This document shows, one piece after another, positions 1-64,000 of a stretch of DNA of 64,000 nucleotides. Source of the DNA: Halomonas sp. M20 (GTDB lineage: Bacteria; Pseudomonadota; Gammaproteobacteria; Pseudomonadales; Halomonadaceae); contig NZ_JACNMQ010000005.1 in the NCBI RefSeq assembly GCF_020622265.1, positions 62,001-126,000 of the forward strand, given 5' to 3'. A model generated the notes under the pieces. The model did no database searches, was not told where the DNA came from, and saw nothing but the letters and a program-made list of their open reading frames with translations. The first letter of the stretch is position 1; each line of letters begins with the position of its first letter. Both the position numbers and the translations under genes were made by a program.

Positions 1-725
1 TCCTCCACGGCGAAACGCTCCGCCACCGCCAGGGCCATGTCCGGCACCAGTAGTCGCTCCACTACCGATTCCGAGGCCAGGTTTGCGAACATCACCGTAT
101 GGGCGAATACCCCGGCATCGAGGAAGCGCTGACGAAAATAGTGGTAGTCGTCGAAGATCAGGCCCATGCCGCCGAACACCACCACGTCCGCGTCCGCGTG
201 AATGGCGATACGTGCAAGCAAAGCGTTGTAGGGCTCGCCGGCCACGGAGAAGATGGGAATCTTCTGGCTTTCCACCAGGGTGTTGAAGACGTCGATCATC
301 GGCACGTCGGTGCGAATCATGCGACTCGGCATTACCCGGCGCATGGGATTGACCGAAGGCCCGCCAATATCCACCCGACGATCCTCGGTAAGCGCCGGGC
401 CGCGATCCATGGGTTCGCCGAGGCTGTTGAAGGCGCGTCCCAGCACGTTCTGGGAGCAGGTGACCTGCATGGGATGACCGAGAAAGCGAACCGATGCCCG
501 GGTGGTCAGCCCGGCGGTGCCGCCAAAGACCTGCAGCGAGACCACGTCGTCATCGATGCGAATCACCTGGGCAAGCACCGTTTCGCCATTCGCCTTGCGT
601 AGACTGGCAATATCGCGAAAGCGTGCTGGCGTAGACTGATTCCCATCGCCGGTGGGCACCCGCACCCGCACGATGCCGCCGACGATGCTGAGAATGTTGC
701 GATAGTGACTGAGAGGTTGTGACAT
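1..725 (-). CDS. V/A-type ATP synthase subunit B, 5' part (runs off window)
   Basis: The first 241 codons of a leftward gene starting at the ATG read from 725 to 723; it continues past base 1. The translation begins MSQPLSHYRNILSIVGGIVR and carries V/A-ATPase B-subunit landmarks: a beta-barrel N-terminus, SVRFLGHPMQV near residue 80, then VNPMRR and TLVESQKIPIFSVAGEPYN around residues 125-165. Subunit B is the non-catalytic nucleotide-site partner of subunit A in the V1 head of the membrane rotary ATPase that couples ATP to H+ or Na+ transport. No clear Shine-Dalgarno precedes the ATG, and no subunit A reading frame lies directly upstream, where many bacterial operons place it. The family call is firm; ion specificity cannot be judged. 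Confidence 0.85.
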   Translation of the reverse strand, partial: MSQPLSHYRNILSIVGGIVRVRVPTGDGNQSTPARFRDIASLRKANGETVLAQVIRIDDDVVSLQVFGGTAGLTTRASVRFLGHPMQVTCSQNVLGRAFNSLGEPMDRGPALTEDRRVDIGGPSVNPMRRVMPSRMIRTDVPMIDVFNTLVESQKIPIFSVAGEPYNALLARIAIHADADVVVFGGMGLIFDDYHYFRQRFLDAGVFAHTVMFANLASESVVERLLVPDMALAVAERFAVE

Positions 726-1140
726 GCCAGGCCGATAGCTCCGCTCAATGGGGCCTTGTCTCGGCATGACTCAATCAACGCTGCCGAGGACAACGCGAGA
801 TTCGTCTAGAGGAGTGCACACTGGTTTGCATGATTTTTACTATTCTTCTAATGAACATGCCTCCAGCTTGCCAAAGAGTCAACCAGAGACGCAGGCACTC
901 ATGAGCTGGATCAAGATAGATGCGATGATTTGCCAGAGTATGTGCCCCGCCCTTGAAAACACCGGCGTTGAAGCGGCTTTTGCTGGAATCTGAAATTGAC
1001 GAGAGTTGGCATTTTTACTGCAAGTCTTGGTTTGCCCTAGGACTGCAAGCGAGGATGACGGCTTCGGATAGCGCCAAGGCCTGAAGGAAATGTACCATTA
1101 GCCAAGACGTCGACCCTGCGACCACAGAGGGACTTGCCTG
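726..1140. other. gap without a recognisable gene
   Basis: About 415 bases between the leftward V-ATPase subunit B gene and lldD. I see no convincing coding frame, RNA gene or strong hairpin. It should hold the promoters of both divergent genes. The last bases contain an AGAGGGA-like ribosome binding site for lldD. Confidence 0.5.
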
Positions 1141-2295
1141 ATGATCATTTCCGCTTCCACGGATTACCGGGCGGCAGCCAAACGCCGGCTGCCACCTTTT
1201 TTGTTTCACTATCTCGACGGTGGCTCCTACGCCGAACACACGCTCCGGCGCAATGTCGAGGATCTGGCGGATATCGCCCTGCGTCAGCGGGTGCTCAACG
1301 ACATGTCGGAATTGGATCTGACGACTCGTTTCTTCGATGAGACCCTGTCGATACCCCTGGCCTTGTCGCCAGTAGGCTTGACGGGCATGTACGCCCGTCG
1401 GGGCGAGGTGCAGGCGGCCAAGGCCGCGGAGTCGAAGGGTATTCCGTTCACCATGTCTACCGTGTCCGTGTGTCCGATTGAGGAGGTCGCCCCGGCCATC
1501 GAGCGTCCCATGTGGTTTCAGCTCTACATCCTCAAGGATCGGGGTTTCATGCGGAATGTGCTGGAGCGGGCCAAGGCCGCCGGAGTGACCACGCTGATAT
1601 TCACCGTGGATATGCCGGTACCGGGTTCCCGCTATCGCGATGCCCACTCGGGTATGAGCGGCCCCAACGCAGCAGCACGCCGGGTGCTGCAGGCCATGAC
1701 CCATCCACACTGGGCCTGGAACGTGGGCCTGCGCGGCAAGCCCCATGATTTGGGCAACATATCTACCTATCGCGGCAACCCGACGGGCCTTGCGGATTAC
1801 ATTGGCTGGCTGGGAGAGAACTTCGACCCGTCCATCTCCTGGAAGGAACTCGAGTGGATTCGCGAGTTCTGGGACGGCCCGATGATCATCAAGGGTATTC
1901 TCGATCCGGATGACGCCCGAGATGCGGTGTCTTTCGGTGCTGATGGGGTGGTGGTCTCCAATCACGGCGGGCGCCAGCTCGACGGCACACCTTCTACCGC
2001 GCGCGCCCTGCCGGCGATTGCGGATGCGGTGAAAGGCCAGCTCAAGATTATCGCCGACTCTGGGGTTCGCACTGGGCTTGACGTGGTGCGCATGCTCGCC
2101 CTTGGTGCCGACTGCGTCATGCTGGGGCGCGCCTATATCTATGCCCTGGCGGTAGACGGTGAGGCCGGGGTGTGTAATCTGCTGGATCTGATCGAAAAGG
2201 AGATGCGGGTGGCCATGGTGCTGACCGGCGCCCGGACCATCGATGACATCAACGCCGATATGCTGGTGCGGGAACTGAAACAGGCTGCCCGATAA
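1141..2295 (+). CDS. lldD: L-lactate dehydrogenase (FMN, respiratory)
   Basis: 384-residue FMN-dependent alpha-hydroxy-acid dehydrogenase that oxidises L-lactate to pyruvate and passes electrons to the quinone pool at the inner membrane. The whole protein follows E. coli LldD closely: [20 protein letters not shown] start, [15 protein letters not shown], the segment [20 protein letters not shown], and the catalytic [10 protein letters not shown] motif with the active-site histidine and substrate-binding arginine near residue 280. ATG at 1141 is preceded by AGAGGGA at good distance. No lactate permease or lldR regulator adjoins, so it appears to be a single-gene unit. Substrate is inferred from the close LldD resemblance; other 2-hydroxy-acids remain possible. 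Confidence 0.93.
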
Positions 2296-2495
2296 CCAGA
2301 ACTGGAAAAAGAGTGAGAGGTCTCGTTAGTTATCGAACTTGGGTACCTTGATCATGATTATCATCCCTCTGAAGTCAAATGTGGAATTCACTCCCAAGAT
2401 AGACCACCTTCAAGGATACAAGCGAAGGTCTGATCTGCGCTTGAGTGCTGTAAAACACCTTTCACCAAAAAGCCGTGGGAATCTATTTTTAACTC

Positions 2496-3419
2496 ATGAA
2501 AACCTCAGCTCGCTATAACAGCGCTCGGGAGCGATTACAGGCCGGTCAGACACTGGTTCTCGATGGCGGTGTCTCGACGGAACTCGAAAGGCGCGGTATC
2601 TCGATGTCCGATGAACTTTGGTCTGGTCGGGCTATTCTCGATCATGAAGACGCGATCATCGATATGCACCGAGCCTATATCGACGCCGGCGCCGATGTCA
2701 TCACCGCCAACACCTATGCCTCCTCTCGGCTCATGCTGGAACCTGCGGGCCTCGAGGATAGAGTCGAAGAGATCAACCGGCGCTCCATCGAGGCAGCGCT
2801 CGAGGCGCGGGAGCGTGCCGGTACCCCGCAGGTGCTTGTCGCCGGAGCCATGTCCCATATGGTGCCTATTGCCAAGGGCAGCTATCGCGCTACCACTCCA
2901 AAGCCGCTACCTTCCCAGGTAATGACGGCGGCCTTTCACGAACTGGCGGAGATTCACGCCTCTGCCGGTGCCGATCTGCTGCTGCTCGAGATGATGTCGA
3001 TACCGTCGCGCATGAGCGCGATGTTCGATGCCCTGAGCGATACGCCGCTGCCGGTCTGGTGTGGCATGTCAGCCGCCCGGGACGAGCAGGGTGGTCTGTA
3101 TTCCTGGCATGAGCGAACCACACCCTTCAGCGATATCGTCGATCTGGCAGCTCGCCAGCATTTCGACGTGCTGGGCATCATGCATACGAGTGCCGAATTG
3201 ATCGCCGAAGCGCTCTCCATCATGCGCGAAAGGCACAAAGGCCCGCTCATGGCTTATCCGGATTCCGGCTATCTGGAAATGCCTCATTGGCGTTTCGTGG
3301 ATACCGTCACGCCGGAGCACTTTGCGGAATTTGCCCGCGAGTGGCAAGAAGAAGGCGCTCAGATTATCGGTGGCTGCTGTGGACTGGGACCAGAGCACAT
3401 CAAGGCGATTGTGTCTTGA
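2496..3419 (+). CDS. Homocysteine S-methyltransferase family protein
   Basis: 307-residue TIM-barrel protein of the homocysteine S-methyltransferase (BHMT/MmuM) family. It has the N-terminal LDGGVSTELERRG segment, an internal ADVITANTY motif near residue 70, and the C-terminal GGCCG at about 295-299 that supplies the paired zinc-binding cysteines used to activate homocysteine. Members move a methyl group from S-methylmethionine, S-adenosylmethionine or betaine to homocysteine to make methionine; the donor cannot be read from sequence. The ATG at 2496 has only a weak ribosome binding site. It stands alone, with a 200-base gap behind lldD and a pseudogene immediately downstream. Confidence 0.85.
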   Translation: MKTSARYNSARERLQAGQTLVLDGGVSTELERRGISMSDELWSGRAILDHEDAIIDMHRAYIDAGADVITANTYASSRLMLEPAGLEDRVEEINRRSIEAALEARERAGTPQVLVAGAMSHMVPIAKGSYRATTPKPLPSQVMTAAFHELAEIHASAGADLLLLEMMSIPSRMSAMFDALSDTPLPVWCGMSAARDEQGGLYSWHERTTPFSDIVDLAARQHFDVLGIMHTSAELIAEALSIMRERHKGPLMAYPDSGYLEMPHWRFVDTVTPEHFAEFAREWQEEGAQIIGGCCGLGPEHIKAIVS

Positions 3420-3420
3420 T

Positions 3421-3813
3421 CTACCAACAACCATCGATGCGGTCATCAACTACAAGACTGCGAAGGATCTGAAAGCAGCGCTTAGCGTTGCCTGCCCGCA
3501 CGGCATTGACGTCTACTTCGATAATGTCGGCGGCACTTAGGCGGCGATGTCACTGATCAACTACCGCGTCCGCATCGTGATATGCGGGCAGAAAGCTCAA
3601 TACAACGACGCCTCATCTAATAGCGGCGCTGTCGCGCCTCAAATCCTGATCAAGAAGAGTGTCAAGATAAAAGGCTTCGTGGTGTACGACTACCAGGGTA
3701 GAAACGACGAAGCCATCGAGCATTTCGGCAAATGGATCAAGGAAGACAAGCAACTGGTCAAGCTTGCCGGCCAAGGCTCGCTCAAAGCCCGATACGATGC
3801 GCCCGGTCGGTGA
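3421..3813 (+). pseudogene. Remnant of an NADP-dependent oxidoreductase (MDR/CurA type)
   Basis: One frame reads IDAVINYKTAKDLKAAL, then GIDVYFDNVGG, an in-frame TAG at 3538-3540, then RVRIVICGQKAQYND and IKGFVVYDYQ. This is the C-terminal half of a medium-chain NADP-dependent oxidoreductase of the CurA/leukotriene-B4-dehydrogenase type, where the VYFDNVGG and CGxxxxYN segments line the cofactor pocket. The N-terminal catalytic half is absent, the middle is interrupted by the stop, and the end runs into the 3' end of nirF on the other strand. Homology starts within about 20 bases of the preceding gene's stop, so a deletion joined the two. Treated as non-functional. Confidence 0.8.
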
Positions 3814-5005
3814 AGAAGATGCCACTGGGCGATTCCGCGGGCAGCGTGGCCAGTTCCTCGAAAGTGTCGGTGTCGTAGACCTTGATGTGATCGCTGTCCC
3901 GCGCCGAGATCCAGATATGCTCGCCCCGGGGGGTAAATTCCATGTGCAGAATAGAATCCCCGGCGGCCAGGGTCTTGACCACCTCCTTGCTGCGAGTGTC
4001 GATCACCTGGACGACGTCGTTCTTGGGATGAGCGAAGCTGACCCACACCTGGCGCTGGTCCGGGCGGCTCATCACGAACACCGGCTGACCCTGCACCGGG
4101 ATGCGCTTGTCCAATGTCCAGTCGGTGGTATCCGCTACCAGCACCTCGTGGCGACCCACCGCCGGGAAATAAGCCTGGTCTCCCGCCAAGGCCCAGCCTT
4201 CCAGATGCGGCATCTTGTACACCGGCAGGCGTTTCTCGCCGCGCCCATAGTTCGGCAGGATGCGCTCGACGCCTTGCTCCGGGTGCCATAGATCGAGCAT
4301 GGCCAGGCCGTCCTCGCCAAACAGGCCCGCAATATAGTAGCGCCCATTGGGGCTAATGAGGGCGTCGTAGGGCTTCTCGCCGATATTCTCGAAGCGGGTG
4401 ATGTCGGGTTGATCGTCAGTCATGTCCAGGGTCCAGATCTCACCGGCGTCGAACAGGCTGAAGACGAAGTCGTTGCCCGGCACGTCCACCAGTCCAACGG
4501 TCTTGGAGCGCTCGGTACTGCCCTTAGGCGTCCGGTAGGTGGCGGGAATGTCCGCCACCAGGCCGAGATCGGTGCTTTCGAAGATCTTGACGCCGCCGGG
4601 TTCGTAGTTGGCCACGGCCACATAGTCGCCGTCCTGGGAGATGGCGCCGCCGATGCTGTTGCCGGACTGAATGACGCGCTCAATGATCTCCCCGGTGAGT
4701 ATGTCTACCTTGGTCAAGCCTCCATCGCGTCCGAAGACGAAGGCATAACGCGCATCCCGAGTAAACTTGACCGATGCGTGAGAAAGGTCGCCAAGCCCTT
4801 CGATGCGCCTCAGGATCGCGCGCTCGCTGGTATCGACGATCAAAAGACTGCCGGTAGCGCGTTCCACCACCACACCAAGATCGCCGGTACCGCGTAGTTC
4901 GGTATCTGGCGTCAGCGTCTGGCAGCCTGCCAGCAAGGCAAGCGCGCTACCGATCAATAACGTCTTGAAATAAAATGGCTCTTTAAAGAAAGAGGGCAAA
5001 AACAT
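3782..5005 (-). CDS. nirF: NirF, heme d1 biosynthesis lipoprotein
   Basis: 407-residue periplasmic beta-propeller protein required for heme d1 synthesis; known NirF proteins bind d1-type tetrapyrroles. A signal sequence ends in the lipobox LLAGC, so it is probably an outer- or inner-leaflet-anchored lipoprotein. Propeller repeats such as VVERATGSLLIVD, DARYAFVFGRDGG and NGRYYIAGLFG match the d1-domain fold of NirS and NirN but there is no CxxCH. I chose the ATG read from 5005, which has AAGGAAA eight bases before it; an in-frame ATG at 5038 would overlap nirC but lacks a ribosome site. It follows nirC on the leftward strand, opposite the rest of the nir cluster. Confidence 0.93.
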   Translation of the reverse strand: MFLPSFFKEPFYFKTLLIGSALALLAGCQTLTPDTELRGTGDLGVVVERATGSLLIVDTSERAILRRIEGLGDLSHASVKFTRDARYAFVFGRDGGLTKVDILTGEIIERVIQSGNSIGGAISQDGDYVAVANYEPGGVKIFESTDLGLVADIPATYRTPKGSTERSKTVGLVDVPGNDFVFSLFDAGEIWTLDMTDDQPDITRFENIGEKPYDALISPNGRYYIAGLFGEDGLAMLDLWHPEQGVERILPNYGRGEKRLPVYKMPHLEGWALAGDQAYFPAVGRHEVLVADTTDWTLDKRIPVQGQPVFVMSRPDQRQVWVSFAHPKNDVVQVIDTRSKEVVKTLAAGDSILHMEFTPRGEHIWISARDSDHIKVYDTDTFEELATLPAESPSGIFFTDRAHRIGL

Positions 5006-5021
5006 CGCGGGTTTCCTTGGA

Positions 5022-5345
5022 TCAGCGTGGGGGAGCATCTTTTTTCAACTGTTCGGCAAGCCAGGCTGCGTCTTGTCGAGTCAATAGTTCAGACCAGGGC
5101 GGCATCGCGGTACCGGGTATGCCATGCAAGATGATACCGATGAGGGCGGTAACGTCGTAACGCGCCATGCGCTCCGGAAGTAGGGAAGGCCCGAGACCGC
5201 CGCGCAGGGTCATGCCATGGCAGGAGCCGCAATCCTGGTAGAGCAGCGTCTCGAGTTCGGCCTGCCGGCTTGGCGCCGGATCCCCCGAAACGGCGGGCGC
5301 TACCAGCAAAAGCAATAACGCGATTCCCCAGTGGCGGTAACGCAT
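5022..5345 (-). CDS. nirC: NirC, periplasmic c-type cytochrome
   Basis: 107-residue monoheme cytochrome c with a signal peptide (hydrophobic stretch then AVSGDPAP) and one heme site CGSCH at residues 39-43, plus a late methionine (GTAMPPW) as likely sixth ligand. In Pseudomonas NirC donates electrons in nitrite-reductase maturation or serves as an electron donor to NirS. The ATG read from 5345 has a GAGG ribosome site; the TTG two codons upstream is less likely. First gene of the leftward nirCF unit, 332 bases from nirS, with an FNR/Dnr box and an NsrR-like palindrome in front. Confidence 0.9.
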   Translation of the reverse strand: MRYRHWGIALLLLLVAPAVSGDPAPSRQAELETLLYQDCGSCHGMTLRGGLGPSLLPERMARYDVTALIGIILHGIPGTAMPPWSELLTRQDAAWLAEQLKKDAPPR

Positions 5346-5366
5346 GCGCAAACCTCGCAGAATACA

Positions 5367-5389
5367 AAAATGCTTTTAATATGCATGTT
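5367..5389. promoter_or_regulatory. NsrR-like operator in front of nirC
   Basis: 23-bp imperfect palindrome with half-sites AAAATGCTTTT and TATGCATGTT separated by about one base; fits the published NsrR operator pattern (AAGATGCATTT inverted repeat). It lies 21 bases before the nirC ATG and covers the start point expected if the FNR/Dnr box at 5421-5434 acts at -41.5 on nirC, which would suit NO-relieved repression. Site function is inferred. Confidence 0.65.
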
Positions 5390-5420
5390 TATATCTTTAC
5401 ACCGATTAACCGGATGAATC

Positions 5421-5434
5421 TTGATTCTGATCAA
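5421..5434. promoter_or_regulatory. FNR/Anr/Dnr box between nirC and nirS
   Basis: TTGATTCTGATCAA, a perfect TTGAT-N4-ATCAA palindrome, the recognised site of FNR/Anr/Dnr-type regulators that turn on denitrification at low oxygen or in the presence of NO. It is the only perfect copy I found. It sits 75 bases before nirC and about 244 bases before nirS, so it may serve both directions; a GATTAT -10-like element near 5460 fits a rightward start. Confidence 0.85.
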
Positions 5435-5545
5435 TAACGGCCTGGTTGCCTGCTGTCAGGATTATTCCAGTAAAACTAGGCAAAAAGGTTAGATAAGCAA
5501 GAGGCTTCTTATGCTGTGAAGTTGTTTTCCTGATAAGAAGTAAAA

Positions 5546-5568
5546 CATATGCATTTTAAAAAACGGAA
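5546..5568. promoter_or_regulatory. Possible NsrR half-site in nirS leader
   Basis: The left half CATATGCATTT followed by TAAAA resembles the NsrR half-site, but the right half (ending ACGGAA) does not match. It is 110 bases before the nirS ATG. Weak; could be chance in AT-rich leader sequence. Confidence 0.3.
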
Positions 5569-5632
5569 GTAGTGTCCAACAGAGTGGTGTTGCTAGCTGG
5601 CTTGCTTCTGCAACGAATAACAACGCATGTGA

Positions 5633-7447
<1,815 letters not shown>

Positions 7448-7603
7448 GGAATCCCTGAATAAATGGCTGCACTGACGGAGCGCTACGTTGCGCGGTACTC
7501 AAAAGCTCGCCTAACGACCAGTTATGTCTCGCTTTTTGCGTTCCGTGCGCCTTGCGCTCCGCACAGTTCGCCGATTTCTACAGCGATTCGCAAATAAGAG
7601 GAA

Positions 7604-7623
7604 GACGGGCCGAAAGGCCCGTC
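7604..7623 (+). other. GC-rich hairpin between nirS and nirD
   Basis: Eight-base stem GACGGGCC / GGCCCGTC closed by a GAAA tetraloop, in the interval between nirS and nirD. It lacks a following T run, so it is not a classic intrinsic terminator. It could be a REP-like element, a stabiliser of the nirS message 3' end, or a processing site that separates abundant nirS mRNA from the biosynthesis genes. Confidence 0.6.
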
Positions 7624-7651
7624 CTACCAACATTAACAGTGAGCTGTGCCG

Positions 7652-8137
7652 ATGCCTCCACTTATCCACCAACTCGATACGCTGGATCGCCGCCTGATCG
7701 ATGGTTATCAGCGCGGCTTTCTTGTCTGCGAGCGCCCCTATGCCGTCATGGCCGACGACCTAGGCATGACCGAGAGCGAACTGCTCGTGCGTCTGGAGCG
7801 CTTGCAGACACTCGGCGTGCTGAGTCGGGTGGGGCCGGTCTTCGAGCATACCAAGGCCGGTGCCAGCCTGTTGGCGGCCGTCGCGGTGCCGAAGAACGAA
7901 CAAGAGGCATACGCAGAGCTCATCAATCGCGCTCCCGGGGTAAATCACAACTACGCCCGGGAGCATGATTACAATCTATGGTTCGTCATGACTGCCGCCG
8001 ACGAAGAACAGCTCGGTAGGCGGCTCGATCATCTGGAAGCCGAACTCGATCGACCGATTCTGCGTCTGCCGATGCTTGAGGGTTTTCATATCGACCTGAG
8101 TTTCCCCATTCCCTGGCAGGAGCTGGAAAGCGCATGA
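7652..8137 (+). CDS. nirD: NirD, siroheme decarboxylase subunit (heme d1 pathway)
   Basis: 161-residue Lrp/AsnC-fold protein. With NirL, NirG and NirH it decarboxylates siroheme to 12,18-didecarboxysiroheme during heme d1 synthesis in the cytoplasm. It shows the N-terminal helix-turn-helix-like half (LDRRLIDGYQRGFLVCERPY) and the C-terminal ferredoxin-like half with NHNYAREHDYNLWFVM, containing the conserved histidines. ATG at 7652 is spaced well from GTGAG; a GTG at 7646 is an alternative. First gene of the tight nirDLGHJEN run; its stop overlaps nirL by four bases. Confidence 0.9.
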   Translation: MPPLIHQLDTLDRRLIDGYQRGFLVCERPYAVMADDLGMTESELLVRLERLQTLGVLSRVGPVFEHTKAGASLLAAVAVPKNEQEAYAELINRAPGVNHNYAREHDYNLWFVMTAADEEQLGRRLDHLEAELDRPILRLPMLEGFHIDLSFPIPWQELESA

Positions 8138-8637
8138 ATCAGGTCGCTGAACTATACATGGACACCGAGGCCGAACAGCGCTTGCGAGCTCTGATCGAGA
8201 AAGGACTGCCCCTGACCTCTAGGCCCTGGCAGACTCTGGCCGATCAGTGCGACATGAGCGAAGCCCGCGTCATGGCCACGATCGAGCGCTGGCAGTCGGA
8301 AGGGTTGATCAAACGCCTGGGCCTGGTGATCAAGCATCGGCCTCTAGGCATCAAGGCGAACGCCATGGTGGTGTGGGACATCCCGGATGACCAGGTTGCG
8401 ATGGTGGGTCGTCGTCTTGCCGCAGAGCGTGCGGTAACACTGTGCTATCGCCGCCCACGCCGGTTGCCGGACTGGCCGTTCAACCTGTTCTGCATGATTC
8501 ACGGCATCGCTCGCCAGCGCGTATTGCTGGAACTCGATGCGCTCACCCAGCGCCAGGGCCTAGAGGCGATACCTCGCCAGGTGTTGTTCAGTACCCATGC
8601 CTATCGTCAACGGGGGGCGCGCTATGCCGCTGAGTGA
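8134..8637 (+). CDS. nirL: NirL, siroheme decarboxylase subunit
   Basis: 167-residue Lrp/AsnC-type member of the siroheme decarboxylase. It carries the HTH-like N-terminal half and the CYRRPRRLPDWPFNLFCMIHG segment, the motif that distinguishes the NirL/NirH partner from NirD/NirG (which have an NYxREHxxNxWFV motif). Pairs of these two types form the active heterodimer. Translation starts at the ATGA overlap with nirD. Because alternating pairs D/L and G/H are all present, the decarboxylase here is the four-gene form as in Pseudomonas aeruginosa. Confidence 0.9.
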   Translation: MNQVAELYMDTEAEQRLRALIEKGLPLTSRPWQTLADQCDMSEARVMATIERWQSEGLIKRLGLVIKHRPLGIKANAMVVWDIPDDQVAMVGRRLAAERAVTLCYRRPRRLPDWPFNLFCMIHGIARQRVLLELDALTQRQGLEAIPRQVLFSTHAYRQRGARYAAE

Positions 8638-9112
8638 CAAGTCCCGAGGGACTGGTGCCGCTGTCGAACTCGATGCGCTCGATCGTCGGATCCTCAATCG
8701 ATTGCAGGATGGCCTGCCGATCGTCGAAGCGCCTTTCGCGGTGGTGGCCCAGGAGCTCGAGATAGAAGAGCAGATGCTGCTCGAACGTCTGAATGACTTA
8801 CGTGAAAGTGGGGTGCTTAGCCGTTTCGGCCCCATGTATCACGCCGAGCGATTGGGTGGCGGGCTGACCCTGGCGGCCATGTCCATACCGGAAATCTATT
8901 TCAATGCCGTCGCCGAAGAGGTCAATGCCTTTGCCGAGGTCGCCCACAACTATCGTCGCGAGCATCGCCTCAACATGTGGTTCGTGCTGGCAACCGAGAC
9001 CCCGGAGCGCATCGGTGACGTAATCGCCGCGATCGAGGCTGCTACCGGCTACCCGGTCTACAACATGCCCAAGCAGGAGGAATTTCATGTCCGACTCCAC
9101 CTGCCGGTCTGA
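8624..9112 (+). CDS. nirG: NirG, siroheme decarboxylase subunit
   Basis: 162-residue Lrp/AsnC-fold protein of the NirD/NirG type, with AHNYRREHRLNMWFVL near residue 115 as diagnostic motif. It acts with the other three subunits in removing two acetate carboxyls from siroheme. I chose ATG 8624, which overlaps the end of nirL and has a GGGGGG purine stretch just ahead; an in-frame ATG at 8597 would add nine residues. It overlaps nirH at its 3' end, so the four genes are translationally coupled. Confidence 0.9.
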   Translation: MPLSDKSRGTGAAVELDALDRRILNRLQDGLPIVEAPFAVVAQELEIEEQMLLERLNDLRESGVLSRFGPMYHAERLGGGLTLAAMSIPEIYFNAVAEEVNAFAEVAHNYRREHRLNMWFVLATETPERIGDVIAAIEAATGYPVYNMPKQEEFHVRLHLPV

Positions 9113-9623
9113 GTCATCTAACGGCGCCGTGTTCGATGAGCAGGATCGCGCCATCGTTCTGGCGACCCAGTCCGGCTTGCCTCTGGTTTCCGATCCCTGG
9201 GGGGCGGTAGGCGCGCAAGTGGACATGAGTGCCGAGGAAGTCCGCCGGCGCATGCAGCGCATGCAGGAAACGGGTGTGATTAGACGCATCGCCGCGGTGC
9301 CCAACCACTATCGCCTGGGGTATGTAGCCAACGGCATGACCGTGTGGGATATCGAGGATGACGAGATCGATCGGATGGGCCGCGAAGTGGCGCGTCATCC
9401 GGGGGTTAGCCACTGCTACCGCCGCCCACGGCACCTGCCTGAATGGCCTTACAACCTGTTCGCCATGCTGCATGGTCGCAGCCGGGAAGAGGTCGAGCGT
9501 CAAGCCGATGAGCTTGCGGCGCTATTGGGCCATGCCTGCCGCGACCATCAAATTCTTTATAGTTCGCGTATTCTCAAGAAGACCGGACTGCGCCTGGCCG
9601 TGGACAGTCCAGGACGCACTTGA
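9087..9623 (+). CDS. nirH: NirH, siroheme decarboxylase subunit
   Basis: 178-residue Lrp/AsnC-fold protein of the NirL/NirH type, marked by HCYRRPRHLPEWPYNLFAML around residue 110. Start ATG 9087 lies inside the end of nirG and follows a strong AGGAGG. It completes the D-L-G-H set for siroheme decarboxylation and stops 18 bases before nirJ. NirL and NirH are similar to each other, as are NirD and NirG, consistent with duplication of a D/L pair. Confidence 0.9.
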   Translation: MSDSTCRSESSNGAVFDEQDRAIVLATQSGLPLVSDPWGAVGAQVDMSAEEVRRRMQRMQETGVIRRIAAVPNHYRLGYVANGMTVWDIEDDEIDRMGREVARHPGVSHCYRRPRHLPEWPYNLFAMLHGRSREEVERQADELAALLGHACRDHQILYSSRILKKTGLRLAVDSPGRT

Positions 9624-9641
9624 CCGAACAAGGAGATCGCC

Positions 9642-10853
9642 ATGTTTCGCGTCACTCGCTACATCAAGACCCTGCTGGAGCCGACGCCGCTAGCACTTGG
9701 AACCGGAGGGCCTGCTCGCAAACCGCCGGGGCCGGTGGTGATCTGGAATCTGATTCGTCGCTGCAACCTGACCTGCAAGCATTGCTATACGGTCTCGGCG
9801 GACATCGATTTCAAGGGCGAACTCTCCACGGATGAAGTCTTCACGGTGCTCGACAATCTCAAGACCTGTCGCGTGCCGGCGCTGATCCTTTCCGGTGGCG
9901 AGCCCTTGATGCGGCCGGATATCTTCGAGATTTCCCGGCGTGCCAAGGAGTTGGGGTTCTATACTGGCCTATCCACCAACGGCACCCTGATTACCGAAGA
10001 GAACATCGCCGAGATCGCCGCCGCGGGTTATGACTACGTCGGCATCAGCATCGATGGGCTGGAGGCAACCCACGACGTCTTTCGCCAGCGCCAGGGTGCT
10101 TTTCGCGAATCCATGCACGCGGTAGCCTTGTGCAAGGCTCATGGCATAAAGGTCGGACTGCGCACCACCCTGACCCAGCATAACTATGAGGAGCTTCCGC
10201 GCATCCTCGAATTGCTGGACGAACACGACGTGGACAAATTTTATCTGTCACACCTCAATTATGGCGGGCGCGGCCATCGTCATCGCAAGCAGGATGCCTG
10301 GTATCAAATGACCCGGGACGCCATGACGATGCTGTTCGATCACTGCCTGAGTGAACTCGAGCGTGGCATCGAGCGGGAATACGTCACCGGCAACAATGAC
10401 GCCGACGGCCCTTTTCTGCTGCAATGGGCGCAGAGCCGCTTTCCGGATCAGGTGGAAACGCTGCGCCAGCGTTTAGAGCAGTGGGGCGGCAACGCCTCCG
10501 GCGAGAACATTGCCAACATCGACAATCTCGGCGTGGTGCACCCGGACACCTTCTGGTGGGATCATTCCCTGGGCAATGTGCGCGACACGCCGTTCTCCAG
10601 GATCTGGCGCGACACTCAGGACCCGCTGATGCTGGGCATGCGCCAGCACCCGCGGCCGGTCAAGGGGCGCTGCGGTGAATGCCGCTATCTGGCGATCTGT
10701 AATGGCAACACCCGGGTGCGGGCCTGGAAAGTCAGCGGCGATCCTTGGGAAGAGGATCCAGGCTGTTACCTGACCAACGAGGAAATCGGCGTGCGCGGCG
10801 ACGCACGACGCGTGGATGCACCGGCCCACGTCATTCAAGCCGTCGAGCTTTGA
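9642..10853 (+). CDS. nirJ: NirJ, radical SAM heme d1 biosynthesis protein
   Basis: 403-residue radical S-adenosylmethionine enzyme. The CxxxCxxC cluster motif is CNLTCKHC at residues 41-48, followed by LILSGGEPL, and a C-terminal cysteine-rich SPASM-like region (GRCGECRYLAIC, later DPGCYL) for an auxiliary iron-sulfur cluster. NirJ replaces the two propionate side chains of didecarboxysiroheme with oxo groups on the way to heme d1. Start ATG has AAGGAGA in front. Cytoplasmic; oxygen sensitivity of the cluster suits anaerobic expression. Confidence 0.95.
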   Translation: MFRVTRYIKTLLEPTPLALGTGGPARKPPGPVVIWNLIRRCNLTCKHCYTVSADIDFKGELSTDEVFTVLDNLKTCRVPALILSGGEPLMRPDIFEISRRAKELGFYTGLSTNGTLITEENIAEIAAAGYDYVGISIDGLEATHDVFRQRQGAFRESMHAVALCKAHGIKVGLRTTLTQHNYEELPRILELLDEHDVDKFYLSHLNYGGRGHRHRKQDAWYQMTRDAMTMLFDHCLSELERGIEREYVTGNNDADGPFLLQWAQSRFPDQVETLRQRLEQWGGNASGENIANIDNLGVVHPDTFWWDHSLGNVRDTPFSRIWRDTQDPLMLGMRQHPRPVKGRCGECRYLAICNGNTRVRAWKVSGDPWEEDPGCYLTNEEIGVRGDARRVDAPAHVIQAVEL

Positions 10854-10889
10854 GATTCAAAAAAAGAATATGATCAGGGGAGAAAGACC

Positions 10890-11732
10890 ATGACCACGCA
10901 AACGCGACGCTTTTGCTATCACCTCACTGAAAGGCCGCTGGCCGAAGGTGAAGTCGCCATCGTCGGTGCAGGGCCGGGGGATCCGGGGCTTTTGACCCTG
11001 CGCGCCTTGTCGCTGCTGCAGCAAGCCGAGTGCCTGGTGTTCGATCGGCTGGTGTCCGAGGATATTCTGGCCATGGCCCCGGCGGATGCTGAAACCTACT
11101 ATGTGGGCAAGGCGTCGCGCTGTCATGCGCTTACCCAGGACGAGACCAACGCCCTGATGGTAGCGCTCGCAGGAAAGGGCAAGCGGGTAGTCCGTTTGAA
11201 AGGCGGCGACCCGTTCATCTTCGGGCGTGGCGGCGAAGAAGCAGAATATCTCATCAATCACGGCGTGACGTTTCGGGTGGTGCCGGGTATTACCTCGGCG
11301 TCAGGCTGCTCGACCTATGCCGGCTTTCCGCTGACCCATCGCGACTTCGCGCAAAGCGTGACCTTCGTCACCGGCCACTGCAAGGGCGACGATTGCCTGG
11401 CACTCAACTGGCAGGCCCTGGCCGCGGCGCATCAAACCGTAGTGTTCTACATGGGCCTGGCCAACGCCGCGCTGATCAGTCGTGAAATGCAGCGCCACGG
11501 CCTGCCTGGTAGCCATCCCGTCGCTATAGTGGAGCGGGGCACCACCGCCGAGCAGCGCCAGGTACTGACCACGCTTGAAGAACTCGTGGCGACCATCGAG
11601 CGGGAAGACTTCAAGCCGCCGGCACTGATCGTGGTGGGTGAAGTGGTGCGCCTCGCGGATACGTTGGCGGTGGTTCAGCCCCAGGCGGTGCATGCCGAAA
11701 CGCATGAGGTGCTGGGAGCCGTGGCATGGTAA
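10890..11732 (+). CDS. nirE: NirE, uroporphyrinogen-III C-methyltransferase
   Basis: 280-residue SUMT that adds methyl groups from S-adenosylmethionine to C2 and C7 of uroporphyrinogen III, giving precorrin-2 for the heme d1 branch. It shows the family motifs VGAGPGDPGLLTLRAL near residue 25, GGDPFIFGRGGEEAEYL near 105, and TFVTGHCKG near 160. There is no CysG dehydrogenase/chelatase domain. Placement between nirJ and nirN identifies it as the dedicated denitrification copy rather than cobA. The stop overlaps the nirN ATG by seven bases. Confidence 0.94.
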   Translation: MTTQTRRFCYHLTERPLAEGEVAIVGAGPGDPGLLTLRALSLLQQAECLVFDRLVSEDILAMAPADAETYYVGKASRCHALTQDETNALMVALAGKGKRVVRLKGGDPFIFGRGGEEAEYLINHGVTFRVVPGITSASGCSTYAGFPLTHRDFAQSVTFVTGHCKGDDCLALNWQALAAAHQTVVFYMGLANAALISREMQRHGLPGSHPVAIVERGTTAEQRQVLTTLEELVATIEREDFKPPALIVVGEVVRLADTLAVVQPQAVHAETHEVLGAVAW

Positions 11733-13288
11733 AGCGAGGTGTGATTCGCCTGCTCTCGTTGAGTGTGTTGCTGTTGTCCTGGCCAGCCCTGGCGGAGCAG
11801 GTCGATCCCGAAGCGCTCTACCAGACACATTGCGCCAGCTGTCATGGCATCGACCGGTTGGGGGGCATGGGGCCGGCACTGTTGCCGGGGAATCTATCGC
11901 GGCTCAAGCAGGACGAAGCCATCGAGGTGATTCGTGAAGGCCGCCCGGCCACCCAGATGATGGGCTTCGATGACGTGCTGGCCCCGGCTGAAAGCGAAGC
12001 CGTGGCGAAGTGGATCTATACGCCGCCGGAGGCGCCGCCGACCTGGACCATGGCGGATATCAAACAAAGCCACGCGGTCATGCATCCGTTCGGCAGCCTG
12101 CCGGAGGCGCCGACCTTCGATGCGGACCCGCTGAACCTGTTCCTGGTAGTGGAGACCGGCGATCATCATGTAAGCCTTCTCGACGGCGATACCTTCGAGC
12201 GCATCGATCGCTTTCCCAGCCGCTATGCCCTGCACGGGGGGCCCAAGTACACCCCGGACGGGCGCTATGTCTTCTTCGGCTCCCGGGACGGCTGGATCAG
12301 CAAGTACGATATCTACAACCAGAAGATGGTCGCGGAGGTACGTGCGGGCATCAACATGCGCAACATCGCGGTTTCCGGGGATGGTCGCTACGTGATGGCC
12401 GCCAATTACCTGCCCCATAGTCTGGTACTGTTCGACGCTCACAATCTGGCTCCGATGAAGATCTATCCGGCAAAAGGCGAGAACGGCGACACCTCCCGGG
12501 TAAGCGCCGTCTATGCCGCCCCGCCTCGCGGCAGCTTCATCGCCGCCCTGAAGGACATCAAAGAAGTCTGGGAGATCCCCTGGCCGGTACCGACCTCACC
12601 GGTGGTTTCCACAGGCCACATGAAGGAACCCATCGAAGCCCAGCGCAGCCATGACACTGCCAATTTCGATGTGCGTCGCATCACCGTGCCGGATTACCTG
12701 GACGATTTCTTCTTCGATCCCGAGTATCGCCACGTCATCGGCGCCGCTCGGGGCGGCAAGGGGGCCATGGTGGTCGACCTCGATAGCGGCAATAAGGTCG
12801 CCGACCTGCCCTTGGCCGGTATGCCGCATCTGGGCTCCGGCGTCAGCTGGATGCTGGACGGGCGGCGGGTGATGGCGATCCCGCATCTGACCAAGGGCGC
12901 GGTGTCGATCATCGACATGAGTGACTGGTCGCTGATCAAGACCCTCGAAACCCAGGGGCCGGGCTTTTTCATGCGCAGCCATGAAAACTCGCCCTATGCC
13001 TGGGTGGACGTGTTCTTCGGCCCCAATAGCGACAAGGTGCACGTGATCGACAAGAAGACGCTCGAGATCGTCAAGACACTCACGCCAGCGCCGGGCAAGG
13101 TCGCCGCTCACGTCGAGTTCGATCGCTACGGTGAAAAACTGCTGCTCAGCCTCTGGGACCGGGACGGTGCGGTGATCGTCTACGATGCCCAAACCTTGGA
13201 AGAGCTTCAGCGCATTCCCATGGACAAGCCCTCGGGCAAGTACAACGTCTGGAACAAGACGCGCTACGAAGAGGGGACGAGTCACTAG
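11726..13288 (+). CDS. nirN: NirN, dihydro-heme d1 dehydrogenase
   Basis: 520-residue periplasmic protein with a signal peptide (cleavage near ALAEQ), an N-terminal cytochrome c domain with CASCH at residues 36-40 and a C-terminal d1-type propeller resembling NirS. NirN makes the last heme d1 change, introducing the acrylate double bond of dihydro-heme d1, and hands the cofactor to NirS. Shorter than NirS at the N-terminus, as is normal. It ends the rightward nir run; a weak hairpin follows before the nnrS promoter. Confidence 0.94.
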   Translation: MVKRGVIRLLSLSVLLLSWPALAEQVDPEALYQTHCASCHGIDRLGGMGPALLPGNLSRLKQDEAIEVIREGRPATQMMGFDDVLAPAESEAVAKWIYTPPEAPPTWTMADIKQSHAVMHPFGSLPEAPTFDADPLNLFLVVETGDHHVSLLDGDTFERIDRFPSRYALHGGPKYTPDGRYVFFGSRDGWISKYDIYNQKMVAEVRAGINMRNIAVSGDGRYVMAANYLPHSLVLFDAHNLAPMKIYPAKGENGDTSRVSAVYAAPPRGSFIAALKDIKEVWEIPWPVPTSPVVSTGHMKEPIEAQRSHDTANFDVRRITVPDYLDDFFFDPEYRHVIGAARGGKGAMVVDLDSGNKVADLPLAGMPHLGSGVSWMLDGRRVMAIPHLTKGAVSIIDMSDWSLIKTLETQGPGFFMRSHENSPYAWVDVFFGPNSDKVHVIDKKTLEIVKTLTPAPGKVAAHVEFDRYGEKLLLSLWDRDGAVIVYDAQTLEELQRIPMDKPSGKYNVWNKTRYEEGTSH

Positions 13289-13322
13289 TCGTAGCCCTTG
13301 TGTCATTCAGTAGCATTGGTAG

Positions 13323-13349
13323 GAGCCAAGGATAGATACACCTCGGCTC
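13323..13349 (+). terminator. Weak terminator-like hairpin after nirN
   Basis: Nine-base stem GAGCCAAGG / CCTCGGCTC with one mismatch, nine-base loop, then TTATT. It lies 35 bases after the nirN stop and just before the nnrS operator. The short T stretch makes it a marginal intrinsic terminator. Confidence 0.35.
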
Positions 13350-13363
13350 TTATTGGGTATGAT

Positions 13364-13386
13364 AAGATGTATTTAAAAAGCATTTT
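13364..13386. promoter_or_regulatory. NsrR-like operator in front of nnrS
   Basis: Half-sites AAGATGTATTT and AAAAGCATTTT around one central A, 23 bp, ending 23 bases before the nnrS ATG. Among the best matches in the window to the NsrR pattern. nnrS is a documented NsrR target in several proteobacteria, which supports the reading. Confidence 0.75.
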
Positions 13387-13409
13387 AAAGTCCCAGTCGA
13401 GAACCCACT

Positions 13410-14630
13410 ATGAACGAACGAAGCCTCACACGGCCCGCTCAACTGACCCGCCTCATGCCAGTATGGCGGTTGGCGTTTCGCCCGCTGTTTTTGCTAGGCG
13501 CTTCGTTCAGCCTGCTGGCCATGCTTGTGTGGGGCGGCTTCTGGCATGGCGCGATACTACTCGAGCCCGTGGGCGGCATGATCTGGTGGCATCAGCACGA
13601 GATGTTGTTCGGTTTCGTGATGGCCATCGTTGCTGGCTTTCTGCTCACCGCAGTACAAAACTGGACCGGCCAGCCAAGTATCAAGGGGTGGCCGCTACTG
13701 GGTCTGGTCGCGTTATGGCTGGCGGGGCGCCTGTTGCTGGCTTTCCCGAAAGCGCTGGGAGATCTCGATACACTGGTGATCGCCCTGGTCGATCTGGCGT
13801 TTCTGCCGGTGGTGGCCGCAATCATGGCGCGGCTGGTGATGCGCGTGAAGCAGTGGCGCAATCTGATCTTTCTGCCGGTGTTGACATTGCTGTTCGTGGC
13901 CAACGCATTGATGCATGCCGGCGTATTGCGCGGCGATGGCGAACTGGTGCGTCAGGGGGCTTATTTGGCGGTGCTTTTGATCGCGCAGCTGATAGTCATC
14001 CTCGGCGGGCGGGTCATTCCATTCTTCACCTCCCTGCGCCTGAAGCGCCAGAAGCCCCAGCCGATCCCGGCGCTTGAAAAACTGGCCATCGGCAGTGTCG
14101 CGGCGTTGGTCGTGACTCTGCTGCTGGCAGTAGTGGGGCTTGCTCTGCCGGCGATCGTGACTGCCGTCATCGCCTTGCTGGCTGGCGCGGCCAATCTTTG
14201 GCGTCTGGCGCGCTGGGAAGGGTGGCGCGCCTTGCATGAGCCATTGCTATGGGGGCTTCATGTCAGCTACGGTTTTATCGCGCTAGGACTCTTGATGCTC
14301 GGTCTGGCTTATCTGAACCTGCTGCCCGCTACCCTGGGGATTCATGCCCTGACCGTAGGCGGCATGAGCACCATGATTCTGGCGATGATCTCCCGGGTGT
14401 CCCTGGGTCATACCGGACGGCCCATCGAAACGCTACCCGGCATCGGCCTGGCCCTGGGTTTGATGCTCGCCGCCGCACTCTTTCGTGCCTTGATCCCAGC
14501 CATCTGGCCTCAGGTCACCCACTGGATGCTGAGTTTGAGTATCTTGCTGTGGTGCCTCGCTTACGCGGTTTTCCTGATGCTTTATACCAAGCCTCTGCTT
14601 AGCGCCCGGGTGGATGGCAAGGATGGGTAG
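13410..14630 (+). CDS. nnrS: NnrS family heme-copper membrane protein
   Basis: 406-residue integral membrane protein with about twelve hydrophobic segments and conserved histidines such as WWHQHEMLFGFV near residue 60 and HALTVGGMSTMILAMISRVSLGHTGR near 310-335. NnrS proteins bind heme and copper and protect cells from nitric oxide and nitrosative stress, apparently by lowering iron-dinitrosyl damage; their chemistry is not settled. Start ATG 13410 follows a GAGAA purine run. An NsrR-like operator directly precedes it. It lies between the nir operon and trhP as its own unit. Confidence 0.92.
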   Translation: MNERSLTRPAQLTRLMPVWRLAFRPLFLLGASFSLLAMLVWGGFWHGAILLEPVGGMIWWHQHEMLFGFVMAIVAGFLLTAVQNWTGQPSIKGWPLLGLVALWLAGRLLLAFPKALGDLDTLVIALVDLAFLPVVAAIMARLVMRVKQWRNLIFLPVLTLLFVANALMHAGVLRGDGELVRQGAYLAVLLIAQLIVILGGRVIPFFTSLRLKRQKPQPIPALEKLAIGSVAALVVTLLLAVVGLALPAIVTAVIALLAGAANLWRLARWEGWRALHEPLLWGLHVSYGFIALGLLMLGLAYLNLLPATLGIHALTVGGMSTMILAMISRVSLGHTGRPIETLPGIGLALGLMLAAALFRALIPAIWPQVTHWMLSLSILLWCLAYAVFLMLYTKPLLSARVDGKDG

Positions 14631-14672
14631 GGAGTCATTGATTTTTATTTTCGACAGCACGATTCGAGTTTA

Positions 14673-15989
14673 ATGAATACTACCACTGAGCAAACATCGC
14701 CCTTCGCCGCGCCTGAGCTTCTCTCCCCGGCAGGCAACTACCGTAACATGCGCTACGCCTTCGCCTATGGCGCCGATGCGGTCTACGCCGGCCAGCCGCG
14801 TTATTCGCTGCGGGTACGCAACAACGATTTCGATCTCGCCAATCTGCGGCTCGGCATCGAGGAGGCCCATGCCCAGGGCAAGGCTTTTTATGTCGCCTCG
14901 AACATCGCGCCCCACAACGCCAAGCTCAAGACCTACCTGCGCGACATGGAACCGGTCATCGAGGCCGGCCCCGATGCGCTGATCATGTCCGACCCGGGGC
15001 TAATCATGATGGTGCGCGAGCGCTGGCCGGAGCAGACGATTCATCTTTCAGTGCAGTCCAACGTGGTCAATCACGCCGCGGCGCGTTTCTGGCAAGGGCA
15101 GGGCATCCGCCGCATCATCCTGTCTCGGGAACTCTCTCTGGAAGAGATCGGCGAGATCCGCCGCGAATGCCCGGACCTGGAGATCGAGACCTTCGTGCAC
15201 GGCGCGCTGTGCATTGCCTACTCCGGGCGTTGCCTGCTGTCCGGCTATTTCAACCGTCGCGACCCTAATCAAGGCACCTGCACCAACGCCTGTCGCTGGA
15301 AATACAACACCATCGCGGCGGAGTCTGATGCGACCGGCGATCTCAAGCCCGCTCAGGCGGCGCTGATCGAGGACGTGACGCGCCCCGGCGAGCTGATGCC
15401 CATCGACGAGGATGAGCACGGCACCTACATCATGAACTCCAAGGATCTGCGCGCCGTGCAGCATGTACAAAGGCTGACCGAGATGGGGGTGAGTTCGTTG
15501 AAGATCGAAGGGCGCACCAAGTCGCACTATTACGTGGCGCGCACCGCCCAGGTCTACCGCCGCGCCATCGACGACGCCCAGGCAGGGCGGCCCTTCGACA
15601 TGAGCCTGATGGACGAGCTCGAGAATCTGGCTAACCGTGGCTACACGGAAGGCTTCTATCGCCGCCATGTGCACGACGAATACCAGAACTACGAGCGCGG
15701 CCACTCCATCGGCGTGCATCAGCAGTTCGTTGGCGAGGTGGTCGATTACGACGCGGCGCGTGGCTGGCTGGAAATCGACGTCAAGAACCGCTTCGCCTTG
15801 GGCGACTTCCTGGAGCTGATGCTGCCCGGTGGCAATCGCCGGTTTATCCTCGAGGCGCTGGAGAACAAGCGCGGCGAGGGGGTCGACACCGCTCCGGGGT
15901 CTGGGCATGTAGTGCGCCTGCCCATTCCCGGCGAGGCCATCGAATCCGAGCGGGCCAAGTTCGGGCTTCTGCTGCGAGACCTTCGCTAG
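14673..15989 (+). CDS. trhP: U32 family tRNA hydroxylation protein TrhP (YegQ)
   Basis: 438-residue member of the peptidase U32 family. It opens with PELLSPAGNYRNMRYAFAYGADAVY and carries the signature ETFVHGALCIAYSGRCLLS near residue 180 followed by CTNACRW, which supply cysteines for an iron-sulfur cluster. E. coli YegQ/TrhP makes 5-hydroxyuridine at the tRNA wobble position, upstream of CmoB; cmoB and cmoA are also in this window (41-42 kb). The ATG at 14673 lacks a strong ribosome site. It sits in the NO neighbourhood without a recognisable NsrR box of its own and may ride on nnrS transcription (43-base gap). Confidence 0.88.
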   Translation: MNTTTEQTSPFAAPELLSPAGNYRNMRYAFAYGADAVYAGQPRYSLRVRNNDFDLANLRLGIEEAHAQGKAFYVASNIAPHNAKLKTYLRDMEPVIEAGPDALIMSDPGLIMMVRERWPEQTIHLSVQSNVVNHAAARFWQGQGIRRIILSRELSLEEIGEIRRECPDLEIETFVHGALCIAYSGRCLLSGYFNRRDPNQGTCTNACRWKYNTIAAESDATGDLKPAQAALIEDVTRPGELMPIDEDEHGTYIMNSKDLRAVQHVQRLTEMGVSSLKIEGRTKSHYYVARTAQVYRRAIDDAQAGRPFDMSLMDELENLANRGYTEGFYRRHVHDEYQNYERGHSIGVHQQFVGEVVDYDAARGWLEIDVKNRFALGDFLELMLPGGNRRFILEALENKRGEGVDTAPGSGHVVRLPIPGEAIESERAKFGLLLRDLR

Positions 15990-16051
15990 ATCACTACCGG
16001 CATGCGACAACCTGTCGGATGGACGAAGCGGAGGGTGCGTCAGGTAGTATA

Positions 16052-16074
16052 AAGATATATATAAAAAGCATCAT
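16052..16074. promoter_or_regulatory. NsrR-like operator in front of the P450 gene
   Basis: Half-sites AAGATATATAT and AAAAGCATCAT around one central A. It ends 52 bases before the P450 ATG and shares its right half almost exactly with the hmp operator at 27592-27614. The left half is degenerate (ATATAT in place of GCATTT). Function inferred. Confidence 0.6.
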
Positions 16075-16126
16075 TTAATCGCCTGACAGCAAAAGTTGCT
16101 CACGCTGCCCAGTAAAGGAGAAGATC

Positions 16127-17287
16127 ATGGAGGATAAATCACCGGCTGATTGGGACCCCAGGGCTCAGGAGGTTCTCGACGATCAGATCAAGGCCTACGA
16201 TGGGATGCGTAAGCGTTGTCCCGTTGCCTATAGCGACTATCTCCAGTGGTCGCTTTTCCGCCATGAAGATGTGATGCGGGCACTTACGGATCACGACACC
16301 TTCAGCAATGCCGCCTCGCGCCATCTTTCCGTGCCTAATGCCATGGACCCGCCGGAGCACACGCCTTACCGGCACATCGTCGAAAAGTATTTCACGGCAG
16401 AACACGTCCGTGAGTTCGAGCCGATGTGCCGGGCCAATACGGCGTCGCTATTCGATGACTTGCCTCAAGATAGTGACGTGGAGGTGATGAACGCGCTCGG
16501 CCAGCCCTTCGCCGTGCGCAATCAATGCGCCTTCATGGGCTGGCCCGACAGCCTGCGCGAGCCGCTGCGCCGATGGATCGGCAAGAACCATCAGGCCACG
16601 CGGGCCGGGGATCGTCACGCCATGGCCAAGATTGCCCTGGAGTTCGACGGCTATATCAGCGAACAACTCATCGCTCGCCGGGAGGCAGGGGAAGCGGCTC
16701 CAGCGGATGCCACGACTCGGCTACTGCAGGAAAAGATAGAAGGTCGGTGGCTGAGCGATGAGGAGATCGTCAGCATCATCCGCAACTGGACCGTGGGTGA
16801 ATTGGGGACTATCGCCGCGAGCGTCGGCATCCTGACTCACTACCTGGCGAAACATTCCGAATTGCAGGAGGCACTTCGCCAGGGGCGTGAAAATCTCCCC
16901 GACGCCATTGACGAGATACTGCGCATTCATGCGCCGCTGATTTCCAATCGTCGCGTGACTACTCAGCCGGTGACGATCGGCGATCGCGAGGTCCCCGCCG
17001 GCGAACGAATTTCCCTGATCTGGGCCTCCGCCAACCGAGATGAAGACGTCTTCGGCGATCCGGATGAATTTCAGCCCCAGCGCAACCGCGACAATAACCT
17101 GCTGTATGGCGCCGGTTTGCATGTCTGCCCCGGCGAGCCTCTGGCCAGGCTGGAGCTGGAGGTGTTTATGGAAACATTGCTGGCGAAAACCCGACATATC
17201 GAAATGGCACCCGATGCGACACCGGAGCGCGCGCAGTTCCCGGCCAGCGGCTTCGCCTCGTTGCCTGTCATGATTCAGCGTGATTGA
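16127..17287 (+). CDS. Cytochrome P450 with non-standard I-helix (candidate NO-linked P450)
   Basis: 386-residue soluble bacterial P450. The heme-thiolate loop is LLYGAGLHVCPGEPLARLEL with Cys334 (the usual Phe is Tyr327); the K-helix ExxR is E263-R266; a C-helix segment DPPEHTPYRH is at 74-83. The I-helix reads GELGTI at 224-229: Thr228 is kept but the neighbouring acid used for proton delivery in oxygen-activating P450s is Gly227. Loss of this acid is also known from fungal NO-reducing P450nor (CYP55). ATG 16127 has AAAGGAGA. An NsrR-like box precedes it and an FmdE-domain gene follows 37 bases later. No ferredoxin or reductase partner adjoins. Family is certain; substrate and NO role are inference. 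Confidence 0.9.
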   Translation: MEDKSPADWDPRAQEVLDDQIKAYDGMRKRCPVAYSDYLQWSLFRHEDVMRALTDHDTFSNAASRHLSVPNAMDPPEHTPYRHIVEKYFTAEHVREFEPMCRANTASLFDDLPQDSDVEVMNALGQPFAVRNQCAFMGWPDSLREPLRRWIGKNHQATRAGDRHAMAKIALEFDGYISEQLIARREAGEAAPADATTRLLQEKIEGRWLSDEEIVSIIRNWTVGELGTIAASVGILTHYLAKHSELQEALRQGRENLPDAIDEILRIHAPLISNRRVTTQPVTIGDREVPAGERISLIWASANRDEDVFGDPDEFQPQRNRDNNLLYGAGLHVCPGEPLARLELEVFMETLLAKTRHIEMAPDATPERAQFPASGFASLPVMIQRD

Positions 17288-17324
17288 GAGTGCCCATGAA
17301 AGCGAATGTTATCAGGAGGTTGCC

Positions 17325-17966
17325 ATGACATTTCCTGACTTCTTCGAGGATGTGCCCGTTATTCGCTTGCGCGACCCGCTAGCCCAACTGCTAGGTAGCG
17401 CGACAGAGGGGATCATGGAGTACCGTTATGCGGATGCCGTGCGTCTGACGGGCCATTCCTGCCCGACCGTGGCGGGCGCCTTCCTGACTGCTCGGGCCGC
17501 ACTGAATTCGCTCTATCCGGACACACTGCCCGAACGGGGCAGTATCACCGTGCGCATGCCGTCACTGGAAGATGAAGGCACGACCGGTGTGGTCGCCCAG
17601 GTGCTGGCGCTACTCACCGGTGCCGCGGCTCAGGGTGGCTTCAAGGGCATCGGCGACCGGTTCGCGCGCAACGGACTGCTCAGTTTTGCCAAGCGGAGCG
17701 GTGAGAATAACGGCGCGGTACGCTTCGAACGACTCGACACCGGCGCTTCCGTAGCAGTGGTGGTCGATGCTGGCAAGGTGCCCGCCGACACCTCCCAACG
17801 CGAACGCCTGCAAGCCATTCTGCAGAATCGAGAAACCCCCAAACAACAGATCGAGTTCGCGCGTCTCTGGCAGGAGCGTGTACGCCGAATGCTGCTGGAA
17901 CATGCCGATGACACGACGATGATTCGGGTCGTTACGTTGAATGACACGATCTCCCGAGATGGATAG
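17325..17966 (+). CDS. FmdE-domain protein, function unknown
   Basis: 213-residue protein. The segment YADAVRLTGHSCPTVAGAFL (residues 35-54) is the FmdE-type GHxCP motif seen in formylmethanofuran dehydrogenase subunit E relatives, where His and Cys may bind metal. It lacks the C-terminal zinc finger found in some FmdE proteins and has no signal peptide. ATG 17325 follows a perfect AGGAGG, so an earlier GTG at 17280 overlapping the P450 gene is unlikely. It is 37 bases behind the P450 gene and almost certainly co-transcribed, placing it under the same NsrR-like box. Methanofuran chemistry is not expected here; the real role is unknown. Confidence 0.75.
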   Translation: MTFPDFFEDVPVIRLRDPLAQLLGSATEGIMEYRYADAVRLTGHSCPTVAGAFLTARAALNSLYPDTLPERGSITVRMPSLEDEGTTGVVAQVLALLTGAAAQGGFKGIGDRFARNGLLSFAKRSGENNGAVRFERLDTGASVAVVVDAGKVPADTSQRERLQAILQNRETPKQQIEFARLWQERVRRMLLEHADDTTMIRVVTLNDTISRDG

Positions 17967-18157
17967 GAGCCATATCGAGCTATCTGTATAGAGAGAGATC
18001 TCATCGAAGCGCTCGGCGTTCCGCTCATCGGCTTGATTTAACGACCGGCTCAAGAAGCTGTGGTGACTTGCCAGGAAGCCGGTCAGCAGATCATGGAGGA
18101 TGAGCAAGGACCATGGCTACCTCTACTATGCGTTTTTCATGACCATCAGGTGAGACA

Positions 18158-18931
18158 ATGAGTTATCCAGTTGGGCGCACGCTTTCCGAACTCGAACACA
18201 ACCTTGCAGCCGTGCAGCAACGCATAGTGGCTGCCTGCCGCCGCGTAAACCGTGACCCTAGTGAAGTGCGTCTGCTCCCGGTGAGCAAGACCGTGAACGA
18301 TGATCGCCTACGGCTAGCCTATCAGGCAGGCTGCCGCGAACTCGGTGAAAACAAGGTGCAGGAGGCGCAGCGCAAGGCTGAGGCCCTGGCGGATCTTTCG
18401 GATCTGCGCTGGTCGGTAATCGGCCATCTTCAGACCAACAAGGCCAAGCATGTGGCGCGTTTTGCCAGTGAGTTCCAGGCGCTCGACAGCCTGCGGGTGG
18501 CCAGGGCGCTGCAGCGACGTCTCGAAGCCGAGGATCGTACCTTGGAGGTTCTGGTCCAGGTCAACACCTCGAACGAACCCAGCAAGTTCGGATTGGCGCC
18601 AGAGGACGTCGAGACCTTCGTTCGAGAGCTGCCGGCATTCACTCGCTTGCAAGTGAATGGCCTGATGACTCTGGCGATCTTTTCGGATGACCCGAGCCGG
18701 GTTCGGCCCTGTTTCGTTCGGCTGCGGCAATTGCGTGATCGTCTGCGCGAACGGCTACCGACCGGCATCAGCATGGACACGCTTTCCATGGGCATGTCCG
18801 GCGACTTCGAACTAGCGATAGAGGAAGGCGCCACGGTGGTGCGCGTCGGGCAGGCGATCTTTGGCCCACGCCTTTTGCCCGATAGCTACTACTGGCCGGA
18901 TGCCAATACCGGTCAAGACGGATCTGGATAA
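18158..18931 (+). CDS. yggS: YggS/PROSC family PLP-binding protein
   Basis: 257-residue single-domain PLP protein with alanine-racemase N-terminal fold. Lys44 in LLPVSKTV is the PLP Schiff-base lysine; GENKVQEAQRK, WSVIGHLQTNKAK and the phosphate-binding SMGMSGDFELAIEEGATVVRVG follow. YggS proteins keep free pyridoxal phosphate in balance and are not known as enzymes. The ATG at 18158 has AGGTGAG. It is usually found beside proC and pilT-type genes; here it comes 191 bases after the FmdE-domain gene and faces a convergent MFS gene. That interval holds nothing I recognise, so co-transcription with the P450 pair is uncertain. Confidence 0.92.
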   Translation: MSYPVGRTLSELEHNLAAVQQRIVAACRRVNRDPSEVRLLPVSKTVNDDRLRLAYQAGCRELGENKVQEAQRKAEALADLSDLRWSVIGHLQTNKAKHVARFASEFQALDSLRVARALQRRLEAEDRTLEVLVQVNTSNEPSKFGLAPEDVETFVRELPAFTRLQVNGLMTLAIFSDDPSRVRPCFVRLRQLRDRLRERLPTGISMDTLSMGMSGDFELAIEEGATVVRVGQAIFGPRLLPDSYYWPDANTGQDGSG

Positions 18932-19020
18932 GGCGCTCAGAAGCTCAAGGATCCGTGTAGTGAACTTCAACGCGGTTCCCAATCGATCAGCACCCAACTC
19001 AGGGAGCGGCACGCTGAATG

Positions 19021-20190
19021 TCAGGCGTCTTGGACTGGCCGTTCATGTTCTGGCAATCCCATCGCTAGCGGCACGCTGACGATGCCGCCGACCAGGGCAA
19101 CCCACAGCGGTGCCGTCGGCCCCCACAGGGCTACGACGGGGCCGAGCGCCATGATGCCTAGCGCCGCGAGCCCGTTGGAGAGGCCCAGGGCGAGCCCCGA
19201 GCCCAGAGAGCGGTTCTCGGGCAGGATGTCCTGGGCAATGAGTATGCCCAGGGGCAGTGTCGCGAACAGGCTGATGCCGAGAATGCCCAGCACGAGCCAC
19301 AGCCAGCCTCCGCTGACCAGCAGGAAGGCTGCGAGCATGACGACGGACAGACTCATGGCGGCGACCAGCAGAGGACGCCGTCCAATTCGGTCGGAAAGAT
19401 GACCGCCGCCCACGTTGCCGATCACCCCGATCACCAGCATCACCGTGATGAAGCTTGCCCCGGTGGTTAGCGAGCCGCCGGCCTGGGTCCACATCAAGGG
19501 CACGAAGGTCACGATCGCGAAGATCATCAGCGAGCGCAGTGTCGAGAATGCCACCAGCCGCATCAGTGGTCCCGCGTGCTGGCGCCAGGCGATGGGCGTG
19601 GCCGCCGTCGTGCGGGCGGGCAGCTTGGGCGCCCACTGCAAGAGAAACGGCAATGTCAGCAGAGCGGGAATGGCGAGTATCCATAGATAGCTCAACCCCC
19701 ATTGCACCACCACCCAGCTGGCGATGGCCGGCCAAACGCCGCGACCCACTTCACCACCCACCATGAACACCGACATGGCCATGCCCGGCTTGTCGCCGCC
19801 CAGCTTCGGGATGCCGGCCAGCGCCTGGGGATGGAAGAACGAGTTGGATATTCCGATCAGGACCAGCACCGCCAGCAGCGACCAGAAACCGGTGACGAAG
19901 CCCACCAGCGCTCCGCCCAGCGACGAGCCGAACAGCCCGCAGGCGATCATGATGCGTCCGCCCACGCGATCCGCCAGGAGCCCGACCAGCGGCTGCAGGG
20001 CCTGTCCCATCAACAGGGCGGCCATGATCGTGCCTGCCAGCGCCACCGACAGATTCAGCGATACCAGGATTGCCGGCAGGACGCCCGGCAGGTAATTGGC
20101 GGCACCGTCGTTGAGAAAGTGCGCCCAGCTCATGCCGACCAGACGATTGGACTGCGGCCGGGCCTGATCGGCGGTGGTGGCGATGGCCAT
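19021..20190 (-). CDS. MFS transporter, fosmidomycin-resistance (Fsr) type
   Basis: 389-residue major facilitator protein with about twelve membrane helices. The N-terminal WAHFLNDGAANYLPGVLPAI, the loop GLLADRVGGR and the late loop GGHLSDRIGRRPLL match the Fsr subgroup, in which E. coli Fsr exports fosmidomycin. True substrate cannot be read from sequence. Single leftward gene, convergent with yggS and ending 90 bases before it; upstream lies the cbb3-like operon in the same direction with an 89-base gap. Confidence 0.8.
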   Translation of the reverse strand: MAIATTADQARPQSNRLVGMSWAHFLNDGAANYLPGVLPAILVSLNLSVALAGTIMAALLMGQALQPLVGLLADRVGGRIMIACGLFGSSLGGALVGFVTGFWSLLAVLVLIGISNSFFHPQALAGIPKLGGDKPGMAMSVFMVGGEVGRGVWPAIASWVVVQWGLSYLWILAIPALLTLPFLLQWAPKLPARTTAATPIAWRQHAGPLMRLVAFSTLRSLMIFAIVTFVPLMWTQAGGSLTTGASFITVMLVIGVIGNVGGGHLSDRIGRRPLLVAAMSLSVVMLAAFLLVSGGWLWLVLGILGISLFATLPLGILIAQDILPENRSLGSGLALGLSNGLAALGIMALGPVVALWGPTAPLWVALVGGIVSVPLAMGLPEHERPVQDA

Positions 20191-20279
20191 TCACTGACTC
20201 CATGAGAGTATGCGGAAATGGCCCCATGATAGACGATAAAGAGGAAGGCGTAGCTGAGGCTTTCGACAGGTTCCAGGGA

Positions 20280-20756
20280 TCACTCGAAGCGCTTGTCCTG
20301 CGATGCACTTGGCGCCGCCGGCGCGCCATAGGTCGGCGTATCGGCGAAGGGCGGCGGCGGATTCCATTGCTGCAACCCGTAGAAGACACCGAAGAGGATG
20401 ATGACGATCAGCAGCACCCAGATCCAGGTGGGGGTCGGCGCCGGCGTCTCCGCCCGAGAGGGCTCCCAATAGGTCTCGCCGACACCTCCGTAGGAGTTGA
20501 CCAGAATCGGAATCTTGCCTTCCAGGATATCGTTGTCGCTGAGTCCATTGATGGCGATGCCGGGGCCATTGCGCACCTCGAAGGCGATGTGCCTGACGCC
20601 TTTCTGACCGCCGGCATCATAGGCCTCGATGCGCAGGGTATGGGGGCCATCCTCGAGCGCCGTGGTATCCAGTTGGAAGCGCACCGGGGAGCGATGGCTG
20701 ATGATGGGCTCCTCGTCGTCATCCAGGAAGATATCGGTACGTGTCCGATCGCTCAT
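20280..20756 (-). CDS. Membrane-anchored protein of the cbb3-like oxidase operon
   Basis: 158-residue protein I cannot assign to a named family. The first 110 residues look like a beta-sandwich (FQLDTTALEDGPHTLRIEAYD, HIAFEVRNG), suggesting an Ig-like fold. One membrane helix (IWVLLIVIILFGVFYGL) follows near 125-142, then a Pro/Ala-rich tail. There is no CxxCH or metal motif. It overlaps the small upstream gene by ATGA and is last in the leftward operon of four, so it is probably an accessory or assembly subunit of the oxidase. The orientation of the N-terminal domain is not clear because no signal peptide is seen. Confidence 0.7.
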   Translation of the reverse strand: MSDRTRTDIFLDDDEEPIISHRSPVRFQLDTTALEDGPHTLRIEAYDAGGQKGVRHIAFEVRNGPGIAINGLSDNDILEGKIPILVNSYGGVGETYWEPSRAETPAPTPTWIWVLLIVIILFGVFYGLQQWNPPPPFADTPTYGAPAAPSASQDKRFE

Positions 20757-20989
20757 GGCCTGTCCTCACTCTCATCTTTCAGGATGCGTCGCTTGATATG
20801 TCGCTCCTGCCGCTCGCCGGGTTTTAGAAAGCACTTGATGCAGTAGATCGTGACCAGCAGCACGATGAGTCCACCGCCAACCACCAGTAGCTTGTCCTCC
20901 AGGCCGACCCGATCGACGAACTCGGCGGCTTGGGCCTGCTGTGTTGCTAGACCGGCTATCATCGGCATGGCGAGAAGTGCACCGCGCAT
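20753..20989 (-). CDS. Small membrane protein of the cbb3-like oxidase operon
   Basis: 78 residues: a signal-like start MRGALLAMPMIAGLATQQAQ, a membrane helix LVVGGGLIVLLVTIYCIKCF, then a charged tail (GERQERHIKRRILKDESEDR). The start is set by the ATGA overlap with the upstream cytochrome gene; the stop overlaps the next gene the same way. Size and position recall CcoQ-like small subunits of cbb3 oxidases, but sequence similarity is not evident. Longer frames starting upstream run through the cytochrome gene and are not real. Confidence 0.65.
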   Translation of the reverse strand: MRGALLAMPMIAGLATQQAQAAEFVDRVGLEDKLLVVGGGLIVLLVTIYCIKCFLKPGERQERHIKRRILKDESEDRP

Positions 20990-21999
20990 CACTTTCCTCC
21001 TGCCTCGCGCCGACCCGCGACATCCTCCGCCGTCACGGTGGGTGCGTCGTTGCCCCAGCTGGTGCGCTCGTGATTGATGATGGCGGCAACCTGATCGTCG
21101 TCGAGCTGATCGGCGAAGCCGGGCATAGGCGAGGCGTATTCGGTGCCGTCGATGGTCCTGCCCTGGGCACCGTGCAGGATGGTGTCGATATGCTCGCTGG
21201 GGTCCTCCGCCAGCACCACCGCATTCCCCGCCAGGGGCGGGAAGGTGCCCGGCAGGCCCTGGCCGTTGGCCTGGTGGCAGCTGGCGCAATTATTGGCGTA
21301 AAGCGTCGCGCCCTTTGCGGAGGCATCGTCACCGGGACCGCTCTTTGTCGAGCCCCCTGCTTGGCTATTCTTGGTTGTCGACGCCTTGGCCATGCTGCCG
21401 GCGCCTTCGATGGGTATCTGGCGCAGGGCAAGCAGATAGGCCACCAGCGCCTGACCCTGGGGCGTAGGCACGACCTTGCCGCCCTTGGGCGCATAGGCTT
21501 CGGGAACGGTCATCACCGGCGCGTCGCCTTCAACGCCGGTGGCCGGCTCGAAGAGCCAAGGGTAGGCCGGCATGATCGAATCCTTGACCACCGAACGAGG
21601 ATTGTAGAGGTGCAGGTATTGCCAGGTTTCACTGGACTGCCGAGCGCCAACATTGGAAAGATCCGGACCGGTGCGCGCGCTGCCCAGCACCGCCGGCGAG
21701 TAGGGACGCCAGATATCCATGGGGCCGAGCAGCGCATAGTCTGCCGCCGCGGCGGGTCGACCCCAGGGGCTATCCATGGGCAGGGGGCGTACCTGCTGGG
21801 TATGGCAGGCCACGCAGCCTTCGGCGATATACACCTCGAGCCCTCGCTGCTCTAAATCCGATAAAGGTTTCGCCTGAGGCAGCGGCGCGGTATTGCTCTG
21901 CATCCATTGGGCCGGAAGGATGGCGATGATGAAGGCAAGGCCGATGAAGCCGAAGAAGATCGTGCCCAGTAGCAGCCAGTGGTTGCGATGAAAGTTCAT
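20989..21999 (-). CDS. Fused CcoO/diheme-type cytochrome c subunit of a cbb3-like oxidase
   Basis: 336-residue membrane-anchored diheme protein. An N-terminal helix (residues 8-30) is followed by a CcoO-like domain with CVACH at 62-66 and RTGPDLSNVG near 110-118, whose methionine partner is in the DSIMPAYPWLF stretch near 140-150. After a Ser/Gly-rich linker (205-228) a second cytochrome c domain carries CASCH at 238-242 and a late SPMPGF. In ordinary cbb3 oxidases these functions are split between CcoO and CcoP; here they are on one chain. It overlaps the catalytic subunit gene by four bases. It should feed electrons from periplasmic donors to the catalytic subunit. Confidence 0.85.
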   Translation of the reverse strand: MNFHRNHWLLLGTIFFGFIGLAFIIAILPAQWMQSNTAPLPQAKPLSDLEQRGLEVYIAEGCVACHTQQVRPLPMDSPWGRPAAAADYALLGPMDIWRPYSPAVLGSARTGPDLSNVGARQSSETWQYLHLYNPRSVVKDSIMPAYPWLFEPATGVEGDAPVMTVPEAYAPKGGKVVPTPQGQALVAYLLALRQIPIEGAGSMAKASTTKNSQAGGSTKSGPGDDASAKGATLYANNCASCHQANGQGLPGTFPPLAGNAVVLAEDPSEHIDTILHGAQGRTIDGTEYASPMPGFADQLDDDQVAAIINHERTSWGNDAPTVTAEDVAGRREAGGK

Positions 22000-23450
22000 G
22001 CCATCGCCTCCTGGGCCTCCAGGGGCCGACGCCGCTCATGAGGGGAGGGGCGCATGCACCAGAGGTTATAGGCGAAGATCAGGTGCGACAGGAACATCAG
22101 GCCACCGCCCAGGGCTCGCCACAGCCAGAAGGGCGCCATCATCGTAACGGAGTCGATGAAGGCGTCGCCGGCTATCCAGCTCATGCCCTGCATCGTCCCC
22201 CCGACCATCAGGGCGATGGTGTAGATGGCGACTCCGACGAAGGCGAACCAGAAGTGCACGCCGGCCAGGAAATGGGACGGCTCGCGCCCCGTCAGGCGTG
22301 GCACGAGACCGTAGATGCCGCCCCAGATCAGGAAGACGACAAAGCCGTACATGGTCAGGTGGGAATGCGCGATGGTGAAGTTGGTGAAATGCCAGACCCG
22401 GTTCAGGGAGCGAAATGCCTCGAAGGTGCCCTGCAGCGAGAACAGGAAGTAGGCGATCACCCCGACCAGGATGAAGGGCAGGCTGTAGCTGCGCGCTACG
22501 GTACGGAAGCTGCCCTTCATGGTCATCAGGAAGTTGCCGGTACCCGCGGCGAGGGTGACGATCATGCCCACGCTGAAGATGATCGCCACGGTCTGCAGCC
22601 ACCAAGGGGTCGGCGCGAAGATAAAGTGATGGGCGCCGATCATGCTGTAGAAGACCATCTGGGTCCAGAAAGCCAGCACGCCCAGGGAATAGGAGTAGAT
22701 CGGCTTGTTGAGCAATTTGGGCAGGAAATAGTAGGTCAACCCCAACACCATGGGCGTGAACCACATGCCCACACCCATATGCATGTAGAAGCCCTGGATT
22801 ACCGTTTCGCTGATCCCGGTTTGCTGATAGAAGGGCACGTAGGCGATCACCATCAGCGCTACCGTCCACAGAAAGCCGCCCATGATGTACCAGTTGGAGA
22901 TGTAGATCTCCTCGATGGCGCGGCCGACGATGGTGCGGATCATGTTGTAGGTCACCAATATCACGCCCAAGGCAAAGACGCCCTGCACCGGCCAGATGTA
23001 CTCGCGATACTCCTGGCCGCCGTTGTTGACGCCGGACATCAACAGCAGGTCGCCCACCAGCACGGCGGCGTTGATCAGGCCCAGGCTGACCCAGGCCAGG
23101 GGAAGACTGTGCAGCGGTCGGCGGCTGGTCTTGGGCACTACATAGAGCGCCAAGGCAATCATCGCCAGGGATGCCCAGCCCCAGAAGACGGTGTTGGTGT
23201 GGACCGGACGCAGGCGGCCATAGGAGAGCCAGGGGATATGGTCGATGTCTGGAGTGGCGAACTTGAGACCCAGGTAGGCGCCGACCAGGGTTCCTACCAG
23301 CAGCCAGAAGGTTGCGCTACCGAGATAGGCATAGATGAGCCGGGTCGCGGCCGTGTCCCGATCTGGAGCGACTTCGACGGCCGCCTTGGCGACCACCGCG
23401 GAACGACTTGCTGGTAATAAGGATGCCGGATTTACCACCTGACACCTCAC
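21996..23450 (-). CDS. cbb3-type (C-family) heme-copper oxidase catalytic subunit
   Basis: 484-residue protein with about twelve helices. Ligands line up with CcoN: low-spin heme His84 (LRPVHTNTVF), CuB ligands His224 and His274-His275 (YSMIGAHH), heme ligands in WHFTNFTIAHSHLT (His362, His364). Tyr268, six residues before the HH pair, equals the cross-linked tyrosine of cbb3 oxidases, and the Glu typical of NorB is absent, so oxygen reduction is favoured over NO reduction. The start is GTG at 23450, or a GTG four codons in. First gene of a four-gene leftward operon; an NsrR-like box begins 13 bases ahead. No ccoGHIS assembly genes are nearby. Confidence 0.85.
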   Translation of the reverse strand: MRCQVVNPASLLPASRSAVVAKAAVEVAPDRDTAATRLIYAYLGSATFWLLVGTLVGAYLGLKFATPDIDHIPWLSYGRLRPVHTNTVFWGWASLAMIALALYVVPKTSRRPLHSLPLAWVSLGLINAAVLVGDLLLMSGVNNGGQEYREYIWPVQGVFALGVILVTYNMIRTIVGRAIEEIYISNWYIMGGFLWTVALMVIAYVPFYQQTGISETVIQGFYMHMGVGMWFTPMVLGLTYYFLPKLLNKPIYSYSLGVLAFWTQMVFYSMIGAHHFIFAPTPWWLQTVAIIFSVGMIVTLAAGTGNFLMTMKGSFRTVARSYSLPFILVGVIAYFLFSLQGTFEAFRSLNRVWHFTNFTIAHSHLTMYGFVVFLIWGGIYGLVPRLTGREPSHFLAGVHFWFAFVGVAIYTIALMVGGTMQGMSWIAGDAFIDSVTMMAPFWLWRALGGGLMFLSHLIFAYNLWCMRPSPHERRRPLEAQEAMA

Positions 23451-23462
23451 TAAACCGAAAGT

Positions 23463-23485
23463 AAGAAGTTTTTAAAATGCCTCTT
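23463..23485. promoter_or_regulatory. NsrR-like operator in front of the cbb3-like operon
   Basis: Half-sites AAGAAGTTTTT and AAATGCCTCTT around one central A. It is only 13 bases from the GTG start of the oxidase gene, so the message leader would be short or the site would lie within the transcribed start region, which suits a repressor. Function inferred. Confidence 0.6.
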
Positions 23486-23564
23486 TATGGCTTCGCGCAA
23501 CCATTATGAGCGAGCGAGAGGCGCTATATCAGGAAGTCGCCATCCGTGGCACCTGTCTTGAACC

Positions 23565-23933
23565 TCAATCCTCCTTCCAGTAATCATTGGCCGCGGCCAC
23601 GGTCTGGAAGTGGGTGGCGATTACCTGCGAGACGGCGATCAGGCTGTCCGGATCATGCGCATAGGCACCGCGTAATGCCTTGCGCACGCTGGTATCGGGC
23701 TGAGTGGTGCCTACACCCTTCTGGGAAAGCGTTACCGCCAGCGCAAAGCCTTCCTGAGGTGTCTCGGTGATCAGGCTCGGCAGCCAGGAGTCGCTGCTCT
23801 TGCTCTGCTTCATTTCCTCTTCGGCCAGCGCCGAGCTCCCCAGGCCCAGGCTGAGAAACATTGCCATTAGAACAGCCGATGGCATCTTGGCTGTTTTCAT
23901 CGTAGATAGAACAGGGGGCGCTAGTCGGGTCAT
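23565..23933 (-). CDS. Small secreted protein of unknown function
   Basis: 122 residues. A signal peptide (MPSAVLMAMFLSLGLGSSALA, cut before EEEMK) leaves an approximately 80-residue periplasmic domain with no cysteine, no heme motif and no family I recognise; it contains TPQEGFALAVTLSQKGVG and ends AAANDYWKED. The ATG read from 23933 follows GAGGAG; a GTG at 23942 is an alternative. It is a single-gene unit 114 bases upstream of the cbb3-like operon, same strand, with its own NsrR-like box just ahead. The shared operator type suggests a role under nitric-oxide stress, but this is only association. Confidence 0.7.
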   Translation of the reverse strand: MTRLAPPVLSTMKTAKMPSAVLMAMFLSLGLGSSALAEEEMKQSKSSDSWLPSLITETPQEGFALAVTLSQKGVGTTQPDTSVRKALRGAYAHDPDSLIAVSQVIATHFQTVAAANDYWKED

Positions 23934-23951
23934 GGATCTCACTCCTCTTTT

Positions 23952-23974
23952 ATAAAGTATTTTTTATGCATGTT
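23952..23974. promoter_or_regulatory. Possible NsrR-like operator in front of the unknown secreted protein
   Basis: Right half TATGCATGTT is identical to that of the nirC operator; the left half ATAAAGTATTT is weaker. It ends 18 bases upstream of the ATG of the 122-residue protein gene. Weaker than the nnrS, hemerythrin and hmp sites. Confidence 0.5.
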
Positions 23975-24059
23975 TAAAGATAGCAGTGGCTACCCAGGAC
24001 GCAAGTTGGTTCACGAACTATCAGTAACTCATGGTCTGGAGTCGCTTCATTGAATTGGC

Positions 24060-25826
24060 TTAGGGCTTGATATCGTTACGAGTTCGATGCCAAGTGAGCG
24101 CCACATCACGAGCATGTTGCAGCTTTCTACAGTACGTCAGCATTCCGCGGGTTTTACGAATACCCGCACGGCGTAGCTTGACGATGATCCGTGCCGGCAA
24201 TCCCACTAGAATCAATGCGATATCCTCACGATGCATTTCATCAATCAAGGAGCGCAGGGCTACAATAGCGGTGCCATCCATGCTGGGTACGCCGTGCATG
24301 TCGATGATGATGATCCGCACCTTGGGATCCACCAGATGCAGTGATGTGAGGGCTTTTTCGGCGGCACCGAAGAACAAGGGGCCATCAATGTTGTAGGCTG
24401 CTACCTCGGCAGGAAGCCCGCCAATGGCCGGATGATTATCGGTATCAACCCGATCGGTCTGCGTCAGCAGCGCCATGCGTCGAATGAACAATGCCGCTGC
24501 CAGCCCAATCCCTACGGCTACGGCCAGCACCATGTCGAAAAACACCGTCAGTCCGAAGCAGATGACCAGGATGGCCACGTCACCTGGGGGAGCAGAGCGC
24601 AAAGTATGCAGGAAGTGCCGGGCTTCGCTCATGTTCCAGGCGATGATGAACAATAGTGCCGCCAACGCGGACATGGGTACCAGGCCTAACAGGTCTGCGA
24701 GTGCAACCACCGCGAGTAACACCACCAGCGCATGAATCACGGCCGCGATGGGTGACCGGGCGCCGCTGCGGATGTTCGTCGCGGTGCGTGCAAGGGCAGC
24801 GGTGGCGGTAATGCCGCCGAACAAGGGGGCTAGGATGTTGCCGATACCCTGGCCGATCAACTCGGCGTTGGGGTCGTGCTTTGTCCTGGTCTTGGCCAGT
24901 CCGTCAGCGACCACCGCGCACAGCAATGACTCGATGGCCCCGAGCATGGCGATCGCAAAGGCCGGGCCCATCAGGGCGCGTATTAGATCGAAGCTCAGTT
25001 CGAGAGGCTCCCCATCGGTTCCTGGCAACAGCCAGGGGGCCATGAACGTCGGTGCAATCGGGGGAATACCATTGCCTGTTTCGCCATTGATCTCCCAGGT
25101 AAAACGCGACGCCACTGTCTCCACTTCGATCCCCGCGCCGCCGAACCACTGATTGATCACATAGGCGGCCACTGCGCCGAACACCAGGCCTACCAAGGGC
25201 GCAGGAACAGGAATTTGCAAGCGTGGCCATAGCAACATGACGGCCAGAGTACACGCACCAATACCCAGTTCGAATGGATTCAGGGAGGGCAACGAAGAAA
25301 AAATCGCCATCAAATTCTCGACAAAATGCTCGCCGAGGTCATCAACGCTCAGCCCCAGGAAGTCGGGAATCTGCAGCACCGCGATGACTACCGCGATGCC
25401 GGCCGCGAAGCCCAGCACCACCGGATAAGGCACGAATTCGATGAGTCGCCCCATTCGCGCGATACCCATGGCCACCAGGATGACCCCGGCCATCATGGAG
25501 GCAATGAGCAACCCACCTAGCCCATACTGCGCAACGATGGGAAACAGGATGGCGACGAAGGCAGCCGTCGGGCCGGAGACGTTGAAGCGTGCTCCGCCGG
25601 TCAGCGCAATGAAGATGCCGGCGACAATAGCCGTATAAAGCCCATGCTGAGGAGGTACGCCCGTGGCAATGGCCAATGCCATCGACAACGGTACGGCCAG
25701 AATGCCAATAGTCAGCCCTGCCATCGCATCCTTGCGAAGATCGGCGAGCCCGTAACCTTCCCGCCAGGCGGCACGCAAACCGGTAGCGATGCCAGGAAGT
25801 TTCAGGGACAAGGGGTTGTATGACAT
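24060..25826 (-). CDS. SulP family anion transporter with STAS domain
   Basis: 588-residue inner-membrane transporter. The N-terminal 430 residues hold the SulP helices, with GLTIGILAVPLSMALAIATG and the signature ALTGGARFNVSGPTAAFVAI near 75-95. The last 110 residues form a cytoplasmic STAS domain (IIIIDMHGVPSMDGTAIVAL near 500). Relatives include DauA, a C4-dicarboxylate carrier, and bicarbonate or sulfate carriers; substrate is not decidable here. ATG 25826 is clear. It stands alone between the oxidase and hemerythrin genes and has no operator of the NsrR type. Confidence 0.85.
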   Translation of the reverse strand: MSYNPLSLKLPGIATGLRAAWREGYGLADLRKDAMAGLTIGILAVPLSMALAIATGVPPQHGLYTAIVAGIFIALTGGARFNVSGPTAAFVAILFPIVAQYGLGGLLIASMMAGVILVAMGIARMGRLIEFVPYPVVLGFAAGIAVVIAVLQIPDFLGLSVDDLGEHFVENLMAIFSSLPSLNPFELGIGACTLAVMLLWPRLQIPVPAPLVGLVFGAVAAYVINQWFGGAGIEVETVASRFTWEINGETGNGIPPIAPTFMAPWLLPGTDGEPLELSFDLIRALMGPAFAIAMLGAIESLLCAVVADGLAKTRTKHDPNAELIGQGIGNILAPLFGGITATAALARTATNIRSGARSPIAAVIHALVVLLAVVALADLLGLVPMSALAALLFIIAWNMSEARHFLHTLRSAPPGDVAILVICFGLTVFFDMVLAVAVGIGLAAALFIRRMALLTQTDRVDTDNHPAIGGLPAEVAAYNIDGPLFFGAAEKALTSLHLVDPKVRIIIIDMHGVPSMDGTAIVALRSLIDEMHREDIALILVGLPARIIVKLRRAGIRKTRGMLTYCRKLQHARDVALTWHRTRNDIKP

Positions 25827-25921
25827 TCACCGAATCCTTGCTATGGACGTTACCCCTTATCCTATCAAGTTACGCTGATATATTGCTCTGTGCTCTCGAT
25901 TCTGAGATTTCGCCGGGGGGC

Positions 25922-26523
25922 TCAAGAAGCCTGGCAAAGCGGGCAATAGGTCGCGCGTTCCTCCTCGCTTAACCACAGACCGGTATGGTTGGCGCTGATG
26001 CGCTCACGCAGTGCTTGAAACTCTCTATCTTCTTTCGTGTCCGTCAAAGGGACCTCGCCGCTGCTTAGTTCCTGCCAGTCGTCAATAGTCAGCCATTGCG
26101 CGAGCTGCGGAAAGATTCGGGTTTCCTCACAGCGCAGGTGAGCGTGATAGAGCTCGCTATAGGCCTGGGCCAGATTCAAGGTATTCAAATCGAGCTCTGG
26201 GTCGATATTCCCCTCGGAGATGGCGCGGAAGGTTTCGTAAAGCTCTCTTCCGTAGATGGCCATACGCCGGTGCTGCTCATGGAGAATGGCCAAGCTGGCC
26301 TCATTATCCGGATGCGTTCGGCCAAGCGCTCGAACAACCGATCTTCGAAGGGATGATGAAGTCGATCCGGATGGTGGCTCATGTAGTGAAAGATATCGCG
26401 TAGCAGTGCGAAATCGGGGGTATCGCCACATTGGGCACCGTGCAACTGGCGCTCGGCAATGCAAAGTAGCCCATCGTAGTGGTGATGATCGTCGTGCAAG
26501 CGCTTCAGGATAGCAGTGGACAT
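25922..26523 (-). pseudogene. Hemerythrin-domain protein gene with a frameshift
   Basis: Two overlapping leftward frames make one protein of about 200 residues. The first, from ATG 26523 (GGGAGG ahead), reads MSTAILKRLHDDHHHYDGLL and later HYMSHHPDRLHHPFEDRLFERLAER; the second carries PDNEASLAILHEQHRRM and AHLRCEETRIFPQLAQWL and ends at 25922. The conserved His and Glu residues (HDDHHH, HHPFEDRLF, HEQH, HLRCEE) are those of a di-iron hemerythrin helix bundle. The frames meet near 26311-26319, where one missing base would join them as AER-HPDNE. Hemerythrin proteins of this kind (YtfE/DnrN group and relatives) are NO-induced. Either a recent inactivation or a base-call error. Confidence 0.8.
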
Positions 26524-26663
26524 GATCGCCTCCCGTTCAGGGTGAAGGTGCTCGCTATTGGTAGCGACACCAGGATGGGACGACAATACCTCGGCTATCC
26601 ATATTCCAGGCCGAGGCAGACCGACTCTCTATGATCGGCAGTGGTTGTCCATTCTCATGCTTT

Positions 26664-26686
26664 AAGATGTATTTACAATGAATCTT
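26664..26686. promoter_or_regulatory. NsrR-like operator in front of the hemerythrin gene
   Basis: Half-sites AAGATGTATTT and CAATGAATCTT around one central A; the best palindrome in the window. It is 140 bases upstream of the leftward hemerythrin ATG. It also lies just past the end of the leftward sdhB gene, so it can only serve the hemerythrin gene in that direction. Confidence 0.75.
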
Positions 26687-26744
26687 AGCTGTTCCTTCGT
26701 TTTTTGCCAGTGCCAAATGCAATAGGGCGTAGACGTTGACGGAC

Positions 26745-27452
26745 TCAAATACCGTGTTTGAGCAACATGATCTTGATATGGCCGATCGCCTTCATCGGGT
26801 TGAGTCCCTTGGGGCAGACCCAGGTACAGTTGCCGATCTCACGGCAACGAAAGACGCTGAAGGGGTCTTCCAGGTGCGACAGGCGCTCCACGGTGGCGGT
26901 GTCACGGCTATCGATCAGAAAACGATACGCCTGAATGAGACCCGCCGGGCCGATATACTTGTCTGGATTCCACCACCAGGAAGGGCAGGCCGAACTGCAG
27001 CAGGCGCACAGGATGCACTCGTAGAGGCCATCGAGTTTCTCCCGGTCGGCGGGGCTCTGTAGCCGCTCGATGGCCGGGGGTGTGTCGTTGTTGATGAGAT
27101 AAGGGCGGATCTTCTCAAACTGGCGGAAGAACTGGGTCTGATCCACCACCAGGTCGCGGATGATCGGCATTCCCGACAAAGGACGCAGAATCAAGGTATT
27201 GCCGCCGTCGAGAGCGTCCGCGACCGATGTGATACAGGCTAGCCCATTCTTGCCGTTGATGTTCATGCCGTCCGAGCCGCACACCCCTTCGCGACAGGAT
27301 CGTCGATAGGTAATACCGGACTCTTGCTGCTTCAGATGTTCCAGGACATCCAGCACCATGCCCTGACGATATTTGTCCTCGATCTCGATGCTTTCCATGT
27401 AGGGTTCAGCATCGATCTCGGGATGATAACGAAACAACTGGATATTGATCAT
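26745..27452 (-). CDS. sdhB: Succinate dehydrogenase iron-sulfur subunit, stand-alone copy
   Basis: 235-residue SdhB, close to E. coli SdhB in length and sequence. It has the [2Fe-2S] motif SCREGVCGSDG with a later cysteine (GLAC), the [4Fe-4S] motif CILCACC near residue 145 with SSACPSWWWNPDKY, and the [3Fe-4S]/third set CREIGNC...CPKGLNP near 200-215. SdhB carries electrons from the flavin of SdhA to the quinone site. There are no sdhC, sdhD or sdhA genes beside it. It is divergent from hmp, with an NsrR-like box between. ATG 27452 has GGAGA. Probably an additional copy or separated gene; the usual operon cannot be seen. Confidence 0.92.
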   Translation of the reverse strand: MINIQLFRYHPEIDAEPYMESIEIEDKYRQGMVLDVLEHLKQQESGITYRRSCREGVCGSDGMNINGKNGLACITSVADALDGGNTLILRPLSGMPIIRDLVVDQTQFFRQFEKIRPYLINNDTPPAIERLQSPADREKLDGLYECILCACCSSACPSWWWNPDKYIGPAGLIQAYRFLIDSRDTATVERLSHLEDPFSVFRCREIGNCTWVCPKGLNPMKAIGHIKIMLLKHGI

Positions 27453-27591
27453 GAGAGCGTCTCCAGAATGCAGGTATCATGCTGTACTGCAGAATTGCTA
27501 ACCCCCCCGAAAGCACGAATTTGTTGTTAGCAGGTAAATGATCTGCGACATAATGTCGGGTAGACAGTTTCGAGCATGTCCCGGGTATAAT

Positions 27592-27614
27592 AAGAAGCAT
27601 ATAAAAAGCATCAT
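27592..27614. promoter_or_regulatory. NsrR-like operator in front of hmp
   Basis: Half-sites AAGAAGCATAT and AAAAGCATCAT around one central A, ending 27 bases before the hmp ATG. hmp is the archetypal NsrR-repressed gene. The site is 140 bases upstream of the divergent sdhB, so an effect on sdhB is possible. Confidence 0.75.
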
Positions 27615-27641
27615 TAAATGCAAGTAACCCTGAGGATTCTC

Positions 27642-28823
27642 ATGTTAACTCACGACCAAGAACAGTTGATCGAAGCCACTGCGCCGCTGGTGGCGGAACA
27701 TCTGGAAACCATCACCCAGCGTTTCTACCCGCTGATGTTCGAGCGCTATCCCGAGGTGAAGCCGCTGTTTAACCAGGCCCACCAGGCGGATGGTGGACAG
27801 CCCCGGGTGTTGGCCGGGGCCGTGCTTGCCTATGTGCAACTGCGCAAGGAGCCGGAGAAGGCCAAGCAGACCCTGGCCACGGTAGTGGAAAAGCACGTCT
27901 CGCTGGATATCCAGCCCGATCAATATCCCATCGTCGGCGAATGCCTGCTGGCGGCGGTGGCCGAGGTACTGGGCGAAGCGGTAACGCCGGAAATCGCCGA
28001 CGCCTGGACGGCGCTCTACAATGAACTGGCGGGACTCCTGATTGAATTGGAGGATCACCGTTATCATGAATTTGCCAAGCGTGAGGGCGGCTGGCGCGGC
28101 AAGCGTACCTTCCGCATCGCTGAGAAAACACCGGAAAGCGCGGTCATCACCTCCTTCGTGCTGGCCCCGGAGGATGGCGGTGCGGTAGCGGATTATCAGC
28201 CGGGGCAATTCATCGGCGTGCGTCTGACAATCGACGGCGAGCCGGTCTATCGCCATTACAGCCTGTCCGGCTTTCCCAACGGCAAGACCTATCGGCTTTC
28301 CATCAAGCGCGAGCTACAGGGCCAGGCGAGCCGCCATTTTCACGACACCTTGCAGGTCGGCGATACCCTGGAATTACTGCCGCCCGCCGGCGAGCTGATA
28401 CTCGACGAAAGCCAGTCCCCGGTGATGCTGCTCAGCGGCGGCGTAGGCCAGACACCGATGTTACCGCTGGCACGTCGTGCCCTGGAGCAGGGGCGCCAGG
28501 TGATCTACATGCATGCCGCTCAGGAGCGTGATCAGCACGCCTTCGCCGACGAACTGAAGTCGCTTGAAGACAACTATCCGCAACAGCTGATCAGCGTCAC
28601 TCTCTACGAGCGAGGGGCCGAGGACGATAAGCTGGCGCGTATCGGTCGCATCAACCGCGAGTTGATTGCCCGCTACCTGCCCCAAGGCGAGGTGGAGTGT
28701 TACTTTGTCGGGCCTCAAGGCTTCATGACCGCCGTGAATCAAGCCCTGGACGCCTTGAATATCGCTCCTGAGCATCGTCATTATGAGCACTTTGGCCCGT
28801 CTCGCTCGCTGAACGCTGCTTGA
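27642..28823 (+). CDS. hmp: Flavohemoglobin / nitric oxide dioxygenase
   Basis: 393-residue flavohemoprotein, the length of E. coli Hmp (396). The globin domain (1-140) holds the proximal heme histidine in VVEKHVSLDIQPDQYPIVG near residue 85; then an FAD domain with YRHYSLSG near 205 and an NAD(P) domain with LLSGGVGQTPMLPLA near 270 and the C-terminal EHFGPS. It oxidises NO to nitrate using oxygen and NAD(P)H. I chose ATG 27642, with TGAGG seven bases ahead, over an ATG at 27618 inside the leader. NsrR-like box upstream; strong terminator downstream. Cytoplasmic, main aerobic NO detoxifier. Confidence 0.96.
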   Translation: MLTHDQEQLIEATAPLVAEHLETITQRFYPLMFERYPEVKPLFNQAHQADGGQPRVLAGAVLAYVQLRKEPEKAKQTLATVVEKHVSLDIQPDQYPIVGECLLAAVAEVLGEAVTPEIADAWTALYNELAGLLIELEDHRYHEFAKREGGWRGKRTFRIAEKTPESAVITSFVLAPEDGGAVADYQPGQFIGVRLTIDGEPVYRHYSLSGFPNGKTYRLSIKRELQGQASRHFHDTLQVGDTLELLPPAGELILDESQSPVMLLSGGVGQTPMLPLARRALEQGRQVIYMHAAQERDQHAFADELKSLEDNYPQQLISVTLYERGAEDDKLARIGRINRELIARYLPQGEVECYFVGPQGFMTAVNQALDALNIAPEHRHYEHFGPSRSLNAA

Positions 28824-28846
28824 TCTTTACGATCATCACTGCTTCT

Positions 28847-28868
28847 GGCCCGCCTTGGCGGGCCTTTT
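28847..28868 (+). terminator. Intrinsic terminator after hmp
   Basis: GGCCCGCC, a two-base TT loop region, then GGCGGGCC followed by TTTT. It is 24 bases after the hmp stop and matches a rho-independent terminator. Confidence 0.85.
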
Positions 28869-28931
28869 GGTGTGGGGGCGCAAGGCGGTATGCTATGACC
28901 CTACGACTTGCCAGGATGCAGCTAAAACCGA

Positions 28932-29822
28932 ATGAAAACCCCGAAACGCTTACAACCGCTGCTCGATGACGGTTTCATCGACGAAGTGCTCAGACCCTTG
29001 ATGAGCGGCAAGGAAGCCGCGGTATATGTGGTCAAGGCTCAGGATCAGTTGCGCTGCGCCAAGGTGTATAAGGAAGCCAGCAAGCGCAGCTTTCACAATC
29101 AGGCCGAGTATCAGGAAGGGCGCAAGGTGCGTAACAGCCGCCAGGCTCGGGCCATGCAAAAACGCACCCGCTTTGGCCGCCGGGAACAGGAAGAGGCCTG
29201 GCAGAACGCCGAAGTCGATGCCCTGTACCGGCTGGCGGCCGCGGATGTGCGCGTACCCAAGCCCCATGGCTTCGTGGATGGCGTGCTGATCATGGACTTG
29301 ATTCTCGATGGCGACGGTGATGTCGCACCACGGCTCAACGACGTCGAACTCACCGCCGCCGAGGCCCGGGATTATCACCAGGTGATGATGCGGGAAATCG
29401 TCAAGATGCTCAGCGCCGGTCTAATCCACGGCGATCTATCGGAATACAACGTGCTGCTGGCCCCGGAAGGTCCGATCATCATCGACCTGCCCCAGGCCGT
29501 CGACGCCGCCGCCAACAACAACGCCGAACGCATGCTGACCCGGGACGTGGATAACATGGCGCGCTATTTCGGGAGTTTTGCCCCGGAGCTGCTATCCATC
29601 GATTATGCCGGCGAGATCTGGTCCCTGTTCCAATTGGGCAACTTAAGCCCTGAGGCGCCCTTGACCGGTACCTTCAAGCGCAGCGAAAAGAGCGCCGACC
29701 TGGCAGGAGTAATGCGAGAAATAGACGCTGCCTTGGAAGAGCAGGCCCGTAGAACAGGTGGCGAGGAGGAGGGAGAGCAAGGCGATTCTGAGGAGCCAGA
29801 CGATGAGTGGCAAGATCGCTGA
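28932..29822 (+). CDS. RIO-type serine protein kinase (PA4780-like)
   Basis: 296-residue atypical kinase of the RIO1 family. It has a glycine-poor N-lobe with LMSGKEAAVYVVKA, a lysine in CAKVYKEAS, the catalytic loop LIHGDLSEYNVLL near residue 163, and the metal-binding IIIDLPQAVD near 183. The last 30 residues are acidic (GGEEEGEQGDSEEPDDE). Proteobacterial members such as PA4780 of Pseudomonas aeruginosa are known only as RIO-like kinases; target proteins are not established. ATG 28932 lies after the hmp terminator, and the CAP-domain gene follows after nine bases, so the two are probably co-transcribed. Confidence 0.88.
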   Translation: MKTPKRLQPLLDDGFIDEVLRPLMSGKEAAVYVVKAQDQLRCAKVYKEASKRSFHNQAEYQEGRKVRNSRQARAMQKRTRFGRREQEEAWQNAEVDALYRLAAADVRVPKPHGFVDGVLIMDLILDGDGDVAPRLNDVELTAAEARDYHQVMMREIVKMLSAGLIHGDLSEYNVLLAPEGPIIIDLPQAVDAAANNNAERMLTRDVDNMARYFGSFAPELLSIDYAGEIWSLFQLGNLSPEAPLTGTFKRSEKSADLAGVMREIDAALEEQARRTGGEEEGEQGDSEEPDDEWQDR

Positions 29823-29831
29823 GATGGCGTC

Positions 29832-30386
29832 ATGAACCGCCGTTTTCCGTGTTGTCTCATCGCGAGTGCATTGTTGAGCGATATCACCGTGCTTCAGGCC
29901 AACGCCGAACAGGAATCTGCTAGGGATTCGAAGATCCCGGCGAAGCAAGCAACACAGTGCAAGCCCAGCGACATGCAAAGGGCATGGCTTGCGCGGGTCA
30001 ACGACGCCCGCAGCCAGGCCCGCCGCTGCGGCGATAAACGCTTCGAGGCGGTCAAGCCACTGTCCTGGAGCTGCAAACTCGAAGCGGCGGCCAACGCTCA
30101 CTCGAGCAACATGGCGGAAACCAATTTCTTCAGCCACGTGGACCTGGACGGCGACCGGGTGGGCCAGCGAGTGACAATTGAAGGCTATACCTGGCGGATG
30201 GTCGGGGAAAACATTGCGGCGGGTCAGCAGTCCGGCGACGCGGTTCTCGAAGGCTGGCTCGCGAGTGCAGGCCATTGCGCCAATATCATGAACAAAACGT
30301 TCACCGAAATGGGCATGAGCAGGCTAGACGCATCGGAGGCGACCTATTCGCCCTACTGGACCCAGGTGTTCGGTCGGCCAAGATAG
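29832..30386 (+). CDS. CAP-domain (SCP/PR-1-like) secreted protein
   Basis: 184-residue protein with a signal peptide ending near ANAEQ. The CAP fold spans residues 50-184: WLARVNDARSQARRCG, LEAAANAHSSNMAETNFFSH, GENIAAGQ, and the end SPYWTQVFGRP. The conserved cavity residues (His, Glu, His) are present in AHSSNM, GENI and SHVDLDG. Cysteines at CKPSD, RRCG, SWSCK and GHCANI are expected to form disulfides outside the cytoplasm. Bacterial CAP proteins of this length have no defined substrate. It follows the RIO kinase by nine bases; the ABC-type binding protein gene is convergent and ends 15 bases after. Confidence 0.85.
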   Translation: MNRRFPCCLIASALLSDITVLQANAEQESARDSKIPAKQATQCKPSDMQRAWLARVNDARSQARRCGDKRFEAVKPLSWSCKLEAAANAHSSNMAETNFFSHVDLDGDRVGQRVTIEGYTWRMVGENIAAGQQSGDAVLEGWLASAGHCANIMNKTFTEMGMSRLDASEATYSPYWTQVFGRPR

Positions 30387-30400
30387 ACAGTACGATTGGT

Positions 30401-31441
30401 TCACGGATCCAGAATCCTGATTTCACGATTCCAGCGCGCTATGAAAGCATCGCGTCTTTGAGCGTCGACGAACGCCAATAGCGAAGCATCGAGAGGAATG
30501 GGATAAAGCCGCTCCCCCACCTGATCGCGGAGACGCTGCGCCGTATAGGGCCCCACCACATCGGCAAGAATGCTGAAAAGCGGTGTGCGACCGGCAAGGA
30601 TACGTTGACCTTCGGACCCGAGAAGGAAGTTGAGAAACGCCTTGGCCGCTGCCGGATGCGAGGCATCGCGATGGATGAAGGCCATGCGCATCATGACCAA
30701 GGCATAATCCTGGGGTACTTGAACGATCAGTTCGGGATGGGTTTGCGCCCAGCGCATCGCGTAGGAGCCCAGCAGGTTGTAGCCTATCCAGTATTTTCCC
30801 TCGCTGAGCCCTTCGAGCATATCCTGCGTGCTGTCTTCAAGCTCGACATCGGCGCTGCCCATGGCAGCAACCATATCCCAAAAACGCGGTGAATAGCGTG
30901 CATCCTGTTGAAACAGGGTGTAGCCGACGCCGCTGCGGGTGGGGGAGTAGGTAGTGACGCGGCCGTGCAGCCGTTTCTTCTGTGTCATCAGTAGTCTGTA
31001 TAAGGCGGCGTGCGTAGTGGGCGGCAGCATGTGCCGAGCCAGCTCCAGCCGATAGACGGTGACGATGGGCTCGAAGGTGAAACCGAAGACTTCGTCACGC
31101 CACTTGGCCCAGGCTGGCCAATTACGCGCCTGCTTGCTCTCGAGAGGCTGGGCTAGTCCGTCGTTGACCCGGGCCATTTGCCAGGGCATGGCGGAGCTTA
31201 TGACGACATCCGGCGCCGGCGCTCGCTGTGCCTGTCGATCGACTTCAATAGTCGAACGGTCCCGGTAATCCAGTTCGATATCCGGATGAGCCTGGGTAAA
31301 GGCTTCCAGCAAGGGGGCCACGACCTGGCGGTCAAGAGCGGCTTCTATCACCAGACGCGTTTGCGTCTGCGCTAGCACAGTGGAAGGCAGAAGCAGGCCC
31401 CAGCAGATGAATAGCGCGTGCCACGCCCGAGAGCGGATCAT
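30401..31441 (-). CDS. Periplasmic solute-binding protein linked to a TctDE-type system
   Basis: 346-residue periplasmic binding protein (signal peptide ending LLPSTVLAQTQ) of the ABC iron/thiamine-like family: LVIEAALDRQVVAPLLEAF, VVISSAMPWQM, TYSPTRSGVGY, WIGYNLLGSYA. No ABC permease or ATPase is in the vicinity. It starts 13 bases after the histidine kinase stop, same strand, and so is the third gene of a response-regulator / kinase / binding-protein operon. This suggests a sensory rather than a transport job: delivering a ligand signal to the kinase. The ligand is unknown; a citrate-like molecule is possible given the TctABC genes opposite. Confidence 0.75.
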   Translation of the reverse strand: MIRSRAWHALFICWGLLLPSTVLAQTQTRLVIEAALDRQVVAPLLEAFTQAHPDIELDYRDRSTIEVDRQAQRAPAPDVVISSAMPWQMARVNDGLAQPLESKQARNWPAWAKWRDEVFGFTFEPIVTVYRLELARHMLPPTTHAALYRLLMTQKKRLHGRVTTYSPTRSGVGYTLFQQDARYSPRFWDMVAAMGSADVELEDSTQDMLEGLSEGKYWIGYNLLGSYAMRWAQTHPELIVQVPQDYALVMMRMAFIHRDASHPAAAKAFLNFLLGSEGQRILAGRTPLFSILADVVGPYTAQRLRDQVGERLYPIPLDASLLAFVDAQRRDAFIARWNREIRILDP

Positions 31442-31453
31442 GTCATTTCTCGT

Positions 31454-32851
31454 TCAAGTTGGTGAGGGGTAGGTGAGAGGTAAATGGATACCCACGTACA
31501 GTCCCGACGTCGATGATCGTTGCACACGCAAACTCCCTTCATGGCGCCTCACGATGGAATCGACGATGGCAAGCCCCAGCCCGGAGCCGAGAGTATCCTG
31601 CCTGCCCGCCCGCTCGAAAGGATGATGCAGCCGGTCGAGCATGGCCTCGCTCACGCCTGGGCCGTTATCCTCGATAAATAGCGTCACTTCGTCGATACCA
31701 CATTCAAGCCCCAGGGTGATTTCACTGCCCTGGGGCGTATGCCGCAAGGCGTTGTCGATGAGATTCCCGATCATTTCTCTGATAGCCCAGGGTTCTGCCT
31801 TGATCGTGACCGGTGATGCCGGCAGCGGCGCCAGGCCCAGATCGTGATGCTGGGCGATATCCCGCTCCGCCCATTCCATGACGCAATCGCGCAGGGTCGT
31901 CTTGAGATCGAGACGTTCGAGCATTTGTGCCGAGGCATGTCGGAGCCGGGCAAGACTCAACAACTGGTTGGCTAGGCGACTGGTTCTAGCCGCACTCTCG
32001 TGAACCCTTTGCAGTGCCTGATACCACTGTTCGGGATTGTCACTTTGCAGGGCGAGTTCGCTGGTGTTTTGCAGACCTGCCAGGGGCGTCTTGAGCTGAT
32101 GGCTAGCGTCTGCGGTCAAGCGCAACAGGGCGTCGCGACCTTCCCGCTGGCGGGCAAACAGGGAATTGAGAGTTTCCGCCAGGTCATACAGTTCCGCGGG
32201 CACCTGAGCGTTTAGTGGGCTTATGTCATCCGCTTCTCGACGACGCAATAGGTGGCGTAGACGACGTATCGGCCGGAGCGCTGTTTTGATGGCCAGCATC
32301 ATGAGCAGGCTCGCCAGCAGTACCATGAGGAGAAACCGGGTAAGGGAGCGCTCGAAGAGTTGGTTGGCAAGGGCCTGGCGTCCGGATAGGGTGTGACCGA
32401 CCCATATCTGAACCGGCTCCTGGGACTCCCAGCCGGCGGAGTCGAGTTCTCGCCCGTGCAGGCGAATGGCGACGTCATCATAGGGGATACTCAACCAGAC
32501 CGGGTGCTGCTTCGCCTCCCGGCGCCAGGTCGGCCGCACGCTACTTTTCAGATTGCCCGTCACTTCCTGGCCCGTCGCATCGATTACCGCGTAAAAGACG
32601 CGCTCTTGCTGATTCGTCGCCAGGATCTGGAAGGCGGCGGCGGGTATTTCCACGACTGGCTGGCCGTCCTGCCACTGAATAGCTTCCGCGATGGTCAGCC
32701 CAGCGGCCTCCAGCTGACTATCAAAAGCGCGATCCGCTGCCCGGTGAGCGCTGGTGTAGGCTTCGATTAGCAGAAATATCCCCAGGCCACTCACGGTCAC
32801 CAGCAGCCATAGGGCAAGACGAAATTTGAGCGTGCCATGGATGGTTATCAC
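31454..32851 (-). CDS. tctE: TctE-like sensor histidine kinase
   Basis: 465-residue inner-membrane kinase. The first membrane helix is near residues 10-30, a periplasmic domain follows to about 165, a second helix near 170-190, then a HAMP-like linker. The phospho-acceptor H-box is ASHQLKTPLAGLQN near residue 250, followed by the N-box NLIDNALRHTPQG near 390, G1 EDNGPGV and GSGLGLAIVDSIV. The start is GTG at 32851, overlapping the regulator stop. It matches the TctE group, which senses tricarboxylates and controls tctCBA; ligand specificity is inferred from the divergent transporter. Confidence 0.85.
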   Translation of the reverse strand: MITIHGTLKFRLALWLLVTVSGLGIFLLIEAYTSAHRAADRAFDSQLEAAGLTIAEAIQWQDGQPVVEIPAAAFQILATNQQERVFYAVIDATGQEVTGNLKSSVRPTWRREAKQHPVWLSIPYDDVAIRLHGRELDSAGWESQEPVQIWVGHTLSGRQALANQLFERSLTRFLLMVLLASLLMMLAIKTALRPIRRLRHLLRRREADDISPLNAQVPAELYDLAETLNSLFARQREGRDALLRLTADASHQLKTPLAGLQNTSELALQSDNPEQWYQALQRVHESAARTSRLANQLLSLARLRHASAQMLERLDLKTTLRDCVMEWAERDIAQHHDLGLAPLPASPVTIKAEPWAIREMIGNLIDNALRHTPQGSEITLGLECGIDEVTLFIEDNGPGVSEAMLDRLHHPFERAGRQDTLGSGLGLAIVDSIVRRHEGSLRVQRSSTSGLYVGIHLPLTYPSPT

Positions 32852-33516
32852 ACGGGTTCTTCTTCAAGACGATAGCCCAGCCCACGCAACGTTCGGATGC
32901 GCAGTCCGCTGTCTGCCAGACGCTTTCTCAGTCGGCTGACATACACCTCGAGGGCATTGGGGCCCACTTCACCGAAGCCGAACAGGCGATCGACCAGGAT
33001 TTCCCGCGGCGCGATCCTTCCTGCATGCAGCAGAAGACTTTCCAGCAGTCCTAGTTCGCGGCGCGGCAAGGCCAGTGCTTGCCCATGCAGCGTGGCAATG
33101 CCCGTTGCGGGATCGAAGCAAAGTGGCCCGAATATCAGGCGGTTGTCCGTACGCTGCTGGCTGCGTCGTAGCAGGGCGCGGGTACGAGCCTCTAGCTCCG
33201 CCAGGGAGAAGGGTTTAGCAAGATAATCATCTGCGCCCAGATCGAGTCCTTTGACCCGTTCGTCGATCCCATTCCGCGCAGTAAGAATCAGCACCGGTGT
33301 AGTGTCATTGCGATCGCGGAGTTCAGCCAGCAGCGCCAGGCCGTTGCCGTCCGGCAGGCCCAGGTCCAGAAGGATCAGATCGAAATGGCTATGGGCAAGC
33401 GCCGCCCTGGCCTGAGACAGGAGCGCAAACGTCTCGACGTTGTTTCCCAGCGGACCGAGAGCAGCGGTCAGGGAGTGGGCGATCAAGGGATCATCTTCGA
33501 CGACGAGAAGGCGCAT
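32848..33516 (-). CDS. tctD: TctD-like response regulator (OmpR family)
   Basis: 222-residue OmpR-type regulator. The receiver carries the acidic pair EDD (residues 7-9), the phospho-acceptor aspartate in LILLDLGLPDGNG near 52, and a lysine in DYLAKPFSLAELEAR near 102. The winged-helix output half ends with VSRLRKRLADSGLRIRTLRGLGYRL. It probably activates the divergent tctCBA genes: a perfect tandem 11-base repeat at 33547-33568 between them is a typical OmpR-family site. ATG read from 33516. Confidence 0.88.
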   Translation of the reverse strand: MRLLVVEDDPLIAHSLTAALGPLGNNVETFALLSQARAALAHSHFDLILLDLGLPDGNGLALLAELRDRNDTTPVLILTARNGIDERVKGLDLGADDYLAKPFSLAELEARTRALLRRSQQRTDNRLIFGPLCFDPATGIATLHGQALALPRRELGLLESLLLHAGRIAPREILVDRLFGFGEVGPNALEVYVSRLRKRLADSGLRIRTLRGLGYRLEEEPV

Positions 33517-33546
33517 TGAACCAAAGTCTCATACAGAAAACGCAAG

Positions 33547-33568
33547 GATGACAGGTTGATGACAGGTT
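33547..33568. promoter_or_regulatory. Tandem direct repeat, probable TctD operator
   Basis: GATGACAGGTT occurs twice head-to-tail without a gap in the 119-base divergent region between tctD and tctC. OmpR-family regulators bind tandem repeats with about one helical turn spacing. It is 67 bases ahead of the tctC ATG, with TATAGC near 33575 as a candidate -10, so placement suits an activator of tctC. Confidence 0.65.
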
Positions 33569-33635
33569 CGACTTATAGCATCGATGCTGTCATGGGTATC
33601 GATGACTTTACACAACAAAGAGACAGGAGTTCGCC

Positions 33636-34622
33636 ATGAAATTCAACAAGGCTCTATGCTACTGGCCCGCGCTACTCACTCTGGGAGGAGTACTGCTGAC
33701 GGGTACCGCTCAGGCGCAATCCGGGGCTACCGAATGTATCGCCCCGGCCAAACCCGGTGGCGGTTACGATCTGACCTGCCGCCTTGCGGCCAACGGCCTG
33801 CAGGAAACCGATCTGATCGACAAGCCGATGATGGTCAGCTACATGCCCGGCGGCATCGGCGCCGTGGCCTATAATCACGTCAACGGCGTGCGTAACGACG
33901 ATCCCAACCTGATCGTCGCCGCCAGTACCGGCGCGGCGGTCAATCTGGCCTTGGGCAAGTTCGGCCAGTACGACGCGGATGAAGTGCGCTGGCTGGGGGC
34001 CCTGGGCGCGGACTACGGCGCCATCGTCGTCAAGGCGGACGCGCCCTGGCAGAACCTCGAAGAACTCATGCAGGACCTGCAGACAAAACCCGGTGACATC
34101 GTCTTCGGCGCCGGCGGCACCGTGGGTAGCCAGGACTGGATGAAGGCAGCACTGACCGCCAAGGCGGCGGATATTTCTCCCCGGGATCTGCGTTACGTGG
34201 CCTTCGAGGGTGGCGGTGAATCCCTGGCGGCACTGCTTGGCAACCACATCCAGGTATTCACCGGCGATCTCTCGGAGCTGAGCTCTCAGCTCGAAAGCGG
34301 CAAGGTGCGGGTGCTGGCAGCGCTTTCCGAGGAGCGTCTGGATGGGCCCTACACGGATATTCCTACCGCCGCGGAGCAGGGCTATGACGTGCAGTGGCCG
34401 ATCTGGCGCGGTTACTACATGGGGCCGGACGTGAGCGACGAGGCGTATCAGGCTTGGGTCGATAAGCTCAAGACGCTCTCCGAGAAGGAGAAGTTCGCCG
34501 AACTGCGTGAAGCGCGCGGATTGTTCCCCATGGCGCGTTTCGGGGATGACTTCGATGGCTACGTCAAGGATCAGGTTGCCCAGTTCAAGCAGCTTGCCGA
34601 AGAAGTGGGTCTGACCCAATGA
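33636..34622 (+). CDS. tctC: TctC, tricarboxylate-binding periplasmic protein
   Basis: 328-residue periplasmic binding protein of the tripartite tricarboxylate transporter (TTT) family. Signal peptide ends near TAQAQSG; mature protein has the TTT ligand-loop AKPGGGYDLTCRL, MVSYMPGGIGAVAYNHV, and VFGAGGTVGSQDWMKA. It presents citrate or a related carboxylate to TctAB. ATG 33636 has ACAGGAG. First gene of tctCBA-abrB; it overlaps tctB by four bases. Confidence 0.9.
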   Translation: MKFNKALCYWPALLTLGGVLLTGTAQAQSGATECIAPAKPGGGYDLTCRLAANGLQETDLIDKPMMVSYMPGGIGAVAYNHVNGVRNDDPNLIVAASTGAAVNLALGKFGQYDADEVRWLGALGADYGAIVVKADAPWQNLEELMQDLQTKPGDIVFGAGGTVGSQDWMKAALTAKAADISPRDLRYVAFEGGGESLAALLGNHIQVFTGDLSELSSQLESGKVRVLAALSEERLDGPYTDIPTAAEQGYDVQWPIWRGYYMGPDVSDEAYQAWVDKLKTLSEKEKFAELREARGLFPMARFGDDFDGYVKDQVAQFKQLAEEVGLTQ

Positions 34623-35068
34623 GGCTTGCCGCCGACCGTGTCCTGGGAATTGTCTTGATCGGTCTGGCGGCATTTGCCGCCATCTTTGCCTTGAAGCTGC
34701 AGATTCCTTTCAGCTACGAGCCCGTCGGTCCCAAGGCGTTTCCGTTGGGGCTTTCGATCCTGTTGGCTGCGTTGTCCCTGGTGCTGGTGCTGCGCCCAGG
34801 GCAGAGCGGAAGCTGGCCGAATAAGACGCTTTCGCTCAAGTTGCTGGCGGTGCTCGCGGTACTGCTGATCTATGCGCTGCTGTTTACCCGACTGGGGTTC
34901 TTGATCACGACGTGTTTCACCGTGCTGGCTCTGGCCCGGCTGTTCGACGCCCCTTGGCTCAAGGCGCTGCTTGCCGCTGTACTGATGACGGCGGGAAGCT
35001 ATCTGCTGTTTACCCAAGGGCTCGATATCGTTTTGCCCTGGGGTTACTGGATGCCTGTATTTGGCTAA
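34619..35068 (+). CDS. tctB: TctB, small membrane subunit of the tricarboxylate transporter
   Basis: 149-residue membrane protein with four predicted helices (for example VLGIVLIGLAAFAAIFAL near 10-25 and SLKLLAVLAVLLIYALLF near 75-92). TctB is the poorly conserved small membrane subunit between TctC and TctA, and assignment rests on the overlap with tctC, its size and helices, including FSYEPVGPKAFPLGL typical of TctB. Start ATG 34619 overlaps the tctC stop. Confidence 0.88.
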   Translation: MRLAADRVLGIVLIGLAAFAAIFALKLQIPFSYEPVGPKAFPLGLSILLAALSLVLVLRPGQSGSWPNKTLSLKLLAVLAVLLIYALLFTRLGFLITTCFTVLALARLFDAPWLKALLAAVLMTAGSYLLFTQGLDIVLPWGYWMPVFG

Positions 35069-35095
35069 GAGTTCATCAACAAACGCTTCGTGATG

Positions 35096-35131
35096 ATAGG
35101 CGCCGAAGGCTTGCCTTCGGCAAAAGCCTAT
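35096..35131 (+). other. Hairpin between tctB and tctA
   Basis: Inner stem GCCGAAGGC / GCCTTCGGC with a two-base loop, extended by outer arms ATAGGC and GCCTAT. It ends 30 bases before the tctA ATG without a T run. It may adjust tctA translation or message stability, or be a REP-like element. Confidence 0.55.
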
Positions 35132-35161
35132 CCTAGCCGCCAAGTTATGGAAGGAGTTCCT

Positions 35162-36667
35162 ATGTTCGATTTTCTGATTGATGGCTTCGGTGTCGCCCTG
35201 ACTCCGCTCAATCTAGGGCTGGCGTTTCTCGGCGCCTTGCTGGGAACTCTGTTCGGCGCCTTGCCGGGCATTGGCCCGATCAACGGCATCGCCATTCTCA
35301 TGCCCTTGGCCTACACCTTGGGATTACCCGCAGAGTCGGCGCTGATCCTGCTAGCCGGGGTTTATACCGGCGCGGAGTACGGCGGGCGCATGTCGAGCAT
35401 TCTGCTCAACGTGCCTGGCGATGCCGGCGCCGTCATGACCACCCTGGATGGCCATCCGCTGGCCAAGAAGGGCCTGGCCGGTCCGGCTCTGGGGCTGTCC
35501 GCGGTCAGCTCTTTCGTCGGCGCGACCATCGCCATCATCGGTCTAACCCTGTTCGCGCCGCTACTGGCGGAAGTGGCGGTCATGTTCGGCCCGGCGGAAT
35601 TCTTTGCCCTGATGGTGTTCGCCTTCGCCTCCATGTCGGTGATGATGGGAAAAGACCCGATCAAGACCGCCATCGGCGCCGTACTTGGCGTGATGGTCGC
35701 CATGGTTGGCGTGGATTCCGGCACCGGCGTGCTGCGTTACACCTTCGGCATGGCGGAGCTTTATGATGGCATCGATTTCGTGGTGATGATCATCGGCCTG
35801 TTCGCCATCAGCGAGATACTGTTGATGCTGGAGCATGCCAATCGATCCGATGCGGATGACGGCATGCCGCCGCTTGGGCGTGTAATGGTCAGTGTGAAGG
35901 AGCTTCTATCCTGCAAGTGGGCCATGCTGCGCTCGGCGTTGATCGGCTTCATCGTGGGCGTTCTGCCGGGTACCGGCGCCTCTGTGGCGGGGGCTGTCGC
36001 CTACACCACGGAAAAGCGCTTGAGCGACAAGGACAATACCTTCGGTACCGGCGATATGCGTGGGCTTGCGGCGCCGGAAGCAGCCAATAATGCCGCTGCA
36101 GCCGGCTCATTCGTGCCCATGCTGACCCTCGGAATTCCCGGCTCCGGTACCACCGCGGTGCTGCTGGGCGCCTTGATGCTCTACAACATCACGCCAGGGC
36201 CGATGATGTTCACCGAACGCCCGGAAGTAGCCGGGGGCCTGATCGCCTCGCTGTATATCGGCAATATAGTGTTACTGGCGCTCAATCTGCCCCTCGCTGG
36301 CGTGTTCGCCAGAGTATTGACCATTCCGCGCTGGGTGCTGGTGCCGGGTATTGCCATTCTGGCCTTCGTCGGGGTCTATCAGTTGCATTCTGACCTGACC
36401 GCGATTTACCTGATGCTGATCATCGGCATATTCGGCTATTTGCTGCGCAAGCTCGGCTTCTCGTTGGCACCGGTGATCCTTGGCTATGTGCTGGGCGGGC
36501 TGATGGAGGATAATCTGCGTCGGGCGCTGTCGATCAGCGGCGGCGATCTTGGCATCCTGTGGCAGTCGGGTATTTCGCTAGGTTTATGGATCGCCGCGGC
36601 GCTGCTGCTGACGCTGCCTTGGCTATTGCCCAAGTTGCTGGCTGGCAAATCGGCGGACAAGGCTTGA
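35162..36667 (+). CDS. tctA: TctA, large membrane subunit of the tricarboxylate transporter
   Basis: 501-residue membrane protein with about twelve helices. Near the start it has LLGTLFGALPGIGPINGIA, and near residue 95 MSSILLNVPGDAGAVMTTLDGHPLAKKG, both TctA signatures; a second repeat GVLPGTGASVAGAVAY and ILTLGIPGSGTTAVLLGALM lies further on. TctA is the sodium- or proton-coupled pore of the TTT system. I chose ATG 35162 with AAGGAG six bases ahead; the frame is open further upstream through the hairpin, but that stretch is not TctA-like. Its TGA overlaps the TTG start of the AbrB-family gene. Confidence 0.93.
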   Translation: MFDFLIDGFGVALTPLNLGLAFLGALLGTLFGALPGIGPINGIAILMPLAYTLGLPAESALILLAGVYTGAEYGGRMSSILLNVPGDAGAVMTTLDGHPLAKKGLAGPALGLSAVSSFVGATIAIIGLTLFAPLLAEVAVMFGPAEFFALMVFAFASMSVMMGKDPIKTAIGAVLGVMVAMVGVDSGTGVLRYTFGMAELYDGIDFVVMIIGLFAISEILLMLEHANRSDADDGMPPLGRVMVSVKELLSCKWAMLRSALIGFIVGVLPGTGASVAGAVAYTTEKRLSDKDNTFGTGDMRGLAAPEAANNAAAAGSFVPMLTLGIPGSGTTAVLLGALMLYNITPGPMMFTERPEVAGGLIASLYIGNIVLLALNLPLAGVFARVLTIPRWVLVPGIAILAFVGVYQLHSDLTAIYLMLIIGIFGYLLRKLGFSLAPVILGYVLGGLMEDNLRRALSISGGDLGILWQSGISLGLWIAAALLLTLPWLLPKLLAGKSADKA

Positions 36668-37737
36668 TCGGCAGTATCACAACATATCTGCTAGCGACAG
36701 GGCGATTGCTGCCCACCCTATCCATTGGTGGCCTGGGCGGCGCTCTGGCCTATTGGCTCCACCTGCCGCTGCCCTGGCTGCTGGGCGCGCTGATCGCGAC
36801 CACGGTATGCAGCCTGGCGGGAGCGCAGCTGCGTTCGCCGGGCGGATCGCGCAAGGCGGTGCTGGTGGTCATCGGTGTCATGCTGGGGTCTGCGTTCACT
36901 CCGGACATGAGCGGCGATATTGCTCGCTGGAGTGCAAGCTTTGCCATCATGCTGGCAGCGACTGCGTCGATGATGGCGTTTTCAGTATGGTTTGGCCGTC
37001 GTGTGGCCGGGTACTCCATGGAGACGGCGATGTACGCTGGAGTACCTGGCGGCGTCTCAGCGATCACTCTCATGGCAGCGGAAACACAAGCGGATCTGCG
37101 TGCCGTGGGCGTGACCCATGCGGTGCGCATCCTGGTGCTACTGGTGGCTATTCCGCCAGTGCTGAACTTGATCGGCCATGTCGATCTCCAGTCTAACAGC
37201 AGCGTGGATTTGAGCCAGTGGCGATCCATACCGGCCCTTGATGATGCGGTGCTGCTGACCGTCGCCGGCATGCTGGGGATGTGGCTGGGGCGCTGGCTGC
37301 ACTTGCCCAACCCCTTGCTGTTCGGGCCGGTGATACTCTCCGGCGCTCTGCATATGACCGGTATTACCGATGCAGCCATGCCGCCTCTGATCGTGGCTTT
37401 GGCTCAGATCATCATTGGCGTATCCGTGGGAACGCGCTTTGGCGGTGTTCCGCTGCTTACCATAGGCCATAACCTGTTGATGGCCGTCCTACAGGCGCTT
37501 GCGCTGCTGGTGATTGCCCTGGCCGCCGCCTGGGTCGGGCATCTGCTTACCGGGTATTTTCAGGCGGCAGCCTTGCTGGCCTACATGCCCGGGGGCGCCC
37601 CGGAGCTGAGCCTGATCGCGCTCTCGCTGAATATCGACCCGGCTTTCGTGACCTCCCATCATCTGCTGCGGCTTATACTGCTGGTGCTACTGCTACCGGT
37701 GTTGCTGAATCTATTCCGGCGCTTGCCGTCTTCTTGA
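36664..37737 (+). CDS. AbrB family membrane protein (ammonia monooxygenase-like annotation)
   Basis: 357-residue integral membrane protein of the AbrB/YdjX-like family, with a two-fold repeat of about five helices each: the N-terminal LPTLSIGGLGGALAYWLHLP LPWLLG style segment and a second LPNPLLFGPVILSGAL near 215. Members are often wrongly labelled ammonia monooxygenase; a carboxylate exporter or transport-regulator role has been suggested in places but is not proven. I place the start at TTG 36664, which overlaps the tctA stop (TTGA) and fits family length; the next upstream ATG would lie deep in tctA. It belongs to the tct operon. Confidence 0.75.
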   Translation: MIGSITTYLLATGRLLPTLSIGGLGGALAYWLHLPLPWLLGALIATTVCSLAGAQLRSPGGSRKAVLVVIGVMLGSAFTPDMSGDIARWSASFAIMLAATASMMAFSVWFGRRVAGYSMETAMYAGVPGGVSAITLMAAETQADLRAVGVTHAVRILVLLVAIPPVLNLIGHVDLQSNSSVDLSQWRSIPALDDAVLLTVAGMLGMWLGRWLHLPNPLLFGPVILSGALHMTGITDAAMPPLIVALAQIIIGVSVGTRFGGVPLLTIGHNLLMAVLQALALLVIALAAAWVGHLLTGYFQAAALLAYMPGGAPELSLIALSLNIDPAFVTSHHLLRLILLVLLLPVLLNLFRRLPSS

Positions 37738-37844
37738 TACGCCAAGACGTTATTTTGCGTTCGCTAATAGCTTCCGGGACACTTCTACCGACCGTGGCCG
37801 AGTGCTTCGACGTAGCGTAGATCTCCTTCATTTCCTCCTTTTGG

Positions 37845-39793
<1,949 letters not shown>

Positions 39794-39805
39794 GGCGATC
39801 TCCTC

Positions 39806-40156
39806 TCAATAGAACAGGGGCAAGACATAGGGAAACAGCAGCGCGATCAGCACCAGGGCAGCGACAACCCAGAAAATCAGCTTGTACGTCGTGCAAGCCC
39901 GCGGCAACACGCAAACCTCTCCGGGCTTGCACTCAGTGATAGGCCGGTAGATTCGACGCCAGGCGAAAAACAAGGCAACGAGCGAAGCGCCGATGAACAA
40001 CGGACGATAGGGTTCCAGCACCGTGAGGTTACCGATCCAAGCCCCCGAAAATCCCAGAGCAACCAACACGAGGGGGCCGAGGCAGCATGTTGAAGCGAGG
40101 GTGGCCGCTATCCCGCCAGTGGCCAGAGCGCCACGACCGTTCTTGGATTTTTGCAT
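39806..40156 (-). CDS. merT: MerT, mercury transport protein
   Basis: 116 residues, the standard MerT length, with three membrane helices and the vicinal cysteine pair STCCLGPLVL near residues 22-26 plus the loop cysteines in ECKPGEVCVLPRAC. It brings Hg(II) across the inner membrane to MerA. I chose ATG read from 40156 (AAGGAAA before it) over one eight codons upstream. First gene of the leftward mer operon. Confidence 0.94.
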   Translation of the reverse strand: MQKSKNGRGALATGGIAATLASTCCLGPLVLVALGFSGAWIGNLTVLEPYRPLFIGASLVALFFAWRRIYRPITECKPGEVCVLPRACTTYKLIFWVVAALVLIALLFPYVLPLFY

Positions 40157-40191
40157 GAGGCTTTCCTTCCGAATATTCACCTAATGACTTA

Positions 40192-40222
40192 ACCTTACTT
40201 CCGTAGTCAACTACGGAGTCAA
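40192..40222 (-). promoter_or_regulatory. merT promoter with MerR operator
   Basis: On the minus strand, -35 TTGACT and -10 TAAGGT are 19 bases apart, the over-long spacing characteristic of MerR promoters. Between them is the inverted repeat CCGTAG / CTACGG. MerR bound here twists DNA to align the two elements when mercury is present. It also lies six bases before merR, which it represses. Confidence 0.9.
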
Positions 40223-40227
40223 GCATC

Positions 40228-40635
40228 ATGAACGGAGCGCTGGAAAACCTGACCATCGGTACCTTCGCCAAAGCGGCCGACGTCAACGTCGAGACGATTC
40301 GCTTCTATCAACACAAGGGGTTGTTGCCGACGCCGGAGCGGCCCCCTGGGGGCATCCGCCGCTACGGCAACGCCGCCGTGGCGCGGGTGAAGTTCGTGAA
40401 GGCGGCGCAGTGGCTGGGGTTTAGCCTGAACGAGATCGGGCAGCTACTGACGCTGGAGGATGGCACTCATTGCAGCGAGGCGGCGGAACTAGCTACGCAG
40501 CGACTGGACGACGTGCGCGCCAGGCTGGCTGACCTGAACCGAATCGAGGACGTCTTGAGTAAGCTGGTCACTGAATGTCATGCGCATCAAGGCAAAGTGT
40601 CGTGCCCGCTCATCGCCGCCCTGCATTATGGTTAA
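40228..40635 (+). CDS. merR: MerR, mercury-responsive regulator
   Basis: 135-residue MerR family protein (typical 135-144). N-terminal winged helix [26 protein letters not shown], then a dimerisation helix and the three mercury-ligand cysteines in [14 protein letters not shown] and VSCPLI, all present. Start ATG 40228 is just downstream of the divergent merT promoter. A repressor without mercury and activator with it. A single Hg-responsive regulator is present; no merD or merE is seen. Confidence 0.95.
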
Positions 40636-40758
40636 GTCATGTCTGGGCATGACGGTATAGCGCTGCTGGTCTCTGACATTCCGTGCATTCATTTTCTGAT
40701 AATGATCGCTTGTTATTATGTGTCTGCTGAGTAGTGCGGTGCCTGTTGGATGAAGCTT

Positions 40759-41751
40759 TTACCCCTTACGCGCCACAATCACCGCCCGCCGCGGGGCCGG
40801 ATGGCCCTCAATGGTGCGCGAAGAGTCCTCTGGATCGAGAAAATCCTTCAATGACTGAAAGGTCATCCAGTCGGTGGAGCGCTGCTCGTCAAGAGTGGTC
40901 ACGGCCTCGTCCACCACGCGGATATCCGTAAAGCCGCAGCGCTGTAGCCAATGGGAAAGCGCGGCGGAGGAGGGCAGGAAATAGACGTTGGGCATGGCGG
41001 CGTAGCGCTCGCCGGGCATGAATACGGTGCTTGCATCGCCTTCCACCACCAGGGTCTCCAGCACCAGTTCGCCGCCGGGGCAAAGCGCACCTTTAAGCTG
41101 CAGCAGATGCTCCAGGGGCGAGGGGCGATGGTAGAGAATGCCCATGGAGAATACCGTATCGAAGAATTCGAGCTTTTCAGGCACGTCCTCGATGCCCACC
41201 GGCAGAAAATGCGTGCGGTTGTCGTCCGTATCACCGATGAAATGGCGCACCGCCTGAAACTGATAATAAAAGCGCGGCGAAGGATCGATCACCAGCACGA
41301 AGGCGGCGCCTTTGCCGGCCATGCGCCAGGCGTGATAGCCGCTGCCGCCGCCCACGTCGAGAATCCTACGTCCTTCCAATGGGCAAAGATGCGGTGCGAC
41401 TCGCTGCCATTTCCAGTCAGAACGCCACTCCGTGTCGATCTCGATGCCGCCCAGCGAGAAAGGCCCCTTGCGCCAAGGCATCAGTTTACGCAGCAGGTTC
41501 TCGCAGCGACGCCGGTCCGCATCGGTCAAGGCGACCTCAACGCTCACCCAGTCCCGGTCGAGATGCACGGTTCGCGCTTCTGGTAATGGTGGCAATTTGG
41601 CTACCGCTTTTTCCCAGGCAGGCAGGTCGCCATGGCGCTTGCGATCAAGCCCCCGGGCCAGCTGCTTGGGCAAGCGGGCAAGCCAACTCGTCAAACCCTG
41701 TTCGATGAAGGCATGATAAAGCGCGCGCTCGGCAGCATTCAGCTCCGGCAT
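40759..41751 (-). CDS. cmoB: CmoB, tRNA U34 carboxymethyltransferase
   Basis: 330-residue SAM-dependent enzyme that uses carboxy-SAM to modify 5-hydroxyuridine at tRNA position 34. A conserved N-terminal domain (LARGLDRKRHGDLPAWEKAV) precedes the SAM-binding GRRILDVGGGSGYHAWRM near residue 120 and MGILYHRPSPLEHL near 205. I chose ATG read from 41751, which follows AAGGAG; the earlier ATG at 41772 would overlap cmoA. It comes four bases after the cmoA stop. It works downstream of TrhP (encoded at 14.7 kb). Confidence 0.93.
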   Translation of the reverse strand: MPELNAAERALYHAFIEQGLTSWLARLPKQLARGLDRKRHGDLPAWEKAVAKLPPLPEARTVHLDRDWVSVEVALTDADRRRCENLLRKLMPWRKGPFSLGGIEIDTEWRSDWKWQRVAPHLCPLEGRRILDVGGGSGYHAWRMAGKGAAFVLVIDPSPRFYYQFQAVRHFIGDTDDNRTHFLPVGIEDVPEKLEFFDTVFSMGILYHRPSPLEHLLQLKGALCPGGELVLETLVVEGDASTVFMPGERYAAMPNVYFLPSSAALSHWLQRCGFTDIRVVDEAVTTLDEQRSTDWMTFQSLKDFLDPEDSSRTIEGHPAPRRAVIVARKG

Positions 41752-41755
41752 GGGC

Positions 41756-42496
41756 TCACTCCTTGAATGCAATCATCGAGGCAAAATTCAGATACTGAAA
41801 CCAGGTGCTCACCCGTGTGAAACTGGCACGAGACAAGCGGGCGCGGTGGGTATCCAGGGTGTCCGGCACCAGTACGTTCTCAAGTGCGGTGCGCTTCTGA
41901 CTGATTTCCAGATCGCTGTAGCCATTGGCGCGCTTGAAATCGTGATAGCGCTCCACCAGCCAGGCGTTTTCCTGCTCGTCTGCGGCGATGATCTTCTCCG
42001 ATAGTACCAGTACGCCGCCGGGTTCGAGTGCATTGAACAGCTTGCCGATCACCGCATCGCGATCCGCCGGCGGCAGGAATTGCAGGGTGAAATTGAGCAC
42101 GATCATCGCCGCGGGCCGGTAATCGAGTTGGCGAATGTCACCTTCGAGAATCTCGATACGATGTTCAGGGCACTCTTCACCCAATGTAGTGCGGGCGCGC
42201 TCGACCATGGCCGGTGAGAGATCGACACCGGTGAGAGTGAAGGCCTCCGGCGGTAGGCGTCCTGCCAATGCCAGACCGACGGCACCCAAAGAGCAACCCA
42301 GATCGTAGACGTGGCCGCCCTGGCGCAAATGACGCTCGGCGATAATGCCGAGCATGCCGAGGATTTGCCCGTAGCCGGGTACGGAGCGGCGGATCATGTC
42401 GGGAAAGCAGGCCACGACCTGTTCATCGAAGGAAAACGATGCAACCCGGTCTAGGGGTGTGGTAAACACCGCGTCACGGTAAGATGCAAAACTCAT
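41756..42496 (-). CDS. cmoA: CmoA, carboxy-SAM synthase
   Basis: 246-residue methyltransferase-fold protein making carboxy-S-adenosylmethionine from SAM and prephenate. Motif [17 protein letters not shown] near residue 65, [16 protein letters not shown] near 90, and [14 protein letters not shown] near 135 are CmoA-like. Start ATG at 42496; a TTG at 42508 is an alternative. First of the cmoA-cmoB pair on the minus strand. Confidence 0.93.
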
Positions 42497-42636
42497 GGAA
42501 AATCGCAATCTATTGAATGATAGGCAGCATGCAGTGCCACTATTTTACGTGGGGTTTGGTAATGTTGCACTCGCGAACATCGTGACCGATGCGATAAAAG
42601 ACAGCCTTCGACTTTGCTTTCAAGGAGAGATGCTTG

Positions 42637-44307
42637 ATGACTTCAAGAACCCCGATCGATCGTCAAACTGCCTGGCAGGCGCTTAAAGAGCACGCCGACG
42701 CCATGCGTGAGACTCATCTCAAGGATTTGTTCAACGAGTCGCAAGGCCGTCACAGTGATTTCTCGCGGCAGGCAGCGGGGTTGATGCTGGATCTTTCCAA
42801 GCAGCGCTGGCGCACCGAGACCCTGGATAAGTTGCTGGAGCTAGCCCGTGCCGCCGAAGTGCCCGAGGCAATCAAGCGTTTACTTGCCGGCGAGCGGGTC
42901 AATCATTCGGAGGATCGTCCGGCGCTGCACACGGCTCTGCGTCTGCCGGCGGATGCGCGGCTCGAGGTAGAAGGAGAGGATGTAGTTCCCGCGGTGCACA
43001 AGACGCTTGATCATATGGAGGCCATGGTCGATAAGTTCCTGTCCGGTCAATGGCGGGGCGCTACCGGCAAGGCGATTACCGACGTGGTCAACCTGGGGGT
43101 CGGCGGCTCGGATCTGGGGCCCTTGATGGTCACTCATGCCTTGGCCGATTATCAGCTTCGCGATGTGCATCCTGTGGCGGTGCATTTCGCTTCCACCATG
43201 GACGGCTCCCAGCTGGCGGATTATCTGGACCGACTCAGTCCCGAAACCACCCTGTTCGTGCTCTCGTCGAAGTCCTTCACCACTATCGATACGCTCTCCA
43301 ATGCGCGTACCGCCCGGGATTGGCTGCTGGGGCATCTGGGGCACAACGATAACGACAAGGCGCTGGTGATGCGCCAGCACTTCATCGGCGTCTCCGCCAG
43401 TCCTGAAAAGATGTGCGAATGGGGCATCAGCGAAGCCAACCAGCTAGAGTTCTGGGAGTGGGTCGGTGGGCGCTATTCCCTGTGGGGCGCTATCGGTCTG
43501 CCCATCGCCCTGACCGTCGGTATGGATAATTTTCGCGCCTTACTGGGCGGTGCCCATGCCATGGATCGCCATTTCGCCAGCGCCGAACTTTCCGATAATT
43601 TACCGGTACTGTTGGCCCTGGCGGGTATCTGGAACGTCAACTTCCTGGACATTCGCGCTCATTCGATCCTGCCTTACGACGGTCGCCTGGAGTTTTTCGC
43701 AAGCTACCTCGAGCAGCTCGAGATGGAATCCAATGGCAAGTCCGTGACCAACGACGGCGAAAAGGTCCACTACTCCACCTGCCCGGTACTCTGGGGGCAG
43801 TTGGGGCCCAACGCTCAGCATGCGTTCTATCAGTTGCTCCACCAGGGCACCCAGGCGGTGGAGTGCGATTTCATCGCGCCGATGCGTCGCTACGACCAGG
43901 TCGAGGACGAGGCGACCCGTCAGCATTTGAAGGCCCAGCACCGCCTGACTCTGGCCAACTGCTTCGCCCAGTCACGCCTTTTGATGCTGGGGGACGACGC
44001 CATCGACGATGACGGCCCGCGCCCCAGCCACAAGCGTTATCAGGGCAACCAGCCCTCTACTACGTTGCTGCTCGAGCGTCTCACGCCGACTACCCTTGGA
44101 GCGCTGGTAGCGCTTTATGAGCACAAGGTGTTCGTGCAGGCGACTATCTGGGACATCAACCCATTCGACCAGTGGGGGGTGGAGTTAGGCAAGAAGATCG
44201 CGACTCAGACGGAACAGATACTGGCTTCCCATGAGGGGCTTGAAGCCCTGGATGCCTCCAGCCGAGGCTTGATCGAAGCGGTATGGCGTACGGAAGATAC
44301 TATTTGA
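42637..44307 (+). CDS. pgi: Glucose-6-phosphate isomerase
   Basis: 556-residue isomerase interconverting glucose 6-phosphate and fructose 6-phosphate. Motifs include VVNLGVGGSDLGPLMVTHAL near residue 150, the SIS-type VLSSKSFTTIDTLSNA near 210, and the family signature GQLGPNAQHAFYQLLHQG near 385 and DQWGVELGK near 510. I chose ATG 42637, with AAGGAGA ahead. It starts a rightward unit; yqiA follows after 28 bases. Confidence 0.96.
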   Translation: MTSRTPIDRQTAWQALKEHADAMRETHLKDLFNESQGRHSDFSRQAAGLMLDLSKQRWRTETLDKLLELARAAEVPEAIKRLLAGERVNHSEDRPALHTALRLPADARLEVEGEDVVPAVHKTLDHMEAMVDKFLSGQWRGATGKAITDVVNLGVGGSDLGPLMVTHALADYQLRDVHPVAVHFASTMDGSQLADYLDRLSPETTLFVLSSKSFTTIDTLSNARTARDWLLGHLGHNDNDKALVMRQHFIGVSASPEKMCEWGISEANQLEFWEWVGGRYSLWGAIGLPIALTVGMDNFRALLGGAHAMDRHFASAELSDNLPVLLALAGIWNVNFLDIRAHSILPYDGRLEFFASYLEQLEMESNGKSVTNDGEKVHYSTCPVLWGQLGPNAQHAFYQLLHQGTQAVECDFIAPMRRYDQVEDEATRQHLKAQHRLTLANCFAQSRLLMLGDDAIDDDGPRPSHKRYQGNQPSTTLLLERLTPTTLGALVALYEHKVFVQATIWDINPFDQWGVELGKKIATQTEQILASHEGLEALDASSRGLIEAVWRTEDTI

Positions 44308-44335
44308 TACTGTCTATTCGTACAGGTTTTGCGGT

Positions 44336-44962
44336 ATGCTGAACGGCCAGGAAACGAGGCCTCCGGTGGATGCCGTGCTTTATCTGCACGGCTTCAACAG
44401 CGGTAGCGAATCGCCCAAGGCGCAGTTGATGCGGGCTGCCTGCAAACGGATCGTTCATCAGGGAAAGGCGCTTCCCTGCAGTACGCCGCAGCTGCCTCAG
44501 CGCCCACAAGCCGCATTCGAAGCCGCTCAGGCGGCGCTGGAAGCGCTGGGTTCGAACACCTTGGTGGTGGGCAGTTCCATGGGCGGTTTTCTGGCCTCTT
44601 GCCTGGCGGAGCGTTTCGATCTTGCCGCGGTACTGCTCAATCCGGCGGTGCGACCGGCGCATTTGATCGATGAGCTGCTGGGTACGGAGTTCGTCAACGA
44701 TTATACCGGAGAGCGTTTCACGGTGGATGCCGCTCATGGCGAAGAGCTGGCAAGGCTTGTGCCGCCAAGGTTGGACCCGGGACGCTATCTGCTGCTGCTG
44801 GGAACCGCCGATGAAACCCTGGATTGCCGCGATGCCTTCAAGGCTTATACGGGCTGCCGTACTCTCATCGAGCCCGGTGGCGATCACGGCTTCAGCCGTA
44901 TTGAGAAACACCTGCCGGCGATACTGGCCCAGGGCGGGCACTGCTTGACACCCTATTCATGA
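44336..44962 (+). CDS. yqiA: YqiA-type alpha/beta-hydrolase (esterase)
   Basis: 208-residue alpha/beta hydrolase. LYLHGFNSGSES near residue 17 gives the oxyanion strand, VVGSSMGGFLASC near 82 the nucleophile serine, and GGDHGFSRIEKHL near 185 the catalytic histidine. YqiA relatives are esterases of unclear substrate and often sit upstream of parE, as here (83 bases). ATG 44336 overlaps no other gene. Confidence 0.88.
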   Translation: MLNGQETRPPVDAVLYLHGFNSGSESPKAQLMRAACKRIVHQGKALPCSTPQLPQRPQAAFEAAQAALEALGSNTLVVGSSMGGFLASCLAERFDLAAVLLNPAVRPAHLIDELLGTEFVNDYTGERFTVDAAHGEELARLVPPRLDPGRYLLLLGTADETLDCRDAFKAYTGCRTLIEPGGDHGFSRIEKHLPAILAQGGHCLTPYS

Positions 44963-45042
44963 GGCATATATCTGAATCCTGATATCAATATTGAGGCATC
45001 CTTGCCGATAACCCTAGTCAACGTCGACAGCACTCTGGATAA

Positions 45043-46926
<1,884 letters not shown>

Positions 46927-46935
46927 GTGGATGAG

Positions 46936-47051
46936 CCTTTCTGCGCTCGGCCAGGCGGTGTTAGCCGCTGCGCGCCAAATGCTCATTTACACCAGTAAAC
47001 TCCGCGTTGTCGCGCAGCGGCTGCCTACCCTGGCCTTCGCTCGAAGCGGCT
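46936..47051. repeat. Dispersed intergenic repeat, copy 1
   Basis: About 115 bases between parE and parC sharing blocks with copy 2 at 57040-57153: CCTTTCTGCGCT at the start, ATGCTCATTTAC then GTAAACTCCGC in the middle (a short inverted repeat), and TTCGCTCGAAGC at the end. The sequence between blocks differs, so the elements are diverged or structured. Confidence 0.7.
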
Positions 47052-47118
47052 CTGCGACTAAAAGAATTACCGCCAAGCTGAAAGTAGGCGAGTGCAGCCA
47101 CTTTCCTAAGGTGAACCA

Positions 47119-49368
47119 ATGACCATAGATGTTCATGTAGAAGAGGGCGACGTCGAGCGTCTCTCGCTTCGCGAATACACCGAGAAGGCGTACCTCGACT
47201 ACTCGATGTACGTGATTCTCGATCGTGCCTTGCCGCATATCGGCGACGGCATGAAGCCAGTGCAGCGACGCATCATCTACGCCATGCGCGAACTGTCCTT
47301 GAACGCTAATGCCAAGTACAAGAAGTCGGCGCGCACCGTGGGCGACGTGCTAGGCAAGTTCCATCCCCACGGGGATAGCGCCTGCTACGAAGCCATGGTG
47401 CTGATGGCTCAGTCCTTCAGTTACCGTTATCCGCTGGTGGATGGCCAGGGCAACTGGGGCAGCCCGGACAACCCCAAGTCCTTCGCTGCGATGCGCTACA
47501 CCGAGGCGCGACTGTCGAAGTTCTCCGAGGTGCTGCTGGCCGAACTAGGCCAGGGCACCGTGGATTGGATGCCCAATTTCGACGGCACCATGAACGAGCC
47601 GGCGGTACTGCCGGCGCGGCTGCCCCATGTGCTGCTCAACGGCGCCACCGGCATTGCCGTGGGCATGGCCACGGACATTCCCCCCCACAACGTGAGCGAA
47701 GTGGTGGAGGCGACCTGTCATCTGCTGCGCAATCCCGAAGCCAGCGTCGGTGATCTGCTCAAGTACGTGCCGGCGCCGGACTTTCCCACCGAGGCGGAGA
47801 TCATCTCTTCTCGGGAGGATCTGGCCAAGCTCTATACCGGGGGGCGCGGTTCGGTCAAATTGCGGGCCCGCTACAGCCTGGAAGACGGCAATGTGATCGT
47901 CACCGCGGTGCCCTATCAGGTCAGTGGCTCCAAGGTATTGGAGCAGATCGCCGCCCAGATGCAGGCCAAGAAGCTGCCCATGGTCGCCGATCTGCGTGAC
48001 GAGTCGACACATGAAAATCCCACGCGACTGGTGATCGAGCCGCGCTCCAATCGTATTGATATCGAGGGTCTGATGGCGCACCTGTTCGCCACCACGGATC
48101 TCGAGAAGAGCGTTCGCGTCAATCTCAATATCATCGGCCTCGATGGGCGCCCACGGGTGATGCCGCTGGCCGACATGCTTGGGGAGTGGCTGCGTTACCG
48201 GCGTGCCACGGTGCGTCGTCGCCTCGAACACCGCCTGGGCAAGGTCGAGGATCGCCTGCACATCCTCGAAGGCTTGCTGGCGGCGTACCTCAATCTTGAC
48301 GAAGTGATCCGCATCATTCGCGAGGAGGACGAACCCAAGTCCGCGCTGATTGCCGCCTTCGATCTATCGGATCGTCAAGCGGAAGCCATCCTCGAGCTGC
48401 GTCTGCGCCATTTGGCCAAGCTCGAGGAGATGAAGATCCGCGGCGAGCAGGATGAGCTCAAGGCGGAGCGTAAGCGTCTCAAGAAACTGCTTGGCGACGA
48501 CAACGCTCTGACCGATCTCATCGAACAGGAGCTGCGGGAAGCAGGCAAGGAACACGGCGATGCTCGCCGTTCGCCGATCGTCGAGCGTGAAGAAGCCCGG
48601 GCGCTGTCCGAGGTCGAATTAATGGGCGCCGACCCCATTACCGTCGTACTCTCGGAAAAAGGTTGGATTCGTAGTGCCAAGGGTCACGAGATCGACCCGG
48701 CAGGGCTGGGCTTCAAGGCCGGCGACCGTTTTCAGCTGGCGGCCCGGGGCAAGACCAATCAGCCCCTGGTGTTGCTCGACGACAGCGGCCGCGCCTATAC
48801 GCTGGCCGCGCACAATCTGCCCAGCGCTCGCAGCCAGGGCGAGCCGATCACTGGCCGCGTCAATCCCGGTGCCGGTGCGCGTATGGTCGGTTTGATGCTG
48901 GCACCTCCCGAGAGCCGCTATCTACTGGCCTCGGACGGTGGCTATGGGTTCGTCGTCAAACTCGAGGATCTGACCGGCAAGAACAAGGCTGGCAAGGCGG
49001 CTCTGTCGCCGCCCAAAGGCTGTAACGTGCTTTCCCCACAACGGTTGCCGGAGAGTGAGGGAGCGCGTGTTGCGCTGGTTTCCAACGAGGGGCGCATGCT
49101 GCTGTTCGGACTCGATCAGCTATCCGAGATGAGCAAGGGAAAGGGCAGCAAGATGATCGATATTCCCGGTGCCCGAGCTGCGCGACGAGAGGAATTCGTG
49201 CGTGATCTGGTGGTATTGCCGGAAGGGGCGTCTCTGGTGATTCATGCGGGCAAGCGCAAGCTGACATTGAAGCCGAATGATCTTGTCTATTATGCCGGGG
49301 AACGGGGGCGGCGCGGCAGCAAGTTACCGCGAGGCTTCCAGAAAGTCGATCAACTGGCCGTGGAATAA
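47119..49368 (+). CDS. parC: DNA topoisomerase IV subunit A
   Basis: 749-residue ParC. The catalytic region has [20 protein letters not shown] near 35, [19 protein letters not shown] (the quinolone-determining region) near 75 and the active tyrosine in [12 protein letters not shown] near 118. The C-terminal half forms a beta-pinwheel ending [12 protein letters not shown]. With ParE it unlinks daughter chromosomes. ATG 47119 follows AAGGTGAA. The repeat element occupies most of the interval from parE. Confidence 0.96.
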
Positions 49369-49375
49369 AACGCTC

Positions 49376-50344
49376 ATGACGCAAAAGACGCTGATCCTGA
49401 CCCTACTGGCACCACGCCTTTCTGCCGATGTTATTACTGAGGTTGATGAACTGATCGCTGATCAGGGCTTGAGCGTCGAACAGCGCGATTGGCTTGCCGG
49501 TCGCGCGTTGCCGGAAGGCGGGTTGCCGCCTCACGGCGCCTGTATCGAATTTCGACTGCAGGGCGACAATGTCGATATTGAATCCCTGCGTGAGAAAGCG
49601 CTGGCGTTGGCTGCTCTGCTGGGCGTGGATCTCGCGGTTCAGGAGGATTCCATCTGGCGCAATCAGCGTCGTCTGGTCTGCTTCGATATGGATTCAACTT
49701 TGATCAAGGCCGAGGTCATTGACGAGCTGGCGCGTCGCAACGGTGTGTTTGAGGAAGTGGCGGCGGTTACCGAGAGAGCCATGCGCGGCGAATTGGATTT
49801 TAAGCAGAGTTTTCGTGAACGCATGGCGAAACTCGAGGGGCTCGATGAAGAGGTGCTCCTCGAGATCGCCGATAATCTGCCGCTGATGGATGGAGTGGAG
49901 CGCTTGATGAGGCATCTCAAGCGACTAGGTTATTACACCGTCATCCTGTCCGGGGGGTTTAGCTATTTTGCGCGCTATCTTCAGAACAAGCTGGGTTTCG
50001 ATGAAATTCACGCCAACGAGCTGGTAGTCGTAAATGGGCGAGTGACCGGAGAAGTGCGGGAGCCGATTGTCGATGCCGAGCGCAAGGCGATGTTATTGCA
50101 GGATATCGCCGAGCGGGAGGGGCTGAGCCTGGAGCAGACCGTCGCCGTAGGCGATGGGGCCAACGATTTGAAGATGCTTGGGGTTGCCGGGCAGGGCATC
50201 GCCTACCGCGCCAAGCCGCTGGTACAGCGTCAGGCCAGACAATCGATTTCGACGCTTGGATTGGATGCTGTGCTGTATCTGCTAGGGCACCGCCAGGACG
50301 ATCTACAAGACAAGCACATGCCGGGTACTGCAAGACGTGACTAA
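49376..50344 (+). CDS. serB: Phosphoserine phosphatase
   Basis: 322-residue SerB, last step of serine synthesis. After an N-terminal regulatory ACT-like part comes the HAD domain: FDMDSTLIKAEVIDELA near residue 105 with the nucleophile aspartate, VILSGGFSYFA near 190, and AVGDGANDLKMLGVAG near 258. I placed the start at ATG 49376, eight bases after the parC stop; longer in-frame starts run inside parC. It is likely read through from parC. Confidence 0.94.
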   Translation: MTQKTLILTLLAPRLSADVITEVDELIADQGLSVEQRDWLAGRALPEGGLPPHGACIEFRLQGDNVDIESLREKALALAALLGVDLAVQEDSIWRNQRRLVCFDMDSTLIKAEVIDELARRNGVFEEVAAVTERAMRGELDFKQSFRERMAKLEGLDEEVLLEIADNLPLMDGVERLMRHLKRLGYYTVILSGGFSYFARYLQNKLGFDEIHANELVVVNGRVTGEVREPIVDAERKAMLLQDIAEREGLSLEQTVAVGDGANDLKMLGVAGQGIAYRAKPLVQRQARQSISTLGLDAVLYLLGHRQDDLQDKHMPGTARRD

Positions 50345-50419
50345 CAGAAATAATGCCATGACGAGCTGCGGATAAAAGTGTATGTCGGTATCTGCAGGAC
50401 GAAATAGAGAGTGGAAACG

Positions 50420-52102
50420 ATGAATGAAGCGCCTTCTCGGGTAGAGCACGCCGGCGAGATGGAAAAGCTGCTGGACGCGATGAGTCACCCCGGTTCGGTG
50501 TTGCTGACCTTCGATGAACAGATGATGACACCGGCCAATGTATTGTTGGCGGATGTGATTGTCGGCGAGCAACTGATCGTCGATGTGACGGCGTCACCGG
50601 ACGTTGCCGGCGCGTTGTCGGACCAGCACGCCTTTCGCCTGACAGGGCAAGCCCACGGCGCGATGGTGACGACGCCACCCTTGATTGCTGAACCTCTCAA
50701 CGACGTGCCCGGGCGGCTACGATTCGGCTGCGCATACCCGGATAGGCTCGATGTCTGGCATCGGCGCAATGCCTTTCGTGCCGAGCTGGATGCGAGCATG
50801 AAGGTTGCCGTGACTATCGATATTGAAGGGCAGAAAACGCCGCTGGCCGGTAGATTATCGAATCTTTCCTTGGGGGGGTGTCTGCTTGAAATTCCCTTGA
50901 GTGATGCAACCAAGTTGCGCTCGGGCCAGATATTGTCTCGTCTCGAAGCAGTCTTCCCTAATGGGGAAAATTTCGCCATCCGTAGCGAAATTCGGCATGT
51001 GCATACGGATAGCAACTGGAAGCGTGCGCTCATTGGCTGTGAATTCAGCATGATGACACCGAAATTCGAACGTTTGATCTGGTTTCTGGTCAAGGAGATC
51101 GAGCGGGAAAGGGCGCGCAAGTCTGCCTCGTCGATGGATGACTCCTTGAGTCCTTCAACACTTTTTCAGACAGGCTCAAGGCAGACTCAAGCGCCGCCTT
51201 CTCGGCGGCCTCGGGCGGAATATGCGACGCCTATGGCTCGCCGTCTTGCCAAGATAGCCGACTATCTCAATGGTCAGATGGTCCAGCTGCAACAGGGTGA
51301 GACGATCGACAGCACGCTGTTATCCAGCCACAGCGACAAGCTGTTGAGCCTGCTCGAAGAGAATCGTGAGGCCTTGCTGTTCGCTATCGTTTGCCTGCAC
51401 CGCGATCCCTTGCCGGTGCAGCATGGCTTGAGCGTCGCGATTCGCCTCGCGGATCTGTCCGGCTCCCGGGATATACCTCGCAAGTTGCTCAAGGCCGTTG
51501 TCGCCACGGCCATGGTGCACGGTCTTGGCAAGGTACTATTACCCGATAGTCTTCTCGAAAGCTCGAGCTTCGATCAGCAGCAGCACGAGCAGCTCGCTGC
51601 CCATGTGGCGATGATTCGCGAACGCCTGATAAACTGCCGCTGGCTTGAACCTCAGGTCGTTCAAAGCATCATCGGCGAGATCAATGAGCGTCTCGATGGC
51701 AGTGGCTACCCACGACAACTCAAGGGCGGTGACCTCTCGACCTTGAGTCGCATGGCCATGGTGGTCGATGCCATCGACGCCATGAGTCGTCCACGCCCGG
51801 ATCGTCCCGTCTGGTCAATAGAAGAGATCTATCGCCACCTGCTGAACAATGATGCGCTTTACGATAGCGTCTGGGTTCAGCGCTACATTCGCCACTTCGG
51901 GTTATATCCCATCGGCAGCCTGGCACGTTTCTCGACTGGAGTGCATGGCTGGATTCAGCGTCTCGATGAGAATGGGGCGCCATCGCAGATCGCCGTAATC
52001 AGCCCTACGCCTCAAATATACAAGGGAAGGGACGTTGCATCCTTAGGCGCTATCGAGACCTTGTTGAAAGCGCCGGCCCCGGAGTTGCTGCCGCAGCAAT
52101 AA
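50420..52102 (+). CDS. PilZ-domain protein with degenerate HD-GYP domain
   Basis: 560 residues, three parts. A YcgR-like N-terminal beta-rich domain (about 1-110); a PilZ domain (about 112-225) with the c-di-GMP motif RRNAFRAELD and NLSLGG; and from about 265 an HD-GYP-like domain. In the latter, HD is replaced by VHG (365-367), and HERxDGxGYP appears as NERLDGSGYP near 423, so metal-binding residues are missing while the GYP loop stays. It is likely a c-di-GMP receptor that no longer cleaves it, working on motility or surface attachment, target unknown. ATG 50420 preferred over GTG 50411. Single gene between serB and the protease. Confidence 0.85.
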   Translation: MNEAPSRVEHAGEMEKLLDAMSHPGSVLLTFDEQMMTPANVLLADVIVGEQLIVDVTASPDVAGALSDQHAFRLTGQAHGAMVTTPPLIAEPLNDVPGRLRFGCAYPDRLDVWHRRNAFRAELDASMKVAVTIDIEGQKTPLAGRLSNLSLGGCLLEIPLSDATKLRSGQILSRLEAVFPNGENFAIRSEIRHVHTDSNWKRALIGCEFSMMTPKFERLIWFLVKEIERERARKSASSMDDSLSPSTLFQTGSRQTQAPPSRRPRAEYATPMARRLAKIADYLNGQMVQLQQGETIDSTLLSSHSDKLLSLLEENREALLFAIVCLHRDPLPVQHGLSVAIRLADLSGSRDIPRKLLKAVVATAMVHGLGKVLLPDSLLESSSFDQQQHEQLAAHVAMIRERLINCRWLEPQVVQSIIGEINERLDGSGYPRQLKGGDLSTLSRMAMVVDAIDAMSRPRPDRPVWSIEEIYRHLLNNDALYDSVWVQRYIRHFGLYPIGSLARFSTGVHGWIQRLDENGAPSQIAVISPTPQIYKGRDVASLGAIETLLKAPAPELLPQQ

Positions 52103-52266
52103 GTCAAATAAGCACCCTCTCAGCCCTGTTGCAATAAAGGAAAGAATAAGTAGTAAGAGCCAGCAGTAAAAAAGCATGGGAACTCTCGAGGATGACGTTG
52201 AGTCGCATCGAAATGAATAGTCGGCGCAGAGAGCCGTATCGATTGTTTGCCACGAGGATCATGCTG

Positions 52267-53331
52267 ATGAGTAAGCCGAAAGTTAACTCACTCCGTCCCG
52301 GGTTCATGCCACCCTTCATTCTCGAACGTATCGCTTCATCTCGAAGCGATACGCAACTTCAGAGCCGTGTTCAGCGAACTCTTGAAATGGATCGTTACTT
52401 TCGCGACCAGCGAAAGCCGGATGTCGCCAGTGCAATGGCCATGCCCCTGGGCAGCCCGCAACCCGGCCAAGCAGCCCGCTATATCTACTCTGCCGAGTAT
52501 CAAGAGGTACTGCCCGGAACCCTGGTGCGAGAAGAAGGCCAGGATGAGACCGGGGATCCTGCCGTCGATGAAGCCTATCGCTGGCTCGGGGTGACCTATC
52601 GTTTTTTCTGGGATGCGCTGCAGCGCAACTCCATCGATAACCAGGGTATGCCGCTACTGGGCACGGTGCACTATGGTCGGGATTATGAAAACGCCTTCTG
52701 GAATGGCGCCCAGATGGTGTTCGGCGACGGTGACGGCGAGTTCTTCAATCGGTTCACCAAAGCACTGGACGTAGTAGGCCATGAACTGGCCCATGGTGTC
52801 ATCGAACGAGAAGCGGGGCTTGTCTATACCTATCAATCAGGGGCGCTCAACGAATCCCTTGCGGATGTCTTCGGCAGCCTAACCGAGCAATATCATTTCG
52901 AACAAACGGCCGCTGAGGCGGATTGGTTGATCGGCGCGGAGCTGCTGACCGATCGTGTTCAGGGGCGTGCGCTGCGCTCCATGGCGGCGCCGGGCACGGC
53001 TTATGACGATCCCGTTCTAGGCAAGGATCCTCAGCCCTCGCACATGAACGATTTCGTCGAGACGGAAGAGGATAACGGTGGCGTACATATCAACTCCGGC
53101 ATTCCCAATCATGCTTTCTATTTAGCGGCTATGGCTCTGGGAGGGTATGCTTGGGAGACTTGCGGCCTCGTCTGGTATGACACCTTGCTGGATTCGCGCT
53201 TGATGCCTGAGAGCGACTTTGTCACCTTCGCTGCATTGATCGTTGAAAACGCCGATCGCCGCTTTGGCTCCGGAAGCCGAGAGTCCACCGTGATACGCGA
53301 GGCCTGGCAGGCAGTAGGGGTGATCCCATGA
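52267..53331 (+). CDS. M4 family metalloprotease, protealysin type
   Basis: 354-residue thermolysin-family protease. It has no signal peptide and a short protealysin-like propeptide with PPFILERI near residue 15. Active site: HELAH at 172-176 (zinc His172, His176, general base Glu173), third zinc ligand Glu196 in NESLADVFG, and His274 in GGVHINSG, which corresponds to the thermolysin proton donor. The start is ATG 52267 with GAGG nine bases ahead; upstream ATGs are in-frame but unlike the family. It is probably a cytoplasmic or non-classically secreted protease. The next gene overlaps by four bases and encodes a likely inhibitor. Confidence 0.88.
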   Translation: MSKPKVNSLRPGFMPPFILERIASSRSDTQLQSRVQRTLEMDRYFRDQRKPDVASAMAMPLGSPQPGQAARYIYSAEYQEVLPGTLVREEGQDETGDPAVDEAYRWLGVTYRFFWDALQRNSIDNQGMPLLGTVHYGRDYENAFWNGAQMVFGDGDGEFFNRFTKALDVVGHELAHGVIEREAGLVYTYQSGALNESLADVFGSLTEQYHFEQTAAEADWLIGAELLTDRVQGRALRSMAAPGTAYDDPVLGKDPQPSHMNDFVETEEDNGGVHINSGIPNHAFYLAAMALGGYAWETCGLVWYDTLLDSRLMPESDFVTFAALIVENADRRFGSGSRESTVIREAWQAVGVIP

Positions 53332-53702
53332 ATGAAAAATCGCCAGACGAACTGAAGAAAGCTCAGTTGAAAACGAAGAGTGTCGTTGCCATTCGTCGTG
53401 AAGGCGGGGTAGCAGCTTTCCCCGGCTTGATGAAGCCACGCAAGATCCAATGTGCCGATTGCACGGATGAGCAGCGTCGGGAGCTGGAAGACGTGCTGAA
53501 TCTGGCAGCACGCACCAGTAGCGATACACCCGCCCCCGGCGCCGACCGTCGTGTATTTCATGTTCATGTCGAAGAACCACAACATCAGGATGCGGCAGAA
53601 CCCGATTTCTGCGTGTGGTCTCTGAGTTTGAATGAAGAAGAGACACCTGAGGCGCTGATTGCGCTATGGAAAAGCGGCATGCCGGCCAATGGCGATCAGT
53701 AA
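53328..53702 (+). CDS. Emfourin-like protease inhibitor
   Basis: 124 residues. Residues 18-60 (SVVAIRREGGVAAFPGL, then ADCTDEQRRELEDVLNLA) match the emfourin (M4in) family of inhibitors of protealysin-like proteases. Translation starts at an ATGA overlap with the protease gene, so the two are co-made. Emfourin binds the protease active cleft in related systems. The C-terminal part (HVHVEEPQHQ and EDETPEALIALWKSG) differs from the known short forms. Assignment relies on motif resemblance plus position. Confidence 0.75.
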   Translation: MNEKSPDELKKAQLKTKSVVAIRREGGVAAFPGLMKPRKIQCADCTDEQRRELEDVLNLAARTSSDTPAPGADRRVFHVHVEEPQHQDAAEPDFCVWSLSLNEEETPEALIALWKSGMPANGDQ

Positions 53703-53797
53703 ACGACGCGGCACTCGTTCGGAAGAGGAGGTTTAATTCGAAATTTTAGCCTAGATTAAGTATACGTCTTCACTAACCTAGACTCATCGAGGTGGTC

Positions 53798-54079
53798 ATG
53801 CGCTACAGCCAGGAAATACTGGAAGAATTAAACGTGCTTTGTCTATTCAATCTGTCGACGACCCAGGAGGGCATCAAGGTTCACTCCAGTGCCGAACCCG
53901 CCAAGATAGAGGCGGCACAGCGTTTGTACGAGCGCGGTCTGGTGACTCAGGCAGATGGCGGCTATCTCACTGGCCTTGGGCGTGACGCCGCAACGCAGGC
54001 CCAGGATCTATTGACCATTTTCAAGACTGCATCCACATCCCCTAGCAATTCTGCTGCAAGCGCTGACTCCAATACTTGA
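53798..54079 (+). CDS. TIGR02647 family small protein
   Basis: 93-residue soluble protein, MRYSQEILEELNVLCLFN start, then GIKVHSSAEPAKIEAAQRL, RGLVTQADGGYLTGLGRDAA. It matches the TIGR02647 family of gammaproteobacteria, which has a winged-helix-like DNA-binding look but no proven role. ATG 53798 has GAGGT ahead; a GTG two codons upstream is possible. Alone, between the emfourin gene and a convergent membrane protein gene. Confidence 0.75.
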   Translation: MRYSQEILEELNVLCLFNLSTTQEGIKVHSSAEPAKIEAAQRLYERGLVTQADGGYLTGLGRDAATQAQDLLTIFKTASTSPSNSAASADSNT

Positions 54080-54152
54080 TTTGAGTTTCTCGATGTCGGG
54101 AATAATAGCAAGCAATCAAGGTTCTTTTGTAGGACTGAAGCTCTTCTGCAAA

Positions 54153-54184
54153 CCAGTCCCTGTGGAATAGTCTGCAGGGACTGG
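54153..54184. terminator. Hairpin between convergent genes
   Basis: Perfect 10-base stem CCAGTCCCTG / CAGGGACTGG with a 12-base loop, 74 bases after the TIGR02647 gene and 58 before the end of the leftward membrane protein gene. No T run on either side, so an intrinsic terminator is possible but not certain. Confidence 0.5.
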
Positions 54185-54241
54185 CTGTGTAAGAACTACT
54201 ACTTAGAAACTTCTATTCGAGGACTATCATTAGCGCGCGTT

Positions 54242-55240
54242 TCAGTGACGCACGCCAGCGGCAGGTAGGTGTTTCGGGCTTCCGATCATGCCGCCGACAG
54301 CTGCTGCGATGGCACCAAGGATCATGGCGATGGAGGCCCACAGAGCCGCCGAGGAAATGGCGGATGCCATAGCGTCACTTGCCTGAATGGCTTTTTGCTT
54401 GGCTTGCTTCGCAGCCTCCTGGGCCTGATTAACTGCCTTCTGCGACTGTTGTATCCAGCGATTGGCGATATTTTTAGCTTCCTCGGGGCTTTTATTGGTA
54501 CGATCCGCGATGACGCTGGCCAAGGCTTCGGGATCTACTTCCTGAGCCGTTTGCTGCAGCGACGAAAACATTTTATCAAGGGATTGATCGATATCGCTGA
54601 TGGCGTCTCCGGGCGTTTTCGCAATATCCTTTGCGGTCTGCTGAGCGGTCTGCGCTGCCTCTTGGCCTTCTTCACGTAGTTCACCTGGCTGTAGATCCTG
54701 GGTATCAGTCTGCTGCAGCATCTGTCGAGCTTCTTGTTTGATACTCTGGAAGCTTGTGTCTTGCTGTTGAAGTGCCTGCTTTGCGGCTTGTTTGGCTTCC
54801 GGGGCCAATTCTGAAACACCTTGTGCCGCCAGGGAAAAGCCTTGACCGATCACACTGGTAGTCGCACTAAGCACGTTACCCACTGCCGAACCCATGAGCC
54901 AGAAGGTCAATAGCGTCATCAAACCCCAGGTCACGGCACCGTGTATGATACCGTCGATGGTTTGCGGCATGCCCGCTAGGCGTCCTGCCACCCAGCCACC
55001 GGCGAACAAAGCGATCAAGCTGCTGATGGCAAGCCATATCCCTGCTCCCATACCAATACCGCTCAACGGGTTTTTCTCTGTGGCTGGATCAACGACGCCT
55101 GCACCAAGGGAAAGTCCAAGCATGTTGAGCAATAGTTGAATCACCAGGGCGATGACAACACCCGCTAGAATGGCCCCCCATGAAATGCGTCGCAAAGACG
55201 AGGCGTCCTTGTCTGTTCTATTGGATCGATAATCTTCCAT
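54242..55240 (-). CDS. Membrane protein with coiled-coil segment
   Basis: 332 residues. Helices near 19-45 (WGAILAGVVIALVIQLLLNM), 68-90, 102-120 and 300-322 flank a long polar, Gln/Ala-rich helical region (150-290) with PEAKQAAKQALQQQDTSFQ and NQAQEAAKQAKQKAIQA, predicted coiled coil. The family is not one I can name with confidence; similar proteins are listed as PhnA-like or general stress membrane proteins. No catalytic motif. Single leftward gene, converging on TIGR02647. Confidence 0.7.
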   Translation of the reverse strand: MEDYRSNRTDKDASSLRRISWGAILAGVVIALVIQLLLNMLGLSLGAGVVDPATEKNPLSGIGMGAGIWLAISSLIALFAGGWVAGRLAGMPQTIDGIIHGAVTWGLMTLLTFWLMGSAVGNVLSATTSVIGQGFSLAAQGVSELAPEAKQAAKQALQQQDTSFQSIKQEARQMLQQTDTQDLQPGELREEGQEAAQTAQQTAKDIAKTPGDAISDIDQSLDKMFSSLQQTAQEVDPEALASVIADRTNKSPEEAKNIANRWIQQSQKAVNQAQEAAKQAKQKAIQASDAMASAISSAALWASIAMILGAIAAAVGGMIGSPKHLPAAGVRH

Positions 55241-55347
55241 GTCGTCGGTTCCTTGTTACAGTTGATTCATACAAGTTCATTGGTCCCACGGCTAAATAGT
55301 AGTCGGTATTCGCCTTCACATAAGAGAAAAGTAATCACCTATTAGTC

Positions 55348-56397
55348 TCAAGGACTGCGTAACGACAACGGCGACTTGCTCTTCTCTCCCGGAACTTCTC
55401 GCACTAGCCGTGGCATCAAGAAGCCTGCCAAGCGCTCGCGGAGTGCCTCCACCAAGATAACTGCTTCGTCGTCCGGCGCATCGAAGTGTGCAGCACCGCT
55501 CACTGGGTCGAGCACGTGCAGGTAGTAGGGCAGGATGCCAGCCTCGAATAGCCGTTCGGAAAGCGCTGCCAGGGCCTCGACACTGTCGTTCACTCCGCGT
55601 AGCAGCACGCTCTGGTTGAGCAGGGTCACGCCGATCGATTGCAGACGAGCGCAGGCTTTGATGACCGCATCGTCGATCTCGTTGGCATGGTTGATGTGCA
55701 ACACCATGACTTTCTGCAGCCGGGTCGCGCCAAGCCAGTCGAGCAGGGTGCCGTCGATCCGGTCCGGGATCACAACCGGCAGACGAGTATGAATGCGCAA
55801 CCGTTTGAGATGAGGTATCTCCTCCAGGCGCTTCACCAGCCAGGACAGGCGCTTGTCACTTGAAGCCAGCGGATCGCCGCCGGAGAGGATCGCTTCCTGG
55901 ATAGACGTATCATTTCTCATGTAATTCAGGGCGTCGTTCCACTGTGCTCTGGACGGCGAATTCTCACCGTAGGGGAAATGACGCCGAAAACAGTAGCGGC
56001 AGTTGATGGCGCAAATAGGGCTCGCAATCAACAGAACCCGCCCGGCGTACTTATGAATCAGCCCTGGGTGGGGTGTATGCTCGGCTTCTTCCAGGGGATC
56101 GCTGACAAAACCTTGCACGGTGTCGCTTTCAGCGCTCAAGGGCAGTATCTGGCGCAGTAGCGGATCATTCGGGTCACCGGGGCGAATACGTGCAAGGTAA
56201 GCGGCGGGAACGCGTACCTCGAACAGCGCATGACCGGCCTCGGCACCCGGCAGCAGCGCTTCGTCCAGCTTCAGGCGCGAAAGAAGAACACGTGGATCGC
56301 GCAGCGCGCCACTGAGCTGCGCTTGCCAGCTCGAATCGCCCTTCTCTATGGTCGCGGGAATAACGCGCTGCAAACTGGCCGGGCTTCGGGTTATCAT
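55348..56397 (-). CDS. epmB: EpmB, EF-P lysine 2,3-aminomutase
   Basis: 349-residue radical SAM, PLP-dependent enzyme that turns (S)-alpha-lysine to (R)-beta-lysine for EF-P. Cluster motif CAINCRYCFRRHFPY near residue 128, ILSGGDPLASSDKRL near 170, and a PLP lysine region near 325. ATG read from 56397. Divergent from efp with a 73-base gap; epmA follows efp on the plus strand, so the full lysylation set is here. Confidence 0.93.
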   Translation of the reverse strand: MITRSPASLQRVIPATIEKGDSSWQAQLSGALRDPRVLLSRLKLDEALLPGAEAGHALFEVRVPAAYLARIRPGDPNDPLLRQILPLSAESDTVQGFVSDPLEEAEHTPHPGLIHKYAGRVLLIASPICAINCRYCFRRHFPYGENSPSRAQWNDALNYMRNDTSIQEAILSGGDPLASSDKRLSWLVKRLEEIPHLKRLRIHTRLPVVIPDRIDGTLLDWLGATRLQKVMVLHINHANEIDDAVIKACARLQSIGVTLLNQSVLLRGVNDSVEALAALSERLFEAGILPYYLHVLDPVSGAAHFDAPDDEAVILVEALRERLAGFLMPRLVREVPGEKSKSPLSLRSP

Positions 56398-56470
56398 CTG
56401 TGCACCAAAATCGAGTTCATTTGCGCGGTACCGAACTAGCCTGCCGCGTCAAGATCATTAGCGAGGAAGC

Positions 56471-57037
56471 ATGGCGAACTATTCTACCAACGAATTCAAG
56501 GCCGGTCTGAAGGTGATGCTGGATGGCGACCCCTGTAACATCGTCGAGAACGAATTCGTCAAACCCGGTAAGGGCCAGGCATTCAACCGGGTCAAGCTGC
56601 GCAACCTGAATACCGGGCGCGTCTGGGAGCGCACTTTCAAGTCCGGCGAATCCCTGGAAGGCGCCGATGTGCTCGATCTCGAGATGGAATATCTCTACAA
56701 CGACGGCGATATGTGGTACTTCATGCGTACCGATGGCTCTTTCGAGCAGTATCCGGTCGCCAAGAAGGCGCTAGGCGATACCGAAAAATGGCTCAAGGAG
56801 CAGGTCGCTTATACCGTTACCTTGTGGAACGACAATGTCATTAGTGTGACGCCCCCCAACTTCATCGAACTCGAAGTCACCGAGACCGATCCAGGGCTGA
56901 AGGGCGATACCGCTCAGGGTGGCTCCAAGCCGGCAACGCTCTCCTCTGGGGCGGTGGTCAAGGTGCCGCTGTTCATCAACCAGGGTGAGGTGTTGAAAGT
57001 TGATACGAGGAGCGGTGAATACGTCTCTCGCGCCTAA
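56471..57037 (+). CDS. efp: Translation elongation factor P
   Basis: 188-residue EF-P, three beta-barrel domains. Lys34 in [10 protein letters not shown] is the modified residue that enters the ribosomal peptidyl centre to relieve polyproline stalling. Domain II/III motif [19 protein letters not shown] near 120. ATG 56471 follows GAGGAAG. A dispersed repeat and a terminator lie downstream before epmA. Confidence 0.96.
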
Positions 57038-57039
57038 AT

Positions 57040-57153
57040 CCTTTCTGCGCTAGATCATGCGTCGTTGAATTCTGGCTCAGCATGCTCATTTACTAAAGTA
57101 AACTCCGCTGCTTCGCCAAAATTCGCCTTCCCTGATCTTCGCTCGAAGCAGGA
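57040..57153. repeat. Dispersed intergenic repeat, copy 2
   Basis: About 114 bases starting three bases after efp. It shares with copy 1 (46936-47051) the start CCTTTCTGCGCT, the middle ATGCTCATTTAC with GTAAACTCCGC, and the end TTCGCTCGAAGC. The TTTAC/GTAAA pair forms a small hairpin. Confidence 0.7.
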
Positions 57154-57170
57154 TTTTCAGCATATTGAAA

Positions 57171-57197
57171 CGCCGAGCTTAGCGCTCGGCGTTTTTT
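57171..57197 (+). terminator. Intrinsic terminator between efp and epmA
   Basis: Stem CGCCGAGC / GCTCGGCG around a five-base loop, followed by a run of at least six T. It ends the efp transcript; epmA starts 20 bases later. Confidence 0.85.
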
Positions 57198-57216
57198 TGC
57201 TAGATTGGAACTTCTA

Positions 57217-58191
57217 ATGGATGAAATCAACTGGCAGCCCACCGCCACTATCGAGTCGCTGCGCGAGCGGGCGCGTTGTATCGCCGATATTCGCAATTTC
57301 TTCGCCGAGCGCGGTGTATTGGAAGTGGAAACCCCGGTGCTTGGGCATGGCGGTAGCACCGACCTGCATCTCGATTCGCTATCGTTGACCGCCAATACAC
57401 CGGCAGGTCGTGAACCACTGTGGCTGCAGACCTCCCCGGAGTTCCACATGAAGCGCCTGCTGGCAGCCGGCAGCGGGCCGATCTTCCAGCTGGCGCGCAG
57501 CTTTCGCGACGGCGAGATGGGGCGGCGACACAATATCGAGTTCACCATGCTCGAGTGGTATCGACCGGGATTCTCGCTGGAGGATCTTATCGACGAAACC
57601 GAGGCGCTGATTCATCTGCTGCTGCCTTACGCGGGGTCCAGACGATTAAGGCGCTATCGAGAGCTGTTTTGCGACCCTCTGGGAGTAGATCCTTTCACCG
57701 CGCCGCTGAGTGAACTGCAACGCCTAGCGAGCGAGAAAGGCGCTCTGGATATGATGGGTAGCCCCCGCGACGACTGCCTGGACTTGCTGATGAGCCAGGT
57801 CATCGAGCCGACTTTGGGGCAGGGGGTCATCGACGTGGTAATCGACTACCCGGCCAGTCAGGCAGCGCTGGCGCGCAAGCATCGCGATTCCGAGGACGGC
57901 ACCGAGGTGGCGGCGCGCTTCGAGGTCTATGTGCAAGGCCTGGAACTGGCCAACGGCTATGACGAACTCACGGATGCCGATGAACAGGCCCGGCGTTTCA
58001 CCGCGGACAACATCGAGCGTGAGAATATGGGCAAACCACTCGTCGATGTCGATGAGCGGCTGGTGGCTGCGTTAAACGCCGGTATGCCGGATGCAAGTGG
58101 TGTGGCGTTGGGCGTCGACCGGCTGATTCAATTGGCGTTGGGTAAGCAGCGCGTGGCGGAGGTCATGGCGTTCGCCACGCCGGTCGCCTGA
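57217..58191 (+). CDS. epmA: EpmA, EF-P (R)-beta-lysine ligase
   Basis: 324-residue class II aminoacyl-tRNA-synthetase-like enzyme that attaches beta-lysine to EF-P Lys34. It has no tRNA anticodon domain. Motif 2 region FQLARSFRDGEMGRRHNIEFTMLEWYRPG near 95-120 and motif 3 ASGVALGVDRLIQLAL near 295. I chose ATG 57217; the TTG 12 bases before it is weak. It ends nine bases before the convergent permease gene. Confidence 0.94.
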   Translation: MDEINWQPTATIESLRERARCIADIRNFFAERGVLEVETPVLGHGGSTDLHLDSLSLTANTPAGREPLWLQTSPEFHMKRLLAAGSGPIFQLARSFRDGEMGRRHNIEFTMLEWYRPGFSLEDLIDETEALIHLLLPYAGSRRLRRYRELFCDPLGVDPFTAPLSELQRLASEKGALDMMGSPRDDCLDLLMSQVIEPTLGQGVIDVVIDYPASQAALARKHRDSEDGTEVAARFEVYVQGLELANGYDELTDADEQARRFTADNIERENMGKPLVDVDERLVAALNAGMPDASGVALGVDRLIQLALGKQRVAEVMAFATPVA

Positions 58192-58199
58192 AAAGAACG

Positions 58200-59045
58200 C
58201 TAGCGAGCTGTGAGGCGTCGTGAACTCCTGCGAGTGACCCCCAAGCGATAGATGAACGCCAGGATGAACAGCCCCGTCAGGATCAATACGATCGTCGGCG
58301 CAGGGGCGCTGTCGAGAAAGAAGCTCGCATAGGTGCCCGCGAGCATCGAGATCGTGCAAATTATCACGGAAACAACCAGCATGGGGCCAAAGCTGCGCAC
58401 GACCAGAAACGCGATGGCACCGGGTGTGACGAGCAGCGCCACGGCGAGAATCAGGCCTACGGAACTCAGGGTGGCCACGATGGTCAGCGAAAGGCTCGCC
58501 AGCAGGCCGTAATGTAAGAGCTTGGTGTTGAGTCCTACCGCCTGGGCCTGGGCTGGATCGAAGGCGTGCAACAACAGGTCCTTCCACTTCAACAGTAAAA
58601 GCCCCGAGACAATGACGGCAATCAGGCCGGAGGTCCAGAGATCCCGGCTGCCGACACCAAGCATGTTACCGAACAGGACATGATCGAGGTGTTCGTTGGT
58701 ATGGATTGAGGTGTACATGACGATGCCCAGTCCGAACATGCCGGAAAACACCACCCCCATGACCGTGTCCTGTTTGATACGGCTGTTGTGAGACAAGTAT
58801 CCGGTGGCGAGGGCGCACGCCATGCCGGCGACGAAAGCACCGATGATCAGCGGTAGTCCAAGAATCCAGGCCAGCACGATGCCCGGAAGCGTGGCATGGC
58901 TGACCGCGTCGCCCATCAGCGCCCAGCCCTTGAGTACCAGAAAGCAAGACAGCAGGGCCGTGGGCGGCGCGACCAACAGCACGATCCAGAAGGCGTTCTG
59001 CATGAAGGGAAACTGAAAGGGCATCAGTAACGCATCGAGGGTCAT
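58200..59045 (-). CDS. Metal ABC transporter permease (second)
   Basis: 281-residue ABC-3 family permease with about nine helices: LVAPPTALLSCFLVLKGWALMGDAVSHATLPGIVLAW near 25-60 is the family hallmark. It is the fourth gene of the leftward Mn/Zn importer and overlaps the previous permease by four bases. With two unlike permeases, the transporter is of the troABCD/sitABCD type. The last three residues and stop lie just before the end of epmA. Confidence 0.88.
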   Translation of the reverse strand: MTLDALLMPFQFPFMQNAFWIVLLVAPPTALLSCFLVLKGWALMGDAVSHATLPGIVLAWILGLPLIIGAFVAGMACALATGYLSHNSRIKQDTVMGVVFSGMFGLGIVMYTSIHTNEHLDHVLFGNMLGVGSRDLWTSGLIAVIVSGLLLLKWKDLLLHAFDPAQAQAVGLNTKLLHYGLLASLSLTIVATLSSVGLILAVALLVTPGAIAFLVVRSFGPMLVVSVIICTISMLAGTYASFFLDSAPAPTIVLILTGLFILAFIYRLGVTRRSSRRLTAR

Positions 59046-59938
59046 CGGTGGGTTTCCCTGACGGAGGCCGACTCGGCGTCAAATGACGGCTCCAACGCCT
59101 TGGCTGCCTTGCGTCTGGCAGCGAGCAGACCATGCTTCGGTGCGAAGACGAACGCAACGAGGAAGATAAGGGTTTGCAGGATGACGATGATGCCCCCGGT
59201 TGCCCCATCGAGGAAATAGCTTGCATAGGCCCCGACGAAGCTGGTCGCGGTGCCGATCAACACTGAAAGCGCAATGAGACGAGGGAAGCGGTCGCACAGC
59301 AGATAGGCCGTGGCGCCTGGGGTTACCACCATGGCAATGACGAGAAAGGCGCCAACGGTGATCATTGCCGCCACGATAGCCGCGGAGAGCAGGGCGAAGA
59401 AGATCACTCGCAGCATGTCCGGGCGCAGACCGATGGAGCGCGCGTGGTTCTCATCGAAGAACACCACCATCAGATCCTTCCATTTGGCCAGCAGAACCGC
59501 CAGGCAGACGAAGCCGATGATGGCGAGCTGTAGGGTATCTTCCGGGGTGATGGCCAGGATATTGCCCATGATGATCGTCTGGATACTGACCGCCATCGGG
59601 TCTAGGGAGATCATGAACAGCCCCAACCCAAAGAACGATGTGTAGATGATGCCTATGATGACATCGATCTTGAGCCCCGAGCGTCCGGACAAGAACAGCA
59701 TCGCCCCTGCCGCGAGACCACCGGCAATGAAGGCGCCGAGTGCAAAGGGCAGACCGAAGATATAGGCGCCTGCGACGCCGGGTACCACGGAATGCGACAG
59801 CGCGTCACCGATCAGCGACCAGCCCTTGAGCATGAGATAGGATGAAAGAAAGGCGCAGACCCCGCCAACGAGAGCGGACACCCACATGGCATTGTTCATG
59901 TAGCCATAATTGAACGGTTCGAGCAGAGTGTCGATCAC
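59042..59938 (-). CDS. Metal ABC transporter permease (first)
   Basis: 298-residue ABC-3 permease. The hallmark [29 protein letters not shown] is near 30-60; about nine helices; charged C-terminus. The start is GTG at 59938, overlapping the ATPase stop (GTGA). With the second permease it forms the membrane channel for Mn2+ or Zn2+ uptake. Confidence 0.88.
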
Positions 59939-60888
59939 GACTTGTCTGCCTTGCTGCTCTCATCGGGAAGAGAGCCTTGTCTGGCCGTGCTGGGTATCGT
60001 CTTAATGCTGCTCTTTGGGTCGCGGCTATCGCCGTATTGCACGAAGGGACGCTCGTCGTCGGTGATGATACGCACTTCTCGCGGGTCGTCGTCATCGTGC
60101 AGATCGGTGCCGCCGAGAGTGAAGTGACGCAGTACACCGCCAAAGGCAAGCTCGAGGTTCTCTCGGGTAAAGGTGGTTTCCGTGGGGCCAGAGGCCAGTA
60201 CCGTGCCCTTGACTAGAACGGTGCGGTCACAGAAATCCGATACGGAACCCAGGTTGTGGGTCGATACCAGCATCACCCGGCCCTCGTCGCGTAGCTCCCG
60301 CAGCAGTGCCACGATCTGATCTTCCGTTTTCACATCGACGCCGGTGAAGGGTTCGTCAAGCAGGATCACGCGCCCTTCCTGGGCAAGTGCCCGGGCCAGA
60401 AAAACCCGCTTGCGCTGCCCTCCGGAAAGCTCGCCGATCTGGCGCTGGCTAAAGTCGCTCATGTTCACGCGCTCGAGAGCTTTATCGACGGCAGCATGAT
60501 CGGCCCGCCGGGGACGGCGCAGAAAGCCCATGTGGCCGTAGCGGCCCATCATCACCACATCTTCGACGAGTACCGGAAACGCCCAGTCGACCTCCTCGGA
60601 TTGCGGCACGTAGGCAACGAGATTCTCTCGCAGGGCGTCCTTTACCGTTCGATCGAGTAAGCGGATGTCACCTCTTGCCAAAGGCAAGAACCCCATGATC
60701 GCCTTGAACAGCGTCGACTTGCCCGCGCCGTTGACACCCACCAGAGCCGTGATGGTGCCGCGCGGAATCTCGAAGCTAGCGTTATGTAATGCAGTATGTC
60801 CATTGCGGTAGGTGACTGTCACATCCTGTGCCAGGATGCCTCCGCTGCTGTCTTCAGACTGAATCTGCGTTTGCTTCGATGCGTGCAA
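59935..60888 (-). CDS. Metal ABC transporter ATPase
   Basis: 317-residue ABC ATPase. Walker [16 protein letters not shown] near residue 50, signature [16 protein letters not shown] near 155, Walker [13 protein letters not shown] near 175 and the switch histidine in VSTHNLG near 213. A C-terminal extension of about 70 residues ([15 protein letters not shown] and onward) is not part of the usual ATPase core. The start is TTG at 60888, with AGGAG before it. Confidence 0.88.
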
Positions 60889-60922
60889 AAACGGGGTCTC
60901 CTATCGTAGCTACCTGTTATAA

Positions 60923-61834
60923 CTACCGATTCATGTTTTTCTTCAATCCGTCCGCGACTGTCTGGGATGTGACGCGTAATAGATCGATATAAGTCGGTAC
61001 CGGGCCACCGGGCTTACTGAGACTGTCCACATAAAGCACACCGCCATAGGCAGCACCGGTTTCCCGCGCCACCTGCTTGGCCGGGGAGGTGTTGACGGTG
61101 CTTTCGCAGAACACGACGGGAATATTGTTTTCCACCACGCCGTCGATGACGCTGCGTACCTGCTGAGGTGTGCCGATCTGATCCGCGTTCATCGGCCAGA
61201 GATAGAGTTCCTTCATATCAAAATCCCGAGCCAGGTAGCTGAAGGCGCCTTCGCAGGTAACGAGCCAGCGTTTGTCTTCCGGTATCCGAGCGATTTGCCT
61301 GCGCAAGGGTTCGATCGTGCTACGAATCTCGTTTTTGTAAGCGTCGGCATTGTCTCTATAGGCCTCCGCATTATCCGGGTCGTACTTTGCAAACGCCGCG
61401 GCGATGTTGTCGACGTAGACCATGGCGTTATCGAGACCCATCCAGGCATGCGGATTGGCCTGACCTTCATAGGCGCCTTGGGTAATCGAAATCGATTCAA
61501 TGCCCTCAGTCAAGGTTACCGAGGGCATGTCGCCAAGATTGGTCAGAAACTGCTCGAACCATAGCTCGAGATTCAGCCCGTTCCATAGGATCAGGTCCGC
61601 TCCGTGAGCGCGAACGATATCCTGAGGAGTCGGTTCGTAGCCGTGAATTTCTGCCCCGGGTTTGGTGATCGACACCACTTCCGCGCGATCGCCCGCCACG
61701 TTTTGCGCCATTTCAGCCAATACGGTGAAGGTGGTCACCACCTTCAACTTGTCGTCAGCGGCGTTAGCATTTCCAGTCACTGCAATGAAGAGTATTGCTA
61801 CCGCACATGCTGTCTTCAAGCGTCTGATCGGCAT
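60923..61834 (-). CDS. Metal-binding lipoprotein/periplasmic protein (ZnuA/TroA/PsaA type)
   Basis: 303-residue cluster A-I binding protein with a signal peptide ending GNANAADD. Metal-site residues are in AEIHGYEPTPQDI (near 65), NPHAWMGLDNAMVYV (near 127), CEGAFSYLARDF (near 190) and FCESTVNTSP (near 265), i.e. His, His, Glu/Asp. It binds Mn2+ or Zn2+. No His-rich loop, which slightly favours Mn. First gene of the four-gene ABC importer, 18 bases after psd. Confidence 0.88.
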   Translation of the reverse strand: MPIRRLKTACAVAILFIAVTGNANAADDKLKVVTTFTVLAEMAQNVAGDRAEVVSITKPGAEIHGYEPTPQDIVRAHGADLILWNGLNLELWFEQFLTNLGDMPSVTLTEGIESISITQGAYEGQANPHAWMGLDNAMVYVDNIAAAFAKYDPDNAEAYRDNADAYKNEIRSTIEPLRRQIARIPEDKRWLVTCEGAFSYLARDFDMKELYLWPMNADQIGTPQQVRSVIDGVVENNIPVVFCESTVNTSPAKQVARETGAAYGGVLYVDSLSKPGGPVPTYIDLLRVTSQTVADGLKKNMNR

Positions 61835-61852
61835 TTAATGAGTCCTTTCTAG

Positions 61853-62701
61853 CTAGCTGCGGCTGATAAAATCGCCTAGTGTCTTGCCCATGCGCATCGG
61901 GCTTTCATCCACACCCAGCCCTTCACGAAAGGCGACCCTGTCGGAGAAGCACAGAATGACCGTGGAACCGAGCTTGAAACGGCCCATCTCCGCACCCTTG
62001 GCAAGCTCGATGGGCGTATCGAAGCGGGTCGTCTGAATCTGCTTCGACAAGGGCGTGATCTGACCTGCCCAGACCGTTTCGATGGCTGCAACGATCATGG
62101 CGCCTACCAGTACCATGGCCATGGGGCCGCGATCGGTATCGAACATGCAGACCAGGCGCTCGTTGCGGGCAAACAGCCCCGATACCTGATCTGCGGTAGC
62201 CAGGTTGACCGAGAAAAGACGCCCCGGCACATAGATCATTTCCCGCAGGGTGCCGGTCACCGGCATGTGTACCCGGTGGTAGTCCTTGGGGGAAAGATAG
62301 ACCGTGGCAAAACTTCCCTGTTGGAACGGTGCGGCACGCTGATCGTCGCCGCCAAGCAGCGAGGCTACGGAATAGGTCTGGCCCTTTGCCTGAATCAGCG
62401 TGCCATTCTCGACGTCCCCGAACTGGGACAGAAAGCCATCCGCGGGAGAGACGATACCATCGCCGATGGGGCGCGCATCGCTTTTAAGCGCTCGGGTAAA
62501 GAAGTCGTTGAAGCAGGCGTAGGCGGTAGGGTCAGGTTGTTGTGCCTCCCCCATGTCGACCCCATAAGTGCTGATGAAGCGCTTGATCATCATGTTCTTC
62601 AACCACGGAGTGCGGGAGTCCGCCAGTGTGCCCGCCAGGCGCGAGATCAAGTGATGGGGCAGGGGGTATTGAATGAGAGAAAAGAGTTTGTCTTGAGTCA
62701 C
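61853..62701 (-). CDS. psd: Phosphatidylserine decarboxylase proenzyme
   Basis: 282-residue Psd, making phosphatidylethanolamine at the inner membrane. Self-cleavage at LGST near residue 251 forms the pyruvoyl cofactor; other features are [10 protein letters not shown] near 65, SPADG near 85, and [16 protein letters not shown] near 138. The start is GTG at 62701. Its stop is 18 bases before the metal-binding protein gene, so the transporter could be partly read from psd. Confidence 0.93.
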
Positions 62702-62931
62702 AAGTATCGGTTTCCAGTCTTTGTAGGCTGCTGCTGGCTGCAGCGTTTAGAGCGACATTAGCAAGTACGCTGACATTCAGATGGCGGCGCGTGGCGATCG
62801 ACAGGGATGTCGATCGAGGCGTGGCAAGAGGGATCTTGTTCCACGCCGACACGCAAGCCGGCATCTGCAATGTCAGGGTTTCGTTCTTGCGCGTCGCGAT
62901 GAACGTCTGCAGGCAAGCATGTTCCTCAGGA
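62702..62931. other. Gap without a recognisable gene
   Basis: 230 bases between the rhodanese gene and psd, both leftward. I see no convincing coding frame, RNA or terminator; it should hold the psd promoter. Confidence 0.4.
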
Positions 62932-63762
62932 TTACTTCTCGATCGGGGTGTCGTCGCGATTGCCCCACTCCTGCCAGGAGCCCGCATAACCGCGAATCTT
63001 CTCGAACCCCAGAGCCTTGCCCACCAGCCAGGTGAAGCCACTACGATGATGGCTCTGGCAATGCGTGACGACTTCCATGTCCGGGGTCAATCCTTGGGCC
63101 TCTAGGGTCGTCACCAGTTCCGCATAGTCGCGAATGCGCAGGTTACGTTCCGGGTCCATGGCCTCGGTCCACTCCATATTGACCGCGCCGGGAATATGGC
63201 CGAGATGCTTGTTCTGACCTTTTTCGCCGCGATACTCCTGAGGCGCACGCGCGTCCCAGATGGCGAATCCTTTATCGCTCAAACGTTCGACCAGCTCATC
63301 CCGTTCGATCATGACCCCGGGATTGAGAATTTCCGCTTGATAGTCGCTGGGTTTGGGTTGTGAGGCCTCCGTCGATTCGGGCTGATCATCCGCGCGCCAG
63401 GCGTGGATGCCGCCATTGAGATAGGAGTAGCGAGTGTGCCCGATCAGCTCCAGCGTCCAGAGCAGTCGGCCTGCCCAGCCACCGCCTTCGTCGTCGTAGG
63501 CCACCACGTGGGTGTCACGGGTCAGCCCCAAAGACGAGAACAGCTCGGAAAGGGCTTCGTCGCCGGGTACATCGTTGGGAACGTCGCCCTGACCCAGCAT
63601 CAATCGGCGATGATCGAGAAAAATGGCGCCGGGCACATGGCCCGTTTTGTAGCTTTCTGCCTTGAGTGGCACATCGATGATCAACAGCTGGGGGTCGTCC
63701 AGATGTTCAGCGAGTTGCTCCGGCTCGACGATCAGCGGTAACAGGTTCGTTTCGGAACGCAT
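62932..63762 (-). CDS. rhdA: Thiosulfate sulfurtransferase, two rhodanese domains
   Basis: 276-residue sulfurtransferase with an inactive N-terminal rhodanese domain (VPLKAESYKTGHVPGAIFLDH) and an active C-terminal one; the loop VTHCQSHHRSGF near residue 228 has the catalytic cysteine. It moves sulfur from thiosulfate to a thiophilic acceptor such as cyanide. I chose ATG read from 63762 with AAGGAG ahead; GTG 63771 is another option. The rsgA-rhodanese-psd order is common in Pseudomonas relatives. Confidence 0.9.
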   Translation of the reverse strand: MRSETNLLPLIVEPEQLAEHLDDPQLLIIDVPLKAESYKTGHVPGAIFLDHRRLMLGQGDVPNDVPGDEALSELFSSLGLTRDTHVVAYDDEGGGWAGRLLWTLELIGHTRYSYLNGGIHAWRADDQPESTEASQPKPSDYQAEILNPGVMIERDELVERLSDKGFAIWDARAPQEYRGEKGQNKHLGHIPGAVNMEWTEAMDPERNLRIRDYAELVTTLEAQGLTPDMEVVTHCQSHHRSGFTWLVGKALGFEKIRGYAGSWQEWGNRDDTPIEK

Positions 63763-63830
63763 GACGCTCACTCCTTGCTCAAGCGGGGATGCTTAGATGA
63801 TGACATAGCTTTACGTCTCCCGGCGACCAA

Positions 63831-64000
63831 TTAGCGCGACTTGAGGCTCTCGAGAATGCGGCGATAGCTGGCGAAGCGCTGCCGGGAAACGTCGCCACGC
63901 TCCACCGCATCGATCAGGGCGCAGCCGGGCTCGTTGCGATGGCGGCAGTCGCGGAAACGACAGTGGCCGAGCAGATCGCGAAATTCGATGAAGCCCTCGG
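63831..64000 (-). CDS. rsgA: RsgA, ribosome-associated GTPase, 3' end
   Basis: The last 55 residues of a leftward gene entering from beyond the window: the segment [20 protein letters not shown] then [16 protein letters not shown] and ending ILESLKSR. Cys-x4-Cys-x-His with a later Cys form the RsgA zinc knuckle. RsgA is a GTPase that helps 30S maturation. The N-terminal OB and G domains are outside the window, so only the zinc-domain end supports this call. Confidence 0.88.

Follow-up and report, generated by a model that had tools for sequence, protein, structure and literature searches.

What does a cytochrome P450 without the usual acidic residue of its I-helix do among the genes of denitrification? 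The question is raised by a gene in a 64,000-nucleotide stretch of Halomonas sp. M20 DNA, here called the window. An earlier reading of the letters alone had described it as a bacterial, NO-linked P450 acting together with an FmdE-domain protein. The gene (16127..17287, plus strand) is an intact open reading frame of 386 codons for amino acids that was recognized by the Pfam P450 model (E 6.9e-25), and it gave the only P450 match in the 3.9 Mb genome around the window; the closest named relatives of its product were found in uncultured Halomonas. Its haem ligand is Cys334, the ExxR motif is formed by E263-R266, and the I-helix signature reads RNWTVGELGTI with Gly227 at the acid position, all of which agreed with the sequence-only reading. 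In alignments, Gly227 pairs without a gap with the Glu of TamI and with Ala242 of P450nor, and Thr228 is retained. The predicted structure has the P450 fold (pLDDT 87; P450eryF and P450cam, Z about 42), and the protein thus possesses the haem-thiolate cysteine loop, the ExxR motif and the fold by which the superfamily is recognized.

To place the gene in its surroundings, we annotated the rest of the locus. The nirS and haem d1 genes occupy positions 3782..13288, with nirF and nirC on the minus strand and nirS, nirD/L/G/H, nirJ, nirE and nirN on the plus strand; nirF, nirS and nirN were named by a cytochrome d1 model and nirJ by NCBIfam, nirE is a uroporphyrinogen-III methyltransferase gene, and nirC and nirD/L/G/H were named by reading. 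NnrS (13410..14630, plus strand; Pfam) and a TrhP-type U32 tRNA hydroxylase (14673..15989, plus strand; 740 bits, cut-off 534) follow, the latter directly 5' of the P450, which stands after nirN-nnrS-trhP. On the other side are genes for a hexameric tyrosine-coordinated haem protein, HTHP (23565..23942, minus strand), a hemerythrin-like protein scoring under the Pfam cut-off (25922..26464, minus strand) and the NO-inducible flavohaemoprotein Hmp (27618..28823, plus strand; NCBIfam 454 bits, cut-off 432). With nirS, nirF, nirN, nirJ, hmp and NnrS all found by models, the P450 and its FmdE-like neighbour do lie inside a denitrification/NO locus, as had been proposed.

Fungal P450nor (CYP55) reduces NO directly to N2O with NAD(P)H, and the earlier reading had drawn a parallel between this enzyme and the window P450. 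We compared the window protein with CYP55A1. Both have the P450 fold and a link to denitrification, and in both a small residue stands in place of the acid, with a threonine next to it (Gly-Thr here, Ala242-Thr243 there); the statement that P450nor likewise lacks the acid was correct. However, the two proteins are only 25.5% identical over 365 residues, whereas CYP families are named by a rule of >40% identity, and CYP55A1 falls outside the clade of the window P450 and its relatives. The stretch with Arg64 and Ser75 is missing from the window P450, Asp88 is replaced by Ala, and Ser286, Arg392 and Asp393 are replaced by Pro, Pro and Ala. Arg64, Asp88, Ser286 and Asp393 are residues of the nucleotide site and the proton path in P450nor, and they were lost in the same way in 17 of 17 rows of our alignment A1, save for a Leu in the place of Asp393 in L066. 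Identity, tree and residues all count against the window P450 being a bacterial CYP55, an idea that we dropped, and neither kinship nor residue-level likeness to P450nor was upheld. The loss of these residues also makes a direct use of NAD(P)H less likely. CYP55 was not among the 50 structure matches listed for the model of the window P450, to which we attach no weight.

The best solved relatives of the single sequence were the actinobacterial enzymes TamI and EryK (CYP113A1), with 30-32% identity, and a profile of the family searched against solved P450s had CYP125MRCA on top (191 bits). EryK, the erythromycin C-12 hydroxylase, is also without the I-helix acid. TamI keeps Glu-Thr and EryK has Leu-Pro, and Arg-Asn-Trp precedes the motif in neither of them. 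The earlier reading would have been undermined by a place within a well-characterized hydroxylase family with the same I-helix; among solved structures, the closest hydroxylases have a different motif.

We then looked at whether the absent acid is peculiar to this protein. A collection of species genomes yielded 49 loci with a relative of the window P450, some of them other P450s or fragments and most of them close relatives from Halomonadaceae and Betaproteobacteria. Further members were taken from whole-genome searches and from plasmid records (eight of nine P450-bearing records examined, three without a gene table), the plasmid-borne ones coming from beta- and alphaproteobacteria, a cyanobacterium and Deinococcus. 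All 31 aligned members had Arg-Asn-Trp and a Gly in place of the acid, with Thr or Ser as the next residue, and Asn220 was likewise invariant (31/31); in this alignment, the proteins of L121 and L137 have one residue fewer just ahead of the Gly. The mean column identity in alignment A1 was 73%. The absent acid is thus a trait of the family. In a tree built without L135 (a match in two pieces) and L122 (partial), the 31 family rows formed a single clade with a support of 100/100, apart from TamI, EryK, five other bacterial P450s and CYP55A1, which has a long branch and an odd composition. The phylogeny that had been suggested as a check therefore gave a separate, supported clade. We know of no named P450 family with the Arg-Asn-Trp/Gly motif, and none was recognized among the papers listed by full-text searches of the open-licence PMC library; a CYP number may exist in subscription papers or P450 name lists. 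PMC6710368, PMC4847356 and PMC6593283 mention cytochrome P450 solely in a reference or in an unrelated sentence, and the term is absent from PMC1274295.

The association with nitrogen-oxide metabolism was examined in 201 Halomonadaceae genomes, where the P450 was scored as present if a full-length match had an identity of at least 57% (n=30); fragments in G039, G154, G187, G100, G053, G001 and G041 were scored as absent. A cNorB match was found in 28 of the 30 P450-bearing genomes and in 29 of the 171 P450-less ones (Fisher 3e-16, shared ancestry being ignored); the query was the gene of L038, which was named NorB by reading and which Pfam assigns only to the COX1 superfamily. The two P450-bearing genomes without cNorB had NarG and a qNor-like match (qNor was sought in genomes with the P450 only). 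Similarly, cytochrome d1 was detected in 25/30 genomes with and 20/171 genomes without the P450 (raw counts, shared ancestry again ignored). The distance between the P450 and a cytochrome d1 or norB gene was less than 20 kb in 25 of the 28 Halomonadaceae genomes with both the P450 and cNorB and less than 2.3 kb in 19 (shared ancestry again ignored).

In addition, nitrogen-oxide markers were present in 42 of 60 loci of the P450 family and in none of seven loci of other P450s; this control is small and was drawn from other taxa. The count drops to 41/60 without L138, whose sole marker is a 29% match; it excludes L032, L033, L069, L073 and L095, and three places enter it twice (L050/L090, L056/L094 and L061/L093). 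Markers were absent in 18 of the 60 loci, including those of Halioglobus (L034) and Thauera (L040), L041, L042 and the locus of G013 (L097). NarG was over the cut-off in 12/13 P450 genomes, mostly picked as cNor-less or non-Halomonadaceae, and in 3/14 control genomes. Outside Halomonadaceae, a cNorB match at E 1e-40 was seen in 6 of 13 P450 genomes from other lineages (one of the 13, L073, is in fact a Halomonas); in a partly different set of 13, the one scored for NarG, a NorB-type match at E 1e-10 was found in eight and none in five. Some of these genomes are incomplete metagenome bins. In the family of Thauera, NorB-type genes occurred in 9/10 P450 genomes and 93/140 others, a difference that was not significant (p 0.17) because 102 of the 150 genomes carry such a gene.

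The neighbourhoods gave a similar picture; gene names were taken from models or records and otherwise assigned by reading, and the genes were picked by composition, so that the calls are rough. In many Halomonas the neighbours of the P450 are nirF/nirC, to which hmp, a Yip1-domain gene and a MarR gene are often added. It adjoins norCB in L038, L091 and L092 and shares one locus with NosZ and norCB in L056. On Paraburkholderia and Caballeronia plasmids it lies immediately 3' of narGHJI and a nitrate transporter gene, with hemerythrin and Rrf2-regulator genes nearby, and in G335 (L087) it is found between the genes for UbiT and UbiUV, which serve the anaerobic synthesis of ubiquinone, with NarL close. 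The members from the cyanobacterium and from two Deinococcus have the same Gly and no denitrification genes among their annotated neighbours; in Deinococcus ficus, a nitrite/sulfite reductase gene is near the P450.

We also searched the promoters. A putative NsrR-like operator (16054..16072, plus strand) has two mismatches to gATGyAT-N5-ATrCATc, a consensus taken from PMC1274295. The box had been noticed before and its presence was confirmed; its distance had been given as 52 bases, but we counted 54 to the P450 ATG. In L032, the nearest relative (P450 89% identical), a box with one mismatch was found at the same distance, and none was found ahead of the P450 in L033 or L097. Over the family the box was not enriched, with at most two mismatches in 2/52 promoters vs 26/2240 random stretches; the 52 promoters are the upstream stretches left after identical or short ones were removed. 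In the window itself, the number of NsrR-like boxes was not above chance (12 vs 7.6, sd 2.8; reached by 7 of 100 shuffles). Eight of the 12 lie in gaps 5' of nirC/nirS, nnrS (13366-13384), the P450, a CcoN-like gene, HTHP, the hemerythrin-like gene (26666-26684, one mismatch) and hmp (27594-27612). HTHP is flanked by boxes with three mismatches at 23465-23483 and 23954-23972.

A different box predominated in the relatives. We scored DNR/FNR-type boxes within one mismatch of TTGAY-N4-RTCAA, which we take to be the DNR consensus and which was widened after a stricter count. Such a box was present in 29/52 P450 promoters vs 103/765 promoters that belong to other genes of these loci (Fisher 1e-11, kinship ignored; many of the promoters with the box come from one Halomonas group) and in 36/5200 shuffled P450 promoters, and 18 of the 29 boxes sit 73-80 bases ahead of the P450 start. 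The stricter form, TTGAT-N4-ATCAA, was found in 7/52 P450 promoters vs 23/2240 random stretches. The window P450 promoter is outside the 29. Judged from these motifs, control appears to be of the NsrR type in the close lineage of the window and of the DNR/FNR type in many relatives. Genome co-occurrence, distance, neighbourhoods and promoter boxes together link the P450 family strongly to nitrogen oxides, in support of the tie to NO and denitrification that had been claimed, and the family is a distinct, accessory member of the bacterial gene set for nitrate/NO respiration.

The sequence-only reading had stated that the locus is without any redox partner gene. This needs qualifying, since a stand-alone SdhB-like iron-sulphur protein, a conceivable partner, is encoded 9.5 kb 3' of the P450 (26745..27452, minus strand); it is a second copy, 66% identical to the other SdhB in the genome. 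A second SdhB-like protein at least 73% identical to that of the window was found in 19/30 P450 genomes vs 14/171 others (Fisher 1e-10), G128 being counted on the strength of an incomplete match where its contig ends. Among cNorB genomes, the paralogue was present in 17 of 28 with the P450 vs 9 of 29 without it (p 0.03). In 26 of 55 loci (three of the 55 being repeats), an SdhB-like match was located less than 10 kb away from the P450 gene, and in five it was within 150 bases; the matches in L038, L043 and L086 (56-58%) are at or under the identity of the housekeeping SdhB and may represent that gene. That the SdhB-like protein donates electrons to the P450 is our guess.

The second member of the proposed pair is an FmdE-like protein of 213 amino acids with a GHSCPT motif (17325..17966, plus strand), the ATG of which comes 37 bases after the P450 stop, as had been described. 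Its score against Pfam FmdE (PF02663) was 18.8 bits, under the curated cut-off of 22.9, and its relatives are annotated as "FmdE family protein". The best Foldseek match of the predicted structure was 2gvi (Ta1109), with a probability of 0.99 but an E of 0.03, and with a pLDDT of 65 the model is too uncertain for a mechanistic reading. No formylmethanofuran dehydrogenase gene was noticed in its vicinity.

If the FmdE-like protein were a dedicated functional partner of the P450, the two genes should recur together, and to some extent they do. They adjoin each other in the window and in G013, P450, hemerythrin and FmdE genes follow each other in this order on one strand in L129, an FmdE relic adjoins the P450 in L125, and the distance is 5.7 and 7.5 kb in L035 and L037. 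However, FmdE was found in only six of the 201 Halomonadaceae genomes. The window genome and G013 have it together with the P450, G083, another P450 genome, retains a remnant, and G065, G076 and G094 carry it but gave no P450 match; at E 1e-10 it was missing from 27 of the 30 P450-bearing genomes. We also examined eight of 33 plasmid records with FmdE, five of which have nitrogen-oxide genes nearby and three of which are haloarchaeal. In three Azospirillum records, nirK is followed by FmdE and then a hemerythrin gene, on a Paracoccus plasmid FmdE comes after an Rrf2 regulator with NnrS nearby, and on a Sulfuricurvum plasmid it comes after nap and moaA genes; no P450 was seen among the annotated neighbours in the nirK and nap loci. 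The three haloarchaeal relatives are beside a P-type ATPase gene. Since FmdE is rare in the P450 genomes of Halomonadaceae and present in nirK and nap loci with no P450 among the annotated neighbours, we dropped the idea that it is a general P450 partner, and we consider a dedicated partnership very unlikely. The neighbourhood survey showed recurrence but not obligate pairing, with too few pairs to count firmly how many stand in genomes with nitrogen-oxide metabolism. In our view, FmdE has a nitrogen-oxide link of its own and is only at times found alongside the P450.

What the P450 does must be judged from these data. By itself, the missing acid is no proof of NO chemistry: it is also absent from EryK and from the members of the cyanobacterium and Deinococcus. 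This part of the earlier argument for an NO-linked P450 system is weakened, whereas the nitrogen-oxide link stands. The lack of the O2-activation residue and the genomic setting would speak for action on NO, and a computational study suggests that P450nor may need no more than its haem-thiolate centre for the steps that form N2O (PMC10743073). We tentatively favour, at somewhat less than an even chance, an accessory haem-thiolate enzyme under NO control, with NO handling as its task. Such a soluble P450 would bind NO at its haem and, as NO levels increase, remove it or put it to use, the O2-activating acid being dispensable; the electrons would probably be supplied by a protein donor, for instance the iron-sulphur protein encoded by the SdhB-like paralogue or a ferredoxin, rather than by the direct hydride transfer known from P450nor, and the FmdE-like protein would be a separate nitrogen-oxide-linked protein encoded behind the P450, not an obligate subunit. 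A narrower proposal, which we regard as unlikely, is a P450-type NO reductase or oxidant that evolved separately from fungal CYP55, works under anoxic conditions with a protein donor (e.g. the SdhB-like one) and, next to cNor and qNor, helps to form N2O or to detoxify NO.

The protein may also be a conventional P450 that depends on O2 or peroxide and has an odd I-helix. It would then oxidize an organic compound (quinone, lipid, signal or xenobiotic), and low oxygen would simply induce it along with denitrification. In favour of this, EryK acts as a hydroxylase although it lacks the acid, the Thr or Ser after the acid position was kept in all 31 aligned members, the fold matches P450eryF and P450cam, distant members occur apart from denitrification genes, and in G335 the gene lies between UbiT and UbiUV. 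Nevertheless, the gene repeatedly stands with nar, nir, nor and nos genes in varied arrangements, DNR-type boxes precede family genes, and no recurrent biosynthetic or catabolic partner was noticed on reading the loci. We consider this explanation rather unlikely, though closer to our preferred one than any other. Nitration or nitrosation with NO, of the type catalysed by TxtE and RufO and giving a nitro or N-oxide product, would fit the NO-forming nitrite reductase encoded at the same locus. However, TxtE-type nitration requires O2, the window P450 reached 62 bits against the TxtE model TIGR04458 with a cut-off of 500, and no biosynthetic cluster was noticed on reading the loci; we hold it to be the least probable of the explanations, even though P450-catalysed nitration with NO is established (PMC9500659) and TxtE and RufO are NO-using enzymes according to the literature. 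That the protein is a haem-thiolate sensor or sink for NO which does not turn over catalytically is hardly more probable. It would agree with the departure of the I-helix from the catalytic norm and with promoter boxes like those of NO-response genes, but the invariant Asn220, which falls at a pocket-lining position of P450cam, and the high column identity of alignment A1 suggest a defined ligand or substrate.

With a P450 in the bacterial nitrate/NO gene set, it becomes directly testable whether bacteria carry out P450-type NO reduction. PMC12548093 and PMC7412212 describe P450-type NO reduction in fungi and algae (CYP55), and the former compares the isotopic site preference of fungal P450nor with that of bacterial cNOR. 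If the family made N2O, site preference would be harder to read as a sign of fungal or bacterial origin; if it had another activity, it would still be a haem enzyme with a place in denitrification loci.

Finally, we looked at how the gene is distributed. The family is rare. At E 1e-60, five of the 398 genomes searched in the phylum had a match, and besides the 30 of 201 Halomonadaceae genomes it was found in 10 of 150 genomes of the family of Thauera terpenica. The P450 relics seen in some genomes indicate that the gene can be lost. In the tree, the neighbours of the window P450 were those of G013 and Halioglobus, next to betaproteobacterial members, while the other Halomonadaceae in the tree were elsewhere; this grouping points to a probable horizontal transfer of the window P450 lineage.

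The FmdE-like family was also found on three Azospirillum plasmid records, where the genes form a nirK–FmdE–hemerythrin row (L140, 6791-9196; L142, 6789-9220; L147, 4378-6783), and this arrangement suggests a role for the family in NO or nitrite metabolism.

At five loci (L098, L099, L112, L079 and L080), all from Halomonadaceae, Chromohalobacter included, the P450 was present as broken remnants, and it seems that the gene has been lost repeatedly. SdhB-like, NnrS or nir genes lie close to these remnants. The stand-alone SdhB-like iron-sulphur paralogue of the window (26745-27452) is associated with denitrification and with the P450 in Halomonadaceae; in G335, a genome from a different family of the same order, a similar gene adjoins the P450 (locus L087).

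The gene for a hexameric tyrosine-coordinated haem protein (HTHP; window 23565-23942) lies within the NO locus and is flanked on both sides by weak NsrR-like boxes, and an HTHP-like gene, named by reading, occurs near the P450 in L087. Adjoining the NO genes (window 20989-23450) are genes for a subunit resembling CcoN and for a fusion of CcoO with cytochrome c, both of which score far short of the cut-offs for the cbb3 families. Haem-copper genes that appear related from reading are also near the P450 in L037 and L043.

In many Halomonas loci a Yip1-domain membrane protein is encoded upstream of the P450 (in L049 at 9229-9792), with a MarR regulator nearby. In unrelated lineages (L086, reverse strand; L035, 14931-16774), genes recognized by reading as a TetR regulator and components of RND efflux were close to the P450.
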